Shown: positions 1 through 46,334 of the stretch, piece by piece
Layout: each line of letters opens with the position of its first letter
Position numbering within the stretch: position 1 is the first letter of the stretch
Source of the DNA: a virus
DNA length: 46,334 nucleotides
Virus record (IMG/VR): IMGVR_UViG_3300039106_000596
Span: 1-46,334 of that record
Reading direction: 5' to 3' (one strand)
Program-made: the position numbers and the translations under genes
Notes under the pieces: generated by a model
The model's database searches: none
What the model saw: only the letters and a program-made list of their open reading frames with translations
Told to the model about the DNA's origin: nothing

Positions 1-1310
1 TACCACTAGTTCCTGATGAACCATCTGTACCTGATGTACCTGAAGTTCCACTAGTACCTGAAGTTCCGCTAGTACCTGAAGTACCACTTGAACCATCTGT
101 ACCTGATGTACCTGATGTACCTGAAGTACCACTAGTACCTGAAGTACCACTTGAACCATCTGTACCTGAAGTTCCACTAGTACCTGAAGTACCACTTGAA
201 CCATCTGTTCCACTTGTACCGTTAGTTCCTGAAATTCCGCTAGTACCTGAAGTACCGCTAGTTCCTGAAGAACCGTCAACACCACTAATTCCACTTGTAC
301 CTGATGTTCCTGAAGAACCTGATGTTCCTGATGTTCCTGATGAACCACTAGTTCCGTCTGTTCCTGAGCTTCCGCTAGTTCCTGAACTACCTGATGTACC
401 ATCTATACCACTTGAACCTGAAGTTCCATCCGTACCACTAGAACCTGATGTTCCTGAACTACCTGATGTACCATCTATACCACTTGAACCTGAAGTTCCG
501 TCTGTTCCTGAGCTTCCGCTAGTTCCTGAACTACCTGATGTACCATCCGTTCCGCTTGAACCTGAAGTTCCTGATGAACCTGATGTACCATCTATTCCAC
601 TTGAACCTGAAGTTCCTGAAGAACCTGAAGAACCTGAAGAACCGCTAGTTCCATCAGTACCACTAGAACCTGATGTTCCTGAACTACCTGATGTACCATC
701 TACACCACTAACTCCTGAGGTACCACTTGTTCCGTCTGTTCCTGAACTACCGCTAGTTCCTGATGAACCTGAAGTACCATCCGTTCCTGAGCTACCGCTA
801 GTTCCTGATGAACCTGAAGTACCATCCGTTCCTGAGCTACCGCTAGTTCCTGATGAACCGCTAGTACCGTTTGTACCATCTACTCCAGATAATCCACTAG
901 TCCCTGAAGAACCACTTGTTCCGTCTGTTCCTGAACTTCCACTAGTTCCTGAACTACCTGATGTACCATCCGTCCCACTTGAACCTGAAGTTCCGTCTGT
1001 TCCTGAGCTTCCGCTAGTTCCTGATGTACCATCCGTTCCTGAGCTTCCGCTAGTTCCTGATGTACCATCTGTTCCACTTGAACCCGAAGTACCTGAAGAA
1101 CCACTTGTTCCGTCTGTTCCTGAAGAACCACTTGTTCCGTCTGTTCCTGAGCTTCCGCTAGTTCCTGAAGTACCATCCGTTCCACTTGAACCCGATGTTC
1201 CTGAAGAACCGTCAATACCACTAACACCTGAGGTACCACTTGTTCCTGAAGAACCATCAATACCACTAACACCTGACGTACCACTTGTACCTGAAGTTCC
1301 CGTTCCACCT
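1..1310 (-). repeat. Degenerate 9-nt repeat array encoding Gly-X-Y triplets
   Basis: About 145 consecutive 9-nt units, read on the minus strand as GGN-ACN/TCN-TCN/AGT-type codons. They form larger near-identical blocks. A 45-bp unit is tandemly duplicated at 769-813 and 814-858. A 47-bp stretch starting at 381 recurs exactly at 453, an offset of 72 bp (eight triplets). All offsets seen keep the Gly-X-Y frame. The array is coding, not intergenic. Confidence 0.9.
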
Positions 1311-2167
1311 GTAAAATTAATTATTACATTACCGTCTCCGTTATTAATAACTGAAGCACCTGAAAATGTCATACCTGTAACGTTTGTTGCCGTTACACCT
1401 GACGTGGCATCATAAACCGTAAGAGGACTACCCCCACCACCTGAAGTAAATCCAGTTACCTGAATATCCTCACCAAGTGAATTGGTTAAAGTTAAAGTTT
1501 GACTACCTGAGTTATACGTACCACCTGTAATAGGAGCAGTTAACCCTGTAATTGTGATAGTACCACCAGTATTATTATATAAATCTAAATCTGAGGTACC
1601 TGAAAAATATGTACCTCCTGTAATTTGAATGTCGGTTCCATAAAATATTTTCCAACGAGCATTTTCTCTTGTCGTACCATCAACACCTTCAATTGTTGAG
1701 CCAGTCCAAGCATTAATGAAATCTCTACCCGCTTGTGTCCTAGCTTGAACCGTTGTTGAATTTGTATCTATAGTAAATCCAGAATTACCTGATTGAGCAG
1801 CAACTGCATCCCACAATACCTCGTAATTAGGTATTGAATATTGGTAAACGGTTTCAGTTTCTTGTACAAAAACTTGCATACCAAGTCTTCTTCGACCTGA
1901 AGAAATATTATCCGAATTTAAAGTTAACGTTGTCCAAGAAAGTCCCGCATTATTACCAATATTAATTTGAATTGGTATTGTGTTGGCGGATAATTGTTGT
2001 AATCCTGTACCACTAAAAGTTAATTGTAGGTCATCAAGATTCCAAACTTCACTATAACCCCCAACAATTGAAATTGAAAAAGTAGTACCTTGAGTAAGGG
2101 TTCTTGAAACTCCGTATGGTGCAGATAACTGTGCTGCCGCGGTAGGATTTTTATATACAAATGACAT
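1..2167 (-). CDS. Collagen-like tail fibre or appendage protein, C-terminus outside window
   Basis: An open frame starts at the ATG at 2165-2167 and stays open to the left edge, giving 722 complete codons with no stop, so the C-terminus is missing. The first ~285 residues are a non-repetitive, beta-rich-looking region (starting MSFVYKNPTAAAQLSAPYG). It includes short TGGTYxSG-type repeats around residues 180-230. From about residue 286 to the edge the protein is uninterrupted Gly-X-Y triplets, mostly G-T-S, G-S-S and G-T-D with a few G-V-S/G-I-D. This is collagen-like, but with Thr/Ser/Asp where Pro is usual. Collagen-like repeats in phages form trimeric fibre shafts, so this is most likely a distal fibre whose receptor-binding tip lies beyond the window. 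It is the last gene of the tail-periphery run. No TATTTAT box precedes it; the leader between 2168 and 2193 is short, so it is probably co-transcribed with the Thr/Pro-rich gene. Confidence 0.8.
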   Translation of the reverse strand, partial: MSFVYKNPTAAAQLSAPYGVSRTLTQGTTFSISIVGGYSEVWNLDDLQLTFSGTGLQQLSANTIPIQINIGNNAGLSWTTLTLNSDNISSGRRRLGMQVFVQETETVYQYSIPNYEVLWDAVAAQSGNSGFTIDTNSTTVQARTQAGRDFINAWTGSTIEGVDGTTRENARWKIFYGTDIQITGGTYFSGTSDLDLYNNTGGTITITGLTAPITGGTYNSGSQTLTLTNSLGEDIQVTGFTSGGGGSPLTVYDATSGVTATNVTGMTFSGASVINNGDGNVIINFTGGTGTSGTSGTSGVSGIDGSSGTSGTSGVSGIDGSSGTSGSSGTDGTSGTSGSSGTDGTSGSSGTDGTSGSSGTSGSSGTDGTSGTSGSSGTDGTSGTSGSSGTDGTSGSSGTDGTSGSSGTSGSSGTDGTSGSSGTSGLSGVDGTNGTSGSSGTSGSSGTDGTSGSSGTSGSSGTDGTSGSSGTSGSSGTDGTSGTSGVSGVDGTSGSSGTSGSSGTDGTSGSSGSSGSSGTSGSSGIDGTSGSSGTSGSSGTDGTSGSSGTSGSSGTDGTSGSSGIDGTSGSSGTSGSSGTDGTSGSSGIDGTSGSSGTSGSSGTDGTSGSSGTSGTSGSSGTSGTSGISGVDGSSGTSGTSGTSGISGTNGTSGTDGSSGTSGTSGTSGTDGSSGTSGTSGTSGTSGTSGTDGSSGTSGTSGTSGTSGTSGTSGTDGSSGTSG
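769..858 (-). repeat. Tandem 45-bp duplication inside the fibre repeat
   Basis: Two apparently identical 45-bp copies (769-813 and 814-858), each encoding five Gly-X-Y triplets. This is a sign of recent in-frame expansion by slippage or unequal recombination. Confidence 0.85.
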
Positions 2168-2193
2168 CGTCTATGTTTTTCTCTTTAATTTTA

Positions 2194-3378
2194 TTATGAT
2201 TTCGTATCACCTCTAAAGTAATATGTCTGAGTTAATGGTGTTGCCGCAGGTATTAGTAAGTTAGGTGAAATCCAAACTACCCTATATTGTCCCGCAGGTA
2301 TTGCCGCTCCGCTAGTAACATTAACATCATAAGCCAAAGTAATAGATGCTACCGCAGGAATACCGTTCTCAATATCCTGTCCACAAACAGTCGTTCCAAC
2401 ATCTATTGTGTAGTTGTTAACAGAACCTCCAATACCATTTAATGGTAACCATATTGAATAGAAATATTTAATGTTTGGATTTACATGTGTTGTAGGTATT
2501 ACAGGTATAGAACCAAAAGCATATTGACTTAGACTACAACCCGAATATGTGCCAGGTGTTTGTAGTATTGGTCCCGATAATGTTATTGGTGTTACGAAAT
2601 TACCACCACCACTTATAAATGAAGGTTGGTGAGCATACACGTTTAAGTCATTATCATAATTTCCACCAGAGTTGTTTGGTACTCCAACACTATAATAACT
2701 ACCCCAATCAACAGCTCCATTTGCAATCGCATAATTTAATAAAGTAGTATCGTCACCACCATCTTGAGGTTCTGCGAAGATATATGCCGAGAATGGTGAA
2801 TTACTTGGTGTAGGTGTTTGAGTTAATGTAGGAGTGTTAGTTGGAGTTACGCTTGCGGTATTAGTTGGAGTTGCGGTATTAGTTGGTGTTACAGTAGGTG
2901 TTGTAGTACTAGCTGGAGTTGTACTTGGTGTCGCAGTTAACGTTGTAGTAGTTGTTGGTGTTGCGGTATTGGTTGGAGTATTAGTTGGAGTCGTAGTGCT
3001 AACTGGAGTTGTACTTGGAGTCGCAGTTAATGTTGTTGTAGGTGTAGGTGTTTGAGTGTTAGTAGGTGTAGGTGTTGGCGTTTGAGTCGCCCCTGTCATT
3101 GGGTCAGTTTGAGTAGGAGTTGGAGTAACAGTTGGTGTTGTAGTTGGTGAAGGGGTAACACATTCAAGAGTTATTACAACCCCATTAAGCATTTCATTTC
3201 TTGTTTGTGCCGAGTAATAAATAATATTATCAACATAAACATTAAATGGTCCTAAAGCATTTGAATTTGAAGCTAGTCTAACAATATAACTAGTACAGCC
3301 AGTAATCGTCAGTTGTTGTTCGATTTCTGTACCGCATCCAGGGGCTTCGTTTGTAACTAATATAGAGTATGTGGACAT
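2194..3378 (-). CDS. Structural protein with Thr/Pro-rich mucin-like stalk
   Basis: 394 aa, ATG at 3376-3378. It has three parts: an N-terminal small domain (residues ~1-75, with paired cysteines), a long low-complexity linker (~77-195) of T-P/T-N/T-Q/S-T repeats with an internal near-duplicate (TATPSTTP followed by V/A-STTTPT), and a C-terminal globular region (~196-394) with a GGG-containing, aromatic-rich sequence. No catalytic motif is recognisable. The architecture fits an extended adhesin or stalk displayed at the tail periphery, and the Thr-rich linker could be O-glycosylated in a Bacteroidota host (inference). A TATTTATTA box sits 14 nt before the start codon. It lies between a small structural gene and the collagen-like fibre. 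The detailed function is unknown. Confidence 0.7.
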
Positions 3379-3392
3379 TCGATGTTTTTATT

Positions 3393-3401
3393 TAATAAAT
3401 A
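3393..3401 (-). promoter_or_regulatory. Candidate late-promoter box TATTTATTA
   Basis: The minus strand reads TATTTATTA, 14 nt upstream of the ATG of the Thr/Pro-rich protein gene. The same 9-mer is found before the 1702-aa and 1677-aa genes. The promoter role is inferred from recurrence only. Confidence 0.45.
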
Positions 3402-3448
3402 CCACAACAATACTATTTCAATTCAACGAATTAAAAATATTGGAAACT

Positions 3449-3775
3449 TTACTGAAGAGTGAAAAGACAATTCGCTTCTTGAATGTCGATATTAACAACA
3501 CAAGACGCCAATTCTATTGTAATTTGGAAAGTACAACCAAAAGTACATTGTAATAATTTAAAAATGCTACACCCATTATTATCTGTTAACGTTAACATGA
3601 TTTCAGGTGCGGTATTGAATATAGAAGGTATTACCGTATTATATTCAATAATGGGTGGAACAGGTCCCGTATTAATAGTACCGAGTAAAGTTTGGTAATT
3701 TCCGTATACATCTGAAATGTATACGTCAATAGGATAAGTTCCTCCTGATATTTCGGTTATTCTTACTTGTGTCAT
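3449..3775 (-). CDS. Small cysteine-containing structural protein, unknown role
   Basis: 108 aa, starting at the ATG at 3773-3775 (MTQVRITEISGG). The start overlaps the stop of the upstream 711-aa gene as ATGA, a typical translational-coupling junction. A TTG three codons earlier (3784) is in frame but less likely as the start. The protein is beta-rich in appearance, with a GGTYPIDVYISD segment and several cysteines (GCSIF, LLQCTFGC, LASC, EANC). The segment resembles in style the N-terminal GPFNVYVD region of the next gene, so both may carry the same small beta-domain (weak inference). Its position among adhesin-like genes suggests a tail-periphery component. No function can be assigned. Confidence 0.7.
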   Translation of the reverse strand: MTQVRITEISGGTYPIDVYISDVYGNYQTLLGTINTGPVPPIIEYNTVIPSIFNTAPEIMLTLTDNNGCSIFKLLQCTFGCTFQITIELASCVVNIDIQEANCLFTLQ

Positions 3776-5907
3776 GTCAAACAAATTGTATCATAAACGA
3801 TTAATAACTCAACAATGATTTCTTGACCATCCAAAGTATTACTATTTGGATTGGTTTCGATTGTTATTTGATTATTACCTGAATCTACGGTAACATTTCC
3901 AATACCAGGTATTGTTTGTAACAAACTAACAACCGTATCGTAGTATTCATTATCAGTTGGCGCAACAACTAATGAAGTAGTTGTAAAGAAAGTATCACTC
4001 GCAGTTAAACCTAACGGATTAACAGAAACATTCACAGTGTAAGTCGCAGAAATTAAACTACAACTTGTATTACCCGATGTTAAATCATCAAATCCATCAT
4101 TTAACATTTGTAACAAACCATATTTCGTTTGTGATTGGATGTTAAACACTTCTGACCCCATCACATATGTTTGGTAAGAAGCATAATTTGCATCACAAGC
4201 AATGTCTGTAAATCTTTGTAATGAACATCCATTACTATCTATAATGGTAACATTATATGTCCCTGCAGTAAGTCCACTCACTTGAATTTGTTGTGGGTCG
4301 TTTGGTACATTAGGTGACCAAACATATGTAAATGGAGGTTCTCCTGAAGAAATAAACGCAGTTATTGAACCATTCGAACCATTACCACAAGATGTATTAT
4401 ATAAACTGTAATTTAACGAAGGACTTTCATTCACATAAACTTGTAATGTCTGAGTACAACCTGTATTATCAATAACCGTAATAGTATGTTGACCTGATGA
4501 CACGTTATTGAATGTCACGGCTGATTGTGAAGTATCCAACAGATTTACCAAACCATCCAACGAATAATCATATGGAGGTTCACCACCAGTTGTTTTGGTC
4601 ACAGTTATGTATCCATTATTTTGATTACAAGTAGTCCCTGTTGTTTGTGTTGAAATCGTGAATGTATTTGTTGCAATTAAAGTCACCTCATCCATGTAAA
4701 AACAACCTGAAGCATCCGCAACTGAGACCGTATATGTTCCCGAATATAAATTAGAAAATAATTGATTTGTTTGTGAATTGGCAACATTTAAAACATTACC
4801 ATTAGGGTAAATTAATGTATAAGTATATGGTGATGTTCCCCCATTTACCGCAACACTAATAGAACCACCATTACTAGAACATGTTGAACCTTGAGTGTTT
4901 ATATTTACGGATGTTATTCCATTTGGCGAAGTTAATACGGTTCCTTGAGTAAACGTACATAAACCTGCGTCAGTAACACTTATACTATAATTACCTGGTG
5001 ATAGTCCAGATATTGTCCAACTTGTTGCATACTGAACCACAACGTCTCCTGTTGATGCGGAATAATAATAAGGAGCAGTTCCACCCGTAATTTGAATTGT
5101 TAATACACCGTCGGCAGAAAAACAACTAGGTTGAGTTGCAGTAAATGTCCCAAAACCAAGAGGAGCGATATTATTAATGGTTGCAGTCTCAGTTTTAACA
5201 CACCCATAACCATCAGTAACATCAACAGAATAAATCCCCGCAGTTAAACCTGTTAGAGTAGACCCCGTCGCACTTGTACTCCAAGAATAACTAAAAGGTG
5301 GGTGACCTGTTAACCCTGTAACCATGATTTTACCAAACGGACTTCCACCACAAGAAGAGTTTGGTACCACATATAAACCATAGTTTAATAATGGAGAATC
5401 TTCAACAATAAAGTTAGAAGTTTGTGAGGTACATCCACCCAAGTCTTCAACGGTCATATAATATGTTCCCGCAGTTAAACTACCAAATACAACTGTCTGT
5501 TGGTTGGTAACCGCAGATTGTGAAAATACACCATCTCCATGGTATAAATAAAAATTGGTCGATGAATAATCCGATGTTGAAGTTCCTGTCACAGAACCGT
5601 TATTTAATCCACATGTTGTATCTAACACAGATACAATACTACCACACACCCCACTTGATATGGGGATGTTAATGTAAAATTCGGCGTTTGTTGGCAATGA
5701 ACTATCATTAACCCTAACCGCATATGTTGTGGCACTTAACCCTGTCTTAATCGCAGGTAATGTAGTTACAATATCAGGAGATAAAACAGGACTTAACCAA
5801 TCAACAGTATATGGTGGAGTACCACCAGTCAATGATAAACTGATTGAACCTGAATTAGTGTTTGAACAGTCTCCCGTTACCGATATGTTATAGTTAAAAA
5901 CTGACAT
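3772..5907 (-). CDS. SprB-repeat tail protein
   Basis: 711 aa. At least six, probably seven, tandem ~80-residue repeats fill residues ~5-580. Each has the order Cys - N/SGSI - GG(T/E)PPYxY - SGLxAGxYxVxVxDxxGC. This matches the SprB repeat family known from Bacteroidota gliding-motility adhesins and other surface proteins. Residues ~580-711 are a different C-terminal module (DTFFT ... PTDNEYYDTVVSLL ... ending YDTICLT) that resembles the end of the neighbouring 994-aa protein. The start codon overlaps the upstream stop as TAATG, and the stop overlaps the next ATG. No signal peptide is seen, as expected for a virion protein. The likely role is an extended tail appendage or adhesin contacting the host surface. 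The repeat family is secure; the role is inferred. Confidence 0.85.
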   Translation of the reverse strand: MSVFNYNISVTGDCSNTNSGSISLSLTGGTPPYTVDWLSPVLSPDIVTTLPAIKTGLSATTYAVRVNDSSLPTNAEFYINIPISSGVCGSIVSVLDTTCGLNNGSVTGTSTSDYSSTNFYLYHGDGVFSQSAVTNQQTVVFGSLTAGTYYMTVEDLGGCTSQTSNFIVEDSPLLNYGLYVVPNSSCGGSPFGKIMVTGLTGHPPFSYSWSTSATGSTLTGLTAGIYSVDVTDGYGCVKTETATINNIAPLGFGTFTATQPSCFSADGVLTIQITGGTAPYYYSASTGDVVVQYATSWTISGLSPGNYSISVTDAGLCTFTQGTVLTSPNGITSVNINTQGSTCSSNGGSISVAVNGGTSPYTYTLIYPNGNVLNVANSQTNQLFSNLYSGTYTVSVADASGCFYMDEVTLIATNTFTISTQTTGTTCNQNNGYITVTKTTGGEPPYDYSLDGLVNLLDTSQSAVTFNNVSSGQHTITVIDNTGCTQTLQVYVNESPSLNYSLYNTSCGNGSNGSITAFISSGEPPFTYVWSPNVPNDPQQIQVSGLTAGTYNVTIIDSNGCSLQRFTDIACDANYASYQTYVMGSEVFNIQSQTKYGLLQMLNDGFDDLTSGNTSCSLISATYTVNVSVNPLGLTASDTFFTTTSLVVAPTDNEYYDTVVSLLQTIPGIGNVTVDSGNNQITIETNPNSNTLDGQEIIVELLIVYDTICLT

Positions 5908-8891
5908 TATATACTACAATCTATATTAATATTTATTCCGACATTTAAAACCACGGTTTCTTGTAAGTTTTGAGGTAAGCAATTTAAGTTGGTTATTGTC
6001 AATTCATTACCATTTAAGAAGTAAGTATATCCGTAGTTGTATAATGTAGGTAAATTATCTATCAAAGCATTTCTCCATTCAGTATTTGTCGGAACATCAT
6101 TGTAACCATATCCCGTATAGAATGTTTCTTGTATTAATATATCACCCGCAATTCGTAAGTCAACAAACCATTCAGTTTGAACTGAGTTTTGGTCACATTG
6201 AGTTAATGTTAGCCCACTTGATGATAACATGTTGTTAATTCTGTTTGCCAAAATACTATCAAAGTTTGAAACCGTAATATCACCGTTTAACCATGGATAG
6301 ATATTGAAATCAACGTATTCAGTACTACATGTATAATCAAAAATATTTGAGATGATGAAACATGGGTCGACAGGAACAGGTACGAACTGACACCCTCTTT
6401 GTCTTCTATAAACAAATTTTTGTTTGTGTAATACAGAGTTTTCCAATCTAACCCCACCATTCCAAATGGTTGTTGCAGGAACCATCTGTTCCACCAACTT
6501 AGTCCAATAAGGACCAATACCATTCACGTAATCAATTAACTTTTGATACGTGTACTTGTTGTTAGGTAATCCAACAGTTTGTTCTGATTCAATGTATTTC
6601 CACCAAATAGATTGTAATGTAGGATAACCACCCGTCTTACCATCAGATATGTATTGTCTGTTTCGAGTGTTAATCATATTCTGCCAAAAAGTTTGGGAGA
6701 ATTCAAAGAATGTTTTCTTCTTAGGCTTGGGGTCAACATAAGTCCAATCCACTCCACCTGGTACGGGGTAACCAACCGTTAAACCTGATTCAGGTATCGG
6801 GTAGTCGTAGTTTCTTGATTGTTCCCACACATCATAAACAAGACCTTGACCAGGGTTTAAGAAAATGTCTACGTTTTTAACGTTTAACACTAATTTCTCA
6901 TTATCAACAAAGTAGTACGCATTGTAATCCCCTTGAGTTGAAATCCTAACCTTGTCGTCATCCGCTAACCATGACTTATTATTATCCACAACTTTTTGAA
7001 GTTTAAATCCTTCAGTCATATATGGGAAATCTCTAAATCTATTCAAATAAGTCTGACCATATGTGAATGGTTGTAATTGTGTTTGGATATTAAAGTTTTG
7101 ACCTGTAAACACATTTCCTGTAATTGTAACTTCATCAGGACTTCTATGTTGTGGAGTTTGTTCATACCAACCCGCTCCGATTTGGAAGAAATAGTTTTCA
7201 GTATTAACAGGTGCATTTGGATAACCCTCAAAATCTATAGGGTAATCATCCAATGTGATGTTAACATCTTGGTATGTGGCGTTTGTTGTAAAGGCAGTAA
7301 ATATTTGACCATGAATACTATAAGTTTGACCTACAGCATATGTCGGTGTTTCTTGAACATAAGTTCCACCTGAAATTTGAGCCCATTGAGTATAGAATTG
7401 TTCTAAATTAATTTTTTGGTCAGCCAAATAAATGTGTTCATTGTATTCAATCAAAGAGTCGGGAGCACCAATTAATCTTAATAAAAATTCAACAGACCTT
7501 CTCGTACCTTTTGATTTGAAAAGATAAGATGCATTAAGAATTAAGTTTCTATAATAAGCATAATTTAATTCTGTAGGAGTTAAAGCCCTGGCGTATCCAG
7601 GATAAGTTGGTGTTGCCGTGTTACCAAATACAGACGACAAGAAATCTTCATTTGTAATTGGTGAGAAATTAGATGACCATCCCAAAGTTTGAGATAAATT
7701 AACTAATAACTGTGATGGTATGTCGTTTGATGGATTATAATTTACAGAATTCATGTAAGCCAATCCTTCAATAAATTGTTTTATTTGGTCAAAGCTTCTA
7801 CCGTAGATTTGGAATATTTTTTCAACTTTTCTACCTAAAGTATCAAATTCTTTTAATGAATCTGAAACTAAGAATCTTGAAATTAAATTTGTTTTAAATG
7901 AATCCAATTCAACTGCAATTGATTGAATTTGTTCCAAATAATTATCAAATAAAAACGAACTAATATCTAAGTTCCACGGACCATTTTTTGGCCAAGTCAC
8001 TTGTTGGTAATTCGTATAAGTCTGACCATATTCATTTTGTGCGGGTACTTGGAATACCGCAGTGTATTCAGGTCTAACTAATCTATTCAATAAAAACTTT
8101 TCAACTTCATCAAAATCTTCTTGAAATGACTTATCAACTATATAGTCATTAGGTCTAATCTGATATTCATCGTTGATTGTTGTTGCGGTCGTACCAAATG
8201 GAGCTCCCGAAACATAAAATGTTAGTTCACCTGAAGATAATGTTTGAGATGGAACAAACGCCAATATTTTGAATATGTTATCGTTAATACTAATACAATA
8301 ATCCAAATAAGTCTCAGTTAAATTTCTATACTTAGATGAAATTATTTCTCGTATTGCTAAATTAGTTGTAGCACTAACCGAATAATCAATATCAAACGGG
8401 TTTTTAATACTACTAACATTTACTTTAAAATATGTTTCGTCGTTTTGAACATCATAAAAAATATCATACGCAGTATTTCCAGTCACATAATTACCATTAG
8501 CAAACTGAACGTCTAAAGATGCGGGAAAATAATTAATAATCTTAGTAATTGAAACCCTAAATCTTTCAGATAGGGAACCATACATTGAAAAATTAAGAAC
8601 TTGGGTAATATCAAAGTTAGGATAAACTCTAAATTGAGTTGCCAATATTCTTCGACTTTCTTCAAGACTGTCAATGTTCATAGAATCCAACGTCATAGGT
8701 TCGGAGAAAGCTCCGACATTGAATGTTCTATTAACTTTTTCTGTCACACCTGTGGTAAACTCAAAATTACCTTGCGTAAGTCCTCCACCCTCAACAGTTT
8801 GTAATCCTACAATGTTGTCAGAGAAGGTACCCGCACCATTACCAGGTCTTGGTGGGTAAAAGAATTTAGTATTTTTGGTATTTACCGCCAT
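5907..8891 (-). CDS. Large baseplate wedge/tail protein
   Basis: 994 aa, ATG at 8889-8891 overlapping the upstream stop (TAATG). Residues ~445-480 contain NAYYRNLIL-type helices followed by KSKGTRRSVEFLLRLIG. A K-G-T-x-x-x-(I/V)-E-x-L-L pattern of this kind is found in tail protein I / wedge-type baseplate proteins, which suggests it links the wedge to fibres. Around residues ~800-830 is a conserved-looking LVEQMVPATTIW...GG...EN segment followed by HKQKFVYRRQRGC. The last ~140 residues resemble the C-terminus of the adjacent SprB-repeat protein (ETFYTG ... PTNTEW ... ININIDCSI). Its place after gp6 in the tail run supports a baseplate role, possibly analogous to part of gp7, but the exact T4 equivalent is uncertain. 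Confidence 0.65.
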   Translation of the reverse strand: MAVNTKNTKFFYPPRPGNGAGTFSDNIVGLQTVEGGGLTQGNFEFTTGVTEKVNRTFNVGAFSEPMTLDSMNIDSLEESRRILATQFRVYPNFDITQVLNFSMYGSLSERFRVSITKIINYFPASLDVQFANGNYVTGNTAYDIFYDVQNDETYFKVNVSSIKNPFDIDYSVSATTNLAIREIISSKYRNLTETYLDYCISINDNIFKILAFVPSQTLSSGELTFYVSGAPFGTTATTINDEYQIRPNDYIVDKSFQEDFDEVEKFLLNRLVRPEYTAVFQVPAQNEYGQTYTNYQQVTWPKNGPWNLDISSFLFDNYLEQIQSIAVELDSFKTNLISRFLVSDSLKEFDTLGRKVEKIFQIYGRSFDQIKQFIEGLAYMNSVNYNPSNDIPSQLLVNLSQTLGWSSNFSPITNEDFLSSVFGNTATPTYPGYARALTPTELNYAYYRNLILNASYLFKSKGTRRSVEFLLRLIGAPDSLIEYNEHIYLADQKINLEQFYTQWAQISGGTYVQETPTYAVGQTYSIHGQIFTAFTTNATYQDVNITLDDYPIDFEGYPNAPVNTENYFFQIGAGWYEQTPQHRSPDEVTITGNVFTGQNFNIQTQLQPFTYGQTYLNRFRDFPYMTEGFKLQKVVDNNKSWLADDDKVRISTQGDYNAYYFVDNEKLVLNVKNVDIFLNPGQGLVYDVWEQSRNYDYPIPESGLTVGYPVPGGVDWTYVDPKPKKKTFFEFSQTFWQNMINTRNRQYISDGKTGGYPTLQSIWWKYIESEQTVGLPNNKYTYQKLIDYVNGIGPYWTKLVEQMVPATTIWNGGVRLENSVLHKQKFVYRRQRGCQFVPVPVDPCFIISNIFDYTCSTEYVDFNIYPWLNGDITVSNFDSILANRINNMLSSSGLTLTQCDQNSVQTEWFVDLRIAGDILIQETFYTGYGYNDVPTNTEWRNALIDNLPTLYNYGYTYFLNGNELTITNLNCLPQNLQETVVLNVGININIDCSI

Positions 8892-9799
8892 TAAGTTGTT
8901 ATGTTTGTGAAGTTTTTACTGAAGTCAATGTTATTACCTCTACTTTGTCTAACCTCGTAAAGTAACGCATTAAATTGGTCTCTAATTTCATATAAGTTGT
9001 ATTGTCTGTATATGTTATTTTGAGAGTCATAGATAGTATAGATACCATCATCAATTGATTTGGTTTGATTACCATAAAGAGCAATCGCAAGAGACGATAC
9101 GTCGTACTCAACCATTTCAATTTCCAAAGTAATTGGATTGAAATAGGTATTTGAAATTATGATGTTTTGGTTTGGTTGCCCAATAAACGGTGTCGCATTT
9201 GGATTGTTTGTTGGCGATGAAGATGGTGATAATGTTAAGAATATTAAATTCGAATTACCCTCAACATATCTGTATCTAATACTTTTTTGTGTTGTATTTG
9301 TTTCATTTGTCACAACGGGTTCACAAAAGAACGATGATGTAACAACTCTAAAGAAATTTGGTATCTTTGAGCCGTCAGGATTTAGATATTCTACTCTAAA
9401 ACCAACCAACCCTTGCGGTACAAATTTGTTTTGGTACTGTGTTGGTACATTTGTAATATCAATAATAATACCTTTTACGTTTGGTAACGCATTTAACACA
9501 CCACAATCAGTAATTCTTGTTCTAATTTGTGCTGGTCTCAAATATAATGTATAGATTCCAAGAGCATTGAACTGTTCTGCAGGTAATGTTAAATTGTATA
9601 GTCCACCCAATACCTCAACACCAGCATTTCCACCTGTTTGAGTATTGTTGAAGTAAGGCTTGAGAATTGTCTGTGCATCAAGTTGTGTTAAGGTAAAGTT
9701 ATCCGTAACATCCCTTGATGGTGTATAATTCATAATAATTTGAACGTCTTCTGGTGAGACATCACTTGGTCGTATTGTGCCGTATGAACCTATTGCCAT
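8891..9799 (-). CDS. Tail/baseplate-region structural protein, unknown
   Basis: 302 aa, ATG at 9797-9799, headed by a TATTTATAA box 11 nt upstream. The stop overlaps the next start as TAATG. The N-terminus (GTIRPSDVSPEDVQIIMNY) precedes a beta-rich body with no transmembrane segment or catalytic motif. It ends in a helical stretch (YEIRDQFNALLYEVRQSRG) that could mediate oligomerisation. As first gene of the 302-994-711-108 run, it is probably a baseplate or wedge accessory protein. I do not recognise the family. Confidence 0.7.
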   Translation of the reverse strand: MAIGSYGTIRPSDVSPEDVQIIMNYTPSRDVTDNFTLTQLDAQTILKPYFNNTQTGGNAGVEVLGGLYNLTLPAEQFNALGIYTLYLRPAQIRTRITDCGVLNALPNVKGIIIDITNVPTQYQNKFVPQGLVGFRVEYLNPDGSKIPNFFRVVTSSFFCEPVVTNETNTTQKSIRYRYVEGNSNLIFLTLSPSSSPTNNPNATPFIGQPNQNIIISNTYFNPITLEIEMVEYDVSSLAIALYGNQTKSIDDGIYTIYDSQNNIYRQYNLYEIRDQFNALLYEVRQSRGNNIDFSKNFTNITT

Positions 9800-9810
9800 A
9801 TCTTTTTATC

Positions 9811-9819
9811 TTATAAATA
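9811..9819 (-). promoter_or_regulatory. Candidate late-promoter box TATTTATAA
   Basis: The minus strand reads TATTTATAA within the 22-nt gap before the 302-aa gene, 11 nt from its ATG. It heads a run of overlapping genes. The role is inferred from recurrence. Confidence 0.45.
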
Positions 9820-9821
9820 GT

Positions 9822-10931
9822 TTAGTTCTTTTTTTCAACGTTAAAAAATCCATATCCGTAGTTAATCATGTCACCTAAATTATCCACTTCACCCATTCTT
9901 TGAACTCTTTCGTAAGCAGAATTCTTTCCTCGTTCAACAAAAACATTAGTTTGTATCTGTGGTTGGTCAACCGCTTTAAGTAAAACTTCTTCTTTGGTTA
10001 TTGGTCTTGCAGTTAAATTACTATCGGTAAATCCTGAAGATTGTTCAAAAAATATTGTCGTACCATCGATATAATCATAGTAATCAACCAAATTAACTGT
10101 ATAGGCAGTAAATGTTGTTGCAGTGTTTGTGATTGCCCCCCATATCTGACCATTCTTAATTACAGGAACTCCAACTTGGAATTTGTTTGGTCCATACATC
10201 GCCAATTCATTAAGTTTTGATTTCGTTAACCCTGAAACTGTAAATGGAACCGTTGTAAAATTATTTGAGGTTTGAGCGGATACAACATTTACCGCATCAC
10301 CTGAAAATATATAATCATAACTAATAGGTGTTTCAAACCAATTACCACCCGCAGGAATAAAAAAAGCCTGCCCATTTGGGTTATTAGCAACGACATCGAC
10401 ATAAGGTGTTGTCACAGTTTTTGAAACTTTTGTGACACCCCATGGATTAGTTTGTTTTAAAGTAATAGTGTATTGAGCATTTGCAACAGGATAAGTATGT
10501 GCAATTGAATTTGGTGTATATGTGTTAATTGTCTGTTCAGGAGTACCATCACCCCAATCAATTTTATATGCTGATAACTTAAGGAACTTTTGAAACTCAC
10601 TTGATGTATTATATACATTATACACATATGGGTCAGTAGTTGTTGACGAAAATATAAAATTGGTAACTACATCTTTTTGTAATACCGCACCATCAAATGG
10701 ACTATAATAACCAAAGTCAACTGCGGTTTGTCTAATTAATATAGGTATAGTTAAACCTGTAAGTAGTGAACTTCCATTTGGTCCAGCGCTTAATACTTGG
10801 GTCATGGCAGAATAAACACCAGTTGTTTCACCAGTATAACTTGGTCCAACATTCTGACCTTGCATGTTAACCGTAAAGATGTCACCCTTAATAGTTTCAG
10901 GCGAAATAATAATATTATAAAAATCTTCCAT
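9822..10931 (-). CDS. Structural protein with PKD-like domain
   Basis: 369 aa, ATG at 10929-10931 overlapping the upstream stop (TAATG). Residues ~120-178 look like a PKD/Ig-like domain: YKIDWGDGTPEQ, then IAHTYP and YTITLKQTNPWG. The W-G-D-G-T and H-T-Y signatures are the classic PKD landmarks. PKD folds in phage and bacterial surface proteins mediate protein or carbohydrate contact. The rest is beta-rich without recognisable catalytic residues. It ends EKKN after an ERVQRMGEVDNLGDMINYG segment. The last gene of the 1702-562-273-369 run, it is likely a peripheral baseplate or wedge decoration protein. Confidence 0.7.
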   Translation of the reverse strand: MEDFYNIIISPETIKGDIFTVNMQGQNVGPSYTGETTGVYSAMTQVLSAGPNGSSLLTGLTIPILIRQTAVDFGYYSPFDGAVLQKDVVTNFIFSSTTTDPYVYNVYNTSSEFQKFLKLSAYKIDWGDGTPEQTINTYTPNSIAHTYPVANAQYTITLKQTNPWGVTKVSKTVTTPYVDVVANNPNGQAFFIPAGGNWFETPISYDYIFSGDAVNVVSAQTSNNFTTVPFTVSGLTKSKLNELAMYGPNKFQVGVPVIKNGQIWGAITNTATTFTAYTVNLVDYYDYIDGTTIFFEQSSGFTDSNLTARPITKEEVLLKAVDQPQIQTNVFVERGKNSAYERVQRMGEVDNLGDMINYGYGFFNVEKKN

Positions 10932-11752
10932 TATGGGTTAACATATTCATACCATTTTATGGGTTCCAAAGTCCCCGCTCGTTCACCATCATTCAAATAA
11001 ATTGTTTGATTTGGATTCATGTTAAATACCTGATATTCTTGTTTGTCATAATCAAGATGAACTCTATAATAGAAATATTGAGAGTTGTCAAATACGTATT
11101 TATTACCCGATAAAGATGATTGTGGCATATTCATCATTTTAACAAAGACTCCTTGTTTTGCATCATAAAACTTTGCAGTCATGTAAAATGTATCAATATC
11201 CAAGAATGTTCGTTTTTTCAACCAATAAAGGAAAAACCCTTCTTTATCTCCAACATAATCAAGAACAAATGATGGTTTGTTAATTGTTACGGGAGTTGTT
11301 TGCATTATCGCATTCATCTTTAATCCCTGTTGTGTTGGGATTATTATTGTTATATAATTTTTCTGTCTTTTCTCGTCAAAATTATCGTATAAATCAAGTT
11401 TAAAGAATGAGTTTGAATAATTATTTGAATAGTAATATATCTCTTGTGTTGTAAATCCTTCCGCTCTATAATCAGTAATCCAATTTGACGAATTATCTAA
11501 TGAAGTTCCCGAATAAAAATAAAACTCGTATTTAATATCCGTTGGGTCATTTGTTGCACCTGTCAAAGGTGAATGAGCAAAACGACTAACCTCAAAGTCT
11601 CTACCAACACCAATTACTTCCGTAATGATTTCGGTTTCATATGCCTCAATACTTTGGTCTTGACCCATGTAATCCCAAGTAAATTGTACAGGAATGGTAA
11701 GTTGTTTATCAACAAACCCATCTTTACGAATAGTTAATTTATTCACACTCAT
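10931..11752 (-). CDS. Tail/baseplate-region structural protein, unknown
   Basis: 273 aa, ATG at 11750-11752. The start lies inside the end of the 562-aa gene (14-nt overlap) and the stop overlaps the next ATG as TAATG, so it is translationally coupled on both sides. It is rich in aromatic residues (YYYSNNYSN, FFLYWLKKR, YFYYRVHLDYD), and predicted beta strands fit a beta-sandwich virion protein. No membrane helix, cysteine cluster or catalytic motif is seen. Function unknown; context says tail periphery. Confidence 0.7.
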   Translation of the reverse strand: MSVNKLTIRKDGFVDKQLTIPVQFTWDYMGQDQSIEAYETEIITEVIGVGRDFEVSRFAHSPLTGATNDPTDIKYEFYFYSGTSLDNSSNWITDYRAEGFTTQEIYYYSNNYSNSFFKLDLYDNFDEKRQKNYITIIIPTQQGLKMNAIMQTTPVTINKPSFVLDYVGDKEGFFLYWLKKRTFLDIDTFYMTAKFYDAKQGVFVKMMNMPQSSLSGNKYVFDNSQYFYYRVHLDYDKQEYQVFNMNPNQTIYLNDGERAGTLEPIKWYEYVNP

Positions 11753-13427
11753 CTATCAATGGTTTAATTGGGAATTCAACACCAAGTGTGTTGTAATTTA
11801 TACCTTCAGGTATTAACCTAAAAGTTAATTCTTTAAATGGATATTGCGCGCTATTCAAAAATGGATAATCCACGCCTCGCTCTAAATTATCTTTAAAACC
11901 GTAACTATATAAATCCCTCCATCTAAATTGTTGGTCCGAACTTGAATAGTATGAATAAAACGGTACGTTATCTACCTGTCCAACATTCGCTGTCTCAACA
12001 TAATCGGAGAATACCCTAATTGTCATCGAGGTGTGTGGCTTATAATAAAAACCTGGACTATTCGTATCATACAAACTTGTAGTTTGGAATACGTTCTGAT
12101 TGTAATTAATTTTTTGATAATATGTCGATACAACCCTTTCAATTTGGTCATAGTCATTCCACTCACAAAAATCTCCGTCAATCACATCTCCTTCGTTTAA
12201 ATCTTGATTATAGTAAAAAGTTTTAGTTGCACCATTACTTAATGTGTAGTTTGATGTTGGTATATTAGTATCCGAATAATTATTTTGCAAATCCCACCAA
12301 GCACTTACAGGTGATGTTATATTAAATTCCCACCCTTGTTTTAAACCAATACCATTATTTGGTTGGTTAAAATAACCTGAATAACCTTTATTGATAATTG
12401 TTAAAAACAATTCACTTACAGGTCTACCCTGATTATCTAATACACCAAGTAAATTGATGTCTTTTGCCACGGTTACATTATATGAATTACTACTTGTCTT
12501 TTGTGAAATCCTTGATACTTGATTCGGAGTTATTGAACTATATTCAAATTGTTTTTCTTCACCAAAAACATTCTTTTCAAATCCATTTTTGGTAATGACC
12601 GTACTGTCAACACCTGTTAATATTTTGTGTTGTCTTATGTAATATTCAGATTTTGTTTCTGTAATGTTATCAGGGTTAATAACCCTTTTAAATGTACCCG
12701 TAACCCCGTTAGCAAATGTCGTACCTGTATATCCAAAATTATAAATACTGAAGATGTATTCCTCACTATCAAATTCATTATTACCTAACGAATATACTTG
12801 GAATAAATTTATTTGGTTATAAAAGAAAGATAACTCAACGTATTCTCCAACCGATAAACCATGAGGTGTAATACATTGAAACGATATAACATTACTCCCA
12901 TTTTGAGTTCTATTAATAATAGAAAACGGTATTCCTTCTGACGCAATCCAATTATACGAACTATTATTTAATTCATATGATAATTGTTTTGTACTATCAT
13001 TACTATAAGCATGACTAATATAATAAGTCCAATTGTATGTGTACGCACTTTTTGGTTTATACTCAATATGTTGGTCAGTTATTCGTGGTCTATAAAAATC
13101 AAACTCGTAAAATTGTGGATATCCTTTCCATATACCGTTAACTGTTGATTGAATTGAATCAACATAATATAAGTTATTTTTAAATGGTACGTATTCAGTG
13201 GTACCTGTATATGTATTAGCGTAAATGTAATTGACTTTAAAGGTTGGTCTAAATGTTGAGCTAGATTGTCTTTCATCGTCAAAAACCTGTGCAAGACTAA
13301 TACTCTGACTTCGGTCGTACTCAACAATCTGTTGTGATTGTTGTTCTAATTCCACAGAAATTTCTTGGTCAACAAATGGCGCTGACTTATACTGTTGACT
13401 ACTTGGTATGATAGTATACTTATTCAC
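11739..13427 (-). CDS. Tail/baseplate-region structural protein, unknown
   Basis: 562 aa, ATG at 13425-13427, overlapping the end of the 1702-aa gene by 8 nt. It begins MNKYTIIPSSQQYKSAPFVD, then a Gln/Glu-rich stretch, then a long Tyr/Asn/Ser-rich beta-type sequence of the kind seen in fibre and wedge proteins. The C-terminus (FKELTFRLIPEGINYNT) is followed by LGVEFPIKPLIDECE. No enzyme signature. It is embedded in the operon headed by the 1702-aa protein, with which it probably assembles. I do not recognise the family. Confidence 0.7.
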   Translation of the reverse strand: MNKYTIIPSSQQYKSAPFVDQEISVELEQQSQQIVEYDRSQSISLAQVFDDERQSSSTFRPTFKVNYIYANTYTGTTEYVPFKNNLYYVDSIQSTVNGIWKGYPQFYEFDFYRPRITDQHIEYKPKSAYTYNWTYYISHAYSNDSTKQLSYELNNSSYNWIASEGIPFSIINRTQNGSNVISFQCITPHGLSVGEYVELSFFYNQINLFQVYSLGNNEFDSEEYIFSIYNFGYTGTTFANGVTGTFKRVINPDNITETKSEYYIRQHKILTGVDSTVITKNGFEKNVFGEEKQFEYSSITPNQVSRISQKTSSNSYNVTVAKDINLLGVLDNQGRPVSELFLTIINKGYSGYFNQPNNGIGLKQGWEFNITSPVSAWWDLQNNYSDTNIPTSNYTLSNGATKTFYYNQDLNEGDVIDGDFCEWNDYDQIERVVSTYYQKINYNQNVFQTTSLYDTNSPGFYYKPHTSMTIRVFSDYVETANVGQVDNVPFYSYYSSSDQQFRWRDLYSYGFKDNLERGVDYPFLNSAQYPFKELTFRLIPEGINYNTLGVEFPIKPLIDECE

Positions 13428-16400
13428 TTATAGAATATTTCGTTTTAAATTTATCTAACGAGGTTAGACCTTTTTTAATACCAAAATAAAAATGGAATGG
13501 AGCACTAACTAAAAACTTATTCGATGGGACTCCCGCCACACTAAAAGAATAATTTCCAGTCGAATCCACATTAAAAATATACCCTCTTTGATAAATATCA
13601 CTAGTGTTGTTCGCTCCAACAAAATACGTTGGTTGGTTAATATTTCTCCTATCTAATGATTGATAATTATACCCAAAAATACCACTTGTATTTATATCTG
13701 ACGATTGATTAGTTTTCCAATTATTATCCTGAGAACCAAAAATACTTTGTATCGCTGGTTGTTGTAACTCCCACTGATAAAACGGTACGTATTGAGATTT
13801 AATACCATAAGGATATGTTAATACGGTTGTTGGTGTCGGCCTAAAATTAATTACACCTGGTGTTAAATAATCTTTGTTTTGCAAATCAACCGTGGTTGAT
13901 GAAAAGAAAACTCCCATAGTTGGATTATCCAATGAACCTATAACTACAACGGGGTCATTAGCACTACCGTTCACATTATAAAATTCAGTTGAAAAGGGTA
14001 CGACACCATATTCTGAATTAATGGAAAAACTTTGAGCCAAATCACCGTCAATTCTAAAATCGGGTCTTGAAAATAACTGATTTAATCCATTATCACCAGT
14101 AGGAATTAATTGTTGAAGCCAACTCTCATCCGTAATTCTACTAATAACAAAAAGATTAACTAAATCTGAAGTGTCAGAATAACTTGATGGGTTTAAACTG
14201 TTCATGATATATCCATTAGTAGACGCATCATATACGATTTCCTTATACACATCACTTTTAACCCCTAAGTTAATAATTGTAGTTGGAAATAATAGATTTC
14301 TTGAGTTCACTGGGTCCTCCAATCCATTTGTTGGTCGACCAATAAATCTTGATACCGTTGACCCACTCAAATACGGAGAACTTCTATAATAAAAATTATT
14401 AGTTTTTTCATCAAAATATACCAATTCTTTTGCAAATTGTGGTGGTAGTGGTTTGTTTTGGTCATCATAATAGGTGTCCACTTGTATTGGAAACATATAT
14501 AAAGAACCGTTAACCCAATTATTTGTGAATGATTGTGCAAGAACTCCTCTACATAAACCATAAAAGAATCTAAACCTATATCCCCATTCATTCCACGATT
14601 GCATATCTTTTTGTAAATCATCCCATGGATTTACAACAAAAACATAACAACCGTTTTGTACTGAGTCAGTATTAGAACATCCAGCTTTAACTCCAAAAGT
14701 AACACTATTACCAGTGTAACAATTAAGTCCAACCATATTCTCACAAGTGTTTAACGATTGAATTACGTTTACACTCGCAATTTGACCTGTAATCTCAGGA
14801 ATAACAATTGATGCTCCTGTGTCAAAACCACTAATTAATAACGAACCTGTCGTTGTTAACTCAATTGTGTACGCTGCAAATCCTAAATTTTGTTGTAATA
14901 AACTAACACTACCGTCCAAATTACCACTATCTATATAATCGGATGATGGTAACCTGTCAGTTCTCATAATATTTTTAGAATGATTTGTAATACTAAGTTG
15001 ATTATTTCCTGTAAGTGATGGATATAATATAGGACTAAAATAAATTGTGTCGAATGAAGCATAGCTTACTTGAGTCTGTGGTAATGTTGCGGTATTTGCA
15101 GGATACTCAGTTAAAGGATTACCGTACAATATTGCCCCACCAGATAAATCTTCAGAAGTATCATAAGTAGTTCCTAAAATAGCAAATCCTTCATAATATA
15201 CGTTTGCAGTGTTAGTTGTCGCACCATTAGAAGTTCCGTAAGTAGGTGTTTGATTTATGTAGTTTTGAGATTCATATGTATTATTAGGAGTAATAACTAA
15301 CCTATTTGTTGATATCCCGTCTAAAGCACCGTAATACCCAACGTTACTTGTTGTATATGATGAGTATTGTAAACCAGGTGTTGTTGAACCAATAACTCCT
15401 GGTGTATAAAAATGTGATTGGAAATATATATTATCCTGATTGTCGTGTTGTTGAATTGAAGTTGGTGAGCCGTCAGGTATTTTTTGTATGGGTATATTAA
15501 CTCTAGTTGTGGCGGTGAATATCCAATTAACATCATTTTCATCGGTACCAAATAAAGTACCTATTGAATATTTGTTAGTTAATAATGGAGAGTACGGGTC
15601 AACTCCCCTTTGTAGTACTAAAATAACTTGGTCCGTAAAATTTTCTAAATAATCCGTAGGATTTAAAGTTACAGTACTTTCTAAAGTCCTCGCACCCGTT
15701 GGGTATCCTATAATTTGAAGTTCATAGTTTTCTATAATACTATTTTGTCTTAACACATCTTCATAGAATCCACCCGAACTTGCAGAATTTGGTAATACAG
15801 GCACAGTAACTCCGTTAATTGTTGTAGTACTAATTGTTATTGCAGTTAAAACTTGGTAATATTCAATATCCGAAGGATATATATATCTCTGACACGTATC
15901 CCCACTATTAATTACACTAAATGTTGCAGACCCATTTAAAGTCGCTATTGAAATACAATTGTCATTTAATATTGTTTGAACACCTAATGCGGTTGCATTG
16001 TACGTATTACTATTTCCATCACAATCCCCATAAGTTATGGTACCTAAATTTGTAACATCAACTGTAACACTATTAACACATTCTACTGATGTATTTTGTG
16101 GTATAGTATAAATTGTTGTTAATTCGTTGTTAGTATTGTTTGGGTCCGCATAATTAACATTAATATTAAATTGGTTAGTATTCAACGTACCATTAATACC
16201 CTTTATTTCATTACCACCAGTATTTCCTGACCATAAAAAGTTTTTGTCGCTACTTGTATTTGGATTTACAAAAGTAAGTAGAGTTCCTGGTGAAAGATTA
16301 TTTGATGATAAAACAGTGAGAGTGTTATCATAATGATAAGTTAAGTTAACATCAGAAGCAAAAGTTACTTTTATTTTATTAACTCCCTCAAAATATTTGT

Positions 16401-18528
16401 TTCTGGTATTGAAAATATTAATTCTTTCACCAATAGGTAATGTTTGTTTTTGTATTGAATAATCAAATCCCGCAAAAGTTGCGCTTTTAGCACATTTAAA
16501 TACTGTGGGGTCATCTTGTTCACCACTAAAAGTGGCCATTGCTTCAGAAATTGTAGTTGTAAGATTAGCATTAAATTGTGTGGATAGTTTATTTGTGTAT
16601 AAAGCTGGATTTGAAACTTGGGTAAGTAATGCCGAAACTGGTGTAGGTTCTTCAGAACTAATGCTTGGCGGAATATAAGTATCATCACAGTTACAAGCCT
16701 GACAATCAGGATAAGTAATCATAGGTAGCTTGAATGGCGGAAGTTTAACACCTTTTAAAAATTTTTGAGCCAAATTAACAACAACTAATAATACTCCCCA
16801 CACAGCTAATGAAGGAATATAAGTGGCCGCCAATAAAAGTGCAGTTCCAAAAGTGGGTACCCCCATAGCAAGAGCCGCCGCAAATTGAGCAGCAATTATT
16901 ATAAGATTTGCAACAATAAAAATTTTCAAACCTGTAGTCAACGGATTTGCAAATTTATTTAAAAGTCTTGCCGCAACATGATAAACAAATAAAAGTGGTA
17001 TACCTACAATTTGAATTACGGTAAATAATATTGCAAATACAAAATAAATAAAATCAAAATTTCTAAATCCTTCATTCACTGGAAATTTATTAATAGTACT
17101 TTCACAATCATTACTATCAATTTCTTTAATCCCAACAAATCTACCCCTACCTCCGTTTTTAAATTCATCAATCAAACCAGATACGGTATAAACACGATTA
17201 TAATTAAATTCATAAAAACTATCCTCACAAGATACTGCAGCATCTATATTTGTATATCCTGACCATTCCACACCAAAATAATATGAACCTGCCAATTTTT
17301 CCTGTACCGATGCATTTGTTGAATAATTTGGGTCAGAACTAACATTTGACCAACCATATTCTCTAATATTTGGGACTAAAAAGTACGGTCTCCTTGTTTG
17401 TTCTGTTAATGAATTTGGTTGTTGCCATTTAATTTTAAATCTATATTTTGCCTTTGTCGGTATCCCAATTGTAGGGTCGTTTGAAATTACTTTTTCACCA
17501 AATTCATTAGTTATAAAATAATCTAAATTCATTGGTAGTTCGGTTAACCAAGTACCGTCCCCGTCAATCACATTACCCGCTTGTTCTAATTCATATTGTT
17601 CTAATATTGGGTTACCATCAGTACCCTGTTGGATTGTCTGTCTTATTGATAATATTTGTCCTGGCCCCGCTTGTAACCCACAAAGATTACCCATATTGTC
17701 TTTTGGTCTCGCAGTTTTTCTGACTCTCATATTATCTGGTGAAGAATATATCGACCCCATAAATACTGATGTTGGTTGTATATCAACATTTGCATCATCT
17801 CTTAAATCAAAATCAAGTCGATTGATTGCAATATCACAAACACCAGGGTCTCCCCATAATGGAGATATTTCCACATTCTTAACTAAGTTGATAATTTGAG
17901 GTAATGAGTTGATGTCATTAGAAGTTCTAAATCTATTACCAGCAACTTGAGCTTCGGTCGCCAAACCCATTCTAATTAAATCTTGCGGTGTCAATGAAAA
18001 CTCACCAATGTCAGATAAGTCTACATCCATAACTACAGTTTGATACCCAAGTGGGACACCCATAATCATGTAATCACCACTATCATTTGTTTTTGCAGTG
18101 AACTTGTAATATTTGTCGTATATTTCAACCGCAGTACTTCCTGTCAACGCATCTAATCTTGATGGTAATGTACCCGTAGCTGCGTGAGCCGAATATGATT
18201 TTTCATAAGGTAATAAGTTATACCTATAACCATCCTCATTTTTATCTGTTGGAGATTTGTAAGGATATATACTTGAGATAATTGGATTTGATTCATCGAT
18301 ATTTGTAATTGGGATGAATATGGAAACTCTTGCATTAGGTAATCCAAATCCGTTGTTAGCAGTAACCCTACCAACAATTACTCCGTAATCCGCACAACTT
18401 CTTATGTAGACATCCTCTTGTTGTATTTTTAAAGATAAAATCTCTAACTGTTCAAACTCTTGGTCTAACTGTACATTGATAGTTTTACTAATACCTAACT
18501 CAGTCCTTATTCTATATGATTGACCCAT
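13420..18528 (-). CDS. Giant baseplate-region protein with internal membrane-type helices
   Basis: 1702 aa, ATG at 18526-18528. Residues ~48-170 resemble a carboxypeptidase-regulatory-like (CNA-B type) beta domain: GVIVGRVTANNGFGLPNARV, later FTAKTNDSGDYMIMGVPLG. Residues ~490-590 hold three or four long hydrophobic segments (FIYFVFAILFTVIQIVGIP; IFIVANLIIIAAQFAAALAM; ALLLAATYIPSLAVWGVLLV). They are followed at ~605-615 by a dense cysteine cluster (CQACNCDD). The remaining ~1,080 residues are beta-rich, Asn/Thr-rich structural sequence. It directly follows gp6, the position of gp7 in T4, but is much longer than T4 gp7, and hydrophobic helices are not expected of a wedge protein. It may be a virion protein that inserts into a host membrane during DNA delivery (inference). 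A TATTTATTA box lies 13 nt before the start. Confidence 0.7.
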   Translation of the reverse strand: MGQSYRIRTELGISKTINVQLDQEFEQLEILSLKIQQEDVYIRSCADYGVIVGRVTANNGFGLPNARVSIFIPITNIDESNPIISSIYPYKSPTDKNEDGYRYNLLPYEKSYSAHAATGTLPSRLDALTGSTAVEIYDKYYKFTAKTNDSGDYMIMGVPLGYQTVVMDVDLSDIGEFSLTPQDLIRMGLATEAQVAGNRFRTSNDINSLPQIINLVKNVEISPLWGDPGVCDIAINRLDFDLRDDANVDIQPTSVFMGSIYSSPDNMRVRKTARPKDNMGNLCGLQAGPGQILSIRQTIQQGTDGNPILEQYELEQAGNVIDGDGTWLTELPMNLDYFITNEFGEKVISNDPTIGIPTKAKYRFKIKWQQPNSLTEQTRRPYFLVPNIREYGWSNVSSDPNYSTNASVQEKLAGSYYFGVEWSGYTNIDAAVSCEDSFYEFNYNRVYTVSGLIDEFKNGGRGRFVGIKEIDSNDCESTINKFPVNEGFRNFDFIYFVFAILFTVIQIVGIPLLFVYHVAARLLNKFANPLTTGLKIFIVANLIIIAAQFAAALAMGVPTFGTALLLAATYIPSLAVWGVLLVVVNLAQKFLKGVKLPPFKLPMITYPDCQACNCDDTYIPPSISSEEPTPVSALLTQVSNPALYTNKLSTQFNANLTTTISEAMATFSGEQDDPTVFKCAKSATFAGFDYSIQKQTLPIGERINIFNTRNKYFEGVNKIKVTFASDVNLTYHYDNTLTVLSSNNLSPGTLLTFVNPNTSSDKNFLWSGNTGGNEIKGINGTLNTNQFNINVNYADPNNTNNELTTIYTIPQNTSVECVNSVTVDVTNLGTITYGDCDGNSNTYNATALGVQTILNDNCISIATLNGSATFSVINSGDTCQRYIYPSDIEYYQVLTAITISTTTINGVTVPVLPNSASSGGFYEDVLRQNSIIENYELQIIGYPTGARTLESTVTLNPTDYLENFTDQVILVLQRGVDPYSPLLTNKYSIGTLFGTDENDVNWIFTATTRVNIPIQKIPDGSPTSIQQHDNQDNIYFQSHFYTPGVIGSTTPGLQYSSYTTSNVGYYGALDGISTNRLVITPNNTYESQNYINQTPTYGTSNGATTNTANVYYEGFAILGTTYDTSEDLSGGAILYGNPLTEYPANTATLPQTQVSYASFDTIYFSPILYPSLTGNNQLSITNHSKNIMRTDRLPSSDYIDSGNLDGSVSLLQQNLGFAAYTIELTTTGSLLISGFDTGASIVIPEITGQIASVNVIQSLNTCENMVGLNCYTGNSVTFGVKAGCSNTDSVQNGCYVFVVNPWDDLQKDMQSWNEWGYRFRFFYGLCRGVLAQSFTNNWVNGSLYMFPIQVDTYYDDQNKPLPPQFAKELVYFDEKTNNFYYRSSPYLSGSTVSRFIGRPTNGLEDPVNSRNLLFPTTIINLGVKSDVYKEIVYDASTNGYIMNSLNPSSYSDTSDLVNLFVISRITDESWLQQLIPTGDNGLNQLFSRPDFRIDGDLAQSFSINSEYGVVPFSTEFYNVNGSANDPVVVIGSLDNPTMGVFFSSTTVDLQNKDYLTPGVINFRPTPTTVLTYPYGIKSQYVPFYQWELQQPAIQSIFGSQDNNWKTNQSSDINTSGIFGYNYQSLDRRNINQPTYFVGANNTSDIYQRGYIFNVDSTGNYSFSVAGVPSNKFLVSAPFHFYFGIKKGLTSLDKFKTKYSISE

Positions 18529-18541
18529 TAATCTCTTTAGT

Positions 18542-18550
18542 TAATAAATA
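18542..18550 (-). promoter_or_regulatory. Candidate late-promoter box TATTTATTA
   Basis: The minus strand reads TATTTATTA, 13 nt before the ATG of the 1702-aa gene, in the 92-nt gap after gp6. A weak 5-bp hairpin (18556-18579) lies just upstream of the box. The rest of the gap is A/T-rich with no ORF. Confidence 0.5.
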
Positions 18551-18620
18551 GTTTATGCGTTATTTTTAAAGTTTACGCACGTAATTAAATAATAACTTAA
18601 AGAAAAAATAAATAAACTTG

Positions 18621-20459
18621 TTAAGAAAAAGTAATTGATTGGAAGTTCTTAACTGAAACTCGGATGTCTTTACCAGGGTATCTAATTTGATAAACCTGAG
18701 ATGGTTGAGCAAAGATTGTATCGTCAACAGGAGCAATTAATTTAAGTTCTGGGTCTGAATATTCCATTGATGTTTCAGCTGAAGAGTATTGACCTCCAAC
18801 CTCATTGAATACTTCTAGTCCCGCAACTGTTAACACCCCATTTGTATTTTGAATAATACTTCTAATCTCCGATAGATATACGTTTTGACCTAATTGTCTT
18901 GTTTGTGGGTTAAAGTAAGCAGATACTTTATCAATAACACTTGAAATAACTTGACCCGAATTTTGAGCCGAATCTAAAACAATTGAAATGTCAACGCTCA
19001 AGTCTATAACCTCAGCACTAAAGATTGATATGTAATCGTTCATCATACGATAGTTTGATAAATAATTAGCAATATTCTGTCTAAGAGTGTTTGACACAAT
19101 ATTTGTTAATTTACCTGACGTATCATAAGACAATATTTGAATTAAAATTTTATTGTCGTTTTCAGTAATGGATACCTTCGCAGGTGCTCCAAACTGAGCT
19201 GGCATGTTTCTAATAATTGATTCGTAATCTTGTACTGTTACCGCTCTTTTCTGAGCCGCAAAGTTAAATGATACATAATTTCTAATTTCTTCTAATGATG
19301 GAAGTCCTGCACCACCTACCGCGGCAGTTACGTTAACACATCTTAATGAGTTGATTACCGCAGAGTTTGTTGTTTCTGAAGGACCATTAACAAAGAAAGA
19401 TACCGTACCAATCTGATTGATTACGTTAGTTCCCAAGTTTGTTGCCAAACCACCACCAACTCTATATTGAACGAACAATGTTGAATTAGGTGTTAGTGTT
19501 GAACCTAATGAGAAGTTGTTTGAATATTTCTGTAGTTCTAATGTTGTACCTAAAGTTGTGAATTGATTCAATTGGTCTTGAGCGGTATTGGTACCTCCCC
19601 CAAAAGTCATTTTCTTAAATCCTTCAGGAGTATATTCAGTAATAAATCGATTCTGAGTTTGAATGTATCTACCCACTTTAATACCAGGTTGGTCTGAAAC
19701 TTTGGTAGGGTCTTCAATGAACACTCTATCCTCAGCCAATGCATCCACCTCGTACCATCTATTCTCAGCACCTAAAAATTCGGCTGTGGTTGGTATGTTC
19801 GTATATTGAGTTCCGTTTTTTAATAACACACTTGTAATACCTAACACATTCTTTTCAGGTAAGAACAATTCAAAGAAGGGTTTAACGTCATTTGCACTGA
19901 TAACTCTTTTGAACACTTTGGTAATTCCATTAACAACAATTTCTCTTTTTGTAATTGTGTAGTTAACAAGTATTCCGTTAGAATTAAAATTAGGAATCTT
20001 CAATCTATTTGGGAAACCTTGAGCGTTGTATGGTGACGCAAAATCAATATCATAAACATTTTCAAATACAACACCCGCACCAACAACTTGTGAACCTCTT
20101 AATAAAGTACCAAGATATCTCTCATCTTCTTTATCACCAAATGCGGGAACAGTAACTGAAAAATCAACTAAGGCAACTGATGGTCTTTGACCTGGCAACT
20201 TTAAACCATAAGTTCGGGCTATATTGTAAATGGATGACCTTTGTTGTGCATATTGTAATACTGTCTCTTGTACACTTCGGTCGATGTTGTAATGTAAGTT
20301 GTCAGCAATTGCCGCGTTCAAATCGATAAAAACAGAGAATACCGATGCGTCATTAAAATCTTGAATTAAATCAGGATAATATGTTCTTGTATAATTTAAG
20401 AGTTCAGTTCTAATTGACTGATAATCTCTAGTTGCGTACGATATTCTATTATTTGCCAT
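18621..20459 (-). CDS. 6: Baseplate wedge protein gp6-like (baseplate J family)
   Basis: 612 aa, close to T4 gp6 (about 660 aa). The N-terminus (SYATRDYQSIRTELLNYTR, then DASVFSVFIDLNAAIADNLHYNIDR) is typical of gp6/baseplate-J proteins, where this helical region clamps neighbouring wedges. The middle contains SLEEIRNYVSFNFAAQKRAV and TVQDYESIIRNMPAQFG, the conserved J-type block before the C-terminal domain. In T4, gp6 forms the dimeric ring around the central hub with gp25 and gp53. Here it follows gp25 by 5 nt, and the wedge partner gp53 is also in the window. The assignment is confident at family level. Confidence 0.9.
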   Translation of the reverse strand: MANNRISYATRDYQSIRTELLNYTRTYYPDLIQDFNDASVFSVFIDLNAAIADNLHYNIDRSVQETVLQYAQQRSSIYNIARTYGLKLPGQRPSVALVDFSVTVPAFGDKEDERYLGTLLRGSQVVGAGVVFENVYDIDFASPYNAQGFPNRLKIPNFNSNGILVNYTITKREIVVNGITKVFKRVISANDVKPFFELFLPEKNVLGITSVLLKNGTQYTNIPTTAEFLGAENRWYEVDALAEDRVFIEDPTKVSDQPGIKVGRYIQTQNRFITEYTPEGFKKMTFGGGTNTAQDQLNQFTTLGTTLELQKYSNNFSLGSTLTPNSTLFVQYRVGGGLATNLGTNVINQIGTVSFFVNGPSETTNSAVINSLRCVNVTAAVGGAGLPSLEEIRNYVSFNFAAQKRAVTVQDYESIIRNMPAQFGAPAKVSITENDNKILIQILSYDTSGKLTNIVSNTLRQNIANYLSNYRMMNDYISIFSAEVIDLSVDISIVLDSAQNSGQVISSVIDKVSAYFNPQTRQLGQNVYLSEIRSIIQNTNGVLTVAGLEVFNEVGGQYSSAETSMEYSDPELKLIAPVDDTIFAQPSQVYQIRYPGKDIRVSVKNFQSITFS

Positions 20460-20464
20460 TTATA

Positions 20465-20935
20465 TTAAATATTGATAATTACAAAATCACTCTGTCCGTA
20501 TGTCGACCCGTTGGTTGAGTAATCTAATCTTATTTTTGCAGTATATTCAGATGTACCTTTACCAGGAAATCTGTAAATTGATGATTCACTTGAACCTACG
20601 ATATTTTGTCCTGTTGCAATATCAACTTCTTCTTGGGCGTCTGCTGGTGTAATACTTAAACTATTAACCAACAAGTTTGGCATAAATGTTTCAATCGCAT
20701 CTCTAATGTCAGATTCAATAGCATTAAATGTTAAACCGTCAAACGGTTCAAAAAGGAATTCATATAATCTTGTACCAAATTGAGGTAAAAAATATCTTGA
20801 ACCCTTTCTCGTTAATAATAAATGTATCAAATCGGCTTTGATTTCCTGAGATTCTAATTCTGTAAGTTCTAAATAATCACCACGTCTAGAATCCCTAAAG
20901 GGAAAATTTATACCATAAGTAATTCCATCTGCCAT
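20465..20935 (-). CDS. 25: Baseplate wedge protein gp25-like (GPW/gp25 family)
   Basis: 156 aa, somewhat longer than T4 gp25 (132 aa). The conserved core is at residues ~30-100: IKADLIHLLLTRKGSRYFLP, QFGTRLYEFLFEPFD, then ESDIRDAIETFMP. This is the signature order of the gp25/gpW lysozyme-like-fold wedge family, which initiates sheath polymerisation in contractile tails. It lacks obvious lysozyme catalytic residues, as is normal for the family. It is the first gene after the nrdA terminator and is followed by gp6 after 5 nt. A TATTTATTA 9-mer occurs only 2 nt before the ATG (20938-20946), and a TATTTAAAG lies at 20964-20972. Which of these, if either, is a promoter is unclear. Confidence 0.93.
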   Translation of the reverse strand: MADGITYGINFPFRDSRRGDYLELTELESQEIKADLIHLLLTRKGSRYFLPQFGTRLYEFLFEPFDGLTFNAIESDIRDAIETFMPNLLVNSLSITPADAQEEVDIATGQNIVGSSESSIYRFPGKGTSEYTAKIRLDYSTNGSTYGQSDFVIINI

Positions 20936-20980
20936 ACTAATAAATATAATGCTATCTATTTTTCTTTAAATAGATTAAAA

Positions 20981-21010
20981 ATGAAAAATCCCGATTGTGT
21001 CGGGATTTTC
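20981..21010 (-). terminator. Rho-independent terminator after nrdA
   Basis: Stem AAAATCCCGA / TCGGGATTTT (20985-20994 and 21000-21009, 10 bp, loop 5 nt), starting just after the nrdA stop at 21014. It ends the nucleotide-metabolism run and separates it from gp25. The T-tract is contributed mainly by the stem end. Confidence 0.8.
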
Positions 21011-21013
21011 AAA

Positions 21014-23440
21014 TTAGGAACTACATCCAAAACATTCAAAAGGACTGTCTTCAGGTTTCTGTGTTAGTTCGTGTAACTCAACTTTAGGTGTTTCAACTTT
21101 AACTTTAGGTTGTTGTACTTTTGATATATCAACCGCCAAGTGTTTAGCCCCTGTTGAAATTGCTTTAGTTCTAACATAATAACATAATGTCTTCAAACCT
21201 TTTTCCCATGAGTGGAAATGTGATGAGGTAATCTTAGACAACGTTGGATTAGCCATGTAGATGTTCATTGATTGTGATTGGTCAATAAACGGTGCTCTAT
21301 CCGCTGCCATGTTAATCAATTCTCTTTGAGAAATCTCCCAAATTGTTTTGTACTTAGCAATTAAATGTTCAATACGTTTAACTTTCTTAGTATAGTTTTT
21401 GTCTTCAGTATCCAAGTAATTGTTGAAGTTAATGTTTTGAACTGACCCTTCGTTTAGGATAATTTCATTTTTCAAATCTTCACACCAAATACCCATCTTC
21501 TCAAAGTCGTTAATTAGGTACTTATTTACAATCATGATTTCACCACCAACAACTCGTCTGTTAAAGATTGCCGAATGAGCTGGTTCTGTCATTTCATATG
21601 AACCTGTAATCTTAGCTGAAGATGCAACAGGCATCTGAGCCGTGAATAATGAGTTACATATTCCATGGTTAGATACTTCTAACTTAAGACTATCCCAATC
21701 CCATAGACCACCTAATCCTTCATAATCCAATCCCCACATATCAAATTGAAATTCTCCTTTTGACATTGGTGAACCTTCAAAGTGAGCATAAGGTTTGTAT
21801 TCACCTGTTTTACATAACTCCATACTTTCAGTGATAGCTGCGAAGTAGATTGTTTCAAAAATCATCTTGTTTAATTTCTTAGCTTCTTCAGATGTGAAGA
21901 TGTAATCCATCAAATAGAATACGTCAGCCAATCCTTGAGTACCAATTGCAATTGCTCTTTGGTCCAATCCACCTTTTCTACCTTTTTCAGTTGAGTAACT
22001 GTTGATATCAATAACTTTGTTAAGAGCTCTAACAACTTTTCTTACCTCATTATAAAGTAAATCGAAATTAAACTCACCCTTATTAATGAAGTTCTTTAAT
22101 ACCATTGAAGATAGTGTACAAATTGCCGTAGTTTCTTCGTCAGTGTATTGGTAAATCTCATTACAAAGGTTTGATTGTTTAATCACACCAATATTCTGAT
22201 GGTTAGTTTTCTTGTTAGCGTTGTCTTTAGAACATAAGTAAGGAACACCAGTTTCAACTTGTGATTCAATAATCTTAGTCCACACATCTTGAGCTTTAAC
22301 TTTTTTACCAAGACCTAACTCAACCGCTTTGTTGTAGTTTGCTTCGTACTCATCACCATAACATTCTTGAAGTGGTTTAATACCCGCCTTAACAATATCA
22401 TTAGGACAGAACAAATACCAATCAGAACTTTCCTTAACCGCTTTCATGAAGTTATCAGGAATCCAAAGAGCTGTAAACAAATCTCTTGCTCTTAATTCTT
22501 CAGCACCTGTGTTCTTTTTGATATCTAATAAGTCCATAACATCTTTGTGCCATGGTTCGATGTAGATAGCAGCGCTACCAGGTCGTCTTCCTTGTTGGTT
22601 AAAGAATCTCAATGACTCATTAACGATTTTTAAATACTTCAACAATCCACCCGCAAATCCACCTGATGAATTGATACGACTTTCTTTACTTCTGATGTTA
22701 GACATTGATAAACCAATACCTGCGGCATCTGAAGAATAAGTTGAAATATCATTCAAGGTATGTAACAAACCATTACGTGAATCCGCATTGTTGTAGTGTA
22801 ACACACAAGACGCTAACTGAGGAACTTTGGTTCCTGAGTTGATGATGATTGGTGTTGCTGGTGAAATGAGTTGGTTAGACAATGAGTGGTAATACTCAAC
22901 TGCTTGTTCAAATGATTTTGTAACCCACAATGCTACTCTCATATACATGTGTTGTGGTCTTTCAATTACTTTACCTTGAGGTGTCTTTAGCAAGTACATC
23001 TCTTGTAATGAACGCCAAGCAAAATAATCAAAGTTGTAATCGTTCTCGTGATTAATTACCGCATCAATTTTATCGTGACCGTACTCATTCATGATTTCAA
23101 TTAACTTGTCGTTAATTACACCTGTCGAATGTAATTCCATAATAGTCTCACAGAAACTATCATTGGTTTCTTTGTGGTAAGAAGAAATTGCAACTGAAGA
23201 TGCAAGTCTTGAATAGTCGTGATGACTACCAGTGTACGCCGCAGCAATCTCATAAACCAACTTATCCAACTCTTTAGTTGTAATAAGTCCTTCAGTTGGT
23301 ACTGACGTAATAACCTTGATGAATATTTCATCAGAGTTTACGTTCAATCCTTTAGCGGCACGTTTAACTCGATTATAGATTTTTTGAGGATTGAATGATA
23401 CGTCCTCACCATTTCTTTTTTTAATTTTTAATGACATCAT
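21014..23440 (-). CDS. nrdA: Class Ia ribonucleotide reductase, large (alpha) subunit
   Basis: 808 aa. It reduces ribonucleoside diphosphates to deoxyribonucleotides with NrdB. Residues ~5-95 form an ATP-cone regulatory domain. The active-site Cys is in NLCNEI (N424, C426, E428). The redox pair cysteines are C212 (PQLASCVLHY) and C441 (TAICTLSS). The radical-transfer tyrosines are Y754-Y755 (TLCYYVRTKA). The C-terminal relay is C-F-G-C in the last six residues. All key residues of a functional class I enzyme are present, and length is normal. Two consecutive ATGs (23438-23440 and 23435-23437) could start it. It sits 11 nt after nrdB and is followed by a terminator, so it is the last gene of its run. 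Confidence 0.97.
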   Translation of the reverse strand: MMSLKIKKRNGEDVSFNPQKIYNRVKRAAKGLNVNSDEIFIKVITSVPTEGLITTKELDKLVYEIAAAYTGSHHDYSRLASSVAISSYHKETNDSFCETIMELHSTGVINDKLIEIMNEYGHDKIDAVINHENDYNFDYFAWRSLQEMYLLKTPQGKVIERPQHMYMRVALWVTKSFEQAVEYYHSLSNQLISPATPIIINSGTKVPQLASCVLHYNNADSRNGLLHTLNDISTYSSDAAGIGLSMSNIRSKESRINSSGGFAGGLLKYLKIVNESLRFFNQQGRRPGSAAIYIEPWHKDVMDLLDIKKNTGAEELRARDLFTALWIPDNFMKAVKESSDWYLFCPNDIVKAGIKPLQECYGDEYEANYNKAVELGLGKKVKAQDVWTKIIESQVETGVPYLCSKDNANKKTNHQNIGVIKQSNLCNEIYQYTDEETTAICTLSSMVLKNFINKGEFNFDLLYNEVRKVVRALNKVIDINSYSTEKGRKGGLDQRAIAIGTQGLADVFYLMDYIFTSEEAKKLNKMIFETIYFAAITESMELCKTGEYKPYAHFEGSPMSKGEFQFDMWGLDYEGLGGLWDWDSLKLEVSNHGICNSLFTAQMPVASSAKITGSYEMTEPAHSAIFNRRVVGGEIMIVNKYLINDFEKMGIWCEDLKNEIILNEGSVQNINFNNYLDTEDKNYTKKVKRIEHLIAKYKTIWEISQRELINMAADRAPFIDQSQSMNIYMANPTLSKITSSHFHSWEKGLKTLCYYVRTKAISTGAKHLAVDISKVQQPKVKVETPKVELHELTQKPEDSPFECFGCSS

Positions 23441-23451
23441 ATTGTTTTAGA

Positions 23452-24399
23452 TTAGAAATCTTCCTCGAAGGAAATTGTTTCATTTAATTTAGCTTTTTGA
23501 TACTCAACTGTTCTTGACTCAAAGAAGTTACCTTTAGTCTCAACAGCAATTTGTTCCATGAATTTGAATGGTTGTTCAACATTGAATTCTTTCTTACAAC
23601 CAAATTTAACCAACAATCCATCAACAACAAACTCAAGATATTGTTTCATTAAGTTTGAGTTCATACCAATTAAAGATACAGGTAATGACTCAGTGATGAA
23701 TTCTTTTTCGATTTCCAAAGCAGATAATAAAATCTCTCTGATTCTTTTTTCACTTGGTTTGTTTTCAACGTGATTATTTAAAAGGTGAATTGCGAAATCA
23801 CAGTGTAAGTTCTCATCTTTAAAGATAAGAGAATTTGCATTACACAAACCTTGCATGATACCTCTTGATTTCAACCAAAAGATTGAACAGAATGAACCTG
23901 AGAAGAAGATACCTTCAACCGCCGCAAACGCAACCAATCTTTCTTGGAACGATGCTTTTTCAATCCAATCCAAAGCCCATTTAGCTTTCTTTTGAACTGC
24001 TGGTAAGTTGTCCAATGCAGTGAAACATAAATTCTTTTCTTCCTCACTTGAGATGTAGGTATCGATAAGAAGTGAATACATCAAACTGTGGATGTTCTCC
24101 ATCGCCAATTGCATACCATAGAAGAACTTCGCTTCAGGGTATTGTACTTCACGATAAAAGTTTTCAGCCAAGTTTTCATTGACAATACCATCAGATGCCG
24201 CAAAGAATGATAGAATATTCTTAATAAAATATTGCTCATTCTCAGAGAGATTATTCCAATCTCTGATGTCGTTTGTCAAGTCAATTTCTTCTGCCGTCCA
24301 AAAAGCCGCTTGGTGCATTTTGTAATACTCCCAAATGTCGTTGTGTTGAATTGGGAAGATAACAAACCTATTAGGGTTCTCTATTAATATTTTTTCCAT
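23452..24399 (-). CDS. nrdB: Class Ia ribonucleotide reductase, small (beta) subunit
   Basis: 315 aa. It provides the diiron-tyrosyl radical for NrdA. Predicted metal ligands are all present: D40 (AEEIDLTND), E101 and H104 (MENIHSLMY), E161 (AAVEGIFF), E195 and H198 (DENLHC). The radical tyrosine is Y108, in the canonical ExxHxxxY spacing. The C-terminus (FEEDF) is the acidic/aromatic tail expected to dock on the large subunit. Order nrdB-nrdA with an 11-nt gap implies co-expression. It follows the replicative helicase gene, tying dNTP supply to DNA replication. Confidence 0.97.
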
Positions 24400-24417
24400 A
24401 ATTTTAAATTGTGTTTT

Positions 24418-25800
24418 TTACGATTGTTGTTGTTGTTGCTCTCTTTGTTTTTTCTTTTCGAGCAATTCCTTAACTCTATCTCTTTTTCTTTCTTCTTGTT
24501 GTTCTTCAAAACCTAAGAATGTTACAGACGAATCAGTATCTATTTCTAATAATTCGTTGTTAAACTTACAGTTTTCAAATACAACCCCATCTTTACCAAT
24601 ACGTGATTTGGTGATAGCGATGGTTGCCAAGTTCATTTCTTTTTGTTGTAAAGTCTTAGCCACGGAAATGATAACGTGTCCAACTTGTGCTTTCTTAATA
24701 GAACCACCCATCTGGTCGGTGGTAACAACCTCAGAAGATATAGAGCTTCTGTTACCCTGTGTTGCTGTCCATCCAACTAATGATAGTTCGTGACACATCG
24801 CCTCAAAACCTCTCATTACTGAACCCTCAGCTTTCCATTCATCTTTACTCGAACTTTCAGGAACCACACAATCAATATAGTCCAAAAGAACCAAGTCAAT
24901 CTTTGTACCATCAGCAATCATTTTTCTGATTTGGTTTTTGATTTGATTCATGGACATAGAATCCGATGGAAGTTTTTTCAAGATTAACTCGTTCTTCATC
25001 GTTTCTTTGATTTCTGTGATTTTTGACATGACCTCATCTTTGTGTTTTACCAAGTTGTCAGGTTCAATACCAGTCCAAAGTGTGAAGTGTTTACGTTGTA
25101 CAATCTTTGGGTTGTCTTCAAAGAAGATTTGAAGAACATTATATCCAAGATTAAACGCAGTGTTCGCAATCTTTGTAAGGATGGTAGTTTTACCGACACC
25201 TGTAGGTGCTAAGATAACACCAATTTCTCCTTTTGCCAAACCACCTTTAAGTAGTCGGTCAATTCCTGGTATTCCCATCGCAATTGGATGACGGAAGTCT
25301 TCATCAAGAACTGTGTCAAGATTGGAAAAGATATCAGTTGTCCCTGTATCTCTTTCCCCAACCTGAAGAGCTTCACGGACCAAACCTTCAACCTTATCAT
25401 AAGATTCAAAGTCACCTTCCGTAATGATTTTTTGGGCTTTGTCCATCGCCTTCTGAAGTTCCTGTTGTTTACAGAACTTCAACGCTTTCTCTTGAACGAA
25501 CTGAGTTCCTTCAAATGGTGCGTCTTTCACTTGTTTGATAGTGTCAAGGACAATTTTTGCAACTAACTCTTGTGAAATCTCAGATTTAACAATCTGTTCG
25601 AGTGTGTCAAAATTTGGTGTTGATTGGTACTTTACGTGATACTCCTTAATCATTTGCAAGATAATCTTGAAGTATTTGTTGTCAAAATATGAACTCTCGA
25701 TTACGTCCATAATCGACGCCGAAAATTCTTTATCGACGACAATTTGGTTTAAAAGCTGTATTTGAAATGTTGTTCCTAAGTAATCAAAATTCTTGTTCAT
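24418..25800 (-). CDS. 41: Replicative DNA helicase, DnaB/gp41-like
   Basis: 460 aa, close to T4 gp41 (475 aa). A helical N-terminal domain (~1-150) is followed by a RecA-fold ATPase. Walker A is APTGVGKTT at ~198-206, catalytic-Glu region FFEDN at ~226-230, and Walker B IDLVLLDYID at ~301-310. Next come a conserved QGNRSS motif and an ITKSRIGKDG arginine-finger/DNA-binding region. This order is diagnostic for hexameric DnaB-type helicases that unwind the lagging-strand template and recruit primase. The C-terminus is a charged, Gln-rich tail (KKKQREQQQQQS). No primase or loader is recognisable in the window. A TATTTAATA sequence ~31 nt upstream is a weak promoter candidate at most. Confidence 0.93.
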   Translation of the reverse strand: MNKNFDYLGTTFQIQLLNQIVVDKEFSASIMDVIESSYFDNKYFKIILQMIKEYHVKYQSTPNFDTLEQIVKSEISQELVAKIVLDTIKQVKDAPFEGTQFVQEKALKFCKQQELQKAMDKAQKIITEGDFESYDKVEGLVREALQVGERDTGTTDIFSNLDTVLDEDFRHPIAMGIPGIDRLLKGGLAKGEIGVILAPTGVGKTTILTKIANTAFNLGYNVLQIFFEDNPKIVQRKHFTLWTGIEPDNLVKHKDEVMSKITEIKETMKNELILKKLPSDSMSMNQIKNQIRKMIADGTKIDLVLLDYIDCVVPESSSKDEWKAEGSVMRGFEAMCHELSLVGWTATQGNRSSISSEVVTTDQMGGSIKKAQVGHVIISVAKTLQQKEMNLATIAITKSRIGKDGVVFENCKFNNELLEIDTDSSVTFLGFEEQQEERKRDRVKELLEKKKQREQQQQQS

Positions 25801-25835
25801 ATTGTATTTTTTCGTTCGTCTGTTTTATTAAATAT

Positions 25836-26288
25836 TCACTTGTTTAGGTCAAAGTTCAAATATTCTAAACTTAATTTTTGACCTGAAAAAATGTCAGTTA
25901 ATTCTCGGAGAACGTCTTTCAAAAATGGTCGTACATCAACTGTATAACGAACTTTTGGTGGGAATAATTTTCCATCAAAATTTCTATGACAAATTGTCTG
26001 TTCTCCAATTCTTACATAAATGTTGAATTCTTCTTTCTCATCGGTGAACGATGTGTCCATAATTGCAGGGTCTGCAACAATAGCGTCTTTGTTGTCCATC
26101 ATGTAAATAACCGTCTTCATTTTGAGGTTGTACTCAAGTGATTCTTTTAGTCGTTTAACAAAGTCGTACAACTCCAAAGAATTTTTTGCTTTCGGGTTAT
26201 ACCCTCGAACATTAAAGAATCTTTGGACAACGATGTTGTCGTTCAACGTAAGTAAGAATTCCATTTTGGTGCTGTCTTGCTCTTTCAT
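25836..26288 (-). CDS. Conserved-looking small protein in replication block, unknown
   Basis: 150 aa, ATG at 26286-26288, 3 nt after the flap nuclease stop. Mixed alpha/beta, no cysteine cluster, no nucleotide-binding motif. Features include SLELYDFVKRLKESLEYNLK and, near the C-terminus, VRYTVDVRPFLKDVLRELTD. Its place between flap nuclease and helicase suggests a replication or recombination accessory protein (a loader-like or mediator role is possible but not shown). I do not recognise it. Confidence 0.7.
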   Translation of the reverse strand: MKEQDSTKMEFLLTLNDNIVVQRFFNVRGYNPKAKNSLELYDFVKRLKESLEYNLKMKTVIYMMDNKDAIVADPAIMDTSFTDEKEEFNIYVRIGEQTICHRNFDGKLFPPKVRYTVDVRPFLKDVLRELTDIFSGQKLSLEYLNFDLNK

Positions 26289-26291
26289 AAT

Positions 26292-27293
26292 TTAATTTTT
26301 GTTTGTATTTCTTTTTTCTTTTCTTGTTAATTTCATAAAAGGTTTGAGGAAGTTAACCCAAGCATCATTGTCTTTGGGCAAATACTTAAAGAGACCATCT
26401 TCCATCATCATTCTCATTAAGTTCTTATATCCCCTATCCGTAGGGTCTATAGTGTCTGTTAAAATTTGCTCTACCAATTCTTTTCCATTCTCAGTTATTA
26501 AAGGGTTTGTAAGGTCGACTATCTTTTTGTTTGTTGTATAAAACTCTTCTCCAAAGATAGTTGATTTTGTTTTGCCAGTCAAAAGATTTGTTAATGTTTT
26601 TGAAGGTTTGTCTTGCGGGATATTTCGTGCATAATCCAAGATTTCTTCGATAGTGCATGGTTTCTCCTGCAATTGAGGAAATAACTTAACTAGTGTTTTT
26701 TCTCCAAGTCCCTGAATACCATCAATGTTATCTGACTTATCCCCCGTAAACACTTTTGTCACCAATACATTATAGTGAGGTATGTCCACCTTGTTGATGG
26801 ATATCATATCTCCGTTCTTAAAGTATTGTTTTGTGATTGGGGAGTAGATGGTCACATTCTCAGAGATAAGTTGTGTGAGGTCTTTATCTGCAGAAAAAAT
26901 GATAATCTGTTCGTCTTTGGATATCTTACAATAGTGAGCGATGAGGTCGTCGGCTTCGTTATCCTCAACTTCAATTTGTCTTACAAAAATTTCTTCAAGG
27001 TATTGTTTGACACGAGACCTTTGGTACAAATACGATTCGTATTTATACTCATTCATACTCTCTCGTCTGTTTTCTTTGTATTGGGGGTATATAGACTTTC
27101 GGATAGATGAATTTGATTCTCCATCCCAAAACACAACAACTTTATCATGGTTGTGTTCTTCAAGGAATTTACGGAGTATATTCACAAAGTGGTATACTCC
27201 GCCCACGTGGTCTCCGTTGTTAAAAACATCTTTGGCTCCGTGGAATCCTATCTTAAATAAATTATTACCGTCTACTAATAGTGTCTTAATCAC
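26292..27293 (-). CDS. rnh: 5'-3' flap exonuclease / RNase H (FEN-like)
   Basis: 333 aa, about the size of T4 RNase H (305 aa). It likely removes RNA primers and 5' flaps on the lagging strand. Acidic metal-binding residues fit the FEN superfamily: D8 (LLVDGNN), D57 (FWDGES), E113/D115/D116 (DNEADDLIA), D136/D138 (FSADKDL), D185/D188 (TGDKSDNI). A helix-3-turn-helix DNA-binding motif follows (GIQGLGEKTLVKLF, ~192-205). The start is GTG at 27291-27293. The frame opens only four codons earlier after TAA, and the nearby ATG at 27295 is out of frame and hits TGA at once. It lies between the recombinase and an unknown gene. Symbol by analogy with T4. Confidence 0.92.
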   Translation of the reverse strand: MIKTLLVDGNNLFKIGFHGAKDVFNNGDHVGGVYHFVNILRKFLEEHNHDKVVVFWDGESNSSIRKSIYPQYKENRRESMNEYKYESYLYQRSRVKQYLEEIFVRQIEVEDNEADDLIAHYCKISKDEQIIIFSADKDLTQLISENVTIYSPITKQYFKNGDMISINKVDIPHYNVLVTKVFTGDKSDNIDGIQGLGEKTLVKLFPQLQEKPCTIEEILDYARNIPQDKPSKTLTNLLTGKTKSTIFGEEFYTTNKKIVDLTNPLITENGKELVEQILTDTIDPTDRGYKNLMRMMMEDGLFKYLPKDNDAWVNFLKPFMKLTRKEKRNTNKN

Positions 27294-27322
27294 ATTTGTG
27301 ATTTAAAGGGTGAAACAATATA

Positions 27323-28327
27323 CTAATCTTCTTTTTCTTCTTTTAATTCAAAATCAATTGAACTAACGCCAAGAATATCTTTCCAATATTCTGCGTATTC
27401 TTTCTTGTAGTTTTCAATCGAAGCTTTCTCTTCAGATGCTTCTTTACCTGCCAAGAATCCGTGTGGTGTCACAATAATCTTTCCATCTTCATAACCTAAT
27501 CCATTGATGTGGTTTTTCATTACGGATACTTTTGTTCTGATTGCAAACTTAACACTTCTTTTGTCTTTTGTTGCAGTAATTTTATTTGTTCCCGCACCTT
27601 TTTGGTTTCCGAATAAGAATACCAAAGATGAGTTTAACCAAATAGCTTCACCACCTTTTGCTTTAATTTTTGGTTGACCGAATGGATTGTCAGGTAATTC
27701 AACCCAAGGTTGATTTACAATAACCAAAGTGTTTTCATATTTTGAATCAGATTTACGTGAACCTGAAATACGTTGGTTGATACCCATACCAATCTTATCT
27801 GCCAATACAGATGCGTTGTGTTGTTTACCACCTTTACCATCGTAAGTCATCTTACAAGGAACTGAACCAACAGAATCCCACAAGAATAACAAACTGTAAT
27901 CCAATTCACCTTTTTCTTGTGCATCTAACAAACTATTGATGTAGTCTGTAATTTGTTCGATGTAATCAAAGTCATTGTTGAAGATGTAAAATCCATCCCA
28001 ATCAATTTCACCTGTTTCTTCATCGACCACTTCCTCACATTCAAAACCCATAAGTTTTGCGTGCTCAAAAGACCATTTTTGTTCTGTGATGATGAATACA
28101 GGTAGAATATTTTTCTTCTGAGCATCAACCGCAGCTTTAACCAAAGCAGTTGTTTTACCCGTATCTGAGTGACCCAAGAACATATTCAAGTGTCCAATAG
28201 CAGGACCAGGTAGTCCAACCGCATCCAAGAAATCAGGACCTAAGTCAAAAAATCTTTGTGGTTTGTACTTAGCAGATGTAGAGAATTTCTTCTTTACCGA
28301 GCTAAAATCGTTTTTCTTAATTGCCAT
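27323..28327 (-). CDS. uvsX: RecA/UvsX-like recombinase
   Basis: 334 aa, a RecA-fold strand-exchange ATPase. Walker A is GHSDTGKTT at ~52-60, catalytic Glu in FIITEQKW (E82), Walker B LLFLWDSVG at ~146-154 (D151). An L2-like region follows the KGGEAIWLNSSLVF segment. It acts with the gp32-like SSB in recombination-dependent replication and repair. It is shorter than T4 UvsX (391 aa). The ATG overlaps the end of the 75-aa gene by 11 nt (translational coupling). It ends with an acidic tail (ELKEEKED). Family assignment is secure; orthology to UvsX rather than another RecA lineage is inferred from context. Confidence 0.93.
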   Translation of the reverse strand: MAIKKNDFSSVKKKFSTSAKYKPQRFFDLGPDFLDAVGLPGPAIGHLNMFLGHSDTGKTTALVKAAVDAQKKNILPVFIITEQKWSFEHAKLMGFECEEVVDEETGEIDWDGFYIFNNDFDYIEQITDYINSLLDAQEKGELDYSLLFLWDSVGSVPCKMTYDGKGGKQHNASVLADKIGMGINQRISGSRKSDSKYENTLVIVNQPWVELPDNPFGQPKIKAKGGEAIWLNSSLVFLFGNQKGAGTNKITATKDKRSVKFAIRTKVSVMKNHINGLGYEDGKIIVTPHGFLAGKEASEEKASIENYKKEYAEYWKDILGVSSIDFELKEEKED

Positions 28328-28544
28328 AATGCTTTGAGTAAAATTCTTTTAGGGTTACAAGTTTATCCGAAGCATTTGCAAGTTTCTCAACGAAATTATC
28401 CATTTCTTCCAAATGTTGTGGGTGTTCACCAATCCCTACTGCGTTCTCCATATAAACCATTAATGTTGCCTCTGCTTCAGCAACTTCACTCTCGTATTTC
28501 AATACAAGAGATTCGAACATTCTTTTTCCTATTCTGTTTTGCAT
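28317..28544 (-). CDS. Small helical protein upstream of recombinase, unknown
   Basis: 75 aa, ATG at 28542-28544. It is almost entirely helix-forming and acidic (LVLKYESEVAEAEATLMVYM; LEEMDNFVEKLANASDKLV), so probably a coiled-coil or small helical bundle. It overlaps the recombinase start by 11 nt, implying co-translation and perhaps a mediator or regulator of the recombinase (inference from context only). No family recognised. Confidence 0.7.
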   Translation of the reverse strand: MQNRIGKRMFESLVLKYESEVAEAEATLMVYMENAVGIGEHPQHLEEMDNFVEKLANASDKLVTLKEFYSKHYGN

Positions 28545-28557
28545 GTGTTATTTTTTT

Positions 28558-28606
28558 TATAAAAGAAAAGAGCTTGGACACTATGTCTAAGTAAGTGTCC
28601 AAGCTC
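28558..28606 (-). terminator. Strong rho-independent terminator after ssb
   Basis: A perfect 13-bp stem GAGCTTGGACACT / AGTGTCCAAGCTC (28570-28582 and 28594-28606) with an 11-nt loop, followed on the minus strand by TTTTCTTTT. It lies 8 nt past the ssb stop and 13 nt before the next start, isolating ssb from the recombinase run. Confidence 0.92.
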
Positions 28607-28613
28607 AGTTTAA

Positions 28614-29462
28614 TTAGAATGGTAATTCTGAGTCAGTTTCATCGTTAGCCTGTGGGTCCACAGATGGTGTAGATTTACCACCACCGATAGATGTTGTAGA
28701 TTCGGTATCGTTTGCGTAAACGTATCCACCTTTTTCACTATCCCACTTTGGAGTTTCTCCACGAGCGATTGCTTCAAGATAGTCAACAGGTTTTTTAGAA
28801 TATACATCCAGCCAAGTCAACTCATCATTAATCCAAGCGTCCGCTTGAGCTTTGTCTTCGTGTACTGCATTTGGGTCATCGTACATGATGGTAGAGATAC
28901 TTGTGTACTCTTTACCCGCAGGTGTTTTAGATTTAGTCAATTCGATAATAAGGTCACGTCCTTTTTCAGGGTCAGTGATATCACCTTTGTTTCTCCAAAT
29001 CGGAATGATTTTATCCAAGATACCATCATTCTTATAGTTGTGTTTAAATCTCCAAAATTTAACACCATCCGCTTCGTTATCACGGTCGATAACTTTAACG
29101 ATGTAAAACTTACGAGACTTGTATTGTTTTGCCAATTCTTTGTCTGATTCTTTACCCGTAGACATCAACTCTTCGTATACCTCATTCAAAGGTGAACGCT
29201 CGTTGTCATTTTTTCCTGGGTCGTAGAATTTGTTCCACTGACCACCAACTTGAATTTCGTGGTACCACGCTTCTTTAAATGGTGAAGAACCGTCTGCGGT
29301 TGGTAGGATACGTACTCTACGTTGTCCTGATTTCTCTTTGTCAGAGAGGATACAAGCGAAATACTTTTTCATTCTTTCGTCTTGTGACATTTTACTTTGG
29401 GCCCCGCCCCCTTGTTGTGCTTTTTCGTACTGTGCCAATACGGCGTCTAATGAACTCATCAT
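28614..29462 (-). CDS. 32: Single-stranded DNA-binding protein, gp32-like
   Basis: 282 aa, close to T4 gp32 (301 aa). The N-terminus (SLDAVLAQYEKAQ) is followed by an OB-fold core: RRVRILPTADGSSPFKEAWY, KFYDPGKNDNERSPLNEVYE, then SRKFYIVKVIDR and KFWRFKHNYKNDGILDKI. This order matches gp32-type SSBs of T4-like phages. Only one cysteine (FACILS) is present, so the His/Cys zinc site of T4 gp32 is absent. The low-complexity C-terminus ends DETDSELPF, an acidic tail with a PF tip resembling the bacterial SSB protein-interaction tail. Two start ATGs are consecutive. It is monocistronic, with its own promoter and flanking terminators. Confidence 0.93.
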   Translation of the reverse strand: MMSSLDAVLAQYEKAQQGGGAQSKMSQDERMKKYFACILSDKEKSGQRRVRILPTADGSSPFKEAWYHEIQVGGQWNKFYDPGKNDNERSPLNEVYEELMSTGKESDKELAKQYKSRKFYIVKVIDRDNEADGVKFWRFKHNYKNDGILDKIIPIWRNKGDITDPEKGRDLIIELTKSKTPAGKEYTSISTIMYDDPNAVHEDKAQADAWINDELTWLDVYSKKPVDYLEAIARGETPKWDSEKGGYVYANDTESTTSIGGGKSTPSVDPQANDETDSELPF

Positions 29463-29493
29463 GTTTTTATATATTTAAGTTTAATTTGTTCTA

Positions 29494-29525
29494 CAAATAT
29501 AGTCTAGTTTTCCCACTTTGTCAAA
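29494..29525 (-). promoter_or_regulatory. Bacteroidota-type -33/-7 promoter of ssb
   Basis: The minus strand has TTTG (29525-29522), 20 nt, then TATATTTG (29501-29494). This matches the Bacteroidota housekeeping promoter TTTG ... TAnnTTTG with near-consensus spacing. The start would lie ~25 nt before the ssb ATG. Confidence 0.8.
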
Positions 29526-29526
29526 T

Positions 29527-29554
29527 AAAAAAAGGTCACCTTTTGGGTGACCTT
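29527..29554 (-). terminator. Rho-independent terminator upstream of ssb
   Basis: Stem AAGGTCACC / GGTGACCTT (29532-29540 and 29546-29554, 9 bp, loop 5 nt) followed on the minus strand by TTTTTTT. It lies 20 nt past the stop of the 234-aa gene and immediately before the ssb -33 element. Confidence 0.92.
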
Positions 29555-29573
29555 ACATTATTTGTTGTGTTTG

Positions 29574-30278
29574 TTATTTGTATTTGAACTCGTCCTCAAA
29601 TCCGTTACCTTGGAAAGAATTCTTAATGTCATTAACATTGATGTCAGTCACGTCATCAGGTGTTAAAACATAATCATTTTTTCCCGTCTTTTCCATCTCT
29701 TCTGATTTGTCATCGAAGAATTGTGATAATTTTTGACTGTAAGGATATGAATCATACGTTCTTAATTCCAATTTTTCTTGTGGAGTTTTTTCACGATACT
29801 TTTCAATTTTATTTTCAAGAGAGTTTAATTTATTCATAATCGAATCCATCTCACCTAATCTTGATTCCAATTTGTTCAATTGACCAAATAAATTATCAAA
29901 GTAACTATCTTGTTTTGATTGAATATCTTTTTGAGTAGTAACTAAATCAGTTATATCTAATTCCTCAGAATCGGTTTCTTCTCCACCTTTTTCTTCTGAG
30001 TTACCCTCATCATCAATTTTTTCAACGTCAGGGTCATTCTCCACATCAATAGGTTCAGGAGCCGCTCCCGCTTCAGGTGCTGGTGGAGCCGCCGCATCAC
30101 CTGGAGGTGGTGGGGGAACTGCCGCTGCATCTGCAGGTGGTGGTGGAGGTGCCGCGCCCGCATCAGGTGCTAACGCCGCTAAATCATCCGCAGCTGGCTC
30201 GGTAGCCTGTTCTAAAATATATTTGTTGATACTTCTGTATCTTTCAATTTCACTTAAAATTTTTCTGTCTATACTCAT
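29574..30278 (-). CDS. Ala/Pro-rich protein with coiled coil, unknown
   Basis: 234 aa, ATG at 30276-30278. A short helical N-terminus (DRKILSEIERYRSINKYILE) is followed by a low-complexity Ala/Pro/Asp linker (~30-80, with PPPPP runs; GC-richer than its neighbours) and an acidic stretch (~80-115). A predicted coiled coil follows at ~125-175 (FDNLFGQLNKLESRLGEMDS; MNKLNSLENKIEKY), then a charged C-terminus. It could be a scaffold, internal virion or assembly protein; nothing catalytic is visible. It follows the 74-aa gene by 4 nt and precedes a terminator, so the pair forms a short unit. Confidence 0.75.
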   Translation of the reverse strand: MSIDRKILSEIERYRSINKYILEQATEPAADDLAALAPDAGAAPPPPPADAAAVPPPPPGDAAAPPAPEAGAAPEPIDVENDPDVEKIDDEGNSEEKGGEETDSEELDITDLVTTQKDIQSKQDSYFDNLFGQLNKLESRLGEMDSIMNKLNSLENKIEKYREKTPQEKLELRTYDSYPYSQKLSQFFDDKSEEMEKTGKNDYVLTPDDVTDINVNDIKNSFQGNGFEDEFKYK

Positions 30279-30282
30279 TGTA

Positions 30283-30507
30283 TTAACCGTTTAACAATTG
30301 CTTTATACCTTTAGATGTTTCAACTCTAACTTTTCTGTTGGCAGTTGTTTGGTGTCCAGCTCTTTCAATAAGACCATCTCTTTCTCTTACAGTATAACAA
30401 TCTCCTGTATCCAAGTCACAAACTTGCTTAGTTCCGTCACCATTATCTTCTTGTGAAAATCTTGTAGATTTACCAAGGTAGTTGTCTAATGCTGTTTTAA
30501 TGTCCAT
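30283..30507 (-). CDS. Small protein, unknown
   Basis: 74 aa, ATG at 30505-30507. It begins MDIKTALDNYLGKSTRFS and contains CDLDTGDCYTVRERDGLIER, a two-cysteine beta-hairpin-like core, then a basic C-terminus (NRKVRVETSKGIKQLL). A TATTTATAT box lies 12 nt before the start, and it is 4 nt from the following gene, suggesting a late two-gene unit. Family not recognised. Confidence 0.75.
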   Translation of the reverse strand: MDIKTALDNYLGKSTRFSQEDNGDGTKQVCDLDTGDCYTVRERDGLIERAGHQTTANRKVRVETSKGIKQLLNG

Positions 30508-30519
30508 AATTATGTTTCT

Positions 30520-30528
30520 ATATAAATA
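30520..30528 (-). promoter_or_regulatory. Candidate late-promoter box TATTTATAT
   Basis: The minus strand reads TATTTATATAGAAAC, 12 nt before the ATG of the 74-aa gene. The same 15-mer precedes the tape-measure gene. The role is inferred from recurrence. Confidence 0.5.
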
Positions 30529-30545
30529 TATCGTTATTTGTTAAA

Positions 30546-33500
30546 TTATAGAGTGAATCCAAATTGGAAGAATTGTGTTGCCGTACTATTTTCATTTGGT
30601 TGTTGTATTTTTCTGGCACTTATTTTCAAAGTACAAAGTACTTTACTAGTACCCTCTGGAATATCAATACCTTCATTATCAAAATAAAATAACACATCTT
30701 CGGCGTTTACTATATATGTAGTTTCGTTATTAAAGAAATTATCCATATAACTAGAAGGTATTGTTCCTTCACCTAAAATAACTTGAACGTATTGATTGTT
30801 TGATGTTGCACTCATTTTTACACATTGGTACGTCAATGATGGTTTTGGAGCACTTAAGTATAACCATTCAGCATTTCCTACAGCTCCTCCAGGTATTAAT
30901 TCAGGATTGATTTTTACTGTAAGTTCATAAGACGAACCATCAAATTCTGATACCATAACCACAGGCCCTGTTTGTTGTGGATTTGTATTACTATTTGGTG
31001 GTACTGATGGAACAACTGTTGGTGGTGCCGCGGAAACTTGTTGTGGATTATAAGTAAATGTTGTTGTAGTTGAGCCACTACCATAAACCCCTCCTAATGT
31101 TATTACATTGTTTTGTGGTACCGTAGTATTACTAAACGGTACAATAACAACTACGTTAGTGTCTCCGTTTATAGTAATACCTGTTGTTACCGTAACCCCG
31201 TTTACTGTAACGGCCGTTACTGAATCTAAATCATTACCAACAATATTAACAATTGTACCTGTAACACCCGTTAATGGTGTGAATGATGTGATGGATGGTG
31301 GTAAACAAACTACTGGTGGCGGTGATGTTGTATTTTGATTATTTGTTGCACCTGCACCCCCACTTGCAATTTGTTGTTCCTGAGCAGCGTTAGCCTCTCT
31401 AAGAGCGTTAGTCGCATCACCATTTAATTGTACTTTATTAGCAGATTTTAAACCGTTCCTAACTGTTTCAAATAATGTTGTATATTCATTTTGATTTGCA
31501 TCAAAATATTCTGGAGTTATATTAGGGTTATCACTTGTGGATGGTCTCCAATAACAAACATAATATTTCGGTACTCCTAATGGTGCGTTTCCATTAGTAC
31601 CAAAGAAAACACGTCCAACGTTTTGTTCTAATCTGGAAATCATGAAATCCAAGAATTTATCAAGACTGTCAAAATTAGCTATTGGTGTAGAACTGTTTGT
31701 TGTATCACTCGTTGAGTTTGAGACTGATACACAAGATGATTGTTGCGGTATAAAATACTCTCTCCCATTTGCACCCCAATACACACTTAACTCAACATTA
31801 GCAAAGTTATTATTATACCCATAAAAATTATCTTTGTTGAATGTTTTAATGTAACATATTAAATAAATGAGAACTTGTAAATTCGCATTACTTGTTTTAG
31901 CAACAATTGCGTTGGCTAATTCTTGTGGTGTTAATGCAATTGTGGTAGATTCAACAAAATTACCCCAAGTAGCATAGTTAGTGTTTAACATTAATGTACA
32001 ACTATTAACTGCTGCGGCAGTGTTATCACCAATCTGTGTTAAAATTGCGGTTTCATTTATTCCAGTTTTTGGTTTATCGGGTATATTCTCTTTTTTCTTT
32101 AATATTGCAGTTTCAATCTGTGTTAATAAGTTTTGATTTAAACTTTGTAATAAATTATCAATAGACGGTAAATCAAAAATACCTTGTCTAATACCCGTAA
32201 AATCTGTTTGGAATTGTCCAGGTTGAATACTATGATTAACTTCAGTTATCAAATAAGGTCCGTTAAACATTGGGACGTGTCTTAAATTGAAATACATTGT
32301 TGGTTGTAATAAAGCATTACCTAAAGAAATTACACGACATTGATAACTTCTTTTCTTATATAAGTTATATAAACCAACATTTTGAGTTGCAACATTTTTA
32401 CCATTAGCTTGGTTAACCATATCAATTTGAGTCTGTATGGACTCTGAGGTTGCCTTACCACTATCCATTGAAACCTCAAACGAGTAGAATATATTTTGAT
32501 TCCTATTTCCTACATCAACATTAAACCCAACACATTTATTTGACACCGCCCAATCTTTCTTACCAATCTGATTTTCAATTAATGGATTTTCAGACGCTCT
32601 TCGTAATTCAAATGAGTCATCTCTAAATCTTGAATTACCTTTAGGTAAATCTAATTGAGATGATGGTAGTCCCGCATAAAAACAAACAACTTTTGGACTC
32701 GATTTTCTATAATCAACATCTAAAAATGTTCCCCACATATTATCAGCAAACTCTAAAGAGCCTTCAGAATTCTGTGAAAGAGTTGTTCCATCCGCATCTT
32801 GAACATTATAAAAATTAACATATGCAGGTAATGGCATCACATTAAATTTATTCTTAATAAGAATTCCACTTAAGAATGTGAATACACTCATCTCCATATT
32901 GAATGACGACTCTTCAAAAGTTTTATTCCCTAACAGAGTATCTTTCAATGAAAAGATATCAACTAATAAAGTATCACCAATATTTCTTGAAGCTCTGTCC
33001 AAGAATAAGAAATCTTCAAATAACGTCTTACTTGAATAATCTCCACCCGCAACCCACTTATCGTTCAATGCTTTAAATACCTCATAATTTTCAACTTTGG
33101 ACTGTTGTCCATCAATCACGCTTTGTATTTTCTTTTCAGGTAACTCTTGTTGATTAGGTAATGCAAGTCTAACCCCAGCCAACACTTGATTTAAAAATAA
33201 GTTTTGAATTGCAGTTGTCCCGTCTAAATAAAGTTGTATTCTAGATTTAAACTCATTACTTGTTAAAGTTGGTGTTAACAGTTTTTGTGTTGCATATTGT
33301 TTTATTAATTGAGAACATAAAACAATATTATCTACAGTAAACTCGATGTTATTATCAATAAAGAAATCCGTAATATATGAACCTTGATTAGTATATCTTA
33401 AGTTTTGAATTGTTGAAAACCCAACCTCAGTTTCTAACGCTAACCACTCATTTGGGTACTGAGCCCTTGATTGAGCTAAAGTTATTGTTCCGTTACTTGA

Positions 33501-36500
33501 AGGTAAGGTATTGTTAACATACGTACCGAAATTAATTGGGTCAACCACAACGTTTGGTCCGTTGTTTGACTGAATAAATGAATCAACAACTCTTCTCTTA
33601 TAATTTGCAGGGTTTCCATATTTTAACATCACATCATATTCTAAAAATGATTTGATTGTGTTTGAGAATGATGTTAATTGTGTATTACCAAGTGTGTTAA
33701 AATATTCTGAATTTGATAGTCCTGTATTTGCATTTACTGTCATTAAACTCGAAAACAAATATTGGAAATTTCTAAATACCGCGTTGTTGTCTACTGGTGA
33801 CTCACCAATAGGTACACCTACTTGTGGTCCTAAATCAATATCCGCAATTGGCTTAGAGAAATTTAAAAACTCCTGTTCAAACTTATCTAAAATACTTTTA
33901 TCAAAAACTGAAAATATTTCTTCAATGTTAGAGTACTCGTCAGTAATTAATAATTTAAATGCCGATTGTTTTGTATTACCTGTTAATACTTTATTAACAT
34001 ATTTTTCAGGATTTGGTTTAACCACTTGTGTATTATCAAAATACCCATAGTTTGGTGCTGACCACAACATCCTTACAGAACCGTTGTAAATTGATGGGTT
34101 ATTTAAAAATGGTAAAATTTGTGTATTGTTCTGTAACAACTCAACATTTATTTGATTTATTGCGGAACCAAAAGAAGGAACTATAAAATATTTTCCACTT
34201 GTAGTATTTCGGTTTGGTCTACAATTACCCGATAAACTATTTAAATCCATAACGGTATCAGGTAAAACCACAGACCACGTTTCAATTGTAGATGTTTTTG
34301 GGAAACCACTTATTAAATCAACAATAGAACTTGACGGATTAATGTTTGAATCTTTGAAGTTATATACTTTCATACCTCCGCCAATACTAGTTTGGATTTC
34401 TTCATCGGTATAATTAACATATAAATCATACCCATTATAGAATACGTTAAAATCGTTAATTACTTTAGGGTAAAATCCTGTTTGTATTTTTGGATTGTTT
34501 ACTGATGTGACATTTTGTAAGGTAATTTCTTTAACTCCATCAAACTCAAACTTATATGTTTTTGTATCAGAACTAGTGATAGGGTCAAAATTAACCTTAT
34601 AGTCAAAATTGGTCCAAGCACTATCCAAGAAATCAACACCAGTTGTTTTGTAGGTTTTATATCTATACCAAATAGAACCCATCTTTAATACCCAAGCGTA
34701 TGGCATTTTATGAATTGCACCAAACTTTTTGAAACAAGATGCAATATAATCTAAATCATTTGGAGCATCTAATGTTTTGTATTTTTCTTTTAAAGACGCT
34801 AGTGGTAACGAATTAATAAATAAATAAGCGGCTTGAACATATGGGTACTTATCTTTTTTTCTCCAATTATATACACCATTCTGAATCGCATTCACCAAGT
34901 ATGGCGTGTTTAACATGGTAGTTGTTGTTTCAGTTGTAATGTTGTTGATTCTTCTTGTGTGGTAAACATACCCTTCAGTTGGTATAAACTTATTAGGGTC
35001 TTTTCTTGTGTCTAAAAATGCTGTTAAATTAGTCTGAACAATTTCAGAAGTTGGATTCGTAACTGTTAAGTAAGAAAAATTTGTTACAGGTCTATTTGTT
35101 GTATAATTGTAAACACTGTCAAAATTCGAAATAACGTTACGTTCTTTAAATACTTGTAATACTTGAGTTGTGTTATATACGTTATTATTTGTGTTCGTAT
35201 CACTTTGAGCCATATTTCCAGAAACCCAAGTTGGGTCTGTAAATGGATATGTATCGATAATTAATGGTTCGTTTGACGCATTTTTAACTAACTGTTCTAA
35301 CGCCTCGTATTTAGCAGGGTTTTGAGGTTCTTTACCTAAATCATTTGTACTAAGAATATTAAACGAATTTTCAGTTAAATTTCTAATATACGGTGTAACA
35401 TAAAAATCTCTAATAAATTCTTGATATGCTCTACCTGTACCTTGGTTAGAAAAATTAAACAAAGTTTCTTCGTAATTTTGAGCAGTAATGTTATAGTTCT
35501 TAAGTTTTAAAGTTAAGAAAGGAGAACTAATTCCTAAACTCGTAACAATGTTAGTTGTTTCTGAACTCAAAACTAAATCAGTTAGTTGATTCAACTGATT
35601 CGCATTTGCTCGGATATAACCCGAATAATTTGCGGTTAAAAATTGTCTTTCCCAAATTTCATAAAAGAATTTAATCTCTTCTTTATTAACATAAGCAATA
35701 CCGTTTGATGGATATTCTATCGCATTTATATTAATAATATTTGTCGTTGCCTGACTATCAGTTGGGACTTGAGCAATTGGAGGATTAAATCTTTGAGTAA
35801 TACCTCTCATATACTCTTCAACAAATTCAACTTCAGGCCATTTATCATAAAGATAACCTTTAGTAATATCAACAACTGAAGGGTCGGCAATATATCTTAA
35901 TTGAAAACGTCCTTTTTTATCGTCAGGTGTTTCAACAAAAAATTGTGGCCAAGGATAAACAGGAATTTGACTTGTAGATAGTCCTTGGTTTTGATTTGAA
36001 GCTTCTTGCGATTTTTTAAGATTATCATTTGTGTCAGTACCAGGTGCAGATGAAGGATTATCTAAAATCGCTAATTGTCTAACAGGGTCATATTTAACAT
36101 TCCAAGCATTTGTATGAACCTCATCCATTAAACGAATAAATGCTTCGGCTGAAGCCATAATAACCGCACAAACATTTCTTACCGTTGGTTTAAATCCAAG
36201 ACCAATTTTAGAATCCTCGATTTTTCTTGAAAAGTCCGCAGTTAATATAGTCTCATATTCCGTTAATTTTCTATTCGCCTCCGCTTCAAGTTGATAAATT
36301 AAATTTTCAAATCTTGGCTCAACTTGATTTGTCACCGTATTTGATTTAAAAATAAAAAATGGTGTCTTAACTAAATTACCTAAAGATACTGTAGAATTTA
36401 AACTAACCTCAAGAAATGGTTCGTATAATTTTTGTAAATAACTTTTAGTTGCCTCAGTATTTGCGGTTGTTGGTGATAATATTCCTGTCTGTTGAATAGT

Positions 36501-37907
36501 TGTTTTAGTTAAATCAATGTCATCAAAATTGACATTAATTAACATAGTATTAAAAGTTATAGGATTTTTAATCGGGGACTTACCTGTTGTTCCAAGAGTT
36601 GGGTTTTCCGATAATGTTTCATTATAATTAAAAGTAATTCCACTCAACAACGCTCGAGCGGTTTGTTGTCTTGTAGGGTCTTTTAATATTTCATCTTTAA
36701 AAGCATAAACATAAGTACCATTTTTTAAAACAATTGGTCTTAAATTCATATTTGTATTATACCAAGATGTGTCAGAACCATAAATTCTATCATAATAACC
36801 TTTTAAAGTTTCTTTGTAAGCCCTAATGTTAGTCAGTGGTTCTACATCAACTTTAGTATAAGAATCGATAATAGTTTTTTCAAAATTTTCCAACGAATTC
36901 ATGAATTGTGCAAATGTCATTTCAGGAAAATCAGGGTCAAGTAATCCTTTTGCCTTATATTCACTATAAACCTCAATTACTTTTTGATAACCCTTTTCAC
37001 TAACAATTTGAGTAACAACATCATTTGAATTATTACTCGCTTGACCAGCAATGGAATTACTTTGTCTTGTGGTCGATTCAATATTTTTATTACCCCCCTC
37101 CGCTGATGTTGGTGATTTAGATATATCAAATCTTGTACTGTACATGTGTGGTGCCGCCAGCAAATGCCCCATTGATATCTCATTAAGTATATTGAATTTA
37201 TATCCAACAAACTCTAATTGAACCTGATAATTACCACTAAACGTGTTAAATGATGCGTGGAATGTCTGTAAATTTAATTGGTATTTAATCGCTTGACCAT
37301 AATAACCTTTAAGTGTGAGATAAAATGGAGGATATGGTAAATTAAAAAATGCCGCGTAAGGTGAATTATCACCTAATTCAAACAAGGCTTTACCTTGAAT
37401 ATCTTCAAGAAGAATTGTGACTTGTGGTACAAATGAACTATTAGTTCTTACGTTAATTGATGTTATACCTAACAATCCATTATCTGTTGATGTGTTACCA
37501 GGGTTGTTAACTGTAACTCTATCATACGGTTTTGTTCCATCATTCGGTACAATAGTTTCAATCCTTGTTTGATTATTACCCAACCCATTTCGAGTACCCT
37601 TACCTGTTAGTTCATCATAATAACCAGAAGTTAAAAATGTATTTTCTGTTGGTCTCAAAAAATTAATTTTAGCAACAGAAATAACTCTAGCCCTATCTTC
37701 AGGACTTCCACCAACAGCTAACTTAGTTCTTGGCAATACTTCTGCCTCAAGGTTGGCAAACATAACCATATTTTCATGGTCAACCAATCTTTCACTAATA
37801 TTACCAAAGGCATCAATAGTTTTATTCGGGTCAACAACAATAATGTTATTGTAATCAAATTCTACTAATACGTTTCCACTGTTGTCTCCTGGTCTGTTAC
37901 CTGCCAT
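30546..37907 (-). CDS. Giant baseplate hub-type protein (gp27-like core)
   Basis: 2453 aa, the largest gene in the window, overlapping gp53 by 11 nt at its start. The N-terminal ~260 residues are a beta-rich tail domain (SNAEV-type start; FFNLPYPPFYLTLKGYYGQA; YQVQLEFVGYKFNILNEISM). Residues ~1735-1910 look like a hub/late-control domain: KKRSYQCRVISLGNALLQPT, HVPMFNGPYLITEVNHSIQP. Residues ~1970-2150 are a separate globular domain (IYLICYIKTFNKDNFYGYNN ... KYYVCYWRP) that might be a cell-wall hydrolase, but no catalytic residue can be assigned. Residues ~2200-2290 are an IPT/TIG-like domain (PSITSFTPLTGVTGTIVNIV). A cohesin-like beta domain ends it. The hub role is inferred from domain style and position after gp53. 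Confidence 0.7.
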   Translation of the reverse strand: MAGNRPGDNSGNVLVEFDYNNIIVVDPNKTIDAFGNISERLVDHENMVMFANLEAEVLPRTKLAVGGSPEDRARVISVAKINFLRPTENTFLTSGYYDELTGKGTRNGLGNNQTRIETIVPNDGTKPYDRVTVNNPGNTSTDNGLLGITSINVRTNSSFVPQVTILLEDIQGKALFELGDNSPYAAFFNLPYPPFYLTLKGYYGQAIKYQLNLQTFHASFNTFSGNYQVQLEFVGYKFNILNEISMGHLLAAPHMYSTRFDISKSPTSAEGGNKNIESTTRQSNSIAGQASNNSNDVVTQIVSEKGYQKVIEVYSEYKAKGLLDPDFPEMTFAQFMNSLENFEKTIIDSYTKVDVEPLTNIRAYKETLKGYYDRIYGSDTSWYNTNMNLRPIVLKNGTYVYAFKDEILKDPTRQQTARALLSGITFNYNETLSENPTLGTTGKSPIKNPITFNTMLINVNFDDIDLTKTTIQQTGILSPTTANTEATKSYLQKLYEPFLEVSLNSTVSLGNLVKTPFFIFKSNTVTNQVEPRFENLIYQLEAEANRKLTEYETILTADFSRKIEDSKIGLGFKPTVRNVCAVIMASAEAFIRLMDEVHTNAWNVKYDPVRQLAILDNPSSAPGTDTNDNLKKSQEASNQNQGLSTSQIPVYPWPQFFVETPDDKKGRFQLRYIADPSVVDITKGYLYDKWPEVEFVEEYMRGITQRFNPPIAQVPTDSQATTNIININAIEYPSNGIAYVNKEEIKFFYEIWERQFLTANYSGYIRANANQLNQLTDLVLSSETTNIVTSLGISSPFLTLKLKNYNITAQNYEETLFNFSNQGTGRAYQEFIRDFYVTPYIRNLTENSFNILSTNDLGKEPQNPAKYEALEQLVKNASNEPLIIDTYPFTDPTWVSGNMAQSDTNTNNNVYNTTQVLQVFKERNVISNFDSVYNYTTNRPVTNFSYLTVTNPTSEIVQTNLTAFLDTRKDPNKFIPTEGYVYHTRRINNITTETTTTMLNTPYLVNAIQNGVYNWRKKDKYPYVQAAYLFINSLPLASLKEKYKTLDAPNDLDYIASCFKKFGAIHKMPYAWVLKMGSIWYRYKTYKTTGVDFLDSAWTNFDYKVNFDPITSSDTKTYKFEFDGVKEITLQNVTSVNNPKIQTGFYPKVINDFNVFYNGYDLYVNYTDEEIQTSIGGGMKVYNFKDSNINPSSSIVDLISGFPKTSTIETWSVVLPDTVMDLNSLSGNCRPNRNTTSGKYFIVPSFGSAINQINVELLQNNTQILPFLNNPSIYNGSVRMLWSAPNYGYFDNTQVVKPNPEKYVNKVLTGNTKQSAFKLLITDEYSNIEEIFSVFDKSILDKFEQEFLNFSKPIADIDLGPQVGVPIGESPVDNNAVFRNFQYLFSSLMTVNANTGLSNSEYFNTLGNTQLTSFSNTIKSFLEYDVMLKYGNPANYKRRVVDSFIQSNNGPNVVVDPINFGTYVNNTLPSSNGTITLAQSRAQYPNEWLALETEVGFSTIQNLRYTNQGSYITDFFIDNNIEFTVDNIVLCSQLIKQYATQKLLTPTLTSNEFKSRIQLYLDGTTAIQNLFLNQVLAGVRLALPNQQELPEKKIQSVIDGQQSKVENYEVFKALNDKWVAGGDYSSKTLFEDFLFLDRASRNIGDTLLVDIFSLKDTLLGNKTFEESSFNMEMSVFTFLSGILIKNKFNVMPLPAYVNFYNVQDADGTTLSQNSEGSLEFADNMWGTFLDVDYRKSSPKVVCFYAGLPSSQLDLPKGNSRFRDDSFELRRASENPLIENQIGKKDWAVSNKCVGFNVDVGNRNQNIFYSFEVSMDSGKATSESIQTQIDMVNQANGKNVATQNVGLYNLYKKRSYQCRVISLGNALLQPTMYFNLRHVPMFNGPYLITEVNHSIQPGQFQTDFTGIRQGIFDLPSIDNLLQSLNQNLLTQIETAILKKKENIPDKPKTGINETAILTQIGDNTAAAVNSCTLMLNTNYATWGNFVESTTIALTPQELANAIVAKTSNANLQVLIYLICYIKTFNKDNFYGYNNNFANVELSVYWGANGREYFIPQQSSCVSVSNSTSDTTNSSTPIANFDSLDKFLDFMISRLEQNVGRVFFGTNGNAPLGVPKYYVCYWRPSTSDNPNITPEYFDANQNEYTTLFETVRNGLKSANKVQLNGDATNALREANAAQEQQIASGGAGATNNQNTTSPPPVVCLPPSITSFTPLTGVTGTIVNIVGNDLDSVTAVTVNGVTVTTGITINGDTNVVVIVPFSNTTVPQNNVITLGGVYGSGSTTTTFTYNPQQVSAAPPTVVPSVPPNSNTNPQQTGPVVMVSEFDGSSYELTVKINPELIPGGAVGNAEWLYLSAPKPSLTYQCVKMSATSNNQYVQVILGEGTIPSSYMDNFFNNETTYIVNAEDVLFYFDNEGIDIPEGTSKVLCTLKISARKIQQPNENSTATQFFQFGFTL

Positions 37908-38220
37908 AATAATAGAAATAATTTTCTAAAGCCGCTTTATAGTCTTGTAATGAAGGTAGTAGTGGATAAGGAATAATCAATACCGCCCCATCGAAAATAT
38001 TATTTTCAAGACCCCCAAATTGAGGGTTCGCCTGTAAAATTAACCAACCAAAATACGGTGAATTATAATACTCTTGAGATACAACATCTAATCGACTACG
38101 AGCCACTTTATATATATAAGACTTATCAGTTGGTTTTTGAGGTAATTGCACAAAAGGAACAACGGTCTGTTCACCATTAATTAAAAAATCACTATATCTA
38201 TTCCAATATTGGTACGCCAT
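37897..38220 (-). CDS. 53: Baseplate wedge protein gp53-like (LysM-like)
   Basis: 107 aa. It begins MAYQYWNRYSDFLINGEQTV and has a LysM/gpX-like core: SRLDVVSQEYYNSPYFGWLI, ANPQFGG, then IFDGAVLIIPYP. This matches the gp53 wedge family of T4-like phages (T4 gp53 is 196 aa; cyanophage-type versions are shorter). It joins wedges through gp6 and gp25. The ATG overlaps the 1677-aa stop as TAATG, and the end overlaps the hub gene by 11 nt, so all three are likely translationally coupled. Confidence 0.82.
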   Translation of the reverse strand: MAYQYWNRYSDFLINGEQTVVPFVQLPQKPTDKSYIYKVARSRLDVVSQEYYNSPYFGWLILQANPQFGGLENNIFDGAVLIIPYPLLPSLQDYKAALENYFYYYGR

Positions 38221-41200
38221 TAGTTAAATTTTGCCTTTGAGATGAATACCTCACTTGATACTTCATCGTCCCATGTTTTATTATTTGTATTTTGGTTTTC
38301 AGTTGCACCTAAACCTTTAATTAAAGTTATCTGTCCATCAGTGTTTGCGTTTTCAGTTGTATACGTAAATAATCTTTTTTTCTTTAAAGTATATGGGGTA
38401 AACTTTAAGAAATTTTCTAATTCCTGTGTTTGCATGTGTTTAATAAACTCCTTAGTTATATCATTTTCATTCACAAATGCAGGTTTAGCAACATTAACCC
38501 AATATTCATTGAATCTCGTTGTCAAATTATTTCCATTTTCCGCACTTCCAATAAGACCCTGATTACTAATTATATTACCAATCATCGCATTTCTAAAGGT
38601 TTCATATTTTTTAGTATCAACAACATCGTCAGAAATAATCATATAAACCCTTCTAAACGGTACGTCAATAAAATTTGAAAAATTACTAAATGGAACAAAT
38701 ACTTTTTGACTTTCAGGTAATTTATAGTTTGGTGGGAAAACCAAAGTTCCTGTATATGATGTACCCCCAAATGTAAACGGAACATTTCCGTTTGTAATTT
38801 TATTAAATTCAGTAATGCCACTCTTAATTGCTAATATATCATTAGCTAATTCAATTAAAGTATCACTCGCACCTTGAGAACTTGGGTCGACAGTAGTAGT
38901 TGGTAATATTGTATATGATATCACATTACCTAATTTGTCTTGTTTACCGTCAGTACCTGAAGGTGCAGGATATCCTGACGGATAATAAAGAACTGTATTT
39001 GCCCTTGCAATATATCCAACATATACTTGTTGAGCATTTGTCATGTCTTGAGTAATTGTTGTTATTGCATTTTGATATGTCCCACTTTTTGTTTTAACAA
39101 AGTTTGTATAATTTTCTTTAAGTTGTCTTATAACCTTGTTTGGGAAATTGTATTCAGGTTTACTAATGAATTTGATGAATGGGTCATTTTCATTTTTAAT
39201 GTCCTTCAACAATTCTTCAGTAATTACGTTAATCCTACTTTCAGTATTGTTTGGTTTACCAAACATGTTCACAGGATTATTTTTGTCCGCCAAGAAAGCT
39301 CCGTCAGTGTAATTTCTTTCTAACATCCATTGTTGACGTAACGCATTATTGTATTGATTAACACTTTCACTAATTTTATTAACCACTGTTGTAAAATACG
39401 TTTGAGTTTGTTCCGAGAACTTATCCATAAACGTTTCATAACTAATAGTACCTGTTTGTCCTGTAGAACTAATACTATTAGTTAATATAGTACCTATCGT
39501 ATTTTCATTAGATAAACCATTGTTTGGTTGGGCATTATTAATCATTGGTGGAACAACACCAGATAACGCCGCAAATTGTAAGAACTCTTTATCCAATACT
39601 TGATAACTTGTATCAGTCACATCCGCTCTGTCATCATAAATTTCAGTGTTAGCATAGTAATTAAATGTCAGAGCATTTTGTAATCTATCCACAGACTCTT
39701 TCAGTCCACTACCACCAACAAAGTTAAATTGCATTGTCACTTTAGCAATCATAGGTTGAACCCCAATACCTTCAGGGTTAATATCTAAATTTTCATAAGC
39801 TAAACTTAAACTTGTTGGGATTATCTTTGTATTATAAAAATCACCAATTCTTAATATAAGAACTGGAGGTGCCCCAAATGCAGTGTTAGTAGCATTATTA
39901 TATTCTAACACATCCTTGCCACCAATTGATTTAACAACAGGTATTGTATCACCTGGTCTCATACATTGTTGTAAGAACGTTAATCTTGTATTTAATCCCT
40001 CAGGTGTTGTTGAGTGGAAGGCTGGTTGGAAGAACTTTAATTTATCTTTAAGGTTGTCGAATACCATAGGTGTTTCCTCTTTGATAACTTCAAAGTAATC
40101 ACATTCTGACAACAAAGCTCTTAACACTCTTTTTGTAATATTATCTCTAACTACCGCAACATTTTCAACTGTTGTTTGTGTCTCAGTTGTTGTAACAACA
40201 TTACCCGTAACAACTGTGGTTTTTTTAGGGGGTAATATAGGTTCAGGTTGTTCTAAATTAGATGTTATTTGAGATATATATGCTCTTCGACACGACATTG
40301 CAGGTGTAGTAAAAATATCCTTTGCACCTACTTGAGTATCCCCTCCACTAGCTTCACCATTTTCATCCGAACAATTAACCGTTTCTCCAGGTGAAAATTC
40401 GTACGGTGCTGTTGTAGTTTTAGATACTAAAGGTGTTGATTGAGCAATTTCACCAAACCCATTTCCCGCAACAACAGATAATCTTTGTTCTTGAATATAT
40501 TTTTTAGTCGCTGGGTTTTCTGCGAAAAATTTAATTACCGATTCAATTCTTCTGGCAGATAATGATTTATTATATTCAACTGTCTGAGGTGCAGAACAAC
40601 TTGAATCAATAACCACCTTAATTTTTAAAGTTGGGTTGGTATTCATTTGTTTTGCCAAGTCAATCGCCATTTCTTGAGCCACTTGATAGTTTGGTGTTAC
40701 AACTGTATCAAAAAATCTACCTAATTGTTCACCATTTGACTTACTTTCGTATAACGCAATATTTTCAGGATTTGTATATCTAGTGTATTCTTGAGAATAA
40801 TTTGGTGATGTACCTCTTTTTGGATAATCATTACCAAAATAAAATCCAATTTGTTGGTACTTTTTCATAAAGTAATCCGTACTACCCTCACCAGCCCCAC
40901 CTGAACCTGATACACCACCACCGCTATTATTTGCCGCAGCCTCAGGAAGTCCTGGTGGAATGGTGTTAATCACATATTGCATCTGTTCTCTTGTAAGTTC
41001 TTTTGATGTAATAGCTTGTTGTATTTGGAACAAATCGTTTGGATTGATTGTGTAATATTTTTTGGCTAACTCATATAAGTCATATTTTCTACATCCCGCA
41101 AAGAATGAATCCAAAATACTATCAATTCTTGGTTTGTTAGTTTCGTTAGCCAAAACTTTATTCACAATAACATTTAATACTGATGGGTGGTCAACTACAA

Positions 41201-43253
41201 TATCCCAAGTTAAACTACCACTTCTACTTGTATTTTTGTAAGTATAGATTGGTTCAGGTCTTCCAATAAAATCATTTGGATTCCAGTTAGCTTGAACCGA
41301 TTCATTGAATGTTAAATTATATGGTGGGAACCACATAACTCTACCACCGTTAGGACCTCTTTCACACACCGCCAAGTCTGAAACAGAATAACCTGGTGTG
41401 TTAGATGTCGCCCAAGCTAAGTTCTCTAACGAAAACATATATTTCTTAGCATAAGCATTATTCATAGACCCAATAATATTTGTTGAGTCTTGTCCACCTT
41501 CTTGTTTGTTTGGCGCAATATTAAGATTATACGTTTTATCTAAAACAGACCAAGCAAACCTTCTACCTTCAGTTGTAATACCATCAGTCTTTTGTAGGTC
41601 GTTGTATTGTAAATAAGGAATATCCTTGGCAAACACACGACAATATTCAGTTCCAACTTCTTGTCCAATCGCACCAACATAACTTAATACTCTTGAACCT
41701 TTAGTCATCTCTTTATATCCATCATTGAATACTTTACTAACTTGGTCAATCGCATTACCCGCATGTTTTAAACGGTTACCACCTTGTGGTTGGCTATCAA
41801 TAATTCTTTGGGTATCGTCAAGGATTGAACCTTCTCTAAATGTTCTTTCTGTTGACTCGGTTGAGTTGTATGATGACGGTTTAAAATCTTCATCATCGTT
41901 TGTAATCTCACCACCAATACCAACTTTCTTACCAGCATTACCTTTATATTTTGGAGATACCCATGTAAATCCACCTTCAATACCCCCACCATTACTGTAG
42001 GTTGGTCCGTTAGCCCCAAGTTTAATTTCTTTACTTGGTCCTTCATATAACTGAGCCAACTCTTCAGGACCATAAACAGGTGATTGTTGTTCATAACCAA
42101 ACGCATTGTTTGGAAGTGCTCCTGATGGAGAGAATATTCTTGAAGGGTCAGATGTTGTAGAACCAATGTAATAGTTGGCATTGTTTGTGTTGGTACCAAC
42201 AAGAGCCCCACCCAATCTATCAATTAAAGTTCTATCGTAACTTGGCTTATATTTGTTAAAGTTTATGTTCTTAAACAATAACGATTTTTGACCTTGACCT
42301 GTATTTTCAAAAAATATTTGAGAACCAGTCTTACCCGCACCTAAAAGATTACTAATAAGTTTACCACCCGCAGCCAAAGGATTACCCAATAATGCTTGTT
42401 GAATTGTAGTTGGTTGTGGTGGGTTAATACTTGGGTCCCAATACGAACCAGGGATTGTTGAGAATGGTACCTGACTACCCGCCAAACTTAAGGCAAATTG
42501 AGCCGCAGCACCCAACGGGTTTGATGGTACTGTAATGTTGTAGTTAGGTTCAATTAATGGAACGTTACCTGTTAAGATATTAACAAGGTTTGTACTACTA
42601 TTAACATTTAATATGTTTGCCCTACCTAAAGTTTCTCTAATGATTGCTCTACCAATTCGGTCTTCAAACTCTTTCTTTAAAGTTTTTGCACCCAAACGAG
42701 CAATAAACGAGTCAGAACTTAATAAACCATTACTACCAAGTGGGTCAGGATTTAATAATATCGATACTGAACGATAAGACGATGGATTGAATGTTGGGTA
42801 TGGTTGTCCGTTTGGTGGTCTATCTTGGTCAGGTCTAACAGTTTCTAAAGTTACTACCGCCTCACCAGCATCAAAGTTATTATTACTTGAATAAGCATTT
42901 AACGGTCTCCATAGTTGAGTTGCAGCAAATCCTGAATCAACAATGTGAGCATCTTGTTGTCCAGGTCCATACTCACCTTGGTTAGAAATTGTATTTAAAT
43001 TACCTGTTAAGTCAGGCGCAAATTCATATCCTCCCTCATTACCCCATCTATTAAGTGGATATTGTTTGTCGGCAAAAAATGTTGTGTCTATTAAGAAATC
43101 GGGTGAATCAACAGGTGTTAAATCTTGTTGAATTACTTCGTATGTAATTGGCGGGGTCGCAGGACTTGGTGATTTAGCATAAGGAACTAAATTACGAGTC
43201 ATCAGTTTTTTTCTGAATCCTTCGGTGTTAATATAATCTAACGGACTACCCAT
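38220..43253 (-). CDS. Giant baseplate protein with tube-cap-like segment and OmpA-C-like domain
   Basis: 1677 aa, ATG at 43251-43253. Residues ~600-700 (YMFSLENLAWATSNTPGYSV; WFPPYNLTFNESV; FIGRPEPIYTYKNTSRSGSL; VDHPSVLN) have the style of tube-like baseplate proteins such as gp48/gp54 (inferred). Residues ~850-945 look like an OmpA-C peptidoglycan-binding domain: KIKVVIDSSCSAPQ, YNKSLSARRIESVIKFFAEN, LSVVAGNGFGE. The remainder includes a Gly/Ser linker (~795-815) and long helical and beta regions. It directly follows the tape measure, where tube-initiation proteins are expected. A TATTTATTA box lies 12 nt upstream of the start. No catalytic motif seen. Confidence 0.7.
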   Translation of the reverse strand: MGSPLDYINTEGFRKKLMTRNLVPYAKSPSPATPPITYEVIQQDLTPVDSPDFLIDTTFFADKQYPLNRWGNEGGYEFAPDLTGNLNTISNQGEYGPGQQDAHIVDSGFAATQLWRPLNAYSSNNNFDAGEAVVTLETVRPDQDRPPNGQPYPTFNPSSYRSVSILLNPDPLGSNGLLSSDSFIARLGAKTLKKEFEDRIGRAIIRETLGRANILNVNSSTNLVNILTGNVPLIEPNYNITVPSNPLGAAAQFALSLAGSQVPFSTIPGSYWDPSINPPQPTTIQQALLGNPLAAGGKLISNLLGAGKTGSQIFFENTGQGQKSLLFKNINFNKYKPSYDRTLIDRLGGALVGTNTNNANYYIGSTTSDPSRIFSPSGALPNNAFGYEQQSPVYGPEELAQLYEGPSKEIKLGANGPTYSNGGGIEGGFTWVSPKYKGNAGKKVGIGGEITNDDEDFKPSSYNSTESTERTFREGSILDDTQRIIDSQPQGGNRLKHAGNAIDQVSKVFNDGYKEMTKGSRVLSYVGAIGQEVGTEYCRVFAKDIPYLQYNDLQKTDGITTEGRRFAWSVLDKTYNLNIAPNKQEGGQDSTNIIGSMNNAYAKKYMFSLENLAWATSNTPGYSVSDLAVCERGPNGGRVMWFPPYNLTFNESVQANWNPNDFIGRPEPIYTYKNTSRSGSLTWDIVVDHPSVLNVIVNKVLANETNKPRIDSILDSFFAGCRKYDLYELAKKYYTINPNDLFQIQQAITSKELTREQMQYVINTIPPGLPEAAANNSGGGVSGSGGAGEGSTDYFMKKYQQIGFYFGNDYPKRGTSPNYSQEYTRYTNPENIALYESKSNGEQLGRFFDTVVTPNYQVAQEMAIDLAKQMNTNPTLKIKVVIDSSCSAPQTVEYNKSLSARRIESVIKFFAENPATKKYIQEQRLSVVAGNGFGEIAQSTPLVSKTTTAPYEFSPGETVNCSDENGEASGGDTQVGAKDIFTTPAMSCRRAYISQITSNLEQPEPILPPKKTTVVTGNVVTTTETQTTVENVAVVRDNITKRVLRALLSECDYFEVIKEETPMVFDNLKDKLKFFQPAFHSTTPEGLNTRLTFLQQCMRPGDTIPVVKSIGGKDVLEYNNATNTAFGAPPVLILRIGDFYNTKIIPTSLSLAYENLDINPEGIGVQPMIAKVTMQFNFVGGSGLKESVDRLQNALTFNYYANTEIYDDRADVTDTSYQVLDKEFLQFAALSGVVPPMINNAQPNNGLSNENTIGTILTNSISSTGQTGTISYETFMDKFSEQTQTYFTTVVNKISESVNQYNNALRQQWMLERNYTDGAFLADKNNPVNMFGKPNNTESRINVITEELLKDIKNENDPFIKFISKPEYNFPNKVIRQLKENYTNFVKTKSGTYQNAITTITQDMTNAQQVYVGYIARANTVLYYPSGYPAPSGTDGKQDKLGNVISYTILPTTTVDPSSQGASDTLIELANDILAIKSGITEFNKITNGNVPFTFGGTSYTGTLVFPPNYKLPESQKVFVPFSNFSNFIDVPFRRVYMIISDDVVDTKKYETFRNAMIGNIISNQGLIGSAENGNNLTTRFNEYWVNVAKPAFVNENDITKEFIKHMQTQELENFLKFTPYTLKKKRLFTYTTENANTDGQITLIKGLGATENQNTNNKTWDDEVSSEVFISKAKFN

Positions 43254-43265
43254 TTAAATCTTTAC

Positions 43266-43274
43266 TAATAAATA
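43266..43274 (-). promoter_or_regulatory. Candidate late-promoter box TATTTATTA
   Basis: The minus strand reads TATTTATTA, 12 nt before the ATG of the 1677-aa gene, in the 41-nt gap after the tape measure. Confidence 0.5.
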
Positions 43275-43294
43275 GGTTGATTGAGTTTTTTTTA

Positions 43295-45136
43295 TCATTG
43301 ATAAGTTGGAACACCCGCACCTTTTGTATCTTTTCCAAGAGTTGCAACATATTGTTTAAATCCTTCACTATTGAATATTTGAGTTAATTGTTGTTGTGTT
43401 AACCCATTAGCTCCAACAGGACCATCTATAGTTATTTTAATATTACCCGTTACGTTGTTTGTAACATTAGTTGTTTTTGGCTGAGTTGTTTCTATTTGTT
43501 TTGAAACTTGATTAGAAATCCTTTCACCTAAAACATTTGACTCACTTAGAGGTTTTACTTGAGCCTTTTGTTTAACCGCCTCAACCGAAGACTTTAACGG
43601 TGAACCAAGTGCTTCCAAAGTTTCATTTGCAAATGCCCTAAATTCTTTTTCAATTCCACTACTTCCTTTAATATTTTTAGCACTGGCCTCTAAAATACCT
43701 TTAAGAGCTTTCGCTCCACTTTCACCCAATGAATTTGCTCCACTAATAACACTATTTTCTAATTGTTCAATTTTTTTAGCAAAGTCAGCATCAGATATTT
43801 TACCTGCGTCTTTAGCAGTAAATAAATCTCTCATACTGTCAACCGCATCTGTAACACTTTCAGTAATTTTAGCACTTTCAGGAACTGCGCTATAAATGTC
43901 TTTTGAAAGTTCTCTAATAATTCTATCGGCACCATAAATGTTTTCACGGACTACAGGTGTTGCCGCAATACCGTAAGCAACTTTAGCAGTAATGGCTTTA
44001 ACGTTCGCCGCCATTTCTTGTGTAACGGTTAATTGACTTGCTTGAATTCCCTCAAGAGTTTTTGGCCTTTCTTCTTCTCTTCTTTTTATTTCTTTAAATT
44101 GTTCGTCTGTCAACTCACTTAACTTCTTTTGTTCAATAATACCTGTTTCATCGTCTTTAAGTTGAACAACATATTCACCGCCCTTCATTGTTGCCATATT
44201 GGCCAACAATTTTTTGTCATCTTCACTATCAAATTGTATTTCAGGATTAATAGCAGATATTCTTTTGTCTAAATCTGCCGCAGCGATAGCAGCTTTACTT
44301 AATTCTGCTGCAGATAATCCAGTTTCTTTTTCAAGTTCCCTAAGTGTTAACACACCTTGAGGATTTATTCTAAATGATTGTGTTTTTTCATCAAATTCTG
44401 TAAATTGTTTAGCAGCTTTAATAATACTATCTTGTAAACCTGATGGGTCATTAATTGATTGGTTCATTAATGCAAACGGGTCCGCTAAATTACCAATAGA
44501 AACACCTAATCTTTGAAAACCAGCCGCAGTTTTTACCGCTTCTTCAGGGTCTAAAACTTTATCCGCTAAAGTAAATGTCTGTTGCATGTCAAACCTTAAC
44601 ATTGAAGCTTGAGCTGCCATTTTTGTTAAACCTTGGATACCACCTTCAAACTGATATCTATTCATTTTGGACATGTTAGCTTCAACATCGTCCATTACCA
44701 TATCAGCATTTAATCCAAGACTTTGAATATATTGAATTGAATTTTCAAGGTTTGTACCTATTTGAGATGTTTCAATACCTACCTCAGCAAATTTGGTAAC
44801 TAATGTACCTACATCAGTACCTAATATTTTGTTTGCTGCATATAATTTCGAAACTTGTTCTTCGGTCGCAATTACATTTCTTTTTGACCCTTCCGCAATC
44901 CCCTCCATTGTGGCCGCCGCAGATGCAGCATCACCACCTAAACGAATTACTCCTGCCGCAGACCTTGAAATGGCATCCCCCAATTCGTCCATTCGGGTTC
45001 TGCCCATTAAAAACGCTGCGTTCAGTTTTTCGGATAAATCAAACATGTTATCCATAGCCTTGGCTGCAGCCTCTAAAGGCGACGCAAGGGCTTCAACACT
45101 CTTTTTTAATTCATCTATCTCTTGTTTTGACGGCAT
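43295..45136 (-). CDS. 29: Tail tape-measure protein (gp29-like)
   Basis: 613 aa, similar in length to T4 gp29 (590 aa). It is mostly Ala/Glu/Lys/Leu-rich helix typical of tape measures (KKSVEALASPLEAAAKAMDN; SRSAAGVIRLGGDAASAAAT), with a central charged region (~300-370) and a C-terminal Thr/Asn-rich tail (TNVTNNVTGNIKITIDGPVG). No long hydrophobic transmembrane segment stands out. Tape-measure length sets tail length. Position between tube/chaperone genes and baseplate-initiator genes is the classic one. A TATTTATAT box lies 16 nt upstream of the ATG. Confidence 0.8.
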   Translation of the reverse strand: MPSKQEIDELKKSVEALASPLEAAAKAMDNMFDLSEKLNAAFLMGRTRMDELGDAISRSAAGVIRLGGDAASAAATMEGIAEGSKRNVIATEEQVSKLYAANKILGTDVGTLVTKFAEVGIETSQIGTNLENSIQYIQSLGLNADMVMDDVEANMSKMNRYQFEGGIQGLTKMAAQASMLRFDMQQTFTLADKVLDPEEAVKTAAGFQRLGVSIGNLADPFALMNQSINDPSGLQDSIIKAAKQFTEFDEKTQSFRINPQGVLTLRELEKETGLSAAELSKAAIAAADLDKRISAINPEIQFDSEDDKKLLANMATMKGGEYVVQLKDDETGIIEQKKLSELTDEQFKEIKRREEERPKTLEGIQASQLTVTQEMAANVKAITAKVAYGIAATPVVRENIYGADRIIRELSKDIYSAVPESAKITESVTDAVDSMRDLFTAKDAGKISDADFAKKIEQLENSVISGANSLGESGAKALKGILEASAKNIKGSSGIEKEFRAFANETLEALGSPLKSSVEAVKQKAQVKPLSESNVLGERISNQVSKQIETTQPKTTNVTNNVTGNIKITIDGPVGANGLTQQQLTQIFNSEGFKQYVATLGKDTKGAGVPTYQ

Positions 45137-45152
45137 TTAAATTTTGGTTTCT

Positions 45153-45161
45153 ATATAAATA
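45153..45161 (-). promoter_or_regulatory. Candidate late-promoter box TATTTATAT
   Basis: The minus strand reads TATTTATATAGAAAC, 16 nt before the tape-measure ATG. The same 15-mer occurs before the 74-aa gene. A 10-bp hairpin ends 2 nt upstream of the box. Confidence 0.5.
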
Positions 45162-45163
45162 GA

Positions 45164-45190
45164 AGAAGGACTAATTTTTTTAGTCCTTCT
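45164..45190 (-). other. Hairpin overlapping the end of the 59-aa gene
   Basis: Perfect 10-bp inverted repeat AGAAGGACTA / TAGTCCTTCT (45164-45173 and 45181-45190) with a 7-nt A/T loop that includes the 59-aa gene's stop codon. It has no T-tract on the minus strand, so it is not a standard terminator. It could affect mRNA processing or translation. Confidence 0.5.
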
Positions 45191-45359
45191 GATTATCTTC
45201 TATCCATTTATTAAGTAGATATTTTCTAACAAATATTGGCATCCTTTCAAAATCTTGATAGGAAACCTTTAACAATGTTGTTAAATAATAAAATTCGTCG
45301 ATTTGACTTTTCCTATACTCAGAAGAAAGGGCGAAAAAAGTCGACCCCAAAACCAACAT
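45180..45359 (-). CDS. Small 59-aa protein, candidate tail assembly chaperone partner
   Basis: Translated from the minus strand: 59 aa starting MLVLGSTFFALSSEYRKSQ and ending LLNKWIEDNQKD, stop TAA at 45180-45182. The ATG (45357-45359) comes directly after an in-frame TGA and lies 41 nt inside the end of the 247-aa gene, in the +1 frame relative to it. An AGGAG lies ~15 nt upstream, rather far for an RBS. The helical YQDFERMP...RKYLL style resembles the small partner encoded between chaperone and tape measure in many tailed phages; a gp51-type baseplate factor is an alternative. It may be made on its own or as a frameshift extension of the 247-aa protein. Confidence 0.7.
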   Translation of the reverse strand: MLVLGSTFFALSSEYRKSQIDEFYYLTTLLKVSYQDFERMPIFVRKYLLNKWIEDNQKD

Positions 45360-46062
45360 TCACTGTTAGTTTTTCTCCTGACGGGGTCATAATTGTTTTG
45401 TTCATGTCTAATCTTGGTTCATTTTCATTCATAAAATTTCTAATGAACTTTGAATCCGCAATTGGCATCGACTCAATAAACTTAGCAATTTGAGCTCTAT
45501 CTCTTGAACCATCCACCTCTAATATTTCTCTTTCCATTCTCCACGTAACTTTTGGTACAACTCTACCTTGTGGATATGTCGAAGCCATACGGCTGATGTC
45601 TTGAATCTCACCGTAAGATAATGGTTTAATCTTAATAGTCGATTGTGATTTTGGTAACATTACAGTAAATGTACCATCTTCATTTGGTTTTTGATTACTA
45701 ATAATTGACAATTCGTCCAACATAACAGTGGTTTGAAATTGTTTTCTAGTTACAGGGTCAGTAACATTGATAGTCATTTCAGGACCAAATGCAGTATTTC
45801 TTAAAAAGATAAGAATCGCCTCAACATCACCTTCGATTAAGTCTTCAACTTTAATGTCTGGTTCATATATTTTAGCTCTCAACAAAGCCATAGTTAAGTC
45901 ATTCGCCCCACCCATCAAAATATTTTCATCTGATGCGGTAAGATAACCAACTTTAATAGCTTTCTTTTTATTCTTGTAAAATACTCCTTGTGAGGGTAAT
46001 TGAACCACGTCATGTGGTAGTGTAAAATTTTCTTGACCGAAGTCTCTTGCTTGATTTTCCAT
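45319..46062 (-). CDS. 26: gp26-like baseplate/tail assembly protein (T4_baseplate family)
   Basis: 247 aa (T4 gp26 is 208 aa). It contains VGYLTASDENILMGGANDLT, VEDLIEGDVEAILIFLRNTA and FGPEMTINVTDPVTRKQF, the characteristic core of the gp26-type T4 baseplate family, in which a D-x-x-x-L/I-L-I-x-L-R segment follows an N-terminal ENIL motif. In phage order it lies exactly where tail assembly chaperones are found, between tube and tape measure. Its last 14 codons overlap the 59-aa ORF, including a T6C run at 45339-45333. The ATG directly follows the T-tract of a terminator hairpin, so expression may depend on readthrough. No TATTTAT box lies between that hairpin and the ATG. Confidence 0.75.
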   Translation of the reverse strand: MENQARDFGQENFTLPHDVVQLPSQGVFYKNKKKAIKVGYLTASDENILMGGANDLTMALLRAKIYEPDIKVEDLIEGDVEAILIFLRNTAFGPEMTINVTDPVTRKQFQTTVMLDELSIISNQKPNEDGTFTVMLPKSQSTIKIKPLSYGEIQDISRMASTYPQGRVVPKVTWRMEREILEVDGSRDRAQIAKFIESMPIADSKFIRNFMNENEPRLDMNKTIMTPSGEKLTVNVGFGVDFFRPFF

Positions 46063-46100
46063 ATAAAAAAATAACCGTAAAGTTTATTAGCTTTACGGTT
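46063..46100 (-). terminator. Rho-independent terminator between tail tube and gp26-like gene
   Basis: Perfect 10-bp stem AACCGTAAAG / CTTTACGGTT (46073-46082 and 46091-46100), loop 8 nt, followed on the minus strand by ATTTTTTTAT. Its T-tract touches the ATG of the next gene. It would reduce transcription after the abundant tube gene. Confidence 0.88.
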
Positions 46101-46134
46101 AAATATAAATGAGTATGATTTTATGTAAATAGTA

Positions 46135-46334
46135 TTAGTATACTAACACACATCTATCCATTCTTAAAGAAGCTGTGATATCAGCTAACGCATCTTGACT
46201 ATAAGACAACTGTCCAAAGTTCACATCTGTTAAGAATGTTCCATAAAGAATCCATTTCTCAACAACAACTCCTGTAGGGTCCAACATTTCAAGGTCGATG
46301 TCTTTTTTGTAACCCGCAGCATAACCCATACGAC
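46135..46334 (-). CDS. 19: Tail tube protein gp19-like, C-terminal part
   Basis: The gene enters from the right edge; 65-66 codons are visible, ending at TAA (46135-46137), and the N-terminus lies outside. The visible part (KKDIDLEMLDPTGVVVEKWI; LYGTFLTDVNFGQLSYSQDA; LADITASLRMDRCVLVY) has the beta-strand pattern and wording typical of the C-terminus of T4-type tube proteins. Hundreds of copies form the inner tube around the tape measure, encoded two genes downstream. An in-frame ATG at 46327-46329 is internal, since the frame stays open beyond it. Confidence 0.85.
   Translation of the reverse strand, partial: RMGYAAGYKKDIDLEMLDPTGVVVEKWILYGTFLTDVNFGQLSYSQDALADITASLRMDRCVLVY

Follow-up and report, generated by a model that had tools for sequence, protein, structure and literature searches.

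A probable tail-fibre shaft of seven SprB-type repeats in a T4-like phage

The SprB adhesins of Bacteroidota are type IX secretion substrates that carry a distinct repeat family (Pfam PF13573). Here we describe a 711-aa phage protein that shares with them this repeat family, its paired cysteines and the signatures GGTxPYxY and AGxYxVxVxDxxGC. In the bacterial adhesins an N-terminal signal peptide is combined with a C-terminal Por_Secre_tail or CHU_C domain, and the repeats number 2-48, whereas the phage protein carries no such signals and always seven repeats. Phage structural proteins made of Ig-like repeats are already known; what appears to be new is a Bacteroidota adhesin module deployed as a strictly seven-repeat rod.

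Other described systems resemble this protein in part. Aureispira sp. CCB-QB, itself a member of the Bacteroidota, has a long extracellular appendage in which Ig-like domains are likewise strung together (the grappling-hook protein GhpA), but that appendage is bacterial. crAssphage, a predicted Bacteroidota phage, carries Bacteroides-associated tandem repeats of the BACON family, a different domain family from SprB, and the abstract of that report describes tandem repeats of domains as hotspots of evolution (PMC6949934), in contrast to the fixed count found here. A closer likeness is UniProt entry A0A6J5LD72 (via BFVD; 714 aa, 35% identical), which probably belongs to the same family as the 711-aa protein. 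It and A0A6J5LDA4 carry only the automatic label 'SprB repeat [uncultured Caudovirales phage]', and our search found no papers describing SprB repeats in phages or either of these entries. A fibritin of Citrobacter phage KKP_3664 (L041:6537-9098), fused to ordinary Ig domains (Fibritin_C, then Ig_3), was considered and set aside.

At the level of the genome, Flavobacterium phage immuto (Immutovirus) has the same core order, SSB-recombinase-exonuclease-DnaB-NrdB-NrdA, as the window analysed here (the whole 46,334-base viral record), with tail genes in corresponding order. The corresponding region of immuto includes genes with tail-fibre and tail-spike annotations, but, unlike the window protein, these are without SprB repeats.

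Seven SprB-type repeats in a baseplate and fibre cluster

Judged by its genes, the window is part of the genome of a T4-like myophage, a relative of immuto. It has a GC content of 34% and encodes gp6-like and gp25-like baseplate wedge proteins (18621-20935, minus strand, from PHROGs and sequence matches), a baseplate hub protein and a replication block of SSB, UvsX-like recombinase, exonuclease, DnaB helicase and both ribonucleotide reductase subunits. A search with the gp6-like protein gave just three hits, at ~27% identity (immuto, Microcystis phage Mel-JY01 and an uncultured phage), and the same three were again top-ranked for the DnaB helicase. Three very long ORFs also lie among the baseplate genes, at 13420-18528 (1702 aa), 30546-37907 (2453 aa) and 38220-43253 (1677 aa); a PHROGs search of these three returned zero matches.

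The 711-aa ORF occupies positions 3772-5907 on the minus strand. An earlier, sequence-only reading had claimed six to seven SprB-type adhesin repeats here, at 4200-5900, and had named a profile search against the SprB family as a check. That assignment holds. PF13573 matched the protein with E 1.4e-28 and 98.7 bits (cut-off 28) over six stretches, and the whole protein as well as three single repeats scored above the curated cut-off. Searching the window with the SprB family alone likewise returned six places, three of them above the curated cut-off, and the same search of 14 control genomes returned zero matches. The exact count is seven: a profile built from the split units of the 711-aa protein itself detected seven units over residues 4-572, at 66-88 bits each, placing the repeats at 4195-5907, in agreement with the range given earlier. 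Paired cysteines occur in every repeat and are invariant in 21 relatives. The composition of the protein is skewed (Thr/Gly-rich), which might invite the idea of a chance or low-complexity resemblance to SprB; we give this idea practically no credence, because it is ruled out by the E-value, the clean controls and the seven aligned units with their two conserved cysteines.

All seven repeats lie on the minus strand. R1 (residues 1-88; 5644-5907) has no signal peptide ahead of it, and R2 (residues 89-175; 5383-5643) is the most divergent with respect to bacterial repeats. R3 (residues 176-250; 5158-5382) is the nearest to bacterial SprB repeats, by a bacterial-genome search and by repeat comparison, and R4 (residues 251-330; 4918-5157) is the top single Pfam SprB match. 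R5 (residues 331-413; 4669-4917), R6 (residues 414-496; 4420-4668) and R7 (residues 497-571; 4195-4419) were delimited with the repeat profile. A 140-aa C-terminal alpha/beta domain follows (residues 572-711 plus the stop codon; 3772-4194).

An AlphaFold model of the full protein shows a string of beta-domains with an alpha/beta end (pLDDT 75, pTM 0.34). Because this model is modest, we take the rod shape from the domain string. The best matches among PDB structures were parts of GhpA (E 2.4e-19); the top three showed 15-16% identity and reached global TM-scores of only 0.16-0.24. The best viral structure match was A0A6J5LD72 (E 2.8e-58). Since the global TM-scores of the full model are low, the comparison with GhpA argues for a common Ig-like string and not for a likeness of overall shape. 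Modelled alone, the C-terminal domain gave a better result (pTM 0.70). No solved relative of it was found by sequence or fold at E <= 0.001, and its matches were confined to viruses. By eye, it was suspected to be common to the 711-aa protein and the 994-aa protein encoded upstream; hhalign gave this a probability of 2%, and the suspicion was dropped.

The neighbouring genes, all on the minus strand, place the protein in a tail context. The 994-aa upstream protein (5907-8891) is of baseplate type: it has a segment in common with the large protein encoded downstream of gp6 in two phages, residues 364-485 for Mel-JY01 (E 4e-8) and, more weakly, residues 453-482 for immuto. Its gene and the 711-aa gene have one base in common, the last of the former and the first of the latter, and the end of the 711-aa gene in turn overlaps the next gene (111 aa; 3449-3784) by 13 bases. 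The 111-aa protein resembles, on inspection and by a weak BLAST match (E 0.002), an eighth, very divergent SprB-like unit in a separate gene, below repeat-profile detection. Next comes a 394-aa protein (2194-3378), in which comparison with relatives distinguishes conserved residues 1-74 from a Pro/Thr linker and variable tip, and then a collagen-like fibre gene (1-2167; Pfam Collagen, E 3e-62) that carries GTSGSSGTDG repeats and runs off the window end. With the wedge genes, the synteny with immuto and the downstream collagen-like fibre, the 711-aa gene thus lies within a baseplate and fibre cluster, and gene position and synteny support its earlier description as a phage tail protein.

This location also bears on whether the protein could be a head decoration of the Hoc kind, displaying its Ig-like domains on the capsid surface. 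Weak pointers in that direction are the PHROG 3945 and PHROG 4069 (Hoc-like) matches, the former at E 4.5e-8 over 65 residues only, and very weak matches of the R3 profile to two PDB decoration proteins (E 0.023 and 0.14). The PHROG match reads as a generic Ig-like resemblance, although as far as family goes it leaves room for a head protein. The gene is coupled to a baseplate-type gene inside the baseplate/tail-fibre cluster and has tip domains fused to it in some relatives; we consider a capsid role rather improbable.

Origin of the repeats

A bacterial-genome search with R3 returned 567 stretches, and 79 of the best 80 were from Bacteroidota, which bears out the earlier suggestion of a host link. 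The remaining one of the best 80 lies on a contig labelled Saccharospirillaceae (L121) that encodes two SprB proteins. Because the one scanned has a CHU_C type IX domain, this contig is probably misbinned Bacteroidota. The C-terminal part of the 711-aa protein had zero matches in bacterial genomes.

The sequence-only reading had also called for a phylogeny of single repeats against host adhesins. A tree built from 127 repeats placed the phage repeats of each position, from R1 to R7, in a separate clade (SH-aLRT 95-100). As each position is one clade across phages, the seven-repeat array is older than the diversification of these phages. With equal sample sizes, R3, R4 and R7 were closer to bacterial repeats than to neighbouring repeats, R3 with a bias because it had seeded the bacterial set; R1, R2, R5 and R6 were not. 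A phage-only clade with no host link, the outcome named beforehand as speaking against a host origin, is seen only by half: the best tree interleaves the phage positions with bacterial repeats, but a single phage clade was not rejected (p-AU 0.54, for a smaller set of repeats that are themselves short). The repeats may have been captured once and then diverged, or been captured several times. The best reading is that the repeat module represents an ancient capture from Bacteroidota surface adhesins. The proposed copy from a host gene thus stands as regards a Bacteroidota-type module, and fails as regards a recent or loose copy, since the array predates the diversification of the family.

Repeat number and export signals in the phage family

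Scanning viral contigs with the 711-aa protein revealed 31 loci with relatives at 61-96% identity, and scanning with R3 revealed 499 stretches encoding a relative. Every complete homologue fetched with these probes (103 of 103) had exactly seven repeats. Because repeat probes could bias the repeat count, a separate scan was made with the C-terminal domain alone; it returned 280 stretches, and in all 80 homologues fetched the domain again stood behind seven repeats. The sets of 103 and 80 overlap and combine to 77 distinct proteins. Homologues are mostly 709-717 aa long, the longer ones having C-terminal additions, and indels are almost absent down to 61% identity. We suggest that the count is fixed at seven because the length of the rod probably matters; it could instead reflect missing recombination between diverged repeats.

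In 8 of 10 longer family contigs tested, the major capsid protein was 45% identical to that of immuto over the matched part. Because the relatives thus include this Flavobacterium phage, by replication order and by gp6-like, helicase and capsid matches, a Bacteroidota host is likely.

The family also differs from the bacterial adhesins in its termini. By inspection, the 711-aa protein has no hydrophobic leader that would indicate a signal peptide, and its MSVFNYNISVTGDC-type start is kept in relatives. A Pfam search gave neither a Por_Secre_tail nor a CHU_C sorting domain at a passing score, and a low-scoring Por_Secre_tail hit (E 0.012) lies in R7, away from the C terminus. Bacterial homologues mostly have signal peptides by eye, all five scanned have Por_Secre_tail or CHU_C, and those fetched have 2-48 repeats as counted with the phage-trained profile.

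The viral search also returned a protein that does carry these signals. Encoded at L040:9274-14286 of a 642-kb uncultured megaphage (LR756502.1), it is 1670 aa long and combines a signal peptide with 13 SprB repeats, a PKD domain and CHU_C; in the tree, nine of the 13 cluster with repeats of Flavobacteriales. A search of viral contigs with exact-peptide patterns found no relatives of it. These features suggest an adhesin that the phage encodes and the host would display on its surface after export. Since the same approach detects both signals in the megaphage protein, their absence from the 711-aa protein is not a failure of the test, and it favours a part of the virion that is assembled in the cytoplasm. 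The 711-aa protein might alternatively be placed on the infected cell by type IX secretion, for instance to block superinfection, as bacterial SprB proteins are such surface proteins and the megaphage carries one. The tail-gene neighbourhood makes this very improbable, as does the fact that neither the window protein nor its relatives have a signal peptide or type IX domain.

A probable constant shaft with variable tips

Conservation in this gene cluster drops from base to tip. Identity to the more distant relatives is 85-93% for a 302-aa protein, 78-85% for the 994-aa protein and 60-69% for the 711-aa protein, whereas conservation in the 394-aa protein is usually confined to residues 1-74. 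Along the 711-aa rod itself identity is roughly even, in the repeats and the C-terminal domain alike, and no hypervariable part or change in copy number was seen among the homologues compared. Variation appears instead in C-terminal extensions of some homologues (L194, L206, L209, L211, L212, L214, L215 and L216), which differ in their tip domains, leucine-rich repeats in L212 among them, and in most of which Pro/Thr linkers occur. Such a pattern fits a shaft that stays constant while its tips vary.

We conclude that the 711-aa protein is probably a tail part, most likely the shaft of a baseplate-anchored fibre, or a connector in it: a captured SprB rod, fixed in length at seven repeats, with recognition left to the tips. 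The sequences themselves show the repeats, their constant number, the age of the array, the lack of export signals, the surrounding tail genes and the variability of the tips; from these we infer the location of the protein in the virion, its role as a shaft, the constraint on its length and the Bacteroidota host. The seven SprB-type Ig-like domains would form, in a row, the rod of the fibre. The C-terminal domain would serve assembly or docking in this phage group, docking being a guess because the domain has no solved relative. Variable tips would recognise the host, with the 394-aa protein or the collagen-like fibre in this role and, for some relatives, the C-terminal fusions. The repeat module would have been taken long ago from the Bacteroidota adhesin pool, its number then becoming fixed at seven.

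The sequence-only reading had suggested another use of the repeats, namely that they help the virion to bind the host surface or moving adhesin tracks. In such a scheme the SprB rod itself would bind surface polymers of the host or its SprB-type filaments, and the virion would hitch onto gliding adhesins. The repeats do share the gliding-adhesin family, with several positions near bacterial repeats, and for a Flavobacterium columnare phage resistance is linked to loss of gliding and receptors in the gliding machinery have been proposed, though not proven (PMC7345892). That phage, with a 46-kb genome, belongs outside the family of the 711-aa protein, and the rod here is without hypervariability or change in copy number, whereas the neighbouring tip domains vary. 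Because the rod is constant, export signals are absent and the receptor-type domains that vary are encoded by the next genes or sit in C-terminal extensions, we do not favour binding by the repeats and regard it as unlikely. It is quite improbable, too, that a seven-repeat, length-setting shaft still docks on the moving SprB-type filaments of the host before the tips find their receptor.

With a baseplate-fixed shaft as the preferred reading, the fixed count of seven across a widespread uncultured phage group offers a simple test of the importance of fibre length. Behind the rod, the variable tips are candidate determinants of host range, and SprB repeats in phages may serve as a marker pointing to Bacteroidota hosts.
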